A stretch of 64,000 nucleotides of DNA from Hippasteria phrygiana (Eukaryota > Echinodermata > Asteroidea > Valvatida > Goniasteridae): the NCBI GenBank assembly GCA_037893225.1, contig JAZGUH010000449.1, positions 248,001 to 312,000 of the forward strand. The letters are read 5' to 3'. The notes below the pieces were generated by a model, which did no database searches, had not been told where the DNA came from, and worked only from the letters and a program-made list of their open reading frames with translations. How positions within the stretch are numbered: position 1 is the stretch's first letter; each line of letters opens with the position of its first letter. This document shows positions 1 through 64,000 of this stretch, piece after piece. The translations under genes and the position numbers were made by a program.

Positions 1-3000
1 TACGATACAACCTGGGAAGCGACATTGAGGGGATCACTCAATGAGGAGACGACTTTTACTTATAATTCGTCAAACAATCCACAAGGGAATCTGACTAGGT
101 AAATTTGAATACATTTTGAAATTGAACAAAGAAACTGGCAGGAGCGGGATTCCAACCTCCGACCTCCGGAACCAAACCAGCGCTCTACCAACTGAGCTAT
201 CTTGCCCTATGTTGGCGGTCTCCCAAATTGTCAGTATCTTTGTTCTGGTGGGCGGTAGTCAGAAGTCATAAACCCAGAATGCCGTATAGCCAGGGATCAC
301 ACCCAATTTTACGATACAACCTGGGAAGCGACATTGTGGGGATCACTCAATGAGGATACGACCTTTTAACTGATAATTCGTCAAACAATCCACAAGGGAA
401 ACTGACTAGGAAAATTTGAATACATTTTGAAAGTGAACAAAGAAACTGGCAGCAGCGGGATTCCAACCTCCGACCTCCGGAACCGTACCAGCGCTCTACC
501 AACTTGGCTATCTTGCCCTATGTTGGCGGTCTCCCAAATTGTCAGTATCTTTGTTCTAGTGGGCGGTAGTCAGAAGTCATGAACCCAGAATGCCGTATAG
601 CCAGGGATCACACCCAATTTTACGATAAGCGACATTGTGGGGATCACTCAATGAGGAGACGACTTTTAACTTATAATTCGTCAAACAATCCACAAGGGAA
701 ACTGACTAGGTAAATTTGAATACATTTTGAAATTGAACAAAGAAACTGGCAGGAGCGGGATTCGAACCTTCGACCTCCGGAACCGAACCGGCGCTCTACT
801 AACTGAGCTATCTTGCCCTATGTTGGCGGTCTCCCAAATTGTCAGTATCTTTGTTCTGGTGGGCGTAAGTCAGAAGTCATTAACCCAGAATGCCGTATAG
901 CCAGGGATCACACCCAAATTTACAATACAACCTGGAAAGCGACATTGTGGGGATCACTCAATAAGGATACGACCTTTTAACTGATAATTCGTCAAACAAT
1001 CCACAAGGGAAACTGACTAGGTAAATTTGAATACATTTTGAAAGAGAACAAAGAAACTGGCAGGAGCGGGATTCGAACCTCCGACCTCCGGAACCGTACC
1101 GGCGCTCTACCAACTGAACTACCTTGCCCTATGTTGGCGGTCTCCCAAATTGTCAGTATCTTTGTTCTGGTGGGCGCTAGTCAGAAGTCATCAACCCAGA
1201 ATGCCGTATAGCTAGGGATCACACCCAATTTTACGATACAACCTGGGAAGCGACATTGAGGGGATCACTCAATGAGGAGACGACTTTTACTTATAATTCG
1301 TCAAACAATCCACAAGGGAATCTGACTAGGTAAATTTGAATACATTTTGAAATTGAACAAAGAAACTGGCCGGAGCGGGATTCCAACCTCCGACCTCCGG
1401 AACCAAACCAGCGCTCTACCAACTGAGCTATCTTGCCCTATGTTGGCGGTCTCCCAAATTGTCAGTATCTTTGTTCTGGTGGGCGGTAGTCAGAAGTCAT
1501 AAACCCAGAATGCCGTATAGCCAGGGATCACACCCAATTTTACGATACAACCTGGGAAGCGACATTGTGGGGATCACTCAATGAGGATACGACCTTTTAA
1601 CTGATAATTCGTCAAACAATCCACAAGGGAAACTGACTAGGAAAATTTGAATACATTTTGAAAGTGAACAAAGAAACTGGCAGGAGCGGGATTCCAACCT
1701 CCGACCTCCGGAACCGTACGAGCGCTCTACCAACTGGGCTATCTTGCCCTATGTTGGCGGTCTCCCAAATTGTCAGTATCTTTGTTCTGGTGGGCGGTAG
1801 TCAGAAGTCATCAACCCAGAATGCCGTATAGCCAGGGATCACACCCAATTTTACGATAAGCGACATTGTGGGGATCACTCAATGAGGAGACGACTTTTAA
1901 CTTATAATTCGTCAAACAATCCACAAGGGAAACTGACTAGGTAAATTTGAATACATTTTGAAAGTGAACAAAGAAACTGGCAGGAGTGGGATTCGAACCT
2001 TCGACCTCCGGAACCGAACCGGCGCTCTACTAACTGAGCTATCTTGCCCTATGTTGGCGGTCTCCCAAATTGTCAGTATCTTTGTTCTGGTTGGCGTAAG
2101 TCAGAAGTCATTAACCCAGAATGCCGTATAGCCAGGGATCACACCCAAATTTACAATACAACCTGGAAAGCGACATTGTGGGGATCACTCAATAAGGATA
2201 CGACCTTTTAACTGATAATTCGTCAAACAATCCACAAGGGAAACTGACTAGGTAAATTTGAATACATTTTGAAAGAGAACAAAGAAACTGGCAGGAGCGG
2301 GATTCGAACCTCCGACCTCCGGAACCGTACCGGCGCTCTACCAACTGAACTACCTTGCCCTATGTTGGCGGTCTCCCAAATTGTCAGTATCTTTGTTCGG
2401 GTGGGCGCTAGTCAGAAGTCATCAACCCAGAATGCCGTATAGCCAGGGATCACACCCAATTTTACGATACAACCTGGGAAGCGACATTGAGGGGATCACT
2501 CAATGAGGAGACGACTTTTACTTATAATTCGTCAAACAATCCACAAGGGAATCTGACTAGGTAAATTTGAATACATTTTGAAATTGAACAAAGAAACTGG
2601 CAGGAGCGGGATTCCAACCTCCGACCTCCGGAACCAAACCAGCGCTCTACCAACTGAGCTATCTTGCCCTATGTTGGCGGTCTCCCAAATTGTCAGTATC
2701 TTTGTTCTGGTGGGCGGTAGTCAGAAGTCATAAACCCAGAATGCCGTATAGCCAGGGATCACACCCAATTTTACGATACAACCTGGGAAGCGACATTGTG
2801 GGAATCACTCAATGAGGATACGACCTTTTAACTGATAATTCGTCAAACAATCCACAAGGGAAACTGCCTAATAAAATTTGAATACATTTTGAAAGTGAAC
2901 AAAGAAACTGGCAGCAGCGGGATTCCAACCTCCGACCTCCGGAACCGTACCAGCGCTCTACCAACTTGGCTATCTTGCCCTATGTTGGCGGTCTCCCAAA

Positions 3001-3713
3001 TTGTCAGTATCTTTGTTCTGGTGGGCGGTAGTCAGAAGTCATGAACCCAGAATGCCGTATAGCCAGGGATCACACCCAATTTTACGATAAGCGACATTGT
3101 GGGGATCACTCAATGAGGAGACGACTTTTAACTTATAATTCGTCAAACAATCCACAAGGGAAACTGACTAGGTAAATTTGAATACATTTTGAAATTGAAC
3201 AAAGAAACTGGCAGGAGCGGGATTCGAACCTTCGACCTCCGGAACCGAACCGGCGCTCTACTAACTGAGCTATCTTGCCCTATGTTGGCGGTCTCCCAAA
3301 TTGTCAGTATCTTTGTTCTGGTGGGCGTAAGTCAGAAGTCATTAACCCAGAATGCCGTATAGCCAGGGATCACACCCAAATTTACAATACAACCTGGAAA
3401 GCGACATTGTGGGGATCACTCAATAAGGATACGACCTTTTAACTGATAATTCGTCAAACAATCCACAAGGGAAACTGACTAGGTAAATTTGAATACATTT
3501 TGAAAGAGAACAAAGAAACTGGCAGGAGCGGGATTCGAACCTCCGACCTCCGGAACCGTACCGGTGCTCTACCAACTGAACTACCTTGCCCTATGTTGGC
3601 GGTCTCCCAAATTGTCAGTATCTTTGTTCGGGTGGGCGCTAGTCAGAAGTCATCAACCCAGAATGCCGTATAGCAAGGGATCACACCCAATTTTACGATA
3701 CAACCTGGGAAGC
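1..3713. repeat. Higher-order repeat, 1,231-bp four-monomer unit
   Basis: The monomer carrying the variant GACATTGAGGGGATC recurs at 21, 1252 and 2483, with the matching position again at 3714, so the period is exactly 1,231 bp. Each unit holds four monomer types in a fixed order, including one shortened by 11 bp (TTTTACGATAAGCGACATT). Copies differ by only a few substitutions, which suggests recent amplification by unequal exchange. Confidence 0.85.
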
Positions 3714-3829
3714 GACATTGTGGGGATCACTCAATGAGGAGACGACTTTTACTTATAATTCGTCAAACAATCCACAAGGGAATCTGACTAGGTAAATTTG
3801 AATACATTTTGAAATTGAACAAAGAAACT

Positions 3830-3899
3830 GGCAGGAGCGGGATTCGAACCTTCGACCTCCGGAACCAAACCAGCGCTCTACCAACTGAGCTATCTTGCC
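3830..3899 (-). pseudogene. tRNA-like segment of a monomer, TGG at the anticodon position (representative copy)
   Basis: Read on the minus strand, this 70-nt segment can be laid out as a cloverleaf. The acceptor stem GGCAAGA/TCCTGCC has 6 of 7 pairs. The A box is TAGCTCAGTTGG, the D stem GCTC/GAGC, and the anticodon loop TTTGGTT puts TGG at positions 34-36. The B box is GGTTCGAATCC. It departs from a working tRNA: the anticodon stem is short, position 26 is absent, the variable loop has 4 nt and only 3 of 5 T-stem pairs form. A tRNA-derived repeat unit is more likely than a functional tRNA gene. Other monomers show CGG or AGG at the same place. Confidence 0.6.
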
Positions 3900-5679
3900 C
3901 TATGTTGGCGGTCTCCCAAATTGTCAGTATCTTTGTTCTGGTGGGCGGTAGTCAGAAGTCATCAACCCAGAATGTCGTAGAGCCAGGGATCACACCCAAT
4001 TTTACAATACAACCTGGGAAGCACTTAATGAGGATACGACTTTTTAACTGATAATTCGTCAAACAATCCACAAGGGAAACTGACTAGGTAAATTTGAATA
4101 CATTTTGAAAGTGAACAAAGAAACTAGCAGGAGTGGGATTCGAACCTTCGACCTCCGGAACCGAACCGGCGCTCTACTAACTGAGCTATCTTGCCCTATG
4201 TTGGCGGTCTCCCAAATTGTCAGTATCTTTGTTCTGGTGGGCGTAAGTCAGAAGTCATTAACCCAGAATGCCGTATAGCCAGGGATCACACCCAAATTTA
4301 CAATACAACCTGGAAAGCGACATTGTGGGGATCACTCAATAAGGATACGACCTTTTAACTGATAATTCGTCAAACAATCCACAAGGGAAACTGACTAGGT
4401 AAATTTGAATACATTTTGAAAGAGAAAAAAGAAACTGGCAGGAGCGGGATTCGAACCTCCGACCTCCGGAACCGTACCGGCGCTCTACCAACTGAACTAC
4501 CTTGCCCTATGTTGGCGGTCTCCCAAATTGTCAGTATCTTTGTTCGGGTGGGCGCTAGTCAGAAGTCATCAACCCAGAATGCCGTATAGCCAGGGATCAC
4601 ACCCAATTTTACGATACAACCTGGGAAGCGACATTGTGGGTATCACTCAATGAGGAGACGACTTTTAATTATAATTCGTCAAACAATCCACAAGGGAATC
4701 TGACTAGGTAAATTTGAATACATTTTGAAATTGAACAAAGAAACTGGCAGGAGCGGGATTCGAACCTTCGACCTCCGGAACCGAACCGGCGCTCTACTAA
4801 CTGAGCTATCTTGCCCTATGTTGGCGGTCTCCCAAATTGTCAGTATCTATGTTCTGGTGGGCGGTAGTCAGAAGTCATGAACCCAGAATGCCGTATAGCC
4901 AGGGATCACACCCAATTTTACGATAAGCGACATTGTGGGGATCACTCAAGGAGGAGACGACTTTTAACTTATAATTCGTCAAACAATCCACAAGGGAAAC
5001 TGACTAGGTAAATTTGAATACATTTTGAAATTGAACAAAGAAACTGGCAGGAGCGGGATTCGAACCTTCGACCTCCGGAACCGAACCGGCGCTCCACTAA
5101 CTGAGCTATCTTGCCCTATGTTGGCGGTCTCCCAAATTGTCAGTATCTTTGTTCTGGTGGGCGTAAGTCAGAAGTCATTAACCCAGAATGCCGTATAGCC
5201 AGGGATCACACCCAAATTTACAATACAACCTGGAAAGCGACATTGTGGGGATCACTCAATAAGGATACGACCTTTTAACTGATAATTCGTCAAACAATCC
5301 ACAAGGGAAACTGACTAGGTAAATTTGAATACATTTTGAAAGAGAACAAAGAAACTGGCAGGAGCGGGATTCGAACCTCCGACCTCCGGAACCGTACCGG
5401 TGCTCTACCAACTGAACTACCTTGCCCTATGTTGGCGGTCTCCCAAATTGTCAGTATCTTTGTTCTGGTGGGCGCTAGTCAGAAGTCATCAACCCAGAAT
5501 GCCGTATAGCCAGGGATCACACCCAATTTTACGATACAACCTGGGAAGCGACATTGTGGGGATCACTCAATGAGGAGACGACTTTTACTTATAATTCGTC
5601 AAACAATCCACAAGGGAATCTGACTAGGTAAATTTGAATACATTTTGAAATTGAACAAAGAAACTGGCAGGAGCGGAAT

Positions 5680-8600
5680 TCGAACCTTCGACCTCCGGAA
5701 CCAAACCAGCGCTCTACCAACTGAGCTATCTTGCCCTATGTTGGCGGTCTCCCAAATTGTCAGTTTCTTTGTTCTGGTGGGCGTAAGTCAGAAGTCATTA
5801 ACCCAGAATGCCGTATAGCCAGGGATCACACCCAAATTTACAATACAACCTGGAAAGCGACATTGTGGGGATCACTCAATGAGGATACGACCTTTTAACT
5901 GATAATTCGACAAACAATCCACAAGGGAAAATGACTATGTAAATTTGAATACATTTTGAAAGTGAACAAAGAAACTGGCAGGAGCGGGATTCCAACCTCC
6001 GACCTCCGGAACCGTACCGGCGCTCTACCAACTGGGCTATCTTGCCCTATGTTGGCGGTCTCCCAAATTGTCAGTATCTTTGTTCTGGTGGGCGGTAGTC
6101 AGAAGTCATCAACCCAGAATGTCGTATAGCCAGGGATCACACCCAATTTTACAATACAACCTGGGAAGCACTTAATGAGGATACGACTTTTTAACTGATA
6201 ATTCGTCAAACAATCCACAAGGGAAACTGACTAGGTAAATTTGAATACATTTTGAAAGTGAACAAAGAAACTGGCAGGAGTGGGATTCGAACCTTCGACC
6301 TCCGGAATCGAACCGGCGCTCTACTAACTGAGCTATCTTGCCCTATGTTGGCGGTCTCCCAAATTGTCAGTATCTTTGTTCTGGTGGGCGTAAGTCAGAA
6401 GTCATTAACCCAGAATGCCGTATAGCCAGGGATCACACCCAAATTTACAATACAACCTGGAAAGCGACATTGTGGGGATCACTCAATAAGGATACGACCT
6501 TTTAACTGATCATTCGTCAAACAATCCACAAGGGAAACTGACTAGGTAAATTTGAATACATTTTGAAAGAGAACAAAGAAACTGGCAGGAGCGGGATTCG
6601 AACCTCCGACCTCCGGAACCGTACCGGCGCTCTACCAACTGAACTACCTTGCCCTATGTTGGCGGTCTCCCAAATTGTCAGTATCTTTGTTCGGGTGGGC
6701 GCTAGTCAGAAGTCATCAACCCAGAATGCCGTATAGCCAGGGATCACACCCAATTTTACGATACAACCTGGGAAGCGACATTGTGGGGATCACTCAATGA
6801 GGAGACGACTTTTACTTATAATTCGTCAAACAATCCACAAGGGAAACTGACTAGGTAAATTTGAATACATTTTGAAAGAGAACAAAGAAACTGGCAGGAG
6901 CGGGATTCGAACCTTCGACCTCCGGAACCGAACCGGCGCTCCACTAACTGAGCTATCTTGCCCTATGTTGGCGGTCTCCCAAATTGTCAGTATCTTTGTT
7001 CTGGTGGGCGTAAGTCAGAAGTCATTAACCCAGAATGCCGTATAGCCAGGGATCACACCCAAATTTACAATACAACCTGGAAAGCGACATTGTGGGGATC
7101 ACTCAATAAGGATACGACCTTTTAACTGATAATTCGTCAAACAATCCACAAGGGAAACTGACTAGGTAAATTTGAATACATTTTGAAAGAGAACAAAGAA
7201 ACTGGCAGGAGCGGGATTCGAACCTCCGACCTCCGGAACCGTACCGGTGCTCTACCAACTGAACTACCTTGCCCTATGTTGGCGGTCTCCCAAATTGTCA
7301 GTATCTTTGTTCTGGTGGGCGCTAGTCAGAAGTCATCAACCCAGAATGCCGTATAGCCAGGGATCACACCCAATTTTACGATACAACCTGGGAAGCGACA
7401 TTGTGGGGATCACTCAATGAGGAGACGACTTTTACTTATAATTCGTCAAACAATCCACAAGGGAATCTGACTAGGTAAATTTGAATACATTTTGAAATTG
7501 AACAAAGAAACTGGCAGGAGCGGAATTCGAACCTTCGACCTCCGGAACCAAACCAGCGCTCTACCAACTGAGCTATCTTGCCCTATGTTGGCGGTCTCCC
7601 AAATTGTCAGTTTCTTTGTTCTGGTGGGCGTAAGTCAGAAGTCATTAACCCAGAATGCCGTATAGCCAGGGATCACACCCAAATTTACAATACAACCTGG
7701 AAAGCGACATTGTGGGGATCACTCAATGAGGATACGACCTTTTAACTGATAATTCGACAAACAATCCACAAGGGAAAATGACTAGGTAAATTTGAATACA
7801 TTTTGAAAGTGAACAAAGAAACTGACAGGAGCCGGATTCCAACCTCCGACCTCCGGAACCGTACCGGCACTCTACCAACTGGGCTATCTTGCCCTATGTT
7901 GGCGGTCTCCCAAATTGTCAGTATCTTTGTTCTGGTGGGCGGTAGTCAGAAGTCATCAACCCAGAATGTCGTATAGCCAGGGATCACACCCAATTTTACA
8001 ATACAACCTGGGAAGCACTTAATGAGGATACGACTTTTTAACTGATCATTCGTCAAACAATCCACAAGGGAAACTGACTAGGTAAATTTGAATACATTTT
8101 GAAATTGAACAAAGAAACTGGCAGGAGCGGAATTCGAACCTTCGACCTCCGGAACCAAACCAGCGCTCTACCAACTGAGCTATCTTGCCCTATGTTGGCG
8201 GTCTCCCAAATTGTCAGTTTCTTTGTTCTGGTGGGCGTAAGTCAGAAGTCATTAACCCAGAATGCCGTATAGCCAGGGATCACACCCAAATTTACAATAC
8301 AACCTGGAAAGCGACATTGTGGGGATCACTCAATGAGGATACGACCTTTTAACTGATAATTCGACAAACAATCCACAAGGGAAAATGACTATGTAAATTT
8401 GAATACATTTTGAAAGTGAACAAAGAAACTGGCAGGAGCGGGATTCCAACCTCCGACCTCCGGAACCGTACCGGCGCTCTACCAACTGGGCTATCTTGCC
8501 CTATGTTGGCGGTCTCCCAAATTGTCAGTATCTTTGTTCTGGTGGGCGGTAGTCAGAAGTCATCAACCCAGAATGTCGTATAGCCAGGGATCACACCCAA

Positions 8601-10590
8601 TTTTACAATACAACCTGGGAAGCACTTAATGAGGATACGACTTTTTAACTGATAATTCGTCAAACAATCCACAAGGGAAACTGACTAGGTAAATTTGAAT
8701 ACATTTTGAAAGTGAACAAAGAAACTGGCAGGAGTGGGATTCGAACCTTCGACCTCCGGAATCGAACCGGCGCTCTACTAACTGAGCTATCTTGCCCTAT
8801 GTTGGCGGTCTCCCAAATTGTCAGTATCTTTGTTCTGGTGGGCGTAAGTCAGAAGTCATTAACCCAGAATGCCGTATAGCCAGGGATCACACCCAAATTT
8901 ACAATACAACCTGGAAAGCGACATTGTGGGGATCACTCAATAAGGATACGACCTTTTAACTGATCATTCGTCAAACAATCCACAAGGGAAACTGACTAGG
9001 TAAATTTGAATACATTTTGAAAGAGAACAAAGAAACTGGCAGGAGCGGGATTCGAACCTCCGACCTCCGGAACCGTACCGGCGCTCTACCAACTGAACTA
9101 CCTTGCCCTATGTTGGCGGTCTCCCAAATTGTCAGTATCTTTGTTCGGGTGGGCGCTAGTCAGAAGTCATCAACCCAGAATGCCGTATAGCCAGGGATCA
9201 CACCCAATTTTACGATACAACCTGGGAAGCGACATTGTGGGGATCACTCAATGAGGAGACGACTTTTACTTATAATTCGTCAAACAATCCACAAGGGAAA
9301 CTGACTAGGTAAATTTGAATACATTTTGAAAGAGAACAAAGAAACTGGCAGGAGCGGGATTCGAACCTTCGACCTCCGGAACCGAACCGGCGCTCCACTA
9401 ACTGAGCTATCTTGCCCTATGTTGGCGGTCTCCCAAATTGTCAGTATCTTTGTTCTGGTGGGCGTAAGTCAGAAGTCATTAACCCAGAATGCCGTATAGC
9501 CAGGGATCACACCCAAATTTACAATACAACCTGGAAAGCGACATTGTGGGGATCACTCAATAAGGATACGACCTTTTAACTGATAATTCGTCAAACAATC
9601 CACAAGGGAAACTGACTAGGTAAATTTGAATACATTTTGAAAGAGAACAAAGAAACTGGCAGGAGCGGGATTCGAACCTCCGACCTCCGGAACCGTACCG
9701 GTGCTCTACCAACTGAACTACCTTGCCCTATGTTGGCGGTCTCCCAAATTGTCAGTATCTTTGTTCTGGTGGGCGCTAGTCAGAAGTCATCAACCCAGAA
9801 TGCCGTATAGCCAGGGATCACACCCAATTTTACGATACAACCTGGGAAGCGACATTGTGGGGATCACTCAATGAGGAGACGACTTTTACTTATAATTCGT
9901 CAAACAATCCACAAGGGAATCTGACTAGGTAAATTTGAATACATTTTGAAATTGAACAAAGAAACTGGCAGGAGCGGAATTCGAACCTTCGACCTCCGGA
10001 ACCAAACCAGCGCTCTACCAACTGAGCTATCTTGCCCTATGTTGGCGGTCTCCCAAATTGTCAGTTTCTTTGTTCTGGTGGGCGTAAGTCAGAAGTCATT
10101 AACCCAGAATGCCGTATAGCCAGGGATCACACCCAAATTTACAATACAACCTGGAAAGCGACATTGTGGGGATCACTCAATGAGGATACGACCTTTTAAC
10201 TGATAATTCGACAAACAATCCACAAGGGAAAATGACTAGGTAAATTTGAATACATTTTGAAAGTGAACAAAGAAACTGACAGGAGCCGGATTCCAACCTC
10301 CGACCTCCGGAACCGTACCGGCACTCTACCAACTGGGCTATCTTGCCCTATGTTGGCGGTCTCCCAAATTGTCAGTATCTTTGTTCTGGTGGGCGGTAGT
10401 CAGAAGTCATCAACCCAGAATGTCGTATAGCCAGGGATCACACCCAATTTTACAATACAACCTGGGAAGCACTTAATGAGGATACGACTTTTTAACTGAT
10501 CATTCGTCAAACAATCCACAAGGGAAACTGACTAGGTAAATTTGAATACATTTTGAAAGTGAACAAAGAAACTGGCAGGAGTGGGATTCG
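5680..10590. repeat. Higher-order repeat, two copies offset by 2,454 bp
   Basis: Marker variants repeat at a constant offset of 2,454 bp. The GTCAGTTTCTTTG variant lies at 5761 and 8215, and again at 7608 and 10062. The GCTCCACTAA variant lies near 6941 and 9395. The segment is therefore a near-identical duplication of eight monomers. Outer edges are approximate because flanking monomers are of the same family. Confidence 0.75.
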
Positions 10591-11299
10591 AACCTTCGAC
10601 CTCCGGAATCGAACCGGCGCTCTACTAACTGAGCTATCTTGCCCTATGTTGGCGGTCTCCCAAATTGTCAGTATCTTTGTTCTGGTGGGCGTAAGTCAGA
10701 AGTCATTAACCCAGAATGCCGTATAGCCAGGGATCACACCCAAATTTACAATACAACCTGGAAAGCGACATTGTGGGGATCACTCAATAAGGATACGACC
10801 TTTTAACTGATCATTCGTCAAACAATCCACAAGGGAAACTGACTAGGTAAATTTGAATACATTTTGAAAGAGAACAAAGAAACTGGCAGGAGCGGGATTC
10901 GAACCTTCGACCTCCGGAACCGAACCGGCGCTCCACTAACTGAGCTATCTTGCCCTATGTTGGCGGTCTCCCAAATTGTCAGTATCTTTGTTCTGGTGGG
11001 CGTAAGTCAGAAGTCATTAACCCAGAATGCCGTATAGCCAGGGATCACACCCAAATTTACAATACAACCTGGAAAGCGACATTGTGGGGATCACTCAATA
11101 AGGATACGACCTTTTAACTGATAATTCGTCAAACAATCCACAAGGGAAACTGACTAGGTAAATTTGAATACATTTTGAAAGAGAACAAAGAAACTGGCAG
11201 GAGCGGGATTCGAACCTCCGACCTCCGGAACCGTACCGGCGCTCTACCAACTGAACTACCTTGCCCTATGTTGGCGGTCTCCCAAATTGTCAGTATCTT

Positions 11300-14200
11300 T
11301 GTTCTGGTGGGCGCTAGTCAGAAGTCATCAACCCAGAATGCCGTATAGCCAGGGATCACACCCAATTTTACGATACAACCTGGGAAGCGACATTGTGGGG
11401 ATCACTCAATGAGGAGACGACTTTTACTTATAATTCGTCAAACAATCCACAAGGGAATCTGACTAGGTAAATTTGAATACATTTTGAAATTGAACAAAGA
11501 AACTGGCAGGAGCGGAATTCGAACCTTCGACCTCCGGAACCAAACCAGCGCTCTACCAACTGAGCTATCTTGCCCTATGTTGGCGGTCTCCCAAATTGTC
11601 AGTTTCTTTGTTCTGGTGGGCGTAAGTCAGAAGTCATTAACCCAGAATGCCGTATAGCCAGGGATCACACCCAAATTTACAATACAACCTGGAAAGCGAC
11701 ATTGTGGGGATCACTCAATGAGGATACGACCTTTTAACTGATAATTCGACAAACAATCCACAAGGGAAAATGACTATGTAAATTTGAATACATTTTGAAA
11801 GTGAACAAAGAAACTGGCAGGAGTGGGATTCCAACCTCCGACCTCCGGAACCGTACCGGCGCTCTACCAACTGGGCTATCTTGCCCTATGTTGGCGGTCT
11901 CCCAAATTGTCAGTATCTTTGTTCTGGTGGGCGGTAGTCAGAAGTCATCTACCCAGAATGTCGTATAGCCAGGGATCACACCCAATTTTACAATACAACC
12001 TGGGAAGCACTTAATGAGGATACGACTTTTTAACTGATAATTCGTCAAACAATCCACAAGGGAAACTGACTAGGTAAATTTGAATACATTTTGAAAGTGA
12101 ACAAAGAAACTGGCAGGAGTGGGATTCGAACCTTCGACCTCCGGAATCGAACCGGCGCTCTACTAACTGAGCTATCTTGCCCTATGTTGGCGGTCTCCCA
12201 AATTGTCAGTATCTTTGTTCTGGTGGGCGTAAGTCAGAAGTCATTAACCCATAATGCCGTATAGCCAGGGATCACACCCAAATTTACAATACAACCTGGA
12301 AAGCGACATTGTGGGGATCACTCAATAAGGATACGACCTTTTAACTGATCATTCGTCAAACAATCCACAAGGGAAACTGACTAGGTAAATTTGAATACAT
12401 TTTGAAAGAGAACAAAGAAACTGGCAGGAGCGGGATTCGAACCTCCGACCTCCGGAACCGTACCGGCGCTCTACCAACTGAACTACCTTGCCCTATGTTG
12501 GCGGTCTCCCAAATTGTCAGTATCTTTGTTCGGGTGGGCGCTAGTCAGAAGTCATCAACCCAGAATGCCGTATAGCCAGGGATCACACCCAATTTTACGA
12601 TACAACCTGGGAAGCGACATTGTGGGGATCACTCAATGAGGAGACGACTTTTACTTATAATTCGTCAAACAATCCACTAGGGAATCTGACTAGGTAAATT
12701 TGAATACATTTTGAAATTGAACAAAGAAACTGGCCGGAGCGGGATTCGAACCTTCGACCTCCGGAACCGAACCGGCGCTCTACTAACTGAGCTATCTTGC
12801 CCTATGTTGGCGGTCTCCCAAATTGTCAGTATCTTTGTTCTGGTGGGCGTAAGTCAGAAGTCATTAACCCAGAATGCCGTATAGCCAGGGATCACACCCA
12901 AATTTACAATACAACCTGGAAAGCGACATTGTGGGGATCACTCAATAAGGATACGACCTTTTAACTGATAATTCGTCAAACAATCCACAAGGGAAACTGA
13001 CTAGGTAAATTTGAATACATTTTGAAAGAGAACAAAGAAACTGGCAGGAGCGGGATTCGAACCTCCGACCTCCGGAACCGTACCGGCGCTCTACCAACTG
13101 AACTACCTTGCCCTGTGTTGGCGGTCTCCCAAATTATCAGTATCTTTGTTCTGGTGGGCGCTAGTCAGAAGTCATCAACCCAGAATGCCGTATAGCCAGG
13201 GATCACACCCAATTTTACGATACAACCTGGGAAGCGACATTGTGCGGATCACTCAATGAGGAGACGACTTTTACTTATAATTCGTCAAACAATCCACAAG
13301 GGAATCTGACTAGGTAAATTTGAATACATTTTGAAATTGATCAAAGAAACTGACAGGAGCGGGATTCGAACCTTCGACATCCGGAACCAAACCAGCGCTC
13401 TACCAACTGAGCTATCTTGCCCTATGTTGGCGGTCTCCCAAATTGTCAGTTTCTTTGTTCTGGTGGGCGTAAGTCAGAAGTCATTAACCCAGAATGCCGT
13501 ATAGCCAGGGATCACACCCAAATTTACAATACAACCTGGAAAGCGACATTGTGGGTATCACTCAATGAGGATACGACCTTTTAACTGATAATTCGACAAA
13601 CAATCCACAAGGGAAACTGACTAGGTAAATTTGAATACATTTTGAAAGTGAACAAAGAAACTGGCAGGAGCGGGATTCCAACCTCCGACCTCCGGAACCG
13701 TACCGGCGCTCTACCAACTGGGCTATCTTGCCCTATGTTGGCGGTCTCCCAAATTGTCAGTATCTTTGTTCTGGTGGGCGGTAGTCAGAAGTCATCAACC
13801 CAGAATGTCGTATAGCCAGGGATCACACCCAATTTTACAATACAACCTGGGAAGCACTTAATGAGGATACGACTTTTTAACTGATAATTCGTCAAACAAT
13901 CCACAAGGGAAACTGACTAGGTAAATTTGAATACATTTTGAAAGTGAACAAAGAAACTGGCAGGAGTGGGATTCGAACCTCCGACCTCCTGAACCGTACC
14001 GGCGCTCTACCAACTGAGCTATCTTGCCCTATGTTGGCGGTCTCCCAAATTGTCAGTATCTTTGTTCTGGTGGGCGTAAGTCAGAAGTCATTAACCCAGA
14101 ATGCCGTGTAGCCAGGGATCACACCCAATTTTACAATACAACCTGGGAAGCACTTAATGAGGATACGACTTTTTAACTGATAATTCGTCAAACAATCCAC

Positions 14201-17200
14201 AAGGGAATCTGACTAGGTAAATTTGAATACATTTTGAAATTGAACAAAGAAACTGGCAGGAGCGGGATTCGAACCTTCGACCTCCGGAACCAAACCAGCG
14301 CTCTATCAACTGAGCTATCTTGCCCTATGTTGGCGGTCTCCCAAATTGTCAGTTTCTTTGTTCTGGTGGGCGTAAGTCAGAAGTCATTAACCCAGAATGC
14401 CGTATAGCCAGGGATCACACCCAAATTTGCAATACAACCTGGAAAGCGACATTGTGGGGATCACTCAATGAGGATACGACCTTTTAACTGATAATTCGAC
14501 AAACAATCCACAAGGGAAACTGACTAGGTAAATTTGAATACATTTTGAAAGTGAACAAAGAAACTGGCAGGAGCGGGATTCCAACCTCCGACCTCCGGAA
14601 CCGTACCGGCGCTCTACCAACTGGGCTATCTTGCCCTATGTTGGCGGTCTCCCAAATTGTCAGTATCTTTGTTCTGGTGGGCGGTAGTCAGAAGTCATCA
14701 ACCCAGAATGTCGTATAGCCAGGGATCACGCCCAATTTTACAATACAACCTGGGAAGCACTTAATGAGGATACGACTTTTTAACTGATAATTCGTCAAAC
14801 AATCCACAAGGGAAACTGACTAGGTAAATTTGAATACATTTTGAAAGTGAACAAAGAAACTGGCAGGAGTGGGATTCGAACCTCCGACCTCCTGAACCGT
14901 ACCGGCGCTCTACCAACTGAGCTATCTTGCCCTATGTTGGCGGTCTCCCAAATTGTCAGTATCTTTGTTCTGGTGGGCGTAAGTCAGAAGTCATTAACCC
15001 AGAATGCCGTGTAGCCAGGGATCACACCCAATTTTACAATACAACCTGGGAAGCACTTAATGAGGATACGACTTTTTAACTGATAATTCGTCAAACAATC
15101 CACAAGGGAATCTGACTAGGTAAATTTGAATACATTTTGAAATTGAACGAAGAAACTAGCAGGAGCGGGATTCGAACCTTCGACCTCCGGAACCAAACCA
15201 GCGCTCTACCAACTGAGCTATCTTGCCCTATGTTGGCGGTCTCCCAAATTGTCACTTTCTTTGTTCTGGTGGGCGTAAGTCAGAAGTCATTAACCCAGAA
15301 TGCCGTATAGCCAGGGATCACACCCAAATTTGCAATACAACCTGGAAAGCGACATTGTGGGGATCACTCAATGAGGATACGACCTTTTAACTGATAATTC
15401 GACAAACAATCCACAAGGGAAACTGACTAGGTAAATTTGAATACATTTTGAAAGTGAACAAAGAAACTGGCAGGAGCGGGATTCCAACCTCCGACCTCCG
15501 GAACCGTACCGGCGCTCTACCAACTGGGCTATCTTGCCCTATGTTGGCGGTCTCCCAAATTGTCAGTATCTTTGTTCTGGTGGGCGGTAGTCAGAAGTCA
15601 TCAACCCAGAATGTCGTATAGCCAGGGATCACGCCCAATTTTACAATACAACCTGGGAAGCACTTAATGAGGATACGACTTTTTAACTGATAATTCGTCA
15701 AACAATCCACAAGGGAAACTGACTAGGTAAATTTGAATACATTTTGAAAGTGAACAAAGAAACTGGCAGGAGTGGGATTCGAACCTCCGACCTCCTGAAC
15801 CGTACCGGCGCTCTACCAACTGAGCTATCTTGCCCTATGTTGGCGGTCTCCCAAATTGTCAGTATCTTTGTTCTAGTGGGCGTAAGTCAGAAGTCATTAA
15901 CCCAGAATGCCGTGTAGCCAGGGATCACACCCAATTTTACAATACAACCTGGGAAGCACTTAATGAGGATACGACCTTTTAACTGATAATTCGTCAAACA
16001 ATCCACAAGGGAATCTGACTAGGTAAATTTGAATACATTTTGAAATTGAACGAAGAAACTAGCAGGAGCGGGATTCGAACCTTCGACCTCCGGAACCAAA
16101 CCAGCGCTCTACCAACTGAGCTATCTTGCCCTATGTTGGCGGTCTCCCAAATTGTCACTTTCTTTGTTCTGGTGGGCGTAAGTCAGAAGTCATTAACCCA
16201 GAATGCCGTATAGCCAGGGATCACACCCAAATTTGCAATACAACCTGGAAAGCGACATTGTGGGGATCACTCAATGAGGATACGACCTTTTAACTGATAA
16301 TTCGACAAACGATCCACAAGGGAAACTGACTAGGTAAATTTGAATACATTTTGAAAGTGAACAAAGAAACTGGCAGGAGCGGGATTCCAACCTCCGACAT
16401 CCAGAACCGTACCGGCGCTCTACCAACTGGGCTATCTTGCCCTATGTTGGCGGTCTCCCAAATTGTCAGTATCTTTGTTCTGGTGGGCGGTAGTCAGAAG
16501 TCATCAACCCAGAATGTCGTATAGCCAGGGATCACACCCAATTTTACAATACAACCTGGGAAGCACTTAATGAGGATACGACTTTTTAACTTATAATTCG
16601 TCAAACAATCCACAAGGGAAACTGACTAGGTAAATTTGAATACATTTTGAAAGTGAACCAAGAAACTGGCAGGAGTGGGATTCAAACCTCCGACCTCCTG
16701 AACCGTACCGGCGCTCTACCAACTGAGCTATCTTGCCCTATGTTGGCGGTCTCCCAAATTGTCAGTATCTTTGTTCTGGTGGGCGTAAGTCAGAAGTCAT
16801 TAAGCCAGAATGCCGTGTAGCCAGGGATCACACCCAAATTTACAATACAACCTCGAAAGCAACATTGTGGGGATCACTCAATGAGGATACGACTTTTTAA
16901 CTGATAATTCGTCAAACAATCCACAAGGGAAACTGACTAGGTAAATTCGAATGCATTTTGAAAGTGAACAAAGAAACTGGCAGGAGCGGGATTCCAACAA
17001 CCGACCTCCGGAACCGTACCAGCGCTCTACCAACTGGGCTATCTTGCCCTATGTTGGCGGTCTCCCAAATTGTCAGTATCTTTGTTCTGGTGGGCGGTAG
17101 TCAGAAGTCATCAACCCAGAATGTCGTATAGCCAGGGATCACACCCAATTTTACAATACAACCTGGGAAGCACTTAATGAGGATACGACTTTTTAACTGA

Positions 17201-20200
17201 TAATTCGTCAAACAATCCACAAGGGAAACTGACTAGGTAAATTTGAATACATTTTGAAAGAGAACAAAGAAACTGGCAGGAGCGGGATTCGAACCTCCGA
17301 CCTCCGGAACCAAACCGGCGCTCTACCAACTGAACTACCTTGCCCTATGTTGGCGGTCTCCCAAATTGTCAGTATCTTTGTTCGGGTGGGCGCTAGTCAG
17401 AAGTCATCAACCCAGAATGCCGTATAGCCAGGAATCACACCCAATTTTACGATACAACCTGGGAAGCGACATTGTGGGGATCACTCAATGAGGAGACGAC
17501 TTTTACTTATAATTCGTCAAACAATCCACAAGGGAAACTGACTAGGTAAATTTGAATACATTTTGAAATTGAACAAAGAAACTGGCAGGAGCGGGATTCG
17601 AACCTTCGACCTCCGGAACCGAACCAGCGCTCTACCAACTGAGCTATCTTGCCCTATGTTGGCGGTCTCCCAAATTGTCAGTTTCTTTGTTCTTGTGGGT
17701 GGTAGTCAGAAGTCATCAGCCCAGAATGTCGTATAGCAAGGGATCACACCCAATTTTACAATACAACCTGGGAAGCGACATTGTGGGATCACTTAATGAG
17801 GATACGACTTTTTAACTGATAATTCGTCAAACAATCCACAAGGGAAACTGACTAGGTAAATTTGAATACATTTTGAAAGAGAACAAAAAAACTGGCCGGA
17901 GCGGGATTCGAACCTCCGACCTCCGGAACCGTACCGGCGCTCTACCAACTGAACTACCTTGCCCTATGTTGGCGGTCTCCCAAATTGTCAGTATCTTTGT
18001 TCTGGTGGGCGCTAGTCAGAAGTCATCAACCCAGAATGCCGTATAGCCAGGGATCACACCCAATTTTACGATACAACCTGGGAAGCGACATTGTGGGGAT
18101 CACTCAATGAGGAGACGACTTTTACTTATAATTCGTCAAACAATCCACAAGGGAATCTGACTAGGTAAATTTGAATACATTTTGAAATTGAACAAAGAAA
18201 CTGGCAGGAGCGGAATTCGAACCTTCGACCTCCGGAACCAAACCAGCGCTCTACCAACTGAGCTATCTTGCCCTATGTTGGCGGTCTCCCAAATTGTCAG
18301 TTTCTTTGTTCTGGTGGGCGTAAGTCAGAAGTCATTAACCCAGAATGCCGTATAGCCAGGGATCACACCCAAATTTACAATACAACCTGGAAAGCGACAT
18401 TGTGGGGATCACTCAATGAGGATACGACCTTTTAACTGATAATTCGACAAACAATCCACAAGGGAAAATGACTATGTAAATTTGAATACATTTTGAAAGT
18501 GAACAAAGAAACTGGCAGGAGTGGGATTCCAACCTCCGACCTCCGGAACCGTACCGGCGCTCTACCAACTGGGCTATCTTGCCCTATGTTGGCGGTCTCC
18601 CAAATTGTCAGTATCTTTGTTCTGGTGGGCGGTAGTCAGAAGTCATCTACCCAGAATGTCGTATAGCCAGGGATCACACCCAATTTTACAATACAACCTG
18701 GGAAGCACTTAATGAGGATACGACTTTTTAACTGATAATTCGTCAAACAATCCACAAGGGAAACTGACTAGGTAAATTTGAATACATTTTGAAAGTGAAC
18801 AAAGAAACTGGCAGGAGTGGGATTCGAACCTTCGACCTCCGGAATCGAACCGGCGCTCTACTAACTGAGCTATCTTGCCCTATGTTGGCGGTCTCCCAAA
18901 TTGTCAGTATCTTTGTTCTGGTGGGCGTAAGTCAGAAGTCATTAACCCAGAATGCCGTATAGCCAGGGATCACACCCAAATTTACAATACAACCTGGAAA
19001 GCGACATTGTGGGGATCACTCAATAAGGATACGACCTTTTAACTGATCATTCGTCAAACAATCCACAAGGGAAACTGACTAGGTAAATTTGAATACATTT
19101 TGAAAGAGAACAAAGAAACTGGCAGGAGCGGGATTCGAACCTCCGACCTCCGGAACCGTACCGGCGCTCTACCAACTGAACTACCTTGCCCTATGTTGGC
19201 GGTCTCCCAAATTGTCAGTATCTTTGTTCGGGTGGGCGCTAGTCAGAAGTCATCAACCCAGAATGCCGTATAGCCAGGGATCACACCCAATTTTACGATA
19301 CAACCTGGGAAGCGACATTGTGGGGATCACTCAATGAGGAGACGACTTTTACTTATAATTCGTCAAACAATCCACAAGGGAATCTGACTGGGTAAATTTG
19401 AATACATTTTGAAATTGAACAAAGAAACTGGCCGGAGCGGGATTCGAACCTTCGACCTCCGGAACCGAACCGGCGCTCTACTAACTGAGCTATCTTGCCC
19501 TATGTTGGCGGTCTCCCAAATTGTCAGTATCTTTGTTCTGGTGGGCGTAAGTCAGAAGTCATTAACCCAGAATGCCGTATAGCCAGGGATCACACCCAAA
19601 TTTACAATACAACCTGGAAAGCGACATTGTGGGGATCACTCAATAAGGATACGACCTTTTAACTGATAATTCGTCAAACAATCCACAAGGGAAACTGACT
19701 AGGTAAATTTGAATACATTTTGAAAGAGAACAAAGAAACTGGCAGGAGCGGGATTCGAACCTCCGACCTCCGGAACCGTACCGGCGCTCTACCAACTGAA
19801 CTACCTTGCCCTGTGTTGGCGGTCTCCCAAATTATCAGTATCTTTGTTCTGGTGGGCGCTAGTCAGAAGTCATCAACCCAGAATGCCGTATAGCCAGGGA
19901 TCACACCCAATTTTACGATACAACCTGGGAAGCGACATTGTGCGGATCACTCAATGAGGAGACGACTTTTACTTATAATTCGTCAAACAATCCACAAGGG
20001 AATCTGACTAGGTAAATTTGAATACATTTTGAAATTGATCAAAGAAACTGACAGGAGCGGGATTCGAACCTTCGACCTCCGGAACCAAACCAGCGCTCTA
20101 CCAACTGAGCTATCTTGCCCTATGTTGGCGGTCTCCCAAATTGTCAGTTTCTTTGTTCTGGTGGGCGTAAGTCAGAAGTCATTAACCCAGAATGCCGTAT

Positions 20201-23200
20201 AGCCAGGGATCACACCCAAATTTACAATACAACCTGGAAAGCGACATTGTGGGTATCACTCAATGAGGATACGACCTTTTAACTGATAATTCGACAAACA
20301 ATCCACAAGGGAAACTGACTAGGTAAATTTGAATACATTTTGAAAGTGAACAAAGAAACTGGCAGGAGCGGGATTCCAACCTCCGACCTCCGGAACCGTA
20401 CCGGCGCTCTACCAACTGGGCTATCTTGCCCTATGTTGGCGGTCTCCCAAATTGTCAGTATCTTTGTTCTGGTGGGCGGTAGTCAGAAGTCATCAACCCA
20501 GAATGTCGTATAGCCAGGGATCACACCCAATTTTACAATACAACCTGGGAAGCACTTAATGAGGATACGACTTTTTAACTGATAATTCGTCAAACAATCC
20601 ACAAGGGAAACTGACTAGGTAAATTTGAATACATTTTGAAAGTGAACAAAGAAACTGGCAGGAGTGGGATTCGAACCTCCGACCTCCTGAACCGTACCGG
20701 CGCTCTACCAACTGAGCTATCTTGCCCTATGTTGGCGGTCTCCCAAATTGTCAGTATCTTTGTTCTGGTGGGCGTAAGTCAGAAGTCATTAACCCAGAAT
20801 GCCGTGTAGCCAGGGATCACACCCAATTTTACAATACAACCTGGGAAGCACTTAATGAGGATACGACTTTTTAACTGATAATTCGTCAAACAATCCACAA
20901 GGGAATCTGACTAGGTAAATTTGAATACATTTTGAAATTGAACAAAGAAACTGGCAGGAGCGGGATTCGAACCTTCGACCTCCGGAACCAAACCAGCGCT
21001 CTATCAACTGAGCTATCTTGCCCTATGTTGGCGGTCTCCCAAATTGTCAGTTTCTTTGTTCTGGTGGGCGTAAGTCAGAAGTCATTAACCCAGAATGCCG
21101 TATAGCCAGGGATCACACCCAAATTTGCAATACAACCTGGAAAGCGACATTGTGGGGATCACTCAATGAGGATACGACCTTTTAACTGATAATTCGACAA
21201 ACAATCCACAAGGGAAACTGACTAGGTAAATTTGAATACATTTTGAAAGTGAACAAAGAAACTGGCAGGAGCGGGATTCCAACCTCCGACCTCCGGAACC
21301 GTACCGGCGCTCTACCAACTGGGCTATCTTGCCCTATGTTGGCGGTCTCCCAAATTGTCAGTATCTTTGTTCTGGTGGGCGGTAGTCAGAAGTCATCAAC
21401 CCAGAATGTCGTATAGCCAGGGATCACGCCCAATTTTACAATACAACCTGGGAAGCACTTAATGAGGATACGACTTTTTAACTGATAATTCGTCAAACAA
21501 TCCACAAGGGAAACTGACTAGGTAAATTTGAATACATTTTGAAAGTGAACAAAGAAACTGGCAGGAGTGGGATTCGAACCTCCGACCTCCTGAACCGTAC
21601 CGGCGCTCTACCAACTGAGCTATCTTGCCCTATGTTGGCGGTCTCCCAAATTGTCAGTATCTTTGTTCTGGTGGGCGTAAGTCAGAAGTCATTAACCCAG
21701 AATGCCGTATAGCCAGGGATCACACCCAAATTTACAATACAACCTGGAAAGCGACATTGTGGGTATCACTCAATGAGGATACGACCTTTTAACTGATAAT
21801 TCGACAAACAATCCACAAGGGAAACTGACTAGGTAAATTTGAATACATTTTGAAAGTGAACAAAGAAACTGGCAGGAGCGGGATTCCAACCTCCGACCTC
21901 CGGAACCGTACCGGCGCTCTACCAACTGGGCTATCTTGCCCTATGTTGGCGGTCTCCCAAATTGTCAGTATCTTTGTTCTGGTGGGCGGTAGTCAGAAGT
22001 CATCAACCCAGAATGTCGTATAGCCAGGGATCACACCCAATTTTACAATACAACCTGGGAAGCACTTAATGAGGATACGACTTTTTAACTGATAATTCGT
22101 CAAACAATCCACAAGGGAAACTGACTAGGTAAATTTGAATACATTTTGAAAGTGAACAAAGAAACTGGCAGGAGTGGGATTCGAACCTCCGACCTCCTGA
22201 ACCGTACCGGCGCTCTACCAACTGAGCTATCTTGCCCTATGTTGGCGGTCTCCCAAATTGTCAGTATCTTTGTTCTGGTGGGCGTAAGTCAGAAGTCATT
22301 AACCCAGAATGCCGTGTAGCCAGGGATCACACCCAATTTTACAATACAACCTGGGAAGCACTTAATGAGGATACGACTTTTTAACTGATAATTCGTCAAA
22401 CAATCCACAAGGGAATCTGACTAGGTAAATTTGAATACATTTTGAAATTGAACAAAGAAACTGGCAGGAGCGGGATTCGAACCTTCGACCTCCGGAACCA
22501 AACCAGCGCTCTATCAACTGAGCTATCTTGCCCTATGTTGGCGGTCTCCCAAATTGTCAGTTTCTTTGTTCTGGTGGGCGTAAGTCAGAAGTCATTAACC
22601 CAGAATGCCGTATAGCCAGGGATCACACCCAAATTTGCAATACAACCTGGAAAGCGACATTGTGGGGATCACTCAATGAGGATACGACCTTTTAACTGAT
22701 AATTCGACAAACAATCCACAAGGGAAACTGACTAGGTAAATTTGAATACATTTTGAAAGTGAACAAAGAAACTGGCAGGAGCGGGATTCCAACCTCCGAC
22801 CTCCGGAACCGTACCGGCGCTCTACCAACTGGGCTATCTTGCCCTATGTTGGCGGTCTCCCAAATTGTCAGTATCTTTGTTCTGGTGGGCGGTAGTCAGA
22901 AGTCATCAACCCAGAATGTCGTATAGCCAGGGATCACGCCCAATTTTACAATACAACCTGGGAAGCACTTAATGAGGATACGACTTTTTAACTGATAATT
23001 CGTCAAACAATCCACAAGGGAAACTGACTAGGTAAATTTGAATACATTTTGAAAGTGAACAAAGAAACTGGCAGGAGTGGGATTCGAACCTCCGACCTCC
23101 TGAACCGTACCGGCGCTCTACCAACTGAGCTATCTTGCCCTATGTTGGCGGTCTCCCAAATTGTCAGTATCTTTGTTCTGGTGGGCGTAAGTCAGAAGTC

Positions 23201-25230
23201 ATTAACCCAGAATGCCGTGTAGCCAGGGATCACACCCAATTTTACAATACAACCTGGGAAGCGACATTGTGGGGATCACTCAATGAGGATACGACTTTTT
23301 AACTGATAATTCGTCAAACAATCCACAAGGGAATCTGACTAGGTAAATTTGAATACATTTTGAAATTGAACGAAGAAACTAGCAGGAGCGGGATTCGAAC
23401 CTTCGACCTCCGGAACCAAACCAGCGCTCTACCAACTGAGCTATCTTGCCCTATGTTGGCGGTCTCCCAAATTGTCACTTTCTTTGTTCTGGTGGGCGTA
23501 AGTCAGAAGTCATTAACCCAGAATGCCGTATAGCCAGGGATCACACCCAAATTTGCAATACAACCTGGAAAGCGACATTGTGGGGATCACTCAATGAGGA
23601 TACGACCTTTTAACTGATAATTCGACAAACAATCCACAAGGGAAACTGACTAGGTAAATTTGAATACATTTTGAAAGTGAACAAAGAAACTGGCAGGAGC
23701 GGGATTCCAACCTCCGACATCCAGAACCGTACCGGCGCTCTACCAACTGGGCTATCTTGCCCTATGTTGGCGGTCTCCCAAATTGTCAGTATCTTTGTTC
23801 TGGTGGGCGGTAGTCAGAAGTCATCAACCCAGAATGTCGTATAGCCAGGGATCACACCCAATTTTACAATACAACCTGGGAAGCACTTAATGAGGATACG
23901 ACTTTTTAACTTATAATTCGTCAAACAATCCACAAGGGAAACTGACTAGGTAAATTTGAATACATTTTGAAAGTGAACCAAGAAACTGGCAGGAGTGGGA
24001 TTCGAACCTCCGACCTCCTGAACCGTACCGGCGCTCTACCAACTGAGCTATCTTGCCCTATGTTGGCGGTCTCCCAAATTGTCAGTATCTTTGTTCTGGT
24101 GGGCGTAAGTCAGAAGTCATTAAGCCAGAATGCCGTGTAGCCAGGGATCACACCCAAATTTACAATACAACCTCGAAAGCAACATTGTGGGGATCACTCA
24201 ATGAGGATACGACTTTTTAACTGATAATTCGTCAAACAATCCACAAGGGAAATTGACTAGGTAAATTCGAATGCATTTTGAAAGTGAACAAAGAAACTGG
24301 CAGGAGCGGGATTCCAACAACCGACCTCCGGAACCGTACCAGCGCTCTACCAACTGGGCTATCTTGCCCTATGTTGGCGGTCTCCCAAATTGTCAGTATC
24401 TTTGTTCTGGTGGGCGGTAGTCAGAAGTCATCAACCCAGAATGTCGTATAGCCAGGGATCACACCCAATTTTACAATACAACCTGGGAAGCACTTAATGA
24501 GGATACGACTTTTTAACTGATAATTCGTCAAACAATCCACAAGGGAAACTGACTAGGTAAATTTGAATACATTTTGAAAGAGAACAAAGAAACTGGCAGG
24601 AGCGGGATTCGAACCTCCGACCTCCGGAACCAAACCGGCGCTCTACCAACTGAACTACCTTGCCCTATGTTGGCGGTCTCCCAAATTGTCAGTATCTTTG
24701 TTCGGGTGGGCGCTAGTCAGAAGTCATCAACCCAGAATGCCGTATAGCCAGGAATCACACCCAATTTTACGATACAACCTGGGAAGCGACATTGTGGGGA
24801 TCACTCAATGAGGAGACGACTTTTACTTATAATTCGTCAAACAATCCACAAGGGAAACTGACTAGGTAAATTTGAATACATTTTGAAATTGAACAAAGAA
24901 ACTGGCAGGAGCGGGATTCGAACCTTCGACCTCCGGAACCGAACCAGCGCTCTACCAACTGAGCTATCTTGCCCTATGTTGGCGGTCTCCCAAATTTTCA
25001 GTTTCTTTGTTCTTGTGGGTGGTAGTCAGAAGTCATCAGCCCAGAATGTCGTATAGCAAGGGATCACACCCAATTTTACAATACAACCTGGGAAGCGACA
25101 TTGTGGGATCACTTAATGAGGATACGACTTTTTAACTGATAATTCGTCAAACAATCCACAAGGGAAACTGACTAGGTAAATTTGAATACATTTTGAAAGA
25201 GAACAAAGAAACTGGCCGGAGCGGGATTCG
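11300..25230. repeat. Large tandem segmental duplication within the array (offset 6,698 then 7,320 bp)
   Basis: Sequence near 11303 matches 18001 with an offset of 6,698 bp, and the same 63-codon shadow ORF appears at 11823 and 18521. Further right, the rare ATTCCAACAACCGACC variant at 16991 reappears at 24311, an offset of 7,320 bp. The change of 622 bp equals two extra monomers gained in the second copy near 21.7 kb. Inside both copies a three-monomer unit of about 900 bp, marked by CCTCCTGAACCG, is also amplified. Confidence 0.75.
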
Positions 25231-28200
25231 AACCTCCGACCTCCGGAACCGTACCGGCGCTCTACCAACTGAACTACCTTGCCCTATGTTGGCGGTCTCC
25301 CAAATTGTCAGTATCTTTGTTCGGGTGTGCGCTAGTCAGAAGTCATCAACCCAGAATTCCGTATAGCCAGGGATCACACCCAATTTTACGATACAACCTG
25401 GGAAGCGACATTGTGGGGATCACTCAATGAGGAGACGACTTTTACTTATAATTCGTCAAACAATCCACAAGGGAAACTGACTAGGTAAATTTGAATACAT
25501 TTTGAAATTGAACGAAGAAACTGGCAGGAGCGGGATTCGAACCTTCGACCTCCGGAACCGAACCAGCGCTCTACCAACTGAGCTATCTTGCCCTATGTTG
25601 GCGGTCTCCCAAATTGTCAGTTTCTTTGTTCTGGTTGGCGTAAGTCAGAAGTCATTAACCCAGAATGCCGTATAGCCAGGGATCACACCCAAATTTACAA
25701 TACAACCTGGAAAGCGACATTGTGGGGATCACTCAATGAGGATACGACCTTTTAACTGATAATTCGACAAACAATCCACAAGGGAAACTGACTAGGTAAA
25801 TTTGAATACATTTTGAAAGTGAACAAAGAAACTGGCAGGAGCGGGATTCCAACCTCCGACCTCCGGAACCGTACCAGCGCTCTACCAACTGGGCTATCTT
25901 GCCCTATGTTGGCGGTCTCCCAAATTGTCAGTATCTTTGTTCTGGTGGGCGGTATTCAGAAGTCATCAGCCCAGAATGTCGTATAGCCAGGGATCACACC
26001 CAATTTTACAATACAACCTGGGAAGCACTTAATGAGGATACGACTTTTTAACTGATAATTCGTCAAACAATCCACAAGGGAAACTGACTAGGTAAATTTG
26101 AATACATTTTGAAAGAGAACAAAGAAACTGGCCGGAGCGGGATTCGAACCTCCGACTTCCGGAACCGTACCGGCGCTCTACCAACTGAACTACCTTGCCC
26201 TATGTTGGCGGTCTCCCAAATTGTCAGTATCTTTGTTCGGGTGGGCGCTAGTCAGAAGTCATCAACCCAGAATGCCGTATAGCCAGGGATCACACCCAAT
26301 TTTACGATACAACCTGGGAAGCGACATTGTGGGGATCACTCAATAAGGATACGACTTTTCAACAGATAATTCGTCAAACAATCCACAAGGGAAACTGACT
26401 AGGTAAATTTGAATACATTTTGAAAGTGAACAAAAAATCTGGCAGGAGCGGGATTCCAACCTCCGACCTCCGGAACCGTACCGGCGCCCTACTAACTGGG
26501 CTATCTTGCCCTATGTTGGCGGGCTCCCAAATTGTCGGTATCTTTGTTCTGGTCGGCGCTAGTCAGAAGTCATCAACCCAGAATGCCGTATAGCTAGGGA
26601 TCACACCCAAGTTTACGATACAACCTGGGAAGCGACATTGTGGGGATCACTCAATAAGGATACGACTTTTTAACTGATAATTCGTCAAACAATTCACAAG
26701 GGAAACTGACTAGGTAAATTTTAAAACATTTTGAAAGTGAACAAAGAAACTGGCAGGAGCGGGATTCGAACCTCCGACTTCCGGAATCGTACCGGCGCTC
26801 TACCAACTGAGCTATCTTGCCCTATCTTGGCGGTCTCCCAAATCGTCAGTATCTTTGTTCGGGTGGGCGCTAATCAGAAGTCATCAACCCAGAATGCCGT
26901 ATAGCCAGGGATCACACCCAAGTTTACGATACAACCTGGGAAGCGACATTGTGGGGATCACTCAATGAGGATATGACTTTTTAACTGATAATTCGTCAAA
27001 CAATCCACAAGGGAAACTGACTAGGTAAATTTGAATACAAAAGTGAACAAAGAAACTAGCCGGAGCGGGATTCGAACCTCCGACCTCCGGAACCTTACCG
27101 GCGCTATACCATACTGAGCTATCTTGCCCTATGTTGACGGTGTCCCAAATTGTCGGTATCTTTGTTCGGGTGGGCGCTAGTCGGAAGTCATCAACCCAGA
27201 ATGCCATATAGCCTGATATCACACCCAAGTTTACGATAAAACCTGGGAAGCGACATTGTGGGATCACTCAATGCGGATACGATTTTTTAACTGATAATTC
27301 GTCAAACAATCCACAAGGGAAACTGACTAGGTAAATTTGAATACATTTTGAAATTGAACAAAGAAACTGGCAGGAGCGGGATTCGAACCTTCGACCTCCG
27401 GAACCGAACCAGCGCTCTACCAACTGAGCTATCTTGCCCTATGTTGGCGGTCTCCCAAATTGTCAGTTTCTTTGTTCTTGTGGGTGGTAGTCAGAAGTCA
27501 TCAGCCCAGAATGTCGTATAGCAAGGGATCACACCCAATTTTACAATACAACCTGGGAAGCGACATTGTGGGATCACTTAATGAGGATACGACTTTTTAA
27601 CTGATAATTCGTCAAACAATCCACAAGGGAAACTGACTAGGTAAATTTGAATACATTTTGAAAGAGAACAAAGAAACTGGCCGGAGCGGGATTCGAACCT
27701 CCGACCTCCGGAACCGTACCGGCGCTCTACCAACTGAACTACCTTGCCCTATGTTGGCGGTCTCCCAAATTGTCAGTATCTTTGTTCGGGTGTGCGCTAG
27801 TCAGAAGTCATCAACCCAGAATTCCGTATAGCCAGGGATCACACCCAATTTTACGATACAACCTGGGAAGCGACATTGTGGGGATCACTCAATGAGGAGA
27901 CGACTTTTACTGATAATTCGTCAAACAATCCACAAGGGAAACTGACTAGGTAAATTTGAATACATTTTGAAATTGAACGAAGAAACTGGCAGGAGCGGGA
28001 TTCGAACCTTCGACCTCCGGAACCGAACCAGCGCTCTACCAACTGAGCTATCTTGCCCTATGTTGGCGGTCTCCCAAATTGTCAGTTTCTTTGTTCTGGT
28101 TGGCGTAAGTCAGAAGTCATTAACCCAGAATGCCGTATAGCCAGGGATCACACCCAAATTTACAATACAACCTGGAAAGCGACATTGTGGGGATCACTCA

Positions 28201-31200
28201 ATGAGGATACGACCTTTTAACTGATAATTCGACAAACAATCCACAAGGGAAACTGACTAGGTAAATTTGAATACATTTTGAAAGTGAACAAAGAAACTGG
28301 CAGGAGCGGGATTCCAACCTCCGACCTCCGGAACCGTACCAGCGCTCTACCAACTGGGCTATCTTGCCCTATGTTGGCGGTCTCCCAAATTGTCAGTATC
28401 TTTGTTCTGGTGGGCGGTATTCAGAAGTCATCAGCCCAGAATGTCGTATAGCCAGGGATCACACCCAATTTTACAATACAACCTGGGAAGCACTTAATGA
28501 GGATACGACTTTTTAACTGATAATTCGTCAAACAATCCACAAGGGAAACTGACTAGGTAAATTTGAATACATTTTGAAAGAGAACAAAGAAACTGGCCGG
28601 AGCGGGATTCGAACCTCCGACTTCCGGAACCGTACCGGCGCTCTACCAACTGAACTACCTTGCCCTATGTTGGCGGTCTCCCAAATTGTCAGTATCTTTG
28701 TTCGGGTGGGCGCTAGTCAGAAGTCATCAACCCAGAATGCCGTATAGCCAGGGATCACACCCAATTTTACGATACAACCTGGGAAGCGACATTGTGGGGA
28801 TCACTCAATAAGGATACGACTTTTCAACAGATAATTCGTCAAACAATCCACAAGGGAAACTGACTAGGTAAATTTGAATACATTTTGAAAGTGAACAAAA
28901 AATCTGGCAGGAGCGGGATTCCAACCTCCGACCTCCGGAACCGTACCGGCGCCCTACTAACTGGGCTATCTTGCCCTATGTTGGCGGTCTCCCAAATTGT
29001 CGGTATCTTTGTTCTGGTCGGCGCTAGTCAGAAGTCATCAACCCAGAATGCCGTATAGCTAGGGATCACACCCAAGTTTACGATACAACCTGGGAAGCGA
29101 CATTGTGGGGATCACTCAATAAGGATACGACTTTTTAACTGATAATTCGTCAAACAATTCACAAGGGAAACTGACTAGGTAAATTTTAAAACATTTTGAA
29201 AGTGAACAAAGAAACTGGCAGGAGCGGGATTCGAACCTCCCACTTCCGGAATCGTACCGGCGCTCTACCAACTGAGCTATCTTGCCCTATCTTGGCGGTC
29301 TCCCAAATCGTCAGTATCTTTGTTCGGGTGGGCGCTAATCAGAAGTCATCAACCCAGAATGCCGTATAGCCAGGGATCACACCCAAGTTTACGATACAAC
29401 CTGGGAAGCGACATTGTGGGGATCACTCAATGAGGATATGACTTTTTAACTGATAATTCGTCAAACAATCCACAAGGGAAACTGACTAGGTAAATTTGAA
29501 TACAAAAGTGAACAAAGAAACTAGCCGGAGCGGGATTCGAACCTCCGACCTCCGGAACCTTACCGGCGCTATACCATACTGAGCTATCTTGCCCTATGTT
29601 GACGGTGTCCCAAATTGTCGGTATCTTTGTTCGGGTGGGCGCTAGTCGGAAGTCATCAACCCAGAATGCCATATAGCCTGATATCACACCCAAGTTTACG
29701 ATAAAACCTGGGAAGCGACATTGTGGGATCACTCAATGCGGATACGATTTTTTAACTGATAATTCGTCAAACAATCCACAAGGGAAACTGACTAGGTAAA
29801 TTTGAATACATTTTGAAATTGAACAAAGAAACTGGCAGGAGCGGGATTCGAACCTTCGACCTCCGGAACCGAACCAGCGCTCTACCAACTGAGCTATCTT
29901 GCCCTATGTTGGCGGTCTCCCAAATTGTCAGTTTCTTTGTTCTTGTGGGTGGTAGTCAGAAGTCATCAGCCCAGAATGTCGTATAGCAAGGGATCACACC
30001 CAATTTTACAATACAACCTGGGAAGCGACATTGTGGGATCACTTAATGAGGATACGACTTTTTAACTGATAATTCGTCAAACAATCCACAAGGGAAACTG
30101 ACTAGGTAAATTTGAATACATTTTGAAAGAGAACAAAGAAACTGGCCGGAGCGGGATTCGAACCTCCGACCTCCGGAACCGTACCGGCGCTCTACCAACT
30201 GAACTACCTTGCCCTATGTTGGCGGTCTCCCAAATTGTCAGTATCTTTGTTCGGGTGTGCGCTAGTCAGAAGTCATCAACCCAGAATTCCGTATAGCCAG
30301 GGATCACACCCAATTTTACGATACAACCTGGGAAGCGACATTGTGGGGATCACTCAATGAGGAGACGACTTTTACTTATAATTCGTCAAACAATCCACAA
30401 GGGAAACTGACTAGGTAAATTTGAATACATTTTGAAATTGAACGAAGAAACTGGCAGGAGCGGGATTCGAACCTTCGACCTCCGGAACCGAACCAGCGCT
30501 CTACCAACTGAGCTATCTTGCCCTATGTTGGCGGTCTCCCAAATTGTCAGTTTCTTTGTTCTGGTTGGCGTAAGTCAGAAGTCATTAACCCAGAATGCCG
30601 TATAGCCAGGGATCACACCCAAATTTACAATACAACCTGGAAAGCGACATTGTGGGGATCACTCAATGAGGATACGACCTTTTAACTGATAATTCGACAA
30701 ACAATCCACAAGGGAAACTGACTAGGTAAATTTGAATACATTTTGAAAGTGAACAAAGAAACTGGCAGGAGCGGGATTCCAACCTCCGACCTCCGGAACC
30801 GTACCAGCGCTCTACCAACTGGGCTATCTTGCCCTATGTTGGCGGTCTCCCAAATTGTCAGTATCTTTGTTCTGGTGGGCGGTATTCAGAAGTCATCAGC
30901 CCAGAATGTCGTATAGCCAGGGATCACACCCAATTTTACAATACAACCTGGGAAGCACTTAATGAGGATACGACTTTTTAACTGATAATTCGTCAAACAA
31001 TCCACAAGGGAAACTGACTAGGTAAATTTGAATACATTTTGAAAGAGAACAAAGAAACTGGCCGGAGCGGGATTCGAACCTCCGACCTCCGGAACCGTAC
31101 CGGGGCTCTACCAACTGAACTACCTTGCCCTATGTTGGCGGTCTCCCAAATTGTCAGTATCTTTGTTCGGGAGGGCGCTAGTCAGAAGTCATCAACCCAG

Positions 31201-32820
31201 AATGCCGTATAGCCAGGGATCACACCCAATTTTACGATACAACCTGGGAAGCGACATTGTGGGGATCACTCAATGAGGAGTCGACTTTTACTTATAATTC
31301 GTCAAACAATCCACAAGGGAAACTGACTAGGTAAATTTGAATACATTTTGAAATTGAACAAAGAAACTGGCAGGAGCCGGATTCGAACCTTCGACCTCCG
31401 GAACCGAACCAGCGCTCTACCAACTGAGCTATCTTGCCTAATGTTGGCGGTCTCCCAAATTGTCAGTTTCTTTGTTCTGGTGGGCGTAAGTCAGAAGTCA
31501 TTAACCCAGAATGCCGTATAGCCAGGGATCACACCCAAATTTACAATACAACCTCGAAAGCAACATTGTGGGGATCACTCAATGAGGATACGACCTTTTA
31601 ACTGATAATTCGTCAAACAATCCACAAGGGAAACTGACTAGGTAAATTTGAATGCATTTTGAAAGTGAACAAAGAAATTGGCAGGAGCGGGATTCCAACC
31701 TCCGACCTCCGGAACCGTACCAGCGCTCTACCAACTGGGCTATCTTGCCCTATGTTGGCGGTCTCCCAAATTATCAGTATCTTTGTTCTGGTGGGCGGTA
31801 GTCAGAAGTCATCAGCCCAGAATGTCGTATAGCCAGGGATCACACCCAATTTTACAATACAACCTGGGAAGCGACATTGTGGGATCACTCAATGAGGATA
31901 CGACTTTTTAACTGATAATTCGTCAAACAATCCACAAGGGAAACTGACTAGGTAAATTTGAATACATTTTGAAAGAGAACAAAGAAACTGGCCGGAGCGG
32001 GATTCGAACCTCCGACTTCCGGAACCGTACCGGCGCTCTACCAACTGAACTACCTTGCCCTATGTTGGCGGTCTCCCAAATTGTCAGTATCTTTGTTCGG
32101 GTGGGCGCTAGTCAGAAGTCATCAACCCAGAATGCCGTATAGCTAGGGATCACACCCAAGTTTACGATACAACCTGGGAAGCGACATTGTGGGGATCACT
32201 CAATAAGGATACGACTTTTTAACTGATAATTCGTCAAACAATTCACAAGGGAAACTGACTAGGTAAATTTTAAAACATTTTGAAAGTGAACAAAGAAACT
32301 GGCCGGAGCGGGATTCGAACCTCCGACTTCCGGAATCGTACCGGCGCTCTACCAACTGAGCTATCTTGCCCTATCTTGGCGGTCTCCCAAATCGTCAGTA
32401 TCTTTGTTCGGGTGGGCGCTAATCAGAAGTCATCAACCCAGAATGCCGTATAGCCAGGGATCACACCCAAGTTTACGATACAACCTGGGAAGCGACATTG
32501 TGGGGATCACTCAATGAGGATATGACTTTTTAACTGATAATTCGTCAAACAATCCACAAGGGAAACTGACTAGGTAAATTTGAATACAAAAGTGAACAAA
32601 GAAACTAGCCGGAGCGGGATTCGAACCTCCGACCTCCGGAACCTTACCGGCGCTATACCATACTGAGCTATCTTGCCCTATGTTGACGGTGTCCCAAATT
32701 GTCGGTATCTTTGTTCGGGTGGGCGCTAGTCGGAAGTCATCAACCCAGAATGCCATATAGCCTGATATCACACCCAAGTTTACGATAAAACCTGGGAAGC
32801 GACATTGTGGGATCACTCAA
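24900..32820. repeat. Higher-order repeat, 2,465-bp unit in about three copies
   Basis: A block that includes the unusual monomer with TGTTGACGGTGTCCC and GCCATATAGCCTGATATC occurs near 27.1, 29.6 and 32.7 kb. The identical minus-strand shadow ORFs at 26962-27267, 29427-29732 and 32511-32816 show the spacing: 2,465 bp, then 3,084 bp. The second interval is longer by about two monomers. The same monomer type is the one into which the Polinton-like element inserted. Confidence 0.75.
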
Positions 32821-35481
32821 TGCGGATACGATTTTTTAACTGATAATTCGTCAAACAATCCACAAGGGAAACTGACTAGGTAAATTTGAATACATTTTAA
32901 AAGTGAACAAAAAAACTGGCAGGAGCAGGATTCCAACCTCCGACCTCCGGAACCTTCCCGGCGCTCTACCAACTGGGCTATCTTGCCCTATGTTGGCGGT
33001 CTCCCAAATTGTCGGTATCTTTGTTATGGTGGGCGCTAGTCGGAAGTCATCAACCCAGAATGCCGTATAGCCTGATATCACACCCAAGTTTAGGATAAAA
33101 CCTGGGAAGCGACATTGTGGGATCACTCAATGAGGATACGACTTTTTAACTGATAATTCGTCAAACAATCCACAAGGGAAACTGACTAAGTAAATTTGAA
33201 TACAAAAGTGAACAAAGAAACTAGCAGGAGCAGGATTCGAACCTCCGACCTCCGGAACCTCACCGGCGCTCTACCAACTGAGCTACCTTGCCCGATGTTG
33301 GCGGTCTCCCAAATTGTCGGTATCTTTGTCCAGGAGGGCGCTAGTCAGAAGTCATCAACCCAGAATGCCGTATAGCCAGTGATCACACCCAAGTTTACGA
33401 TACAACCTGGTAAGCGACATTGTGGGGATCACTCAATAAGGATACGACTTTTTAACTGATAATTCGTCAAACAATCCACAAGGGAAACTGACTAGGCAAA
33501 TTTGAATACAAAAGTGAACAAAGAAACTAGCAGGAGCGGGATTCGAACCTCCGACTTCCGGAATCGTACCGGCGCTCTACCAACTGAGCTATCTTGCCCT
33601 ATCTTGGCGGTCTCCCAAATTGTCAGTATCTTTGTTCGGGTGGGCGCTAATCAGAAGTCATCAACCCAGAATGCCGTATAACTGGGGATCACACCCAATT
33701 TTACAATACAACATGGGAAGCGACATTGTGGGGATCACTCAATGAGGATACGACTTTTTAACTGATAATTCGTCAAACAATCCACAAGGGAAACTGACTA
33801 GGTAAATTTGAATACAAAAGTGAACAAAGAAACTAGCAGGAGCGGGATTCGAACCTCCGACTTCCGGAATCGTACCGGCGCTCTACCAACTGAGCTATCT
33901 TGCACTATCTTGGCGGTCTCCCAAATCGTCAGTATCTTTGTTCTGGTGGGCGCTAATCAGAAGTCATCAACCCAGAATACCGTATAGCCAGGGATCAAAC
34001 TCAATTTTACAATACAACCTGGGAAGCGACATTGTGGGGATCACTCAATGAGGATGCGACTTTTTAACTGATAAAATCGTCAAACAATCCACAAGGGAAA
34101 CTGACTAGGTAAATTTGAATACAAAAGTGAACAAAGAAACTAGCAGGAGCAGGATTCGAACCTCCGACCTCCGGAATCGTACCGGCGCTATACCAACTGA
34201 GCTATCTTGCCCTATGTTGGCGGTCTCCCAAATCGTCAGTATCTTTGTTAGGGTGGGCGCTAATCAGAAGTCATCAACCCAGAATGCCGTATAGCCAGGG
34301 ATCACACCCAAGTTTACGATACAACCTGGGAAGCGACATTGTGGGGATCACTCCATGAGGATACGACTTTTTAACTGATAAACAAAATCGTCAAACAATC
34401 CACAAGGGAAACTGACTAGGTAAATTTGAATACAAAAGTGAACAAAGAAACTAGCAGGAGCGGGATTCGAACCTCCGACCTGCGGAACCTTACCGGCGCT
34501 CTACCAACTGAGCTATCTTGTCCTATGTTGGCGGTCTCCCAAATTGTCGGTATCTTTGTTCTGGTGGGCGCTAGTCAGAAGTCATCAACCCAGAATGCCG
34601 TATAGCTAGGGATCACACCCAAGTTTACGATACAACCTGGGAAGCGACATTGTGGGGATCACTCAATAAGGATACGACTTTTCAACTGATAATTCGTCAA
34701 ACAATCCACAAGGGAAACTGACTAGGTAAATTTGAATACATTTTGAAAGTGAACAAAAAATCTGGCAGGAGCGGGATTCCAACCTCCGACCTCCGGAACC
34801 GTACCGGCGCCCTACTAACTGGGCTATCTTGCCCTATGTTGGCGGTCTCCCAAATTGTCGGTATCTTTGTTCTGGTCGGCGCTAGTCAGAAGTCATCAAC
34901 CCAGAATGCCGTATAGCTAGGGATCACACCCAAGTTTACGATACAACCTGGGAAGCGACATTGTGGGGATCACTCAATAAGGATACGACTTTTTAACTGA
35001 TAATTCGTCAAACAATTCACAAGGGAAACTGACTAGGTAAATTTTAAAACATTTTGAAAGTGAACAAAGAAAGTGGCCGGAGCGGGATTCGAACCTCCGA
35101 CTTCCGGAATCGTACCGGCGCTCTACCAACTGAGCTATCTTGCCCTATCTTGGCGGTCTCCCAAATCGTCAGTATCTTTGTTCGGGTGGGCGCTAATCAG
35201 AAGTCATCAACCCAGAATGCCGTATAGCCAGGGATCACACCCAAGTTTACGATACAACCTGGGAAGCGACATTGTGGGGATCACTCAATGAGGATATGAC
35301 TTTTTAACTGATAATTCGTCAAACAATCCACAAGGGAAACTGACTAGGTAAATTTGAATACAAAAGTGAACAAAGAAACTAGCCGGAGCGGGATTCGAAC
35401 CTCCGACATCCGGAACCTTACCGGCGCTATACCATACTGAGCTATCTTGCCCTATGTTGACGGTGTCCCAAATTGTCGGTA

Positions 35482-35710
35482 AGTAGTATGGTAATTGCCG
35501 GTTCTATGTCATTTCCTGTTTTTTCACTTTTCTCTCTAATTTTGCTGTGGGTACATACGTCAAATTTTTTAGTCTAAAAATAGTCTAAAAAATCACCCAA
35601 AATTTTGCTGGGGTACTACACACCAAACTTTGCACAAAATCAAGAAAATAAAAAGTATTTTCCATAGTCCACAAGCGTACGAAATCGCCGGGGCGCCCGG
35701 CGAAAAAAGA
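35482..35710 (+). repeat. Left terminal inverted repeat
   Basis: It begins AGTAGTATGGTAATTGCCGG and matches the right end in reverse complement over about 228 bp, with only a few mismatches in the sequence read (for example near 35629 and in the GC-rich inner end). It contains two partial direct repeats of AATTTTGCTG and a GC-rich palindromic GGGCGCCCGG-like patch at its inner edge. In Polintons such repeats serve as integrase ends and are thought to be the sites where protein-primed replication starts. Confidence 0.92.
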
Positions 35711-35793
35711 TATTGCTCATAAAATAACATACGACAAAAAAAATTAATTATTTTTTTATTTTTTTTTAAATATTATATTATGTTACTATAAAG

Positions 35794-36751
35794 ATGGAAA
35801 CACAACCTATGATTCGAGGATACAATAGATGGAACAAAATATCTTTAAAAAGATATATCGATAAGTATAACTTATCTTTAGAAACACCAACAGGACGCCG
35901 TAATACGTATATCAGGCGAGATTATATTCGAGCTATAAAAGAAGAAGAAGCCAAATTTAAAAATTTGAGAATACGATCTAAAGCTTCGTTAGAGCGACTC
36001 GCGCACGATAAAAATATTCGGATAGTCTCAACGGGTAGAAATGGTCGATCGATAAAAAAAGATTACGTCGAAGCTATAAAAAGATTTAAGGAGCAAAATA
36101 CTTTTCGAGAAGCAGACTTTCGAGAGACTAGAAGATTTGAAAACAGTTATCGAAATTTGGAATTGATTCCGAGTCTGTTTATCGACGATCCGGAGCAATT
36201 TTACAACACCCATACGTCGATGATCAAAAACAAAATCGTAGCTGAACTAATAAAAATAAAAACGATGAAACTACAGATCGCTATTAAAATAAAGTATGTA
36301 AAAAAATCAGGTATTAAGACTACAACACAAACCGCTATTCATTTTAGTTACCAAAATCGAGTATTAAACAAGAGTGAGATAGCTACGACTATCGGGAAAC
36401 AATATGAAACGATATTATCTCAGATAGATAAATTTACGAATAAAGGAAGTGGTTGGACTATAGATAAAATAGTCGCGTTTTACATAAACATAAACAGAGT
36501 TAAGCCTCTGGTAGGCGCTTCTTACGTAAAACTACCCGAATATATAACTAACAAACACGCAACATTTAATATCAAAAACGAAGATCAAGAGTGTATAAGA
36601 TGGTGTTTAAGAGCCGCCCTAGGTATATATACCGATAGAGTTAAAAACCAATTAGCAACAAACCCAAAATACCAATTTCGCGGAAATAATCCATCTACTT
36701 ATAAAACCGATGACGGATTAAATTTTAAGGACATAGACTTCCCCACACCTA
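35794..36751 (+). pseudogene. Protein-primed DNA polymerase B, N-terminal fragment (before mariner insertion)
   Basis: The first ~319 codons of the Polinton polymerase gene. The start ATG follows TACTATAAAG, in line with other starts in this element. The N-terminal 110 residues hold two similar basic helix-rich units (around residues 16-50 and 64-98; shared pattern of a leucine helix, a basic glycine turn, then K/RDY-A-IK). They resemble SAP-like DNA-binding units, but this is inferred. The remaining part is the poorly conserved terminal-protein-like region expected before the exonuclease domain. Translation runs on into the inserted mariner and stops at 36873, so the tail after 36751 is foreign. 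The frame continues at 37605 beyond the insert. Confidence 0.8.
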
Positions 36752-37602
36752 CAGGGTGTCTCTATAAAAAGTATACCCATTTTAAAATTCAAATTATCGC
36801 AAAACTACACAATATTTCAGAAAAAGAAAAATACCTGTGGAAAGGTTGGAATGTCCTCTGTCCATTGGTATGAGGTTCATTATGTCACTGTCATGGATGA
36901 CTGAACAAAAAATACAGTTATGAAAGGTGTCGAAATCAGCACTGTGACAAGTTTGTAGACAGTGGTGACCGGACAATGAATGAAGAAACAACACCATTTT
37001 TCTGATCCTTTCCTTTAATTGTGGTATTTACATGTAGGCTACCCGACACATTTAGGGTGCTGTACCCTCCACATGCCCACCATTTCTGACGATGCATAGT
37101 TGGCATCTTCGTGTCATGTCTCTTACTGCTCGCCTTATCACCCCCAGCTAACATTCAGGAGTTAAGAGCCCGGTTAGTGGATGAAGTGAATCATCTCCGC
37201 CAAGATCATGGGATGATAAGGCGAGCAGTAAGAGACATGACACGAAGATGCCAACTATGCATCGTCAGAAATGGTGGGCATGTGGAGGGTACAGCACCCT
37301 AAATGTGTCGGGTAGCCTACATGTAAATACCACAATTAAAGGAAAGGATCAGAAAAATGGTGTTGTTTCTTCATTCATTGTCCGGTCACCACTGTCTACA
37401 AACTTGTCACAGTGCTGATTTCGACACCTTTCATAACTGTATTTTTTGTTCAGTCATCCATGACAGTGACATAATGAACCTCATACCAATGGACAGAGGA
37501 CATTCCAACCTTTCCACAGGTATTTTTCTTTTTCTGAAATATTGTGTAGTTTTGCGATAATTTGAATTTTAAAATGGGTATACTTTTTATAGAGACACCC
37601 TG
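36752..37602. mobile_element. Palindromic Tc1/mariner-derived insertion within the polymerase gene
   Basis: This 851-bp insert begins CAGGGTGTCTC and ends with its reverse complement, and TA is duplicated at both borders (36750-36751 and 37603-37604), the mariner hallmark. The two arms (36752-37140 and 37214-37602, 389 bp each) are inverted copies that look identical where compared, separated by a 73-bp unique spacer. Only the 3' end of a mariner is present: the right arm plus spacer encode the transposase C-terminus, and the left arm is an inverted copy of the right arm replacing the 5' part. It cannot move by itself but has two usable ends. Near-identity of the arms indicates youth. Confidence 0.9.
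37141..37302 (+). pseudogene. Mariner-type transposase, C-terminal fragment
   Basis: The 53 codons end with a pattern typical of the mariner transposase C-terminus: a helix with ELRARLVDEV, then RRAV..M..RC..CI and a final GGHVE-like segment before the stop. None of the catalytic DDE/D residues are included. The part from 37214 on is repeated in inverted orientation in the left arm (minus strand, ending near 37053). It is non-functional on its own. Confidence 0.7.
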
Positions 37603-37604
37603 TA

Positions 37605-38167
37605 TAAATCAGATAGCGAGAATAGAAAGACAAAACGATATAAGTATAAACGTGTTGGGATACGACACAGACTGCAAAAATAAAACCTATCCACAAGATA
37701 AAAGGGGCTTGATATATCCGCTATATTTATCTAAAAGACCATACGATATAGAAACTATCAGTTTGCTATTATATGACGGTCATTATTGTTGGATAAGTGA
37801 CTTACCTAGATTCTTATATGGCGTTACCAATAGTCAACATCGTAAACTGTTTTGCTTAAGATGTTTAACGCATTTTAGTTCGAAAGAGAAGCTGGACATA
37901 CACGTAAAAGATTGCGAAGGAATAGACTCTGCTTTATCTACCGTTAAAATGCCACATGAAAACGCGAACAAATACTTGGACAAAAGCAAATTAATGTTTA
38001 AAAACTTTAAGAATTTACAAGATGCACCCTATGTCATATACGCCGATTTTGAATCTATCTTGGTACCCCAAGAAAAAACAAAGGAGCCGTCGAGTAAAAC
38101 TCACGAACATAGAGCCTGCGGTTATTCGTACGTTGTAGTGAAATGTGATGGCCGACAGATCAAGTGA
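37605..38167 (+). pseudogene. Protein-primed DNA polymerase B, middle fragment with exonuclease motif I
   Basis: This piece follows the mariner in the same frame as the N-terminal piece. It holds a C2H2-like cysteine/histidine pair (LFCLRCLTHF, then H and C about 17 residues later) and then the ExoI motif YADFES (about 38037-38055), the D-x-E of the 3'-5' proofreading exonuclease. It ends at an in-frame TGA (38165-38167). The protein similarity continues without a shift on the far side, so the TGA is a point nonsense mutation rather than a gene end. Confidence 0.85.
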
Positions 38168-40591
38168 AAGACTTATAGAGGTGAACGCGCTATAGACAAT
38201 TTTATAACCTCGTTGCAAGAACTCGAACCTAAGATTAATGAATTACTAGCTCGCATTAAGCCGATAATATATACGCTAAAAGAAGAAAAAATTCACCTAA
38301 ACTCTAACGAGTGCAGGATTTGCGAAAAACCAATTTATCCAAATTACTCGTGTAATTGCCTGTGCTGCAAACCTGTAGAACCTAAAAGTAAAGAAGAACT
38401 GGAAGAATACACGTACAAAAACGAAAAGGGATACGTCGAGAAAACATGTATGTTCTGCCAAAAGAAAATTAACAAATTTCGAAAAGTAAGAGATCATTGT
38501 CACACTACAGGCAAGTACAGAGGAGCCGCACACGCTTACTGTAATCTTAAATTACGAGTAAAACCCGGTGAAACGAAAATACCGGTCGTATTTCACAACT
38601 TAGAAAACTATGACGCGCACTTGATCATGCAGGGCATTTCCAAGTATCAACAAGATATCTGGTGTATACCCAAAAATTCAGAAAAATACATTTCATTTTC
38701 GATCGGTCAATATAGATTTATCGACTCGTTTCATTTTATGTCTAGCGGTCTCGACAAATTGGTAACGTCTTGCCCGAGAGACGCCTTTAGGCTACTCCTG
38801 AAACGTTATGGCGAAGAGAACGCGGACCTCTTATTACAAAAGGGTGTATATCCGTACGAGTACATGGACAGCTTTGAACGATTTAGCGAAACTACTCTAC
38901 CGCCTAAAGAATCTTTTTTTAGCGCTCTAAAAGACAAACATATAACGGACGAAGACTACGAAAGAGCGCAACGAGTATGGCGGACCTTTAACATAAAAAA
39001 CATGGGCGAATACCACGACTTGTACGTAACCGCGGATACTCTATTACTAGCCGGCATATTCGAGAATTTTAGGCAAATGTGTAGAACGAATTACAAGTTG
39101 GATCCAGCCAACTACTTCACAGCACCGGGATTAAGTTGGGACGCTTTATTAAGACATACTAAAATAGAATTAGAATTATTAACCGATGTAGATAAACATA
39201 TATTTTTTGAAAAAGCGAAAAGAGGAGGAATATCGAGCGTTGGTAGTGCGCGCTATGCTAAGGCAAACAATAAGTACCTGAAAGATTACGATCAAGATAA
39301 ACCCGATTCGTATATTCTCTATCTAGACGCCAACAACCTCTACGGATGGGCCATGAGTCGACCGCTACCTTTCGGAGGATTTAAATGGGTCAATACAAAA
39401 CAATTTACCCACGATCGCATCATGGCGTTAAAAGATAAGGCTTCAACGGGATATATGTTCGAAGTTGACCTGGAATATCCAGCCGAACTACACGATCTAC
39501 ACAACGATTATCCTTTAGCCGCCGATAATATAATCATACCTGAAGAATGGTTATCGGAGTATCAACGAGAGTTGGCGAGTGATATAGGAGATGGTGCTAA
39601 GGTAAAAAAATTAACCGGTACGCTATATCGCAAAGAAAAATATGTATTGCACTACGTTAATTTGAAACAGTGTTTGAGGCTAGGCCTAAAACTAACTAAA
39701 GTACATCGGGCGTTACAATTTAAACAAAAACCTTGGATGAAATCGTACATTGATAAAAACACGCAACTCAGAACGAAAGCAAAGTCGGATTTTGAAAAAG
39801 ACTTTTTCAAATTAATGAATAATTCTGTATTTGGCAAAACGATGGAAAATGTCAGAAATAGAATAGATGGTGTGCTATTAAGAAACGATCAAGTAAAAGA
39901 ATACGAAAAAATAGTTTCTAAACCTTGTTACAAGTCTACTACAGCGTTTAAAGAATGCGGTCTCTCATTCGTGGAATCGTACAAAAAGAAAACGTATTTA
40001 AATAAGCCCATCTATTGCGGCGTTAGTATCTTAGATTTATCGAAGACTCTAATGTACGACTTTTATTACAACCAATTAAAAAAGACGTATGGCGATAAAG
40101 TAAGATTGATGTATACAGACACGGACTCGCTGCTTTTGATTATCTATACGAAAGACGTTTATCGGAATCTAGAAAAACAGTCTGACTTGTACGATTTTTC
40201 TAACTACGAGAAAGACCACTTTTTATACGACGATACTAACAAGAAAGTTATCGGTAAATTTAAAGACGAATGCGGAGGAAAAGTCATAAGCGAAGCTACT
40301 TGCATCAGATCGAAGATGTACTCGATTTTATACGGGGAACACGATATTATAAAGAAGGCCAAAGGCGTAAACCGAGTGGTTATAAACAACGATCTATCTT
40401 ACGAAAAGTACAAGCGATGCGTTTTATCGAACGAATGCTATTCAAACAAGATGATTCGTTTTGGAACAGAGCGTCACATGATATACACGGAGGCTCAGGT
40501 CAAGCAATCGTTAAATCCTTTAGATACGAAGAGATATATTTTACCTAATGGTATAGACACTCTGGCTTATGGTCATCATTCTAACCTTTAG
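38168..40591 (+). pseudogene. Protein-primed DNA polymerase B, main part (exonuclease and polymerase domains)
   Basis: It is in frame with the preceding fragment; no ATG lies at its head (the first possible start in the open stretch is TTG at 38213). In order it shows a C-x2-C/DHCH endonuclease-VII-like zinc segment (about 38440-38560), Exo II HNLENYDAHLI, the FIDSFHFMSSGLDKL segment, polymerase motif A YLDANNLYGW (near 39320), motif B NNSVFGKTMEN (near 39815) and motif C YTDTDS (40112-40129). The last two are the metal-binding palm. Gapless similarity to the end shows the C-terminus is intact. It ends 6 bp before the convergent gene. All catalytic residues are present, so only the upstream breaks inactivate it. 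Confidence 0.9.
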
Positions 40592-40597
40592 TCTATT

Positions 40598-41326
40598 CTA
40601 GCCAGAACAAGAATTTTTATAAATATCTACTCGAAAAATAAATGTCTTATGGTTATTATCGATTAAAGCACCGTCGAGGTCTCTGAAAGAAAAACTCAGT
40701 TCGGGTATTTTAGCAACTACGAGCGGTATGACAGTTTTTCTTTTGTTCTGGATAGTAGCTATTAAATCTGAATCGGAGCTTTTATATATAATTGGTATAA
40801 TGTATAACAAGTCTGTACGCTTTCCGTTATAGAAATTATTAGACGTAGATAACTGATTGCAATGTAAAAAAATTGTATTCACATAATTCATATTATAATA
40901 CCCTACAAGTTCAATACCATAACTAGGGTACCACCAATAGGGCACACCCAACACTTTTCGAATATATAGATCGAAATTAATGATAATCTCACTACCTGAA
41001 CTAATAATACCGGCATTAAACATAATTTTTTTATTAATCTTGTCTACAGAAACTGCAATAAAAGTTAATTTATTAAGTTCAGCTACTAACTCATCGATAG
41101 TATAATTTCCAGCCGGAATTACCATTTCACCTCTAGTTTCATCACGGTGACCACGGGTGTTATCAATTTCCCATCCTATAGTCATACGTTGAGTTATATT
41201 ATAAAAACCGACGGTAAATATTGCGTGGTTTAAACTCATGCAGTACTCTCCCTTAGAGTTATCTATAGGTTTTGACAAAGTAAACGTTCGTTCGTTACCG
41301 GCCATTTCAAAAACGTGCGATTCCAT
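40598..41326 (-). CDS. Putative minor capsid-type protein, tandem paralogue 1
   Basis: A 242-aa protein, one of three tandem paralogues sharing the opening MESHVFEM, then ERTFTLSKPIDNSKG and later FLHCNQLSTSNNFYNGK. The middle has the pattern IPAGNYTIDE followed by a short strand-rich segment and a VLGVP-type turn. This pattern of a preferred-proline strand, short helix and LG-like turn is one I associate with single-jelly-roll minor capsid (penton-like) proteins of virus-like elements; that role is inferred. No membrane segment or signal peptide. ATG follows TTTATAAA directly. It is convergent with the polymerase gene. Most similar to the middle paralogue, with long identical stretches. Confidence 0.75.
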   Translation of the reverse strand: MESHVFEMAGNERTFTLSKPIDNSKGEYCMSLNHAIFTVGFYNITQRMTIGWEIDNTRGHRDETRGEMVIPAGNYTIDELVAELNKLTFIAVSVDKINKKIMFNAGIISSGSEIIINFDLYIRKVLGVPYWWYPSYGIELVGYYNMNYVNTIFLHCNQLSTSNNFYNGKRTDLLYIIPIIYKSSDSDLIATIQNKRKTVIPLVVAKIPELSFSFRDLDGALIDNNHKTFIFRVDIYKNSCSG

Positions 41327-41357
41327 TTTATAAAGCTTTAAAAAAACTTAAAAATAT

Positions 41358-42071
41358 TTAGATTTTTATTTTACCTATCTCTAAGTTAAAACTAATCTTT
41401 TTGTCTAGATTATCGATTAAAGCACCTTCGCAGTCTCTGAAAGAAAAACTCAGTTTGGGTATTTTAGCAACTACGAGCGGTATGACAGTTTTTCTTTTAT
41501 TCTGGATAGTAGCTATTAAATCTGAATCGAAGCTTTTATATATAATCGGTATAACGTCTAACAAGTCTGTACGCTTTCCATTATAGAAATTATTAGACGT
41601 AGATAACTGATTGCAATGTAAAAAAATTGTATTCACATAATTTATATTATAATACCCTACAAGTTCAATACCCTCATCACCGGACCAATAATGGGGTACA
41701 CCAAACGCTTTTTGAGCATGTGGATCGAACTGGATATTAATACCTTTATTTTTTGATATTATACCGGCATTAAACATAATTTTTTTATTAATCTTGTCTA
41801 CAGAAACTGCAATAAAAGTTAATTTATTAAGTTCAGCTACTATCTCATCGATAGTATAATTTCCAGCCGGAATTACCATTTCACCTCTAGTTTCACCACT
41901 GCTGCTAAATATTCCCCATACTATAGTCATACGTCGAGTTATAGTATAAAAACCGACGTCAAATATCACGTTGTTTAAACTCATGCAGTAATCTCCCTTA
42001 GAGTTATCTATAGGTTTTGACAAAGTAAACGTTCGTTCGTTACCGACCATTTCAAAAACGTGCGATTCCAT
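41358..42071 (-). CDS. Putative minor capsid-type protein, tandem paralogue 2
   Basis: A 237-aa paralogue of the genes on both sides. It shares with paralogue 1 long blocks around IPAGNYTIDE, KKIMFNAGI and the C-terminal IPLVVAKIP region, so these two separated recently. The variable part is concentrated at residues ~45-65 and ~115-140 and in the final 20 residues, where paralogue 1 differs. The 31-bp spacer to paralogue 1 holds only an AT-rich ATAAAATGG-type start. It may be a host- or receptor-variable surface subunit, but nothing in the sequence proves this. Confidence 0.75.
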   Translation of the reverse strand: MESHVFEMVGNERTFTLSKPIDNSKGDYCMSLNNVIFDVGFYTITRRMTIVWGIFSSSGETRGEMVIPAGNYTIDEIVAELNKLTFIAVSVDKINKKIMFNAGIISKNKGINIQFDPHAQKAFGVPHYWSGDEGIELVGYYNINYVNTIFLHCNQLSTSNNFYNGKRTDLLDVIPIIYKSFDSDLIATIQNKRKTVIPLVVAKIPKLSFSFRDCEGALIDNLDKKISFNLEIGKIKI

Positions 42072-42106
42072 TTTATTAGAACAAAAACAAAATCTTCAAA
42101 AATCGC

Positions 42107-42805
42107 TTAAAATTTACCTATCGTCAAGTTAAAACTAATCTTTTTTCCTCGATTATTTATTAAATCGCCGTCTCGGTCTCTGATACTAAAGCTAAGTTGG
42201 TTTATCTTATCACCCACGAGTCTACGAGCGGTTAATCTTGCACGCTCTACGAGCGTATCGTCTCTTTTCGTTATCGGTATAATGTCTAGCAAGTGCGTTC
42301 CCCTTCCGTTATAGAAATTATTAGACGTAGATAACTGATCGCAATGTAAAAAAATTGCATCGACAGGCATTGTATTATAATGCCCTACGTAATCTACGCC
42401 AAAAACTAAGTTTTTGACCGTTATCCCCAACAATTGTTTAATGTTTTTATCAAAGCGTAGAACGTTATTTTCTTCCGTTACATTTAAAGATATTTTTTTA
42501 TTAAGTTTATCTACAGAGACTTCTAACCAAACTAATTTACTGAGTCTCTCTTCGATCCAATCTATATCGTAATATCCAGCAGGAATATCAATTTTACCAT
42601 CCGTACTACCCGTTTTTTTACCAGTGTTTGGATCGATTTGATGTATAAAATAGAGAATTTCGCTATTACTAGCCATGTTGTAGAAACCCGCGGTTACTAT
42701 CGCGCTGGTTAAACTCATACTGTAATCTCCCTTAGAGTTATCTATAGGTTTTGACAATCTAAAAGTTCGTTCGTTATCAAACATTTCAAAAACGTGCGAT
42801 TCCAT
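42107..42805 (-). CDS. Putative minor capsid-type protein, tandem paralogue 3 (divergent)
   Basis: A 232-aa protein with the same start and order of motifs (MESHVFEM, ERTFRLSKPIDNSKG, IPAGYYDIDWIE, LHCDQLSTSNNFYNGRG) but much lower identity in the middle. It is the oldest of the three. It is divergently transcribed from the 578-aa gene across a 42-bp AT-rich gap. The C-terminal ISFNLTIGK ending is shared with paralogue 2. Confidence 0.75.
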   Translation of the reverse strand: MESHVFEMFDNERTFRLSKPIDNSKGDYSMSLTSAIVTAGFYNMASNSEILYFIHQIDPNTGKKTGSTDGKIDIPAGYYDIDWIEERLSKLVWLEVSVDKLNKKISLNVTEENNVLRFDKNIKQLLGITVKNLVFGVDYVGHYNTMPVDAIFLHCDQLSTSNNFYNGRGTHLLDIIPITKRDDTLVERARLTARRLVGDKINQLSFSIRDRDGDLINNRGKKISFNLTIGKF

Positions 42806-42847
42806 TTTATGTAAAAGATTAAAATAATTGGTTTATTATAAATTAAA
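42806..42847. promoter_or_regulatory. Divergent AT-rich intergenic region with TAAAATG-type starts
   Basis: Only 42 bp separate two divergent ATGs. On the plus strand TTATAAATTAAA runs into the ATG; on the minus strand TTTACATAAA runs into the other. The space is too small for anything but core promoter elements and very short leaders. Confidence 0.5.
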
Positions 42848-44584
42848 ATGAAATTTTTAGACGATAATAATCAACCGTTAAAGAATGCTCCAGATATCGC
42901 GAATCTAGCTGCCCGCATAGGGCGTACGCAAGCACAAAGCGTTAGCGACAAACACGAAGCGATGCGCCCGGCTCTAGATATCATGAATCTAGTTAGAAGT
43001 CAAGACGACTCAACGACTAGCGACAAGTACGAAGCGATAACCCCGGAGAGTACCCCGTTGAGCATGCACTTGAGTCAACCTAACATCATCGTAAACGCGA
43101 ACACAAACGCGAGTTTTATCGCTCGACTAGTTGATATATTTAGCGCTTATAAAATGTCCGATGTAAAACACGACGAAGTGGTCGAACGTTATGCATCGGA
43201 CCCCATGACGTTTTATCAAAATCAACTCAACTTTGCATTTTGGTGCGCGACTTCTGGTTGCGGCGTAGGACTAGAATCGTTGCTACATAAAAACCCCGTA
43301 ATATCGGCTTTATTCAAGTTTCACGTATATTTCACAATCAGAAAGATACTATACTTTCTAAAATGCCCAGTTCCAAACGACAATATATTCGACGATCTAA
43401 ACAATAACATCGATAAAGGCGCTTATAGCGATATTTGTCGATATTTTAATGTCGATCCAAACTTGAGTTTTAGACAGACCGTAGACTTAACTTCTGGAGG
43501 ATTAGGTACCGCTTATTTTTATGCGTTTAAAATAAACAAGTACTCGCCAGATATGCCTTTACCCGTACCCGGTAAAAATTATACCCCTATTAAGCTTTAC
43601 AAGGTTTCGGCTGAATATGACCCGAGTACGGGTAAATATGTGACAGCTAATAAATTGTGGGAATATGATTATGAAGCTATGAACCCCGGTGCCACCTACA
43701 TGGGATTTGTAGAGTCGGGCGATGCGAAACATTTTAGTAAAATTACGCTCGAGTATATCAGACAATCCGCGGACGTTGTACGACTCGGTTTCAGAAATTG
43801 TATACTCCAGAAGAGCTCGTTTACCAACGTTGGTATAGAAAAAATAAACGAAAGCATTAGAACGTACGTGTACGCCATACTCGGTGCGCAAGCCCAAACA
43901 AAAACGAGTATACTAACTGCAGGTACCGGATTAGATGCGCAAAGACAATTTGAAAATATAGTAGAAGATATCATCAACAGCCCTACGGACTTGGAATCTT
44001 CTATAACCAGATTTCAAAATTCTTTACAGTACGCTAGAAGCTCGTTAAACTTTGTGATTAGCCCTGGATTGTACTTAATTCCATCAAATATGGAGCTTTT
44101 AGTAGGTATTCACCAAGGTTATAATAATAATATACAGATAGCTACACCCGGCGCATCGATAGGATTAAACATCAACTTGAACTCAGACGTCGTAGCTACG
44201 CCACCTGCCCCTACACCGCCACCCTCTCCCGTAAAAAAGAGTCGTACGGTAGCCCAACAAAATTTAGACGATTTAGACGATTTAGACCCGTCACCAACCC
44301 CACCCTCTCCCGTAAAAAAGAGTAGTGCAGTAACCCAGCAGAATTTAGACGATTTAGACGATTTAGACGATGTAGACCCATCACCAACCCCTACACCTCC
44401 ATTCTCAGACGTACTCCCTACGGTCGTAGATACTCAAGTACCCCCACCGCCACTCCCTACGAGCGTAGCTACACCACCAACTCAACCGCCAGACTCGCAC
44501 GAACAAGAAAAAACTGCTTTGGTCGTTGGTTTAATAGCCGTTGCTGGGGTTGGGTATCTAGCTTACGATATTTTACGTCGCTGA
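42848..44584 (+). CDS. Conserved 578-aa tail-anchored virion-type protein, function unknown
   Basis: Residues 1-60 are polar and helical (MKFLDDNNQPL start). A conserved-looking core follows with QLNFAFWCATSGCGVGLESLL (about 136-156), FHVYFTIRKIL, and later a segment with YVYAILGAQAQT. Then come a proline-rich linker with two copies of a ~30-residue repeat (SPVKKS, QQNLDDLDDLD, PSPTP) and a C-terminal membrane segment (LVVGLIAVAGVGYLAY) ending DILRR. I recall similar proteins in comparable elements of cnidarians, but cannot name a function. The large size and core order suggest a structural component. Its end overlaps the end of the convergent integrase gene by 12 bp. Confidence 0.8.
   Translation: MKFLDDNNQPLKNAPDIANLAARIGRTQAQSVSDKHEAMRPALDIMNLVRSQDDSTTSDKYEAITPESTPLSMHLSQPNIIVNANTNASFIARLVDIFSAYKMSDVKHDEVVERYASDPMTFYQNQLNFAFWCATSGCGVGLESLLHKNPVISALFKFHVYFTIRKILYFLKCPVPNDNIFDDLNNNIDKGAYSDICRYFNVDPNLSFRQTVDLTSGGLGTAYFYAFKINKYSPDMPLPVPGKNYTPIKLYKVSAEYDPSTGKYVTANKLWEYDYEAMNPGATYMGFVESGDAKHFSKITLEYIRQSADVVRLGFRNCILQKSSFTNVGIEKINESIRTYVYAILGAQAQTKTSILTAGTGLDAQRQFENIVEDIINSPTDLESSITRFQNSLQYARSSLNFVISPGLYLIPSNMELLVGIHQGYNNNIQIATPGASIGLNINLNSDVVATPPAPTPPPSPVKKSRTVAQQNLDDLDDLDPSPTPPSPVKKSSAVTQQNLDDLDDLDDVDPSPTPTPPFSDVLPTVVDTQVPPPPLPTSVATPPTQPPDSHEQEKTALVVGLIAVAGVGYLAYDILRR
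44214..44395 (+). repeat. In-gene duplicated linker repeat
   Basis: Two copies of a 75-90-bp unit encode SPVKKS, then QQNLDDLDDLD and PSPTPP. The second copy has an extra Asp-Asp-Leu step. Repeat-number change in a low-complexity stalk just before the membrane anchor would alter stalk length without affecting the core. Confidence 0.8.
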
Positions 44585-45580
44585 AGAAGGTGGTAACTCA
44601 GTATCTGACGGAACGACCATTAATTCTTTCTTAACGAACGATCTCTTGGGGCCGTGAGTCAGCCAGTACAACGCGGGCTGTCCGGGATCTGTCGTTCTCC
44701 TTCTAATCGTATACATTTCTAAGCTCCAAATAGGATCGGTAGCTCTTCTTCTAACGTCTTTTTCGAGCTCTCCAGGAGCGTAAAGATATCTAACGATATC
44801 GTCATTTACGCTTAGCGCGACTTCGGGGCTCTTGAGCCCCGAAGAACTCAATTGTTTTATTTCTAACTGAGACATAGCCGCTCGAGGAGTTAACGGTTTA
44901 CCTTTCATAGTCGATATCAATCTAGTTTCTTCGTTGTTTAACGCTTTTATAACATCGGGCAATCTTTTTACCCACTCGCGGCTGCGATCGGTAGGCTCTA
45001 ACATTTCTTGAGCGTATTGATGACCGAATAATCTTTCGGCTAAAGTACGATTAAATCTTTCTACTATACCTTGAGCTCTATGATTGCCAACCTCGCCTTT
45101 CTGTACTGCGACGTTGCGAGTCCGCATCAAAGTATTAAATTCAGCCATAAATTCTGTACCGGGGTCTACTTTTATAGTGAGAGGCCAAGACAAGGGCGAT
45201 CTTTTGTAAATCTTTTTTATCGCCTCTACAACTTGAGTACTCGTTTTATTCGTCAAGGGTTCAGCTTCTTTATATCGAGTGGCCACATCGACGATCGTCA
45301 ACGCGTATTTATATCTTTTACGTTTAACTACATCGTGAGGTAGATACAACAGATCCGCTTGATGTTGTTCATTAGGCCGCCCTATAACCTTATTGAGACT
45401 CGTAGGTCTCGGTATAAAACTGGGGGGTGGTAAATATATTTGCCACATGGCTTGTTTTCTCAACCAATTTCTAACGTCTGGCTCGGGTACATTGGCTTTT
45501 AGCGACAATTTTTTTATAGCGCCTGCACCTTTCCAATATCCTTTAGGGCTGTAAAATATTTTACTTAGTTTTGTTTCCAT
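44573..45580 (-). CDS. Retroviral-type (rve) integrase of the Polinton element
   Basis: A 335-aa protein that would cut and join the element's inverted-repeat ends into host DNA. The N-terminal 65 residues include a helix-turn-helix-like part and the basic stretch IYLPPPSFIPRP. The catalytic RNase-H-fold core has D76 (HQADLLYL), D139 (IKVDPGTEF) and E174 (GIVERFNRTL), the exact D,D35E spacing. The C-terminal part (RYLYAPGELEKDVRRRATDPIWSL) is a basic, beta-rich domain likely binding DNA. All three acidic residues are present and the frame is open, so it looks intact. ATG follows TATAAAATAAA. It diverges from the 137-aa gene with a 41-bp gap. Confidence 0.92.
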   Translation of the reverse strand: METKLSKIFYSPKGYWKGAGAIKKLSLKANVPEPDVRNWLRKQAMWQIYLPPPSFIPRPTSLNKVIGRPNEQHQADLLYLPHDVVKRKRYKYALTIVDVATRYKEAEPLTNKTSTQVVEAIKKIYKRSPLSWPLTIKVDPGTEFMAEFNTLMRTRNVAVQKGEVGNHRAQGIVERFNRTLAERLFGHQYAQEMLEPTDRSREWVKRLPDVIKALNNEETRLISTMKGKPLTPRAAMSQLEIKQLSSSGLKSPEVALSVNDDIVRYLYAPGELEKDVRRRATDPIWSLEMYTIRRRTTDPGQPALYWLTHGPKRSFVKKELMVVPSDTELPPSSAT

Positions 45581-45621
45581 TTTATTTTATACTTTGTAAA
45601 AATTTTAACGACTTATTAAAA
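45581..45621. promoter_or_regulatory. Divergent AT-rich promoter-sized gap between integrase and 137-aa gene
   Basis: Forty-one bases separate the two ATGs. The leftward start is preceded by TATAAAATAAA, the rightward start by CTTATTAAAA. Both fit the start context shared by nearly all genes of this element. Confidence 0.5.
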
Positions 45622-46035
45622 ATGGCGAGTGCATTAATGATGATTGGTGGAGCTCTTGTAAACGCTTTAGCGTTTAGCGGATCGAACTTTCTATTTTCGA
45701 AGATGGGTGGGTCGTCGGCTGAAGAACGTAAACGACACCACCTCGCTTTAGAACAATTAACTCGAGCTAAACAAGAGTGGGTGGAACAAAGAACCAAGGT
45801 TCTAGATTATCTAAACGATCGACTACATAAAGAAGCCAGGGCTCAAAAAGATTTTAGAGATGTAGATGAGGCGTTGAGACTATATAACGAAGTAACCAAC
45901 GAAGATATGCGATTACCTCGTGAACCTGTATTGTCAGACTTTTACGTACCCAGCGAAGGCCAAAAAGATGGTGAAATTGCATTTATCGTAGGAGGCACTG
46001 CTGTTTTAGGATTTTTAGTTTACAAGTTTATTTAA
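45622..46035 (+). CDS. Small membrane protein with two hydrophobic ends (137 aa), function unknown
   Basis: I chose the ATG at 45622 (after CTTATTAAAA) rather than a TTG 17 codons upstream. The N-terminus is hydrophobic and glycine-rich (MASALMMIGGALVNALAFSG). A charged helix follows (about residues 30-100, AEERKRHHLALEQLTRAK), then PREPVLSDFYVPSEGQKDGE and a final membrane segment (IAFIVGGTAVLGFLVYKFI). I recall proteins of the same design in related animal elements, always next to the integrase. It probably spans or bridges a membrane in the particle, but this is inference. Confidence 0.8.
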   Translation: MASALMMIGGALVNALAFSGSNFLFSKMGGSSAEERKRHHLALEQLTRAKQEWVEQRTKVLDYLNDRLHKEARAQKDFRDVDEALRLYNEVTNEDMRLPREPVLSDFYVPSEGQKDGEIAFIVGGTAVLGFLVYKFI

Positions 46036-46121
46036 AAGTTTTTGCTTTTGTTTTAGGTTTGTCTAAAAGTATAAGTTTGTCTAAAAGTTTTTTTGTTTTT
46101 TATTTTGTTTCGTTAAGTAAA

Positions 46122-46700
46122 ATGAACGCAATTTATGGAAGCAAACTGAATCCACACAGAAGTTTAAAAAATCCTAGAGCGTTGAAGGGGTTGAGACAAT
46201 CGATGGTTATTACTCATAATCCTAGTACCGCGTCGGCTGGCAGTCTGTTGATCGAGATATACCTATGCGATTTAGAGGTAGAAAAGGTGTCTCTAAACGA
46301 AGCTTTAGAATTGTATAGAGCTCGATTTAAAGGATCGCACGTTCTATATTTGATAGACGATTGTAGCTCGGAACAAGACATAAAATATCGTAAGGCGGCG
46401 CTCGGGAAAAACACTTGTGTTTTAACGAAATTGGCGTTTAGCGGTAGGCATGACAATCACTACTGTTGGTTGATGACTCAAAAGTATAATTGCGTAATGA
46501 CAGATTTTAGAGCTCAAACTGCATATGTCGTATTGTTCTATTGCAAAGATAAAAATAGTTTCGATCAATGTCTCGACGAAAATGATGCGGTGCCCCTAGA
46601 AGAAAGATCGAGAATTAAAAAGATTTTAAGAGATGTGCCTTTTAGTAAATTATTAGTAAAAACTGATCCTCCAGTCTGCTGGCAGTTGATCTATAGTTGA
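46122..46700 (+). pseudogene. Chimeric ORF: start of a capsid-type gene fused to the C-terminal half of a packaging ATPase
   Basis: 192 codons from the ATG in GTTAAGTAAAATGAA; an open TTG-start extension to 46059 is only a repeat leader. From residue ~52 the sequence fits the C-terminal half of an A32/FtsK-like genome-packaging ATPase: ALELYRARFKG, the Walker-B-like VLYLIDDC (D79-D80), SGRH (107-110), TQ (119-120) and R130 before a hydrophobic strand, then a charged helix. Walker A (GxxxxGKS/T) is absent. Residues 1-46 (LNPHRSLKNPRAL, NPSTASAG) do not belong to that family and resemble the opening of another, probably larger virion gene. The simplest reading is an internal deletion that joined two consecutive genes in frame. 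The ORF is open but cannot be an ATPase. Confidence 0.65.
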
Positions 46701-46890
46701 TCTATAGTTGATCTATTAGATACCTGTTAGATACCTGTTAGATGATTTGTAGATGATTTATAGATAACTGTTAGATAACTGTTAGATAACTGTTAGATAA
46801 CTGTTAGATAACTAATAGATGATCTATAGATAACTAATAGATGATCTATAGATAACTGTTAGATAACTATAGATTATCTAGTCATCTATA
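46683..46890. repeat. AT-rich minisatellite of ~11-bp units
   Basis: Runs of TAGATAACTGT (11 bp), GATCTATAGTT and TAGATACCTGT fill this stretch, starting inside the last codons of the preceding ORF. Several units are self-complementary (TAGATGATCTATAGATAAC). It fills the gap between the ATPase remnant and the next gene and may have grown after the deletion to its left. Confidence 0.85.
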
Positions 46891-46894
46891 AAAT

Positions 46895-47122
46895 ATGATA
46901 GAATATCTAGACCTATTATTAAAACTAGTAATAGCCATCAACTTATCTTTATTTTCTTACGATTATATTTCTTGTAGAAATAAGATTAAAAAATATAGTT
47001 CTATTTTAAATGAGCAAGTCGATAGAATCTCTAAGCACGTTATCTCAAGAACCTCATCCAATAGTAGCTGCTACACCCACGACCATAGCGACGATCCCAG
47101 AAGCAACTATGCCCAAAAATAG
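46895..47122 (+). CDS. Possible small membrane protein (75 aa), overlapping the next gene
   Basis: The ATG is preceded by CTATAAAAT, like other starts in this element. An N-terminal hydrophobic helix (YLDLLLKLVIAINLSLFSY) is followed by a basic, serine-rich tail. The last 113 bp overlap the 332-aa gene in another frame. I do not recognise it. It could be real because of its start context and membrane helix, or a chance frame. Confidence 0.4.
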   Translation: MIEYLDLLLKLVIAINLSLFSYDYISCRNKIKKYSSILNEQVDRISKHVISRTSSNSSCYTHDHSDDPRSNYAQK

Positions 47123-48008
47123 ACTTTTGGGCATAGTTGCTTCCGGTGATTCTAAAAAATATTTCGGTAAAGAATACTCCGTCAATGAAATAGAGGGCTT
47201 GACTGTGGAAAAACAAGAAAAGCTATATAAAAGATACGAAGCCAAGCTCGGTAAAGAAATGATAGTCAGTTTGGGGAGTTGCGTGTTAACCTGTTACGCA
47301 AAAGCTTTAGGCGCGACTTTGCCGCTGGCTTCACCATTCGGTTATAAACTTTGTTTAGATTCTGAAGAAGCCCTTATCAACGACTTAGAAAAAGATCCCG
47401 TTATTTCTAGCAGCTTGTCCAGTTTACTTTGCGAAGTGCATTACAATTATGGGGTTTATTTATCTCCTTTGGTGGCTATGTTGATCACGACTAAACATTT
47501 ACAGGTAGATAGTAGTAATAATAGTATTACAAATAATAGTAGTATTACTATAAAAGATGAGTCTAGAAACGACAACGACGGATCAAGTAGCAGAGACCCC
47601 CCAGCCTCCCCAAGAGACTCCCCAAGAGCCGGCTCTGCCTCCCCAAGAGCCGGTTCTGTCTCCAAAGAGTCTCCCCAAGAGCCGGCTCTATCAAGAGTCA
47701 CAAAAAAAAGAGCAAAAGACCCTAAAAGAGTAGAGCAAGGTAAAAAACTGGCTGAAAGAAACAGAAAGATGAAAGAACAAATACAAAAAATGCAAAGTAT
47801 AGAAGAAGAACCTCCCCAGCAAACGTCAGCGCTAACGATGAGAGACATTCCGAGCTGGGGATATGCGATAGTTGGTTTGGTTGTTTTAGGAATTGGATAT
47901 CTCGCGTTTAAAAAGAGTAAACCTGTAGATTCACAGCGAGAGGTGGGGGTAGGAGTTACGATCGCAACTTCCACCCCTAAAGTTGAAGAACTATTAGAAA
48001 TGGAATAA
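47010..48008 (+). CDS. Tail-anchored protein with disordered linker (332 aa), function unknown
   Basis: A globular N-terminal half contains LLGIVASGDSKKYFGKEYS (about residues 39-57), a charged EKLYKRYEAKLGKEM helix and an L-C-E-V-H-Y-N-Y-G segment. A low-complexity linker follows (SSNNSITNN, then SPRAGS repeats), then a basic coiled stretch (KKRAKDPKRVEQGKK) and a membrane helix (YAIVGLVVLGIGYLAF) with a ~30-residue tail. I recall the N-terminal domain from related elements but know no function. ATG lies in CTATTTTAAATGAG. An inverted repeat at 47100-47143 lies inside the coding region around codons 31-45. Confidence 0.75.
   Translation: MSKSIESLSTLSQEPHPIVAATPTTIATIPEATMPKNRLLGIVASGDSKKYFGKEYSVNEIEGLTVEKQEKLYKRYEAKLGKEMIVSLGSCVLTCYAKALGATLPLASPFGYKLCLDSEEALINDLEKDPVISSSLSSLLCEVHYNYGVYLSPLVAMLITTKHLQVDSSNNSITNNSSITIKDESRNDNDGSSSRDPPASPRDSPRAGSASPRAGSVSKESPQEPALSRVTKKRAKDPKRVEQGKKLAERNRKMKEQIQKMQSIEEEPPQQTSALTMRDIPSWGYAIVGLVVLGIGYLAFKKSKPVDSQREVGVGVTIATSTPKVEELLEME
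47100..47143. repeat. Perfect 19-bp hairpin inside a coding region
   Basis: GAAGCAACTATGCCCAAAA (47100-47118) and its exact reverse complement (47125-47143) flank a 6-nt loop. It lies early in the 332-aa gene. It could be a regulatory RNA hairpin, but a template-switch (quasi-palindrome) mutation during replication would also create it. Confidence 0.9.
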
Positions 48009-48040
48009 ATAAAAAAAAAAAAAATGTTTGTACAAGTAAA

Positions 48041-48274
48041 ATGGATATGAAGAACGTTGCAAATACTCTTTATCACGGCGCTGTGTTGAGTTTGTTGACT
48101 TTAGGTTATACTATATTGAGTAAAAAACTTTTGAAAATTAAGCCCGCTGATTTGGGAAAGCTAGACGTAGAAGATACGATTAAAATCACCGCTACGGTAG
48201 GTAGCGCTCTAGCTACTCAGACTTGGTTGGTGAGTCAAGGAGTAATTCCTCAGAATGTAGTAAATACTACGTAA
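48041..48274 (+). CDS. Small conserved-type membrane protein (77 aa), function unknown
   Basis: It begins MDMKNVANTLYHGAVLSL with a single hydrophobic helix (about residues 12-26), then KKLLKIKPADLGKLDVEDT and an amphipathic helix ending WLVSQGVIPQNV. ATG follows CAAGTAAA. Its size and pattern (membrane helix, then KPADLG and a QGIIP-like end) recall small proteins in similar elements of other animals. It lies between two membrane-protein genes with 32-bp and 25-bp spacers, as part of the right-hand gene cluster. Confidence 0.75.
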   Translation: MDMKNVANTLYHGAVLSLLTLGYTILSKKLLKIKPADLGKLDVEDTIKITATVGSALATQTWLVSQGVIPQNVVNTT

Positions 48275-48299
48275 AATATAAAATATACTACTTATTAAA

Positions 48300-49832
48300 A
48301 TGGCTGAAGGTGGAGAATTTAGACCTATGGATGAAATGGGTCGAGAAGACAAACAAAATGATGCTGATGCTGATGCTGATTTCGAATTAGACAGAGACGA
48401 TGAAGGGCCGTTTTCTAATGATTATCAAGAAGAATTAGAAAATCGGTTAAAACTACTAAATAAAGATGACTCTACATCAATAGAAAAACTTAAGGTGATG
48501 TTGGTAAAAGAAAAACTATCCAAGTTCTATAAATATACATATGAGACTACTGGACATACAGTAGATATTGAAGATACTACTAATTTTAGAAGTGATAAAG
48601 ATGGGGGATTATCTGTAAAATGGGTTAGAAAAAATAGATGGATTAAATTAACACAAAAAAAAAATCCGCGCTTGTTTTTACAATTAAAAACTATTCAACA
48701 GAAAACTAGCGCAGAATTTATCAGATATGATCTTGGTTTTTCTAATTATACATCTGCTAGATTCACTAGTAAACCTCAACAAGAAATAAGCCAGATACAC
48801 CCCGAAAATATTGAGATTAGTGAACTTCCAAAAGCGGCCAATGATGTCGGCGATATCGTAAAAGAAGTAGTCGTAGATGTATTGAGAGAAGAAGAAGTAG
48901 ATTTAACGAAACAAGATGTTAATTTTAGTGAATTACTATATGAAATAGATATACTAAATGATACATTAGATGAACGAGAAAAAGTATTAGATGAACGAGC
49001 TAAAGAATTAGGTAAAATAGTAAATACATTAAAGGGGCGAGTAGAAACATTAGATAGATCGAGAGAAGTAGTAGCTAAACGAAGAACAGCATTAACTGAA
49101 CGAGAAAAAGTATTAGCTGAACGAGAAACAGTAATTGCTAAAATTACAGGATTAAAGAACCTTAGAGAAATTGCTGGTTTAAGCAAAGCGTTAGAAACTC
49201 GCAAAGGTGAGTTAGAATTAAATTTAGCTCAATTAAGAAGGTTAGATGATGAAATTAATCAAACCAAAGCTGAACTAACTGAAGCAACGAGCGAAGGAGA
49301 GAGACGAGAAATAGCCAATCGATTAAAAGATCTAAATGATGAAAGATCCGCTAGAATGACAGCGGCGCTCGAAAATGAACGAGGACTGAAAAGTCAAATC
49401 GCTAGAATAAAAGAAACGATTAATAAAATACTAGATGGCGATACCTCGCTAAGAGAAAAGATTAGAATTCTGTTTCCAGAACAGGGCGTGACGGTCGTTA
49501 GTATATTGGCCGCGTTTGCTTTAGCTATAAGTACGATCGTTTCTTCTTTGGTGGCGGCTATTGGTGGCGGAGCTGCAACAGCTGCTGCAGCTTCGTCAAC
49601 CGGAGGTAACGTGAAAGATTGGATAAGTAATCATTTAAAAAACTTGTCCAATTTGCTAAAAAAGCTGGGGGGTAAGTTATTAGCCGCTTTACCGGGTATT
49701 TTGGGTACTATCGCGAGTTGGTTATTCACGTTGTTAAGTAAGTCAGTCGGTTGGTTGGCAGAGCACGTGTGGACATTATTGGTAGGTGTTGGTACTTTGA
49801 TACTAGTATACATGCAAAAAAAATTAAAATAA
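48300..49832 (+). CDS. Large coiled-coil membrane protein (510 aa), function unknown
   Basis: An acidic N-terminus (MAEGGEFRPMDEMG) is followed by a domain at about 60-150 (VKWVRKNRWIKLTQKKNPRL). A long charged coiled coil (about 200-395) contains near-repeats such as LDEREKVLDERAKEL and LTEREKVLAERETV. Then come an Ala/Gly-rich hydrophobic hairpin (SILAAFALAISTIVSSLVAA, then GGGAATAAAASS) and a C-terminal membrane region (LLAALPGILGTIASWLFTLL and WTLLVGVGTLILVYM) ending KKLK. The C-terminal pattern (LKKLGGKLLAALPG, IASWLF, W-LL) recalls a recurrent protein in animal elements of this kind. It resembles a stalked membrane or fusion-like protein in outline only; no such function is shown. Confidence 0.8.
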   Translation: MAEGGEFRPMDEMGREDKQNDADADADFELDRDDEGPFSNDYQEELENRLKLLNKDDSTSIEKLKVMLVKEKLSKFYKYTYETTGHTVDIEDTTNFRSDKDGGLSVKWVRKNRWIKLTQKKNPRLFLQLKTIQQKTSAEFIRYDLGFSNYTSARFTSKPQQEISQIHPENIEISELPKAANDVGDIVKEVVVDVLREEEVDLTKQDVNFSELLYEIDILNDTLDEREKVLDERAKELGKIVNTLKGRVETLDRSREVVAKRRTALTEREKVLAERETVIAKITGLKNLREIAGLSKALETRKGELELNLAQLRRLDDEINQTKAELTEATSEGERREIANRLKDLNDERSARMTAALENERGLKSQIARIKETINKILDGDTSLREKIRILFPEQGVTVVSILAAFALAISTIVSSLVAAIGGGAATAAAASSTGGNVKDWISNHLKNLSNLLKKLGGKLLAALPGILGTIASWLFTLLSKSVGWLAEHVWTLLVGVGTLILVYMQKKLK

Positions 49833-49862
49833 TAAGTCATATAAAATATACGACTTTATAAA

Positions 49863-50498
49863 ATGACCGCAGAATCCGTTTACCCTAAATTGCCTGATGC
49901 CCCGAGTGAAACGAACGAGTCTTCAGTCTTTAGGTTAAATAAAATCGAACGAGTGCAAAAAGAGATATCTAACGAGAGAGATAAGAGAGAACGGTTACAC
50001 AAAAAGTATAATAAAATTATTACCTGTTTATCTAACGCAGAGACCGTTATAGAATGTTTAGGAGCTTTATCTGGTACCATAGGCATAGTCAGCGTTGTAG
50101 GTGTCATTAGTATACCTATAGGCGTGGTGTTAGAAGGATTAGCTATAGGATGCGTGGGTGTAAGTTTGGTATTAAAACGATTTAGTAAAAAGTTTAGAGG
50201 TAAAGCTAAGAAACACGATGAGATTAGAGTAGTAGCCGAAACAAAATTAAATACGATAAATGAATTAGTGTCTCAGGCCGTAGACGATGGCGATGTAAGT
50301 CACGAAGAATTTGCTTTGATTAACGATGAATTAAAAAAGTTTTACGGAATGAAAGAAGCTATTAGGACACAAACTAAAGCGAGAGAAGAGTCTGTTTCTA
50401 ACCAAAAAGAAATAGACGATGAGGTCGAAAAGAAAGTTGTCGAGCTTCTAGCGAAAGAAAAAAAAGATCTTATCGCAAAACTTACAACTTTAAATTAG
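49863..50498 (+). CDS. Membrane-associated protein with YPxL motif (211 aa)
   Basis: The N-terminus has YPKL at residues 7-10, the form of an ALIX-binding YPxL late-domain motif. A basic coiled coil follows (28-50), then a glycine-rich double hydrophobic segment (about 57-100, ALSGTIGIVSVVGVISIPIG) and a charged C-terminal half with VSQAVDDGDVSHEEFALI. I recall the same order (tyrosine-proline start, coiled coil, hydrophobic hairpin, SKAL-DG-VS-EF helix) in related elements. The start follows CTTTATAAA. Near its end an A8 run (50458-50465) includes the in-phase heptamer A-AAA-AAA, from which the -1 frame is open to 50611. Confidence 0.8.
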   Translation: MTAESVYPKLPDAPSETNESSVFRLNKIERVQKEISNERDKRERLHKKYNKIITCLSNAETVIECLGALSGTIGIVSVVGVISIPIGVVLEGLAIGCVGVSLVLKRFSKKFRGKAKKHDEIRVVAETKLNTINELVSQAVDDGDVSHEEFALINDELKKFYGMKEAIRTQTKAREESVSNQKEIDDEVEKKVVELLAKEKKDLIAKLTTLN

Positions 50499-50611
50499 AA
50501 ATATGTAAAGAATATGAGTGTGATTCTAACGTGAGTCCATTGAAACCTCCTAGCTACACAAGTGCTCAAGAGAGTTTAGAGACTAGGCCTAGCGCTCCTT
50601 GCAAAGAGTAG
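50465..50611 (+). other. Candidate -1 frame extension with PPxY and PSAP motifs
   Basis: In the -1 frame relative to the 211-aa gene, reading is open from 50423 to the TAG at 50609-50611 and has no ATG. It encodes PPSY (50546-50557) and PSAP (50588-50599), two classical ESCRT/Nedd4 late-domain motifs, about ten residues apart. It could be reached by slippage on the A8 run at 50458-50465. Alternatives are an old frameshift that cut off a former C-terminus, or chance. Confidence 0.35.
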
Positions 50612-50645
50612 TTGTAGTTAGTAACGCAGTAGATCTACGTAACAC

Positions 50646-50692
50646 AAAAAAACCCTCATCTCTACTGAGTGTAGAAGTGAGGGTTTTTTTTT
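50646..50692. terminator. Strong hairpin with T9 tail at the end of the gene cluster
   Basis: AAAAAAACCCTCA pairs perfectly with TGAGGGTTTTTTT (13 bp), and an inner TCTAC/GTAGA stem closes a 5-nt loop TGAGT, followed by further Ts. The form is that of a terminator or RNA 3'-end hairpin. It sits between the last gene and the right inverted repeat. Confidence 0.65.
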
Positions 50693-50716
50693 GCATTGCG
50701 ACAAATCATGTTTTGC

Positions 50717-50944
50717 CTTTTTTCGCTCGGGCGCCCGGGCGTTTTCGTACGCTTGTGGACTATGGAAAATACTTTTTATTTTCTTGATTTTGTGCAAATT
50801 TTGGTGTGTAGTACCCCAGCAAAATTTTGGGTGATTTTTTAGACTATTTTTAGACTAAAAAATTTGACGTATGTACCCACAGCAAAATTAGAGAGAAAAG
50901 TGAAAAAACAGGAAATGACATAGAACCGGCAATTACCATACTAC
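50717..50944 (-). repeat. Right terminal inverted repeat
   Basis: This is the reverse complement of the left terminal repeat and ends with CCGGCAATTACCATACTAC. High identity of the two ends implies a fairly recent insertion or recent correction of one end by the other during replication. The terminal T at 50945 may belong to the element (5-bp duplication) or to the target (6-bp duplication). Confidence 0.92.
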
Positions 50945-50950
50945 TCGGTA

Positions 50951-53900
50951 TCTTTGTTCGGGTGGGCGCTAGTCGGAAGTCATCAACCCAGAATGCCATA
51001 TAGCCTGATATCACACCCAAGTTTACGATAAAACCTGGGAAGCGACATTGTGGGATCACTCAATGCGGATACGATTTTTTAACTGATAATTCGTCAAACA
51101 ATCCACAAGGGAAACTGACTAGGTAAATTTGAATACAAAAGTGAACAAAGAAACTAGCAGGAGCAGGATCCGAACCTCCGACCTCCGGAACCTTACCGGC
51201 GCTCTACCAACTGAGCTACCTTGCCCTATGTTGGCGGTCTCCCAAATTGTCGGTATCTTTGTTCTGGAGGGCGCTAGTCAGAAGTCATCAACCCAGAATG
51301 CCGTATAACTAGGGATCACACCCAAGTTTACGATACAACCTGGTAAGCGACATTGTGGGGATCACTCAATAAGGATACGACTTTTTAACTGACAATTCGT
51401 CAAACAATCCACAAGGGAAACTGACTAGGCAAATTTGAATACAAAAGTGAACAAAGAAACTAGCAGGAGCGGGATTCGAACCTCCGACTTCCGGAATCGT
51501 ACCGGCGCTCTACCAACTGAGCTATCTTGCCCTATCTTGGCGGTCTCCCAAATCGTCAGTATCTTTGTTCTGGTGGGCGCTAATCAGAAGTCATCAACCC
51601 AGAATGCCGTATAACTAGGGATCACACCCAATTTTACAATACAACCTGGGAAGCGACATTGTGGGGATCACTCAATGAGGATACGACTTTTTAACTGATA
51701 ATTCATCAAACAATCCACAAGGGAAACTGACTAGGTAAATTTGAATACAAAAGTGAACAAAGAAACTAGCAGGAGCGGGATTCGAACCTCCGACTTCCGG
51801 AATCGTATCGGCGCTCTACCAACTGAGCTATCTTGCCCTATCTTGGCGGTCTCCCAAATCGTCAGTATCTTTGTTCGGGTGGGCGCTAATCAGAAGTCAT
51901 CAACCCAGAATGCCGTATAGCTAGGGATCACACCCAATTTTACAATACAACATGGGAAGCGACATTGTGGGGATCACTCAATGAGGATACGACTTTTTAA
52001 CTGATAATTCGTCAAACAATCCACAAGGGAAACTGACTAGGTAAATTTGAATACAAAAGTGAACAAAGAAACTAGCAGGAGCGGGATTCGAACCTCCGAC
52101 TTCCGGAATCGTACCGGCGCTCTACCAACTGAGCTATCTTGCACTATCTTGGCGGTCTCCCAAATCGTCAGTATCTTTGTTCTGGTGGGCGCTAATCAGA
52201 AGTCATCAACCCAGAATACCGCATAGCCAGGGATCAAACTCAATTTTACAATACAACCTGGGAAGCGACATTGTGGGGATCACTCAATGAGGATGCGACT
52301 TTTTAACTGATAAAATCGTCAAACAATCCACAAGGGAAACTGACTAGGTAAATTTGAATACAAAAGTGAACAAAGAAACTAGCAGGAGCAGGATTCGAAC
52401 CTCCGACCTCCGGAATCGTACCGGCGCTCTACCAACTGAGCTATCTTGCCCTATGTTGGCGGTCTCCCAAATCGTCAGTATCTTTGTTAGGGTGGGCGCT
52501 AATCAGAAGTCATCAACCCAGAATGCCGTATAGCCAGGGATCACACCCAAGTTTACGATACAACCTGGGAAGCGACATTGTGGGGATCACTCAATGAGGA
52601 TACGACTTTTTAACTGATAAAATCGTCAAACAATCCACAAGGGAAACTGACTGACTAGGTAAATTTGAATACAAAAGTGAACAAAGGAACTAGCAGGAGC
52701 GGGATTCGAACCTCCGACCTGCGGAACCTTACCGGCGCTCTACCAACTGAGCTATCTTGTCCTATGTTGGCGGTCTCCCAAATTGTCGGTATCTTTGTTC
52801 TGGTGGGCGCTAGTCAGAAGTCATCAACCCAGAATGCCGTATAGCTAGGGATCACACCCAAGTTTACGATACAACCTGGGAAGCGACATTGTGGGGATCA
52901 CTCAATAAGGATACGACTTTTTAACTGATAATTCGTCAAACAATTCACAAGGGAAACTGACTAGGTAAATTTTAAAACATTCTGAAAGTTAACAAAGAAA
53001 CTGGCCGGAGCGGGATTCGAACCTCCGACTTCCGGAATCGTACCGGCGCTCTACCAACTGAGCTATCTTGCCCTATCTTGGCGGTCTCCCAAATCGTCAG
53101 TATCTTTGTTCGGGTGGGCGCTAATCAGAAGTCATCAACCCAGAATGCCGTATAACTAGGGATCACACCCAATTTTACAATACAACATGGGAAGCGACAT
53201 TGTGGGGATCACTCAATGAGGATACGACTTTTTAACTGATAATTCGTCAAACAATCCACAAGGGAAACTGACTAGGTAAATTTGAATACAAAAGTGAACA
53301 AAGAAACTAGCAGGAGCGGGATTCGAACCTCCGACTTCCGGAATCGTACCGGCGCTCTACCAACTGAGCTATCTTGCCCTATGTTGGCGGTCTCCCAAAT
53401 CGTCAGTATCTTTGTTAGGGTGGGCGCTAATCAGAAGTCATCAACCCAGAATGCCGTATAGCCAGGGATCACACCCAAGTTTACGATACAACCTGGGAAG
53501 CGACATTGTGGGGATCACTCCATGAGGATACGACTTTTTAACTGATAAACAAAATCGTCAAACAATCCACAAGGGAAACTGACTAGGTAAATTTGAATAC
53601 AAAAGTGAACAAAGAAACTAGCAGGAGCGGGATTCGAACCTCCGACCTGCGGAACCTTACCGGCGCTCTACCAACTGAGCTATCTTGTCCTATGTTGGCG
53701 GTCTCCCAAATTGTCGGTATCTTTGTTCTGGTGGGCGCTAGTCAGAAGTCATCAACCCAGAATGCCGTATAGCTAGGGATCACACCCAAGTTTACGATAC
53801 AACCTGGGAAGCGACATTGTGGGGATCACTCAATAAGGATACGACTTTTTAACTGATAATTCGTCAAACAATTCACAAGGGAAACTGACTAGGTAAATTT

Positions 53901-55397
53901 TAAAACATTCTGAAAGTTAACAAAGAAACTGGCCGGAGCGGGATTCGAACCTCCGACTTCCGGAATCGTACCGGCGCTCTACCAACTGAGCTATCTTGCC
54001 CTATCTTGGCGGTCTCCCAAATCGTCAGTATCTTTGTTCGGGTGGGCGCTAATCAGAAGTCATCAACCCAGAATGCCGTATAGCCAGGGATCACACCCAA
54101 GTTTACGATACAACCTGGGAAGCGACATTGCCGGGATCACTCAATGAGGAGACGACTTTTTAAAATATATTTCGTCAAACAATCCACAAGGGCAACTGAC
54201 TAGGTAAATTTGAATACAAAAGTTAACAAAGAAACTAGCAGGAGCAGGATTCGAACCTCCGACCTCCGGAACCTTTCCGGCGCTCTAACAACTGAGCTAC
54301 CTTGCTCTATGTTGGCGGTCTCCCAAATTGTCAGTATCTTTGTTCTGGAGGGCGCTAGTCAGAAGTCATCCACCCAGAATGCCGTATAGCCAGGGATCAC
54401 ACCCAAGTTTACGATACAACCTGGGAAGCGACATTGTGGGGATCACTCAATAAGGATACGACTTTTCAACAGATAATACGTCAAACAATCCACAAGGGAA
54501 ACTGACTAGGTAAATTTGAATACATTTTGAAAGTGAACAAAAAATCTGGCAGGAGCGGGATTCCAACCTCCGACCTACGGAACCGTACCGGCGCCCTACT
54601 AACTGGGCTATCTTGCCCTATGTTGGCGGTCTCCCAAATTGTCGGTATCTTTGTTCTGGTCGACGCTAGTCAGAAGTCATCAACCCAGAATGCCGTATAG
54701 CTAGGGATCACACCCAAGTTTACGATACAACCTGGGAAGCGACATTGTGGGGATCACTCAATAAGGATACGACTTTTTAACTGATAATTCGTCAAACAAT
54801 TCACAAGGGAAACTGACTAGGTAAATTTTAAACATTCTGAAAGTTAACAAAGAAACTGGCCGGAGCGGGATTCGAACCTCCGACTTCCGGAATCGTACCG
54901 GCGCTCTACCAACTGAGCTATCTTGCCCTATCTTGGCGGTCTCCCAAATCGTCAGTATCTTTGTTCGGGTGGGCGCTAATCAGAAGTCATCAACCCAGAA
55001 TGCCGTATAGCCAGGGATCACACCCAAGTTTACGATACAACCTGGGAAGCGACATTGCCGGGATCACTCAATGAGGAGACGACTTTTTAACTGATAATTC
55101 GTCAAACAATTCACAAGGGAAACTGACTAGGTAAATTATAAAACATTTTGAAAGTGAACAAAGAAACTGGCAGGAACGGGATTCGAACCTCCGACTTCCG
55201 GAATCGTACCGGCGCTCTACCAACTGAGCTATCTTGCCCTATCTTGGCGGTCTCCCAAATCGTCAGTATCTTTGTTCGGGAGGGCGCTAATCAGAAGTCA
55301 TCAACCCAGAATGCCGTATAGCCAGGGATCACACCCAAGTTTACGATACAACCTGGGAAGCGACATTGCCGGGATCACTCAATGAGGAGACGACTTT
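50951..55397 (-). repeat. tRNA-like tandem satellite array, middle block
   Basis: The same monomers resume exactly where the Polinton-like insertion broke them and continue to the Penelope-like element. Here many monomers lack the CATTTTGAAA segment (AATACAAAAGTGAACAAAG variant) and are more diverged than in the left block. Variants with an extra AAAATCGTC or a GACTGACTAGG duplication occur near 52.6 kb. A unit including GTTAACAAAGAAACTGGCC recurs near 52.99, 53.92, 54.84 and 58.56 kb. No genes are seen. Confidence 0.93.
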
Positions 55398-55411
55398 CTA
55401 AAATATATTTC

Positions 55412-55777
55412 AAATCAAAAAATTAGCTGGCCTGACGTTTCGAACTTAAGCAAGTTCTTTCTCAAAGGCAAATGACAGAGTACAAGAAACAAACATGTAG
55501 GGAACACACATGCATGAGGGGGTGGGTGGAGAAACACAAAAGAGGGATGCAAGGGAGCATGGCAGTGGGTAAACATCAAAGAGAGAGGTTTGGGTAAGTA
55601 TGAATGCGGGGAGGGATTAGGATGAAGGTTGAAGCTGGGGAATTGGACAAAGGAATGTGGTTAGTGGCAAAGATAAACAGGAAATGGTAAGACAACCCCA
55701 TTTGGCCAAGAGACCCCAAGAGGGTTTGCCAGGAGGATAATCTGTAAACAAATGACAATGGGGGAAAAAATTAAAAG
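55412..55777 (-). other. 3' region of the Penelope-like element with a hammerhead-like motif
   Basis: Non-coding stretch after the stop codon. Near the end, on the minus strand, a 6-bp stem (GAACTT-GCTT-AAGTTC) is followed directly by GAAACGTC, the order found in the stem II/GAAA/cleavage part of Penelope hammerhead ribozymes (55440-55468). The upstream CTGAnGA box is poor (TTGAGAA), so if it is a ribozyme it is degenerate. Nothing else is recognised here. Confidence 0.4.
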
Positions 55778-57871
55778 TTAATCATTCCCTTCCTGGATGT
55801 TTAGACCATGTGGTTGAATAGTCCGAAGACGTTTCATCCAAACTTTCTCTCGGCTGAGGCGAACTGAGTCCTTGCGGTGGAAAAGTGATTCTATGCCCTG
55901 TAGAATCATATCAGAAATGGAATGGTTAGGCAAGTTGAAGTGATGACCAACAGGGGTGTCAATTTTCTTGGTGTTTACAGTCGATCGATGGCCATAGAAA
56001 CGCTTCTTGAGCGTGTTCTTGGTCTCCCCGACATACTGGATACCACAAACCCTGCAAGAAATGAGATATATGACATTAGAGGTGTTGCAAGTAATGTTGC
56101 CATTGGTTCTGTGAGTAGTTCCAGATGAATGGCCAGAAAAGGAGTCAGACTCCTGCATGTGAGTCTGGCAAACAACACACCTGGAATCGCACTTAAAAGT
56201 ACCATGCTGTATGGGAGGGGATGCAGCCAAGGTGGGGACCTCGGCTCGAACAATCAGGTCTCGTAGATTGCGGGGGCGCCTATAAGCCAATATTGGGTTG
56301 TCAGGGGCGGCACGGGCAAGGCGATCTGAAGTATGAAGGATATGATGGTTGTCATTAGTTATTTTACGAAGGGGAGGGAGACTAGGATGAAAGGTGGTGA
56401 CCAAGGGAATCTTGGGGTCGGCATTAGTGCTAGGTGTCTTTTTCTTGAGCGCAAAATCTCTGGTGATAGATTTGGCTCTGACGATAGCACGTTGAACTTG
56501 GCGGGAGCTGTGGCCCCTGGCAACCAAGTTATTCTTCAGTACCTGTACATGATGGGAAAAGTCAGAATTATTAGAACAAATCCTTCTGAGTCTAAGTGCC
56601 TGGCTGAATGCTATGCCTGTCTTGCAATGCCTGGGGTGACAGCTGGAGGAGTGGAGGTACTGGTGGGTGTCTGTGGGTTTAGAATACAGATCAGTGGTTA
56701 CCGAGTTGTCTTCCTTGCGGATGGTGACATCCAGGAAGTTGGTCTGATGCACTGAATACTCTGATGTAAACTTGATGGTCCTGTGGAAGGAATTAATGTG
56801 ATTAATGAAAGTCTCCAGACTGTCCTGATCACTGGTCCAGATGAAAAATACATCGTCAATATATCTCCACCATACCCAGGGGCGACATGGTGCTGAGGCA
56901 AGCATGCGCTCTTCGAGGTCGCCCATGAAGAGGCATGCAAAGGAGGGGGCCATGCGAGTGCCCATGGCTGTACCGTGTACCTGTAGATAGTGTTTGCCTA
57001 GGAAGGAAAAATTGTTCTTGGTTAGTACAAGTCTCATGAGGGTGCCAATATCACTGATGGGTGGGGTTGTGTGTCCTGCCTTGGCCAGGCCCGAGGAACA
57101 AGCACGAATACCCTCCTCGTGGGGGATGTTGGTGTACAGGGATGAAACGTCAAAAGTCCCAATGATGGCTGTGCTGGGAATCTTGTTCTTGATTCCATCC
57201 AGCTTGCGCAGAAAGTCTGGGGTGTCATGGATGTATGATGGCATCTGTGGAACGAGGGGTTTGAGAAAACTGTCAATAAACAGGGAGATACGTTCCGTAG
57301 GTGAACCATTACCAGAGACAATGGGCCTACCGGGGTTGCCAGCCTTGTGAATCTTTGGAAGGAGATAAAATCTGGCAGTCCTACAGTCAGAGGGAGAGAG
57401 AAATTTATGAGCTTTCTTAGACAGCTGGTCACGTGATCGCATATCGTCCAGCACCTGTTGTATCTCTTGAGAGAATGTACCTGTGGGGTCAGAGTCAAGG
57501 CAGATGTAGTTAGTATGATTGTTCAACTGGCGGTGGGCCTCGTCAATGTACTGATGACGATCCATGATGACCACAGCTGAACCTTTGTCGGCCGGCTTGA
57601 TGATGATATCAGTACGGGAGCGCAAGGCATTCAACGCCAAGCGCTCCTCTCTGCGGAGATTGTCATGAGTTCTGTGGACAAAGTTATCAGGGTTAGTGAC
57701 TTGAGAACTGACAACTTGAACATAAGTCTCGAGGGCTGGTACACGATTCTTGGGGGGTACCCAGGTACTTTTGACACGGAACGGTTCTGGGTCACATCGG
57801 TCAGAATCAAGGAAAAACTCTCGGAGACGGATCCTACGGTAGTATTCCGTGAGATCTTGGCTGAGCTCTAC
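55778..57871 (-). pseudogene. Penelope-like reverse transcriptase/GIY-YIG endonuclease, N-terminally truncated
   Basis: The frame is open from the junction at 57871 to a stop at 55778 with no methionine start at the head; a TTG at 57640 has no support as a start. Early coding shows YYRRIRLREFF, typical of the pre-RT region. Then come PADKGSAVVIM, FYLLPKIHK, the RT core FDVSSLYTNIPHEEG, GTAMGTRMAPSFACLFMGDL and the catalytic YIDD (near 56850-56860). The C-terminal part has a cysteine cluster (CDSRCVVC) and a GIY-YIG nuclease: IYLISCRVCGIQYVGET with downstream R and H. All catalytic motifs are intact, so only the 5' end is lost. The base composition is more GC-rich than the Polinton genes. Confidence 0.9.
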
Positions 57872-57885
57872 CTAAAATATATTTC

Positions 57886-60800
57886 GTCAAACAATCCACA
57901 AGGGCAACTGACTAGGTAAATTTGAATACAAAAGTTAACAAAGAAACTAGCAGGAGCAGGACTCGAACCTCCGACCTCCGGAACCTTACCGGCGCTCTAC
58001 CAACTGAGCTACCTTGCTCTATGTTGGCGGTCTCCCAAATTGTTAGTATCTTTGTTCTGGAGGGCGCTAGTCAGAAGTCATCAACCCAGAATGCCGTATA
58101 GCCAGGGATCACACCCAAGTTTACGATACAACCTGGGAAGCGACATTGTGGGGATCACTCAATAAGGATACGACTTTTCAACAGATAATACGTCAAACAA
58201 TCCACAAGGGAAACTGACTAGGTAAATTTGAATACATTTTGAAAGTGAACAAAAAATCTGGCAGGAGCGGGATTCCAACCTCCGACCTCCGGAACCGTAC
58301 CGGCGCCCTACTAACTGGGCTATCTTGCCCTATGTTGGCGGTCTCCCAAATTGTCGGTATCTTTGTTCTGGTCGACGCTAGTCAGAAGTCATCAACCCAG
58401 AATGCCGTATAGCTAGGGATCACACCCAAGTTTACGATACAACCTGGGAAGCGACATTGTGGGGATCACTCAATAAGGATACGACTTTTTAACTGATAAT
58501 TCGTCAAACAATTCACAAGGGAAACTGACTAGGTAAATTTTAAAACATTCTGAAAGTTAACAAAGAAACTGGCCGGAGCGGGATTCGAACCTCCGACTTC
58601 CGGAATCGTACCGGCGCTCTACCAACTGAGCTATCTTGCCCTATCTTGGCGGTCTCCCAAATCTTCAGTATCTTTGTTCGGGTGGGCGCTAATCAGAAGT
58701 CATCAACCCAGAATGCCGTATAGCCAGGGATCACACCCAAGTTTACGATACAACCTGGGAAGCGACATTGCCGGGATCACTCAATGAGGAGACGACTTTT
58801 TAACTGATAATTCGTCAAACAATTCACAAGGGAAACTGACTAGGTAAATTATAAAACATTTTGAAAGTGAACAAAGAAACTGGCAGGAACGGGATTCGAA
58901 CCTCCGACTTCCGGAATCGTACCGGCGCTCTACCAACTGAGCTATCTTGCCCTATCTTGGCGGTCTCCCAAATCGTCAGTATCTTTGTTCGGGAGGGCGC
59001 TAATCAGAAGTCATCAACCCAGAATGCCGTATAGCCAGGGATCACACCCAAGTTTACGATACAACCTGGGAAGCGACATTGCCGGGATCACTCAATGAGG
59101 AGACGACTTTCTAATATATATTTCGTCAAACAATCCACAAGGGCAACTGACTAGGTAAATTTGAATACAAAAGTTAACAAAGAAACTAGCAGGAGCAGGA
59201 CTCGAACCTCCGACCTCCGGAACCTTACCGGCGCTCTACCAACTGAGCTACCTTGCTCTATGTTGGCGGTCTCCCAAATTGTTAGTATCTTTGTTCTGGA
59301 GGGCGCTAGTCAGAAGTCATCCACCCAGAATGCCGTATAGCCAGGGATCACACCCAAGTTTACGATACAACCTGGGAAGCGACATTGTGGGGATCACTCA
59401 ATAAGGATACGACTTTTCAACAGATAATTCGTCAAACAATCCACAAGGGAAACTGACTAGGTAAATTTGAATACATTTTGAAAGTGAACAAAAAATCTGG
59501 CAGGAGCGGGATTCCAACCTCCGACCTCCGGAACCGTACCGGCGCCCTACTAACTGGGCTATCTTGCCCTATGTTGGCGGTCTCCCACATTGTCAGTATC
59601 TTTGTTATGGTGGGCGCTAATCAGAAGTCATCAACCCAGAATGCCGTATAACTAGGGATCACACCCAATTTTACGATACAACCTGGGAAGCGACATTGTG
59701 GGGATCACTCAATGAGGATACGACTTTTTAACTGATAATTCGTCAAACAATCCACAAGGGAAACTGACTAGGTAAATTTGAATACAAAAGTGAACAAAGG
59801 AACTAGCAGGAACGGGATTCGAACCTCCGACTTCCGGAATCGTACCGGCGCTCTACCAACTGAGCTATCTTGCCCTATGTTGGCGGTCTCCCAAATTGTC
59901 GGTATCTTTGTTCGGGTGGGCGCTAATCAGAAGTCATCAACCCAGAATGCCGTATAGCCAGGGATCACACCCAAGTTTACGATACAACCTGGGGAGCGAC
60001 ATTGTAGGGATCACTCAATAAGGATACGACTTTTTAACTGATAATTCGTCAAACAATCCACAAAGGAAACTGACTAGGTAAATTTGAATACATTTTGAAA
60101 GTGAACAAAAAACTGGCAGGAGCGGGATTCGAACCTCCGACCTCCGGAACCGTACCGGCGCTCTACCAACTGGGCTATCTTGCCCCTATGTTGGCGGTCT
60201 CCCAAATTGTCGGTATCTTTGTTCTGGTGGGCGCTAGTCAGAAGTCATCAACCCAGAATGCCGTATAACTAGGGATCACACCCAATTTTACAATACAACC
60301 TGGGAAGCGACATTGTGGGGATCACTTAATGAGGATACGACTTTTTAACTGATAATTCGTCAAACAATCCACAAGGGAAACTGACTAGGTAAATTTGAAT
60401 ACAAAAGTGAACAAAGAAACTAGCAGGAGCGGGATTCCAACCTCCGACTTCCGGAATCGTACCGGCGCTCTACCAACTGAGCTATCTTGCCCTATCTTGG
60501 CGGTCTCCCAAATCGTCAGTATCTTTGTTCGGGTGGGCGCTAATCAGAAGTCATCAACCCAGAATGCCGTATAGCCAGGGATCACACCCAAGTTTACAAT
60601 ACAACCTTTGAAGCGACATTGTGGGGATCACTCAATGAGGAGACGACTTCTTAAATTATAATTCGTCAAACAATCCGCAAGGGAAACTGACTAGGTAAAT
60701 TTGAATACAAAACTGAACAAAGAAACTAGCAGGAGCAGGATTCGAACCTCCGACTTCCGGAATCGTACCGGCGCTCTACCAACTGAGCTATCTTGCCCTA

Positions 60801-63800
60801 TCTTGGCGGTCTCCCAAATCGTCAGTATCTTTGTTCTGGAGGGCGCTAGTCAGAAGTCATCAACCCAGAATGCCGCATAGCCAGGGATCACACCCAAGTT
60901 TACGATACAACCTGGGAAGCGACATTGCCGGGATCACTCAATGAGGAGACGACTTTTTAAATTATAATTCGTCAAACAATCCACAAGGGAAACTGACTAG
61001 GTTAATTTGAATACAAAAGTTTACAAAGAAACTAGCAGGAGCAGGATTCGAACCTCCGACCTCCGGAACCTTACCGGCGCTCTACCAACTGAGCTACCTT
61101 GCCCTATGTTGGCGGTCTCCCAAATTGTCGGTATCTTTGTTCTGGAGGGCGCTAGTCAGAAGTCATCAACCCAGAATGCCGCATAGCCAGGGATCACACC
61201 CAAGTTTACGATACAACCTGGGAAGCGACATTGCCGGGATCACTCAATGAGGAGACGACTTTTTAAATTATAATTCGTCAAACAATCCACAAGGGAAACT
61301 GACTAGGTTAATTTGAATACAAAAGTTTACAAAGAAACTAGCAGGAGCAGGATTCGAACCTCCGACCTCCGGAACCTTACCGGCGCTCTACCAACTGAGC
61401 TACCTTGCCCTATGTTGGCGGTCTCCCAAATTGTCGGTATCTTTGTTCTGGAGGGCGCTAGTCAGAAGTCATCAACCCAGAATGCCGTTAAACGGGGGAT
61501 CACACCCAATTTTACTATACAACATGGGAAGCGACATTGTGGATATCACTCAATGAGGATACGACTTTTTATCTGATAATTCGTCAAACAATCCACAAGG
61601 GAAACTGACTAGGTAAATTTGAATACAAAAGTGAACAAAGAAACTACCAGAAGCGGGATTTGAACCTCCGACTTCCGGAACCGTACCGGCGCTCTACCAA
61701 CTGAGCTATCTTGTCCTATGTTGGCGGTCTCCCAAATTGTCGGTATCTTTGTTTGGGTGGGCGCTAGTCAGAAGTCATAAACCCAGAATGCCGTATAGCT
61801 AGGGATCAAATCAATTTTACAATACAACCTGGGAAGCGACATTGTGGGGATCACTCAATGAGGATGCGACTTTTTAACTGATAAAATCGTCAAACAATCC
61901 ACAAGGGAAACTGACTAGGTAAATTTGAATACAAAAGTGAACAAAGAAACTAGCAGGAGCGGGATTCGAACCTCCGACCTCCGGAATCGTACCGGCGCTC
62001 TACCAACTGAGCTATCTTGCCCTATGTTGGCGGTCTCCCAAATTGTCGGTATCTTTGTTCGGGTGGGCGCTAATCAGAAGTCATCAACCCAGAATGCCGT
62101 ATAGCCAGGGATCACACCCACGTTTACGATACAACCTGGGGAGCGACATTGTAGGGATCACTCAATAAGGATACGACTTTTTAACTGATAATTCGTCAAA
62201 CAATCCACAAAGGAAACTGACTAGGTAAATTTGAATACATTTTGAAAGTGAACAAAAAACTGGCAGGAGCGGGATTCGAACCTCCGACCTCCGGAACCGT
62301 ACCGGAGCACTACCAACTGGGCTATCTTGCCCCTATGTTGGCGGTCTCCCAAATTGTCGGTATCTTTGTTCTGGTGGGCGCTAGTCAGAAGTCATCAACC
62401 CAGAATGCCGTATAACTAGGGATCACACCCAATTTTACAATACAACCTGGGAAGCGACATTGTGGGGATCACTTAATGAGGATACGACTTTTTAACTGAT
62501 AATTCGTCAAACAATCCACAAGGGAAACTGACTAGGTAAATTTGAATACAAAAGTGAACAAAGAAACTAGCAGGAGCGGGATTCGAACCTCCGACTTCCG
62601 GAATCGTACCGGCGCTCTACCAACTGAGCTATCTTGCCCTATCTTGGCGGTCTCCCAAATCGTCAGTATCTTTGTTCTGGTGGGCGCTAATCAGAAGTCA
62701 TCAACCCAGAATGCCGTATAGCCAGGAATCACACCCAACTTTACGATACAACCTGGGAAGCGACATTGCCGGGATCACTCAATGAGGATACCACTTTTTA
62801 ACTGATAATTCGTCAGATAGTCCACAAGGGAAACTGACTAGGTAAATTTGAATACAAAAGTGAACAAAGAAACTAGCAGGAGCGGGATTCGAACCTCCGA
62901 CTTCCAGGATCGTACCGGCGCTCTACCAACTGAGCTATCTTGCACTATCTTAGCGGTCTCCCAAATCGTCAGTATCTTTGTTCTGGTGGGCGCTAATCAG
63001 ATCAGAAGTCATCAACCCAGAATGCCGTATAGCCAGGGATCACACCCAAGTTTACGATACAACCTGGGAAGCGACATTGCCGGGATCACTCAATGAGGAG
63101 ACGACTTTTTAAATTATAATTCGTCAAACAATCCACAAGGGAAACTGACTAGGTAAATTTGAATACAAAAGTTAACAAAGAAACTAGCAGGAGCAGGATT
63201 CGAACCTCCGACCTCCGGAACCTTACCGGCGCTCTACCAACTGAGCTACCTTGCCCTATGTTGGCGGTCTCCCAAAGTGTCGGTATCTTTGTTCTGGTGG
63301 GCGCTAGTCAGAAGTCATCAACCCAGAATGCCGTTAAACGGGGGATCACACCCAATTTTACGATACAACCTGGGAAGCGACATTGCCGGGATCACTCAAT
63401 GAGGATACGACTTTTTAACTGATAATTCGTCAAACAATCCACAAGGGAAACTGACTAGGTAAATTTGAATACAAAAGTGAACAAAGAAACTAGCAGGAGC
63501 GGGATTCGAACATCCGACTTCCGTAATCGTACCGGCGCTCTTCCAACTGAGCTATCTTGTCCTATGTTGGCGGTCTCCCAAATTGTCGGTATCTTTGTTC
63601 TGGTGGGCGCTAGTCAGAAGTCATCAACCCAGAATGCCGTATAGCTAGGGATCACACCCAAGTTTACGATACAACCTGGGAAGCGACATTGTGGGAATCA
63701 CTCAATAAGGATACGACTTTTTAACTGATAATTCGTCAAACAATTCACAAGGGAAACTGACTAGGTCAATTATAAAACATTTTGAAAGTGAACAAAGAAA

Positions 63801-64000
63801 CTGGCCGGAGCGGGATTCGAACCTCCGACTTCCGGAATCGTACCGGCGCTTTACCAACTGAGCTATCTTGCCCTATCTTGGCGGTCTCCCAAATCGTCAG
63901 TATCTTTGTTCGGGTGGGCGCTAATCAGAAGTCATCAACCCAGAATGCCGTATAGCCACGGATCACACCCAAGTTTACAATAGAACCTGGGAAGCGACAT
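57886..64000 (-). repeat. tRNA-like tandem satellite array, right block
   Basis: Monomers resume after the Penelope insertion and run to the end of the window. The segment from 57.9 to 59.1 kb is a near copy of 54.2-55.4 kb, showing that the array was duplicated around the insertion site. Variants with CCGTTAAACGGGGGATC near 61.5 and 63.3 kb mark another recent duplication. Several monomers carry an A6 run next to the tRNA-like part. No genes are seen. Confidence 0.93.
60115..60184 (-). pseudogene. tRNA-like segment with intact A and B boxes and a T6 run just downstream (representative copy)
   Basis: On the minus strand this copy has the A box TAGCCCAGTTGG and the B box GGTTCGAATCC, both fitting the RNA polymerase III consensus. 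Six T residues (plus-strand A run at 60107-60112) lie two bases after its 3' end, a normal polymerase III terminator. The loop is TACGGTT, which lacks the universal U33, and the T stem has two mismatches, so a functional tRNA is unlikely. It is among the copies best placed to be transcribed as a short RNA. Confidence 0.5.

What the first reader, a model, noticed from the sequence alone, without database searches (positions are those of the whole stretch)
49863..50611. Three late-domain motifs around an A-AAA-AAA slip site
The last gene begins with a YPKL motif. In the -1 frame just beyond its end, reached from the A8 run, are PPSY and PSAP. YPxL, PPxY and P(S/T)AP are the three classical ESCRT-recruiting motifs of budding viruses. 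Finding all three in one locus of a Polinton-like element, with a slip site placed to join them, would imply ESCRT-dependent exit.
Basis: partly seen in the sequence, partly recalled or inferred. Interest (0 to 1): 0.75.

Follow-up and report, generated by a model that had tools for sequence, protein, structure and literature searches.

The report
Frameshifted budding motifs in a Polinton
A virus-like mobile element present in hundreds of copies in one eukaryotic genome appears to use a deliberate reading-frame slip to add two cell-exit (ESCRT-recruiting) motifs to a membrane protein that already carries a third, suggesting that it uses the host's membrane-cutting machinery to leave cells.

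Summary
Observation confirmed. The last gene of a 15.46-kb Polinton-type element (35482-50945) starts with YPKL; beyond an A8 run the -1 frame encodes PPSY and PSAP. It is not chance, nor simply a broken gene. In 138 copies from the same genome, chosen by the frame-0 protein, 93 have A8 in phase (75 distinct tails) and 88 of the 93 keep both PPxY and PSAP in the -1 frame. YPxL is kept in 135 of 138 and in the five closest outside homologues. The tail shows the strongest purifying selection in the -1 frame (pN/pS about 0.5), frame-0 synonymous change is suppressed in the overlap (5 seen, 26-36 expected), and most tail indels are multiples of three. The exact site occurs 494 times genome-wide. 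Divergent copies are mostly decayed (4 of 20 canonical). The protein is predicted, with low confidence, as long helices with one very hydrophobic segment and motifs on floppy ends, an arrangement like orbivirus NS3. Best reading: a low-level slip (ribosome or RNA polymerase) makes an isoform that recruits Tsg101, Nedd4-type ligases and ALIX. Exit is inferred, not shown. No capsid, ATPase or protease was recognised, while five ORFs carry membrane segments.

The parts
35482..35708 (.). left terminal inverted repeat of the element (227 nt, 97% complementary to the right one); the 5 bases CGGTA just outside both ends match, a probable target-site duplication
50719..50945 (.). right terminal inverted repeat
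37562..40591 (+). DNA polymerase B-like ORFs (visible YTDTDS motif, recalled; endonuclease VII-like insert PF02945)
   Evidence: no Pfam polymerase hit
40598..42805 (-). three paralogous ~240-aa ORFs, no family match above cut-off (two of the three scanned)
42848..44584 (+). 578-aa ORF with hydrophobic C-terminal anchor; 120 homologues found; confident core model without a significant structural match
44573..45580 (-). retroviral-type (rve) integrase
   Evidence: PF00665 E 1.3e-9, above cut-off
45619..46035 (+). 138-aa ORF with C-terminal hydrophobic segment
46122..46700 (+). 192-aa ORF of unknown function; only a weak PHROGs terminase hit (E 0.0016)
47010..48008 (+). 332-aa ORF with hydrophobic segment near its C-terminus
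48300..49832 (+). 510-aa ORF with three hydrophobic segments in the C-terminal part
49863..50498 (+). frame-0 gene, 211 aa, YPKL at residues 7-10, hydrophobic segment 72-90, predicted long helices 18-79, 85-142, 147-210
49881..49892 (+). YPKL (ALIX-type late-domain motif)
   Evidence: YPxL in 135 of 138 copies and 5 of the 5 closest homologues
50458..50465 (+). A8 run holding the in-phase slip heptamer A AAA AAA
50466..50498 (+). dual-coding overlap between the slip site and the frame-0 stop; frame-0 synonymous changes suppressed
50465..50611 (+). -1 frame tail (48 codons and stop)
50546..50557 (+). PPSY (Nedd4-type late-domain motif)
50588..50599 (+). PSAP (Tsg101-type late-domain motif)

Best explanation
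The last gene makes two products from one message. The main one is a membrane-associated helical protein with a flexible N-terminal YPxL motif. At the A8 run a minority of events shift to the -1 frame, skip the nearby frame-0 stop and add a flexible tail with PPxY and PSAP. A hairpin in a host membrane would leave both ends in the cytosol, so the main product could offer ALIX binding while the minority product adds Nedd4-type ligases and Tsg101. The slip rate would set the dose of the strong ESCRT-recruiting form at the site where particles leave. Shown by sequence: conservation and selection on both frames, on the slip codons and on the three motifs. Inferred: the slip itself, membrane topology, partner binding and exit.
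For: 88 of 93 A8 copies keep both motifs, with very different linkers (75 distinct tails among the 93); 15 of 17 in a further set; both motifs are present in some frame in 127 of 138 (88 plus 39 of the other 45). Tail pN/pS is 0.54, 0.52 and 0.50 in the -1 frame at three divergence cuts (p 4e-6 to 3e-9), against 0.95-1.10 and 0.68-0.75 in the other two frames. Frame-0 synonymous changes in ten overlap codons: 5 seen, 26-36 expected. Tail indels are multiples of three in 24 of 33, 34 of 44 and 40 of 43. The slip codons read AAA AAA in 93 of 100 loci readable as E-[KNTR]-[KNTR]-[DE]-L and two more use AAA AAG, while in the gene bodies of 91 copies 531 of 1998 Lys codons are AAG and 21 of 451 Lys-Lys pairs are AAA AAA. 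The shift must fall between a -1 stop 14-59 nt upstream of the run and the frame-0 stop 30 nt after it. A7 copies (15) need 14 changes on the tree, 14.5 for shuffled labels: scattered late losses. YPxL in 5 of the 5 closest homologues at 43-70% identity, which also keep E/Q-K-K before D, E or K. Hydrophobic segment and long-helix model.
Against: No binding or expression data. No stable RNA structure downstream (z 0.11; mean z -0.18 in 20 random copies). 45 of 138 copies lack the strict pattern; 8 of these still have an in-phase A AAA AAN heptamer from which the -1 frame reaches both motifs, but the others do not, and in four (L013, L037, L054, L092) the tail stays in the -1 frame without such a heptamer. 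Copies under 82% identity to the window protein are canonical in only 4 of 20, against 89 of 118 above it, and the non-canonical, non-A7 rows cluster on the tree (17 changes, 27.6 for shuffled labels), so not every loss is a lone late event. Three copies read into the tail in frame 0 (L011, L014, L044). 5 of the 93 A8 copies lack one or both motifs. Control frame b is also mildly constrained (p 0.0013-0.031), and the tail shows no third-codon-position excess. 15 of 91 gene bodies hold another run of at least seven A. A second heptamer before the frame-0 stop is kept in only 63 of 93. The helical model has mean pLDDT 63.
Confidence: 0.62

Rival explanations
1. Transcriptional slippage: RNA polymerase changes the run length in part of the messages at the A8 run, giving the same fused product without ribosomal shifting.
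For: A pure A run could suffice and no RNA stimulator is needed; none was found. DNA-level run-length change is frequent here (A7 in 15 of 138).
Against: Run and in-phase Glu-GAA codon are kept together in 93 of 100 readable loci, as a ribosomal site also demands; this does not separate the two.
Confidence: 0.2
2. The motifs serve entry or intracellular transport rather than exit, as PPxY in adenovirus protein VI recruits Nedd4 for post-entry transport.
For: Adenovirus protein VI PPxY acts in entry (PMC2841620, passages). Adenoviruses and Polintons are held to be related (recalled).
Against: PPxY, P(S/T)AP and YPxL together are the classical motifs of budding proteins. The protein is predicted to be membrane-associated, and no adenovirus-like capsid was recognised by Pfam in 12 of 13 ORFs.
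Confidence: 0.2
3. The gene and tail are a pseudogene split by a run-length mutation, alike only because the copies are recent.
For: Many copies are young: median 94% aa identity to the window protein. Broken runs exist.
Against: Synonymous suppression in the overlap, frame-specific selection in the tail, in-frame indels, 494 exact sites, scattered A7 losses. The frame-0 stop is 30 nt after the run in all 88 copies measured.
Confidence: 0.04
4. The tail is joined by splicing or started at a non-ATG codon, not by slipping.
For: GTG occurs in the tail frame before PPxY in 66 of 88 copies; splice signals were not tested.
Against: Neither explains the kept AAA AAA codons or the synonymous suppression between the run and the frame-0 stop.
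Confidence: 0.07

Closest known systems
Orbivirus NS3 (bluetongue virus)
   Same: Small two-transmembrane protein with PPxY and PSAP that recruits Nedd4-type ligases and Tsg101 for budding of a non-enveloped virus (PMC6949946, passages). Palyam and Orungo virus NS3 appear at ranks 46 and 50 of the fold search, E about 0.2, not significant.
   Different: RNA virus. In NS3 the motifs are N-terminal and in one frame; here PPxY and PSAP are C-terminal and reached only by a slip, and YPxL sits at the other end.
Iridovirus late-domain proteins and uncharacterised invertebrate iridovirus proteins
   Same: Best fold matches of the low-confidence 211-aa model are uncharacterised invertebrate iridovirus proteins (E 3.6e-8, 8.7e-7, 2.9e-6; 21-26% identity; rmsd 6.9-15.5). 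Tiger frog virus, a vertebrate iridovirus, buds with ALIX, Tsg101 and Nedd4 via L-domain proteins (PMC4880917, passages).
   Different: There three motifs were shown in three separate proteins, with no slip. Whether the matched invertebrate proteins carry motifs was not seen.
Predicted -1 frameshift at the 3' end of adintovirus Penton genes
   Same: A slippery site near a late-gene 3' end giving an alternate C-terminus, suggested for some adintoviruses in preprint PMC11071296 (section 16 read).
   Different: Another gene, with cysteine-rich tails in some rather than late-domain motifs; a program prediction, no conservation test in that section.
Polintons lacking capsid genes
   Same: Nine Polintons without MCP also lack protease and ATPase (PMC4028283, passages); this element looks like one by sequence.
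   Different: There read as concerted loss of capsid functions; here a membrane-protein and late-domain module is under selection.
PPxY motifs in virophages
   Same: A motif survey counts PPxY in 5% of the proteins of Mavirus, which shares features with Polintons (PMC6027436, passages).
   Different: Motif count only; no frameshift or triple set described in the passages seen.
Adenovirus protein VI
   Same: PPxY that recruits Nedd4 in a DNA virus.
   Different: Capsid-internal protein acting in entry; no slip.

Membership tests
Polinton/Maverick | terminal inverted repeats and target-site duplication | tested here: met
   227 nt, 97%; termini AGTAGT/ACTACT flanked by CGGTA on both sides
Polinton/Maverick | retroviral-type integrase | tested here: met
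   PF00665 38.7 bits, cut-off 32.6
Polinton/Maverick | protein-primed DNA polymerase B | tested here: inconclusive
   polymerase-like ORF with visible YTDTDS (motif recalled); no Pfam polymerase hit up to E 10
Polinton/Maverick | double jelly-roll major capsid, packaging ATPase, adenain-like protease | tested here: inconclusive
   none recognised by Pfam in 12 of the 13 element ORFs; 578-aa model without significant structural match; the other ORFs were not modelled
late-domain (ESCRT-recruiting) protein | YPxL, PPxY and P(S/T)AP motifs conserved | tested here: met
late-domain (ESCRT-recruiting) protein | binding to ALIX, Nedd4-type ligase, Tsg101 | not testable with these tools
   needs binding assays
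programmed -1 ribosomal frameshift | in-phase slippery heptamer, conserved | tested here: met
   weaker in divergent copies
programmed -1 ribosomal frameshift | dual-coding overlap and selection on the downstream frame | tested here: met
programmed -1 ribosomal frameshift | downstream stimulatory RNA structure (usual, not universal) | tested here: inconclusive
   no excess stability; pseudoknots not modelled
programmed -1 ribosomal frameshift | shifted product detected | not testable with these tools
   no expression data
orbivirus NS3-like | homology | tested here: inconclusive
   fold match E about 0.2 only

The most novel reading that the evidence does not exclude
Capsid-less Polintons are not dead transposons but membrane-bounded viruses: a set of membrane-anchored proteins replaces the capsid, and a slip-regulated triple late-domain protein buds the element out of cells through ESCRT.
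Probability: 0.25. Interest if true: 0.9.

Novelty: new variant of a known kind. Interest (0 to 1): 0.74.

Why it matters
Viral particles of Mavericks/Polintons had not been observed according to the abstract of PMC8097293 (2021; seen in the listing), and how such elements leave cells is open. A conserved, selected ESCRT-recruiting module would give a direct handle. As far as my searches show it is also the first case of a slip that adds late-domain motifs; in HIV-1, by recall, the Gag-Pol shift instead replaces the late-domain peptide. Searches behind this. The two papers holding both 'Polinton' and 'ESCRT' use the words in unrelated places (passages); a virophage survey counts PPxY in Mavirus. 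Most subscription papers are not in that library.

Full report
The window is a 311-bp satellite array (1-35481, 50948-55401, 57879-64000) in which a 15.46-kb element lies at 35482-50945, with 227-nt terminal inverted repeats (97%) and the same five bases CGGTA on both outer sides. It carries an rve integrase, polymerase-like ORFs and a cluster of further genes; the layout is that of a Polinton.

The last gene, 49863-50498 (211 aa), begins MTAESVYPKL. Its frame reads GAA AAA AAA GAT across the A8 run 50458-50465 and stops at 50496-50498; the -1 frame is open to 50611 with PPSY and PSAP. Slippery heptamers are frequent in this A+T-rich element, so the site alone proves little. Each proline motif occurs once among 393 segments of the element, both in this one.

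The family is large in this genome: 934 first-look candidates for the 211-aa protein, of which 150 were scored and listed, and 494 exact copies of a 31-base slip-and-overlap site, reversed control 0. I compared 138 distinct copies, taken from the listings, which rank by frame-0 protein and not by the tail; the sample is therefore biased towards intact genes. Loci L039-L041 repeat L002, L017 and L018 and were dropped before counting. Identity to the window protein is 60-100%, median 94%. 93 have A8 in the required phase after G. Of these 88 have both PPxY and P[ST]AP in the -1 frame, one has PPxY only, one PSAP only and three neither; the 93 hold 75 different tails. In the 88, PPxY is PPSY in 52, PPDY in 23 and PPNY in 13; PSAP follows 6 or 10 residues later; tails are 40-56 residues long. 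The N-terminus has YPxL in 135 of 138. A second set of 20 short stretches, taken from the listing, gave 17 with A8, 15 of these with both motifs, one with PPSF and one with PSTP instead.

Selection was measured on all 93 canonical copies regardless of motifs, in nearest-neighbour pairs that share no copy (46, 46 and 31 pairs at three divergence cuts). The non-overlapping tail has pN/pS 0.54, 0.52 and 0.50 in the -1 frame; 1.01, 0.95 and 1.10 in control frame a; 0.75, 0.71 and 0.68 in control frame b, which is itself mildly but significantly below 1. Codon-position rates showed no third-position excess, so the signal rests on the codon-based test. Indels in the tail are multiples of three in 24 of 33, 34 of 44 and 40 of 43. 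In ten frame-0 codons after the run 5 synonymous changes were seen at each cut, where 25.9, 33.5 and 35.5 were expected from the gene body (Poisson 7e-7 to 2e-10); the body rate came only from pairs with bodies of equal length. An earlier run on the 86 copies with unbroken body and both motifs gave 0.46-0.51 for the tail and 0.20-0.23 for the body. Pairs are only approximately independent, and exchange between subfamilies is possible.

The slip codons are kept at the DNA level. Of 100 loci readable as E-[KNTR]-[KNTR]-[DE]-L, 93 have GAA AAA AAA followed by GAT or GAC and two have AAA AAG; in the gene bodies of 91 copies 531 of 1998 Lys codons are AAG and 21 of 451 Lys-Lys pairs are AAA AAA, while 15 bodies hold another run of at least seven A. 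Copies are related, so these counts are not independent events. The shift must happen between an upstream -1 stop (14 nt before the run in 13 of 88 copies, up to 59 nt) and the frame-0 stop 30 nt after the run; ATG occurs in that frame before PPxY in 1 of 88. A second heptamer just before the frame-0 stop is TTTAAA-type in 63 of 93 only.

45 of 138 copies do not meet the strict pattern. 39 of these 45 still carry both motifs in some frame: 20 in the +1 frame, 13 in the -1 frame and 6 in frame 0, of which L011, L014 and L044 are continuous with the gene. Eight of the 45 keep an in-phase A AAA AAN heptamer from which the -1 frame reaches both motifs; four have the tail in the -1 frame without one. 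Fifteen are A7; on a tree of the gene bodies they need 14 changes, against 14.5 for shuffled labels, as expected for repeated late losses, although the tree is weakly supported (14 of 134 inner branches starred; starred branches alone force 5). The other 30 rows do cluster (17 changes against 27.6), and copies under 82% identity are canonical in only 4 of 20, against 89 of 118 above. I read them as older, decaying copies, but an older lineage without the slip is not excluded.

Relatives from other sources: 36 proteins at E up to 1. The five closest (43-70% identity in the alignment) all have YPxL at the N-terminus (YPQL, YPDL, YPAL, YPDL, YPDL) and a C-terminal E/Q-K-K followed by D or E (four) or K (P0005, which ends there); the four distant members in that alignment lack YPxL. 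Their DNA could not be reached, so the -1 tail outside this genome is untested. Six viral-contig scans gave no relative.

What the protein is: AlphaFold2 on 24 sequences predicts long helices 18-79, 85-142 and 147-210 with a floppy N-terminus, mean pLDDT 63; residues 72-90 are strongly hydrophobic. The YPxL end is outside the helices and the tail follows the last one, so a hairpin in a membrane would put both in the cytosol (inference). Foldseek against viral models gives uncharacterised invertebrate iridovirus proteins first (E 3.6e-8, 8.7e-7, 2.9e-6, but large rmsd and a low-confidence model), then two unnamed entries, then giant-virus proteins of which several are named SLATT or 2TM effector; orbivirus NS3 proteins are at ranks 46 and 50 with E near 0.2. 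Bluetongue NS3 has two membrane segments and the PPRY and PSAP late domains and drives non-lytic budding of a non-enveloped virus (PMC6949946, passages); this is the best functional comparison, not a shown relationship. A vertebrate iridovirus buds through ALIX, Tsg101 and Nedd4 (PMC4880917, passages).

The rest of the element: hydropathy marks possible membrane segments in five ORFs: 578 aa (558-576, at the C-terminus), 138 aa, 332 aa, 510 aa and 211 aa. No capsid, ATPase or protease was recognised by Pfam in 12 of 13 ORFs (41358-42071, a paralogue of its neighbours, was not scanned). The 578-aa protein has 120 homologues at E up to 0.01 among a capped set of candidates and a confident core (231 residues at pLDDT 90 or more), but no match at E 0.001 in solved or viral structures (best E 1.5 and 1.6). 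Polintons without capsid, protease and ATPase are known (PMC4028283, passages). This leaves open the bold reading that such elements form membrane-bounded particles.

The tail is very probably made by slipping at A8; whether by ribosome or RNA polymerase is open, and the lack of RNA structure keeps polymerase slippage alive. ESCRT/Nedd4 recruitment is the likely function; exit is the likeliest use but not shown. One related frameshift suggestion is in print, for adintovirus Penton genes (PMC11071296, section 16 read), and a virophage survey counts PPxY motifs, Mavirus included (PMC6027436, passages). No report of a late-domain module or ESCRT use in Polintons was found.

Noticed in passing
36750-37144 and 37210-37604: A 395-nt perfect inverted duplication with 65 nt between the arms overlaps the end of the ORF 35794-36873 and the start of the polymerase-like ORF 37562-38167 in this copy: a lesion or an assembly fold-back.
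   Followed up: no
1-35481, 50948-55401, 57879-64000: 311-bp satellite; units carry a tRNA-Ser(CGA)-like gene on the minus strand (ARAGORN called eight tRNA-Ser and one tRNA-Pro in 50900-55500).
   Followed up: partly
42848-44584: A 578-aa protein with hydrophobic C-terminal anchor, 120 homologues and a confident model core without a significant match to solved or viral structures.
   Followed up: partly
45619-49832: Three of the four ORFs before the frameshift gene (138, 332 and 510 aa) carry hydrophobic segments at or near the C-terminus.
   Followed up: partly
50645-50692: Just after the tail stop lies an inverted repeat (CCCTCA...TGAGGG) followed by a run of T, perhaps an RNA 3'-end signal (by eye).
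   Followed up: no
55778-57871, minus strand: 697-aa open segment that looks like a Penelope-type reverse transcriptase with a GIY-YIG-like end (recalled, not tested).
   Followed up: no
protein model of 49863-50498: The low-confidence 211-aa model matches uncharacterised invertebrate iridovirus proteins, best E 3.6e-8 with 25% identity, perhaps gene exchange or shared origin.
   Followed up: no
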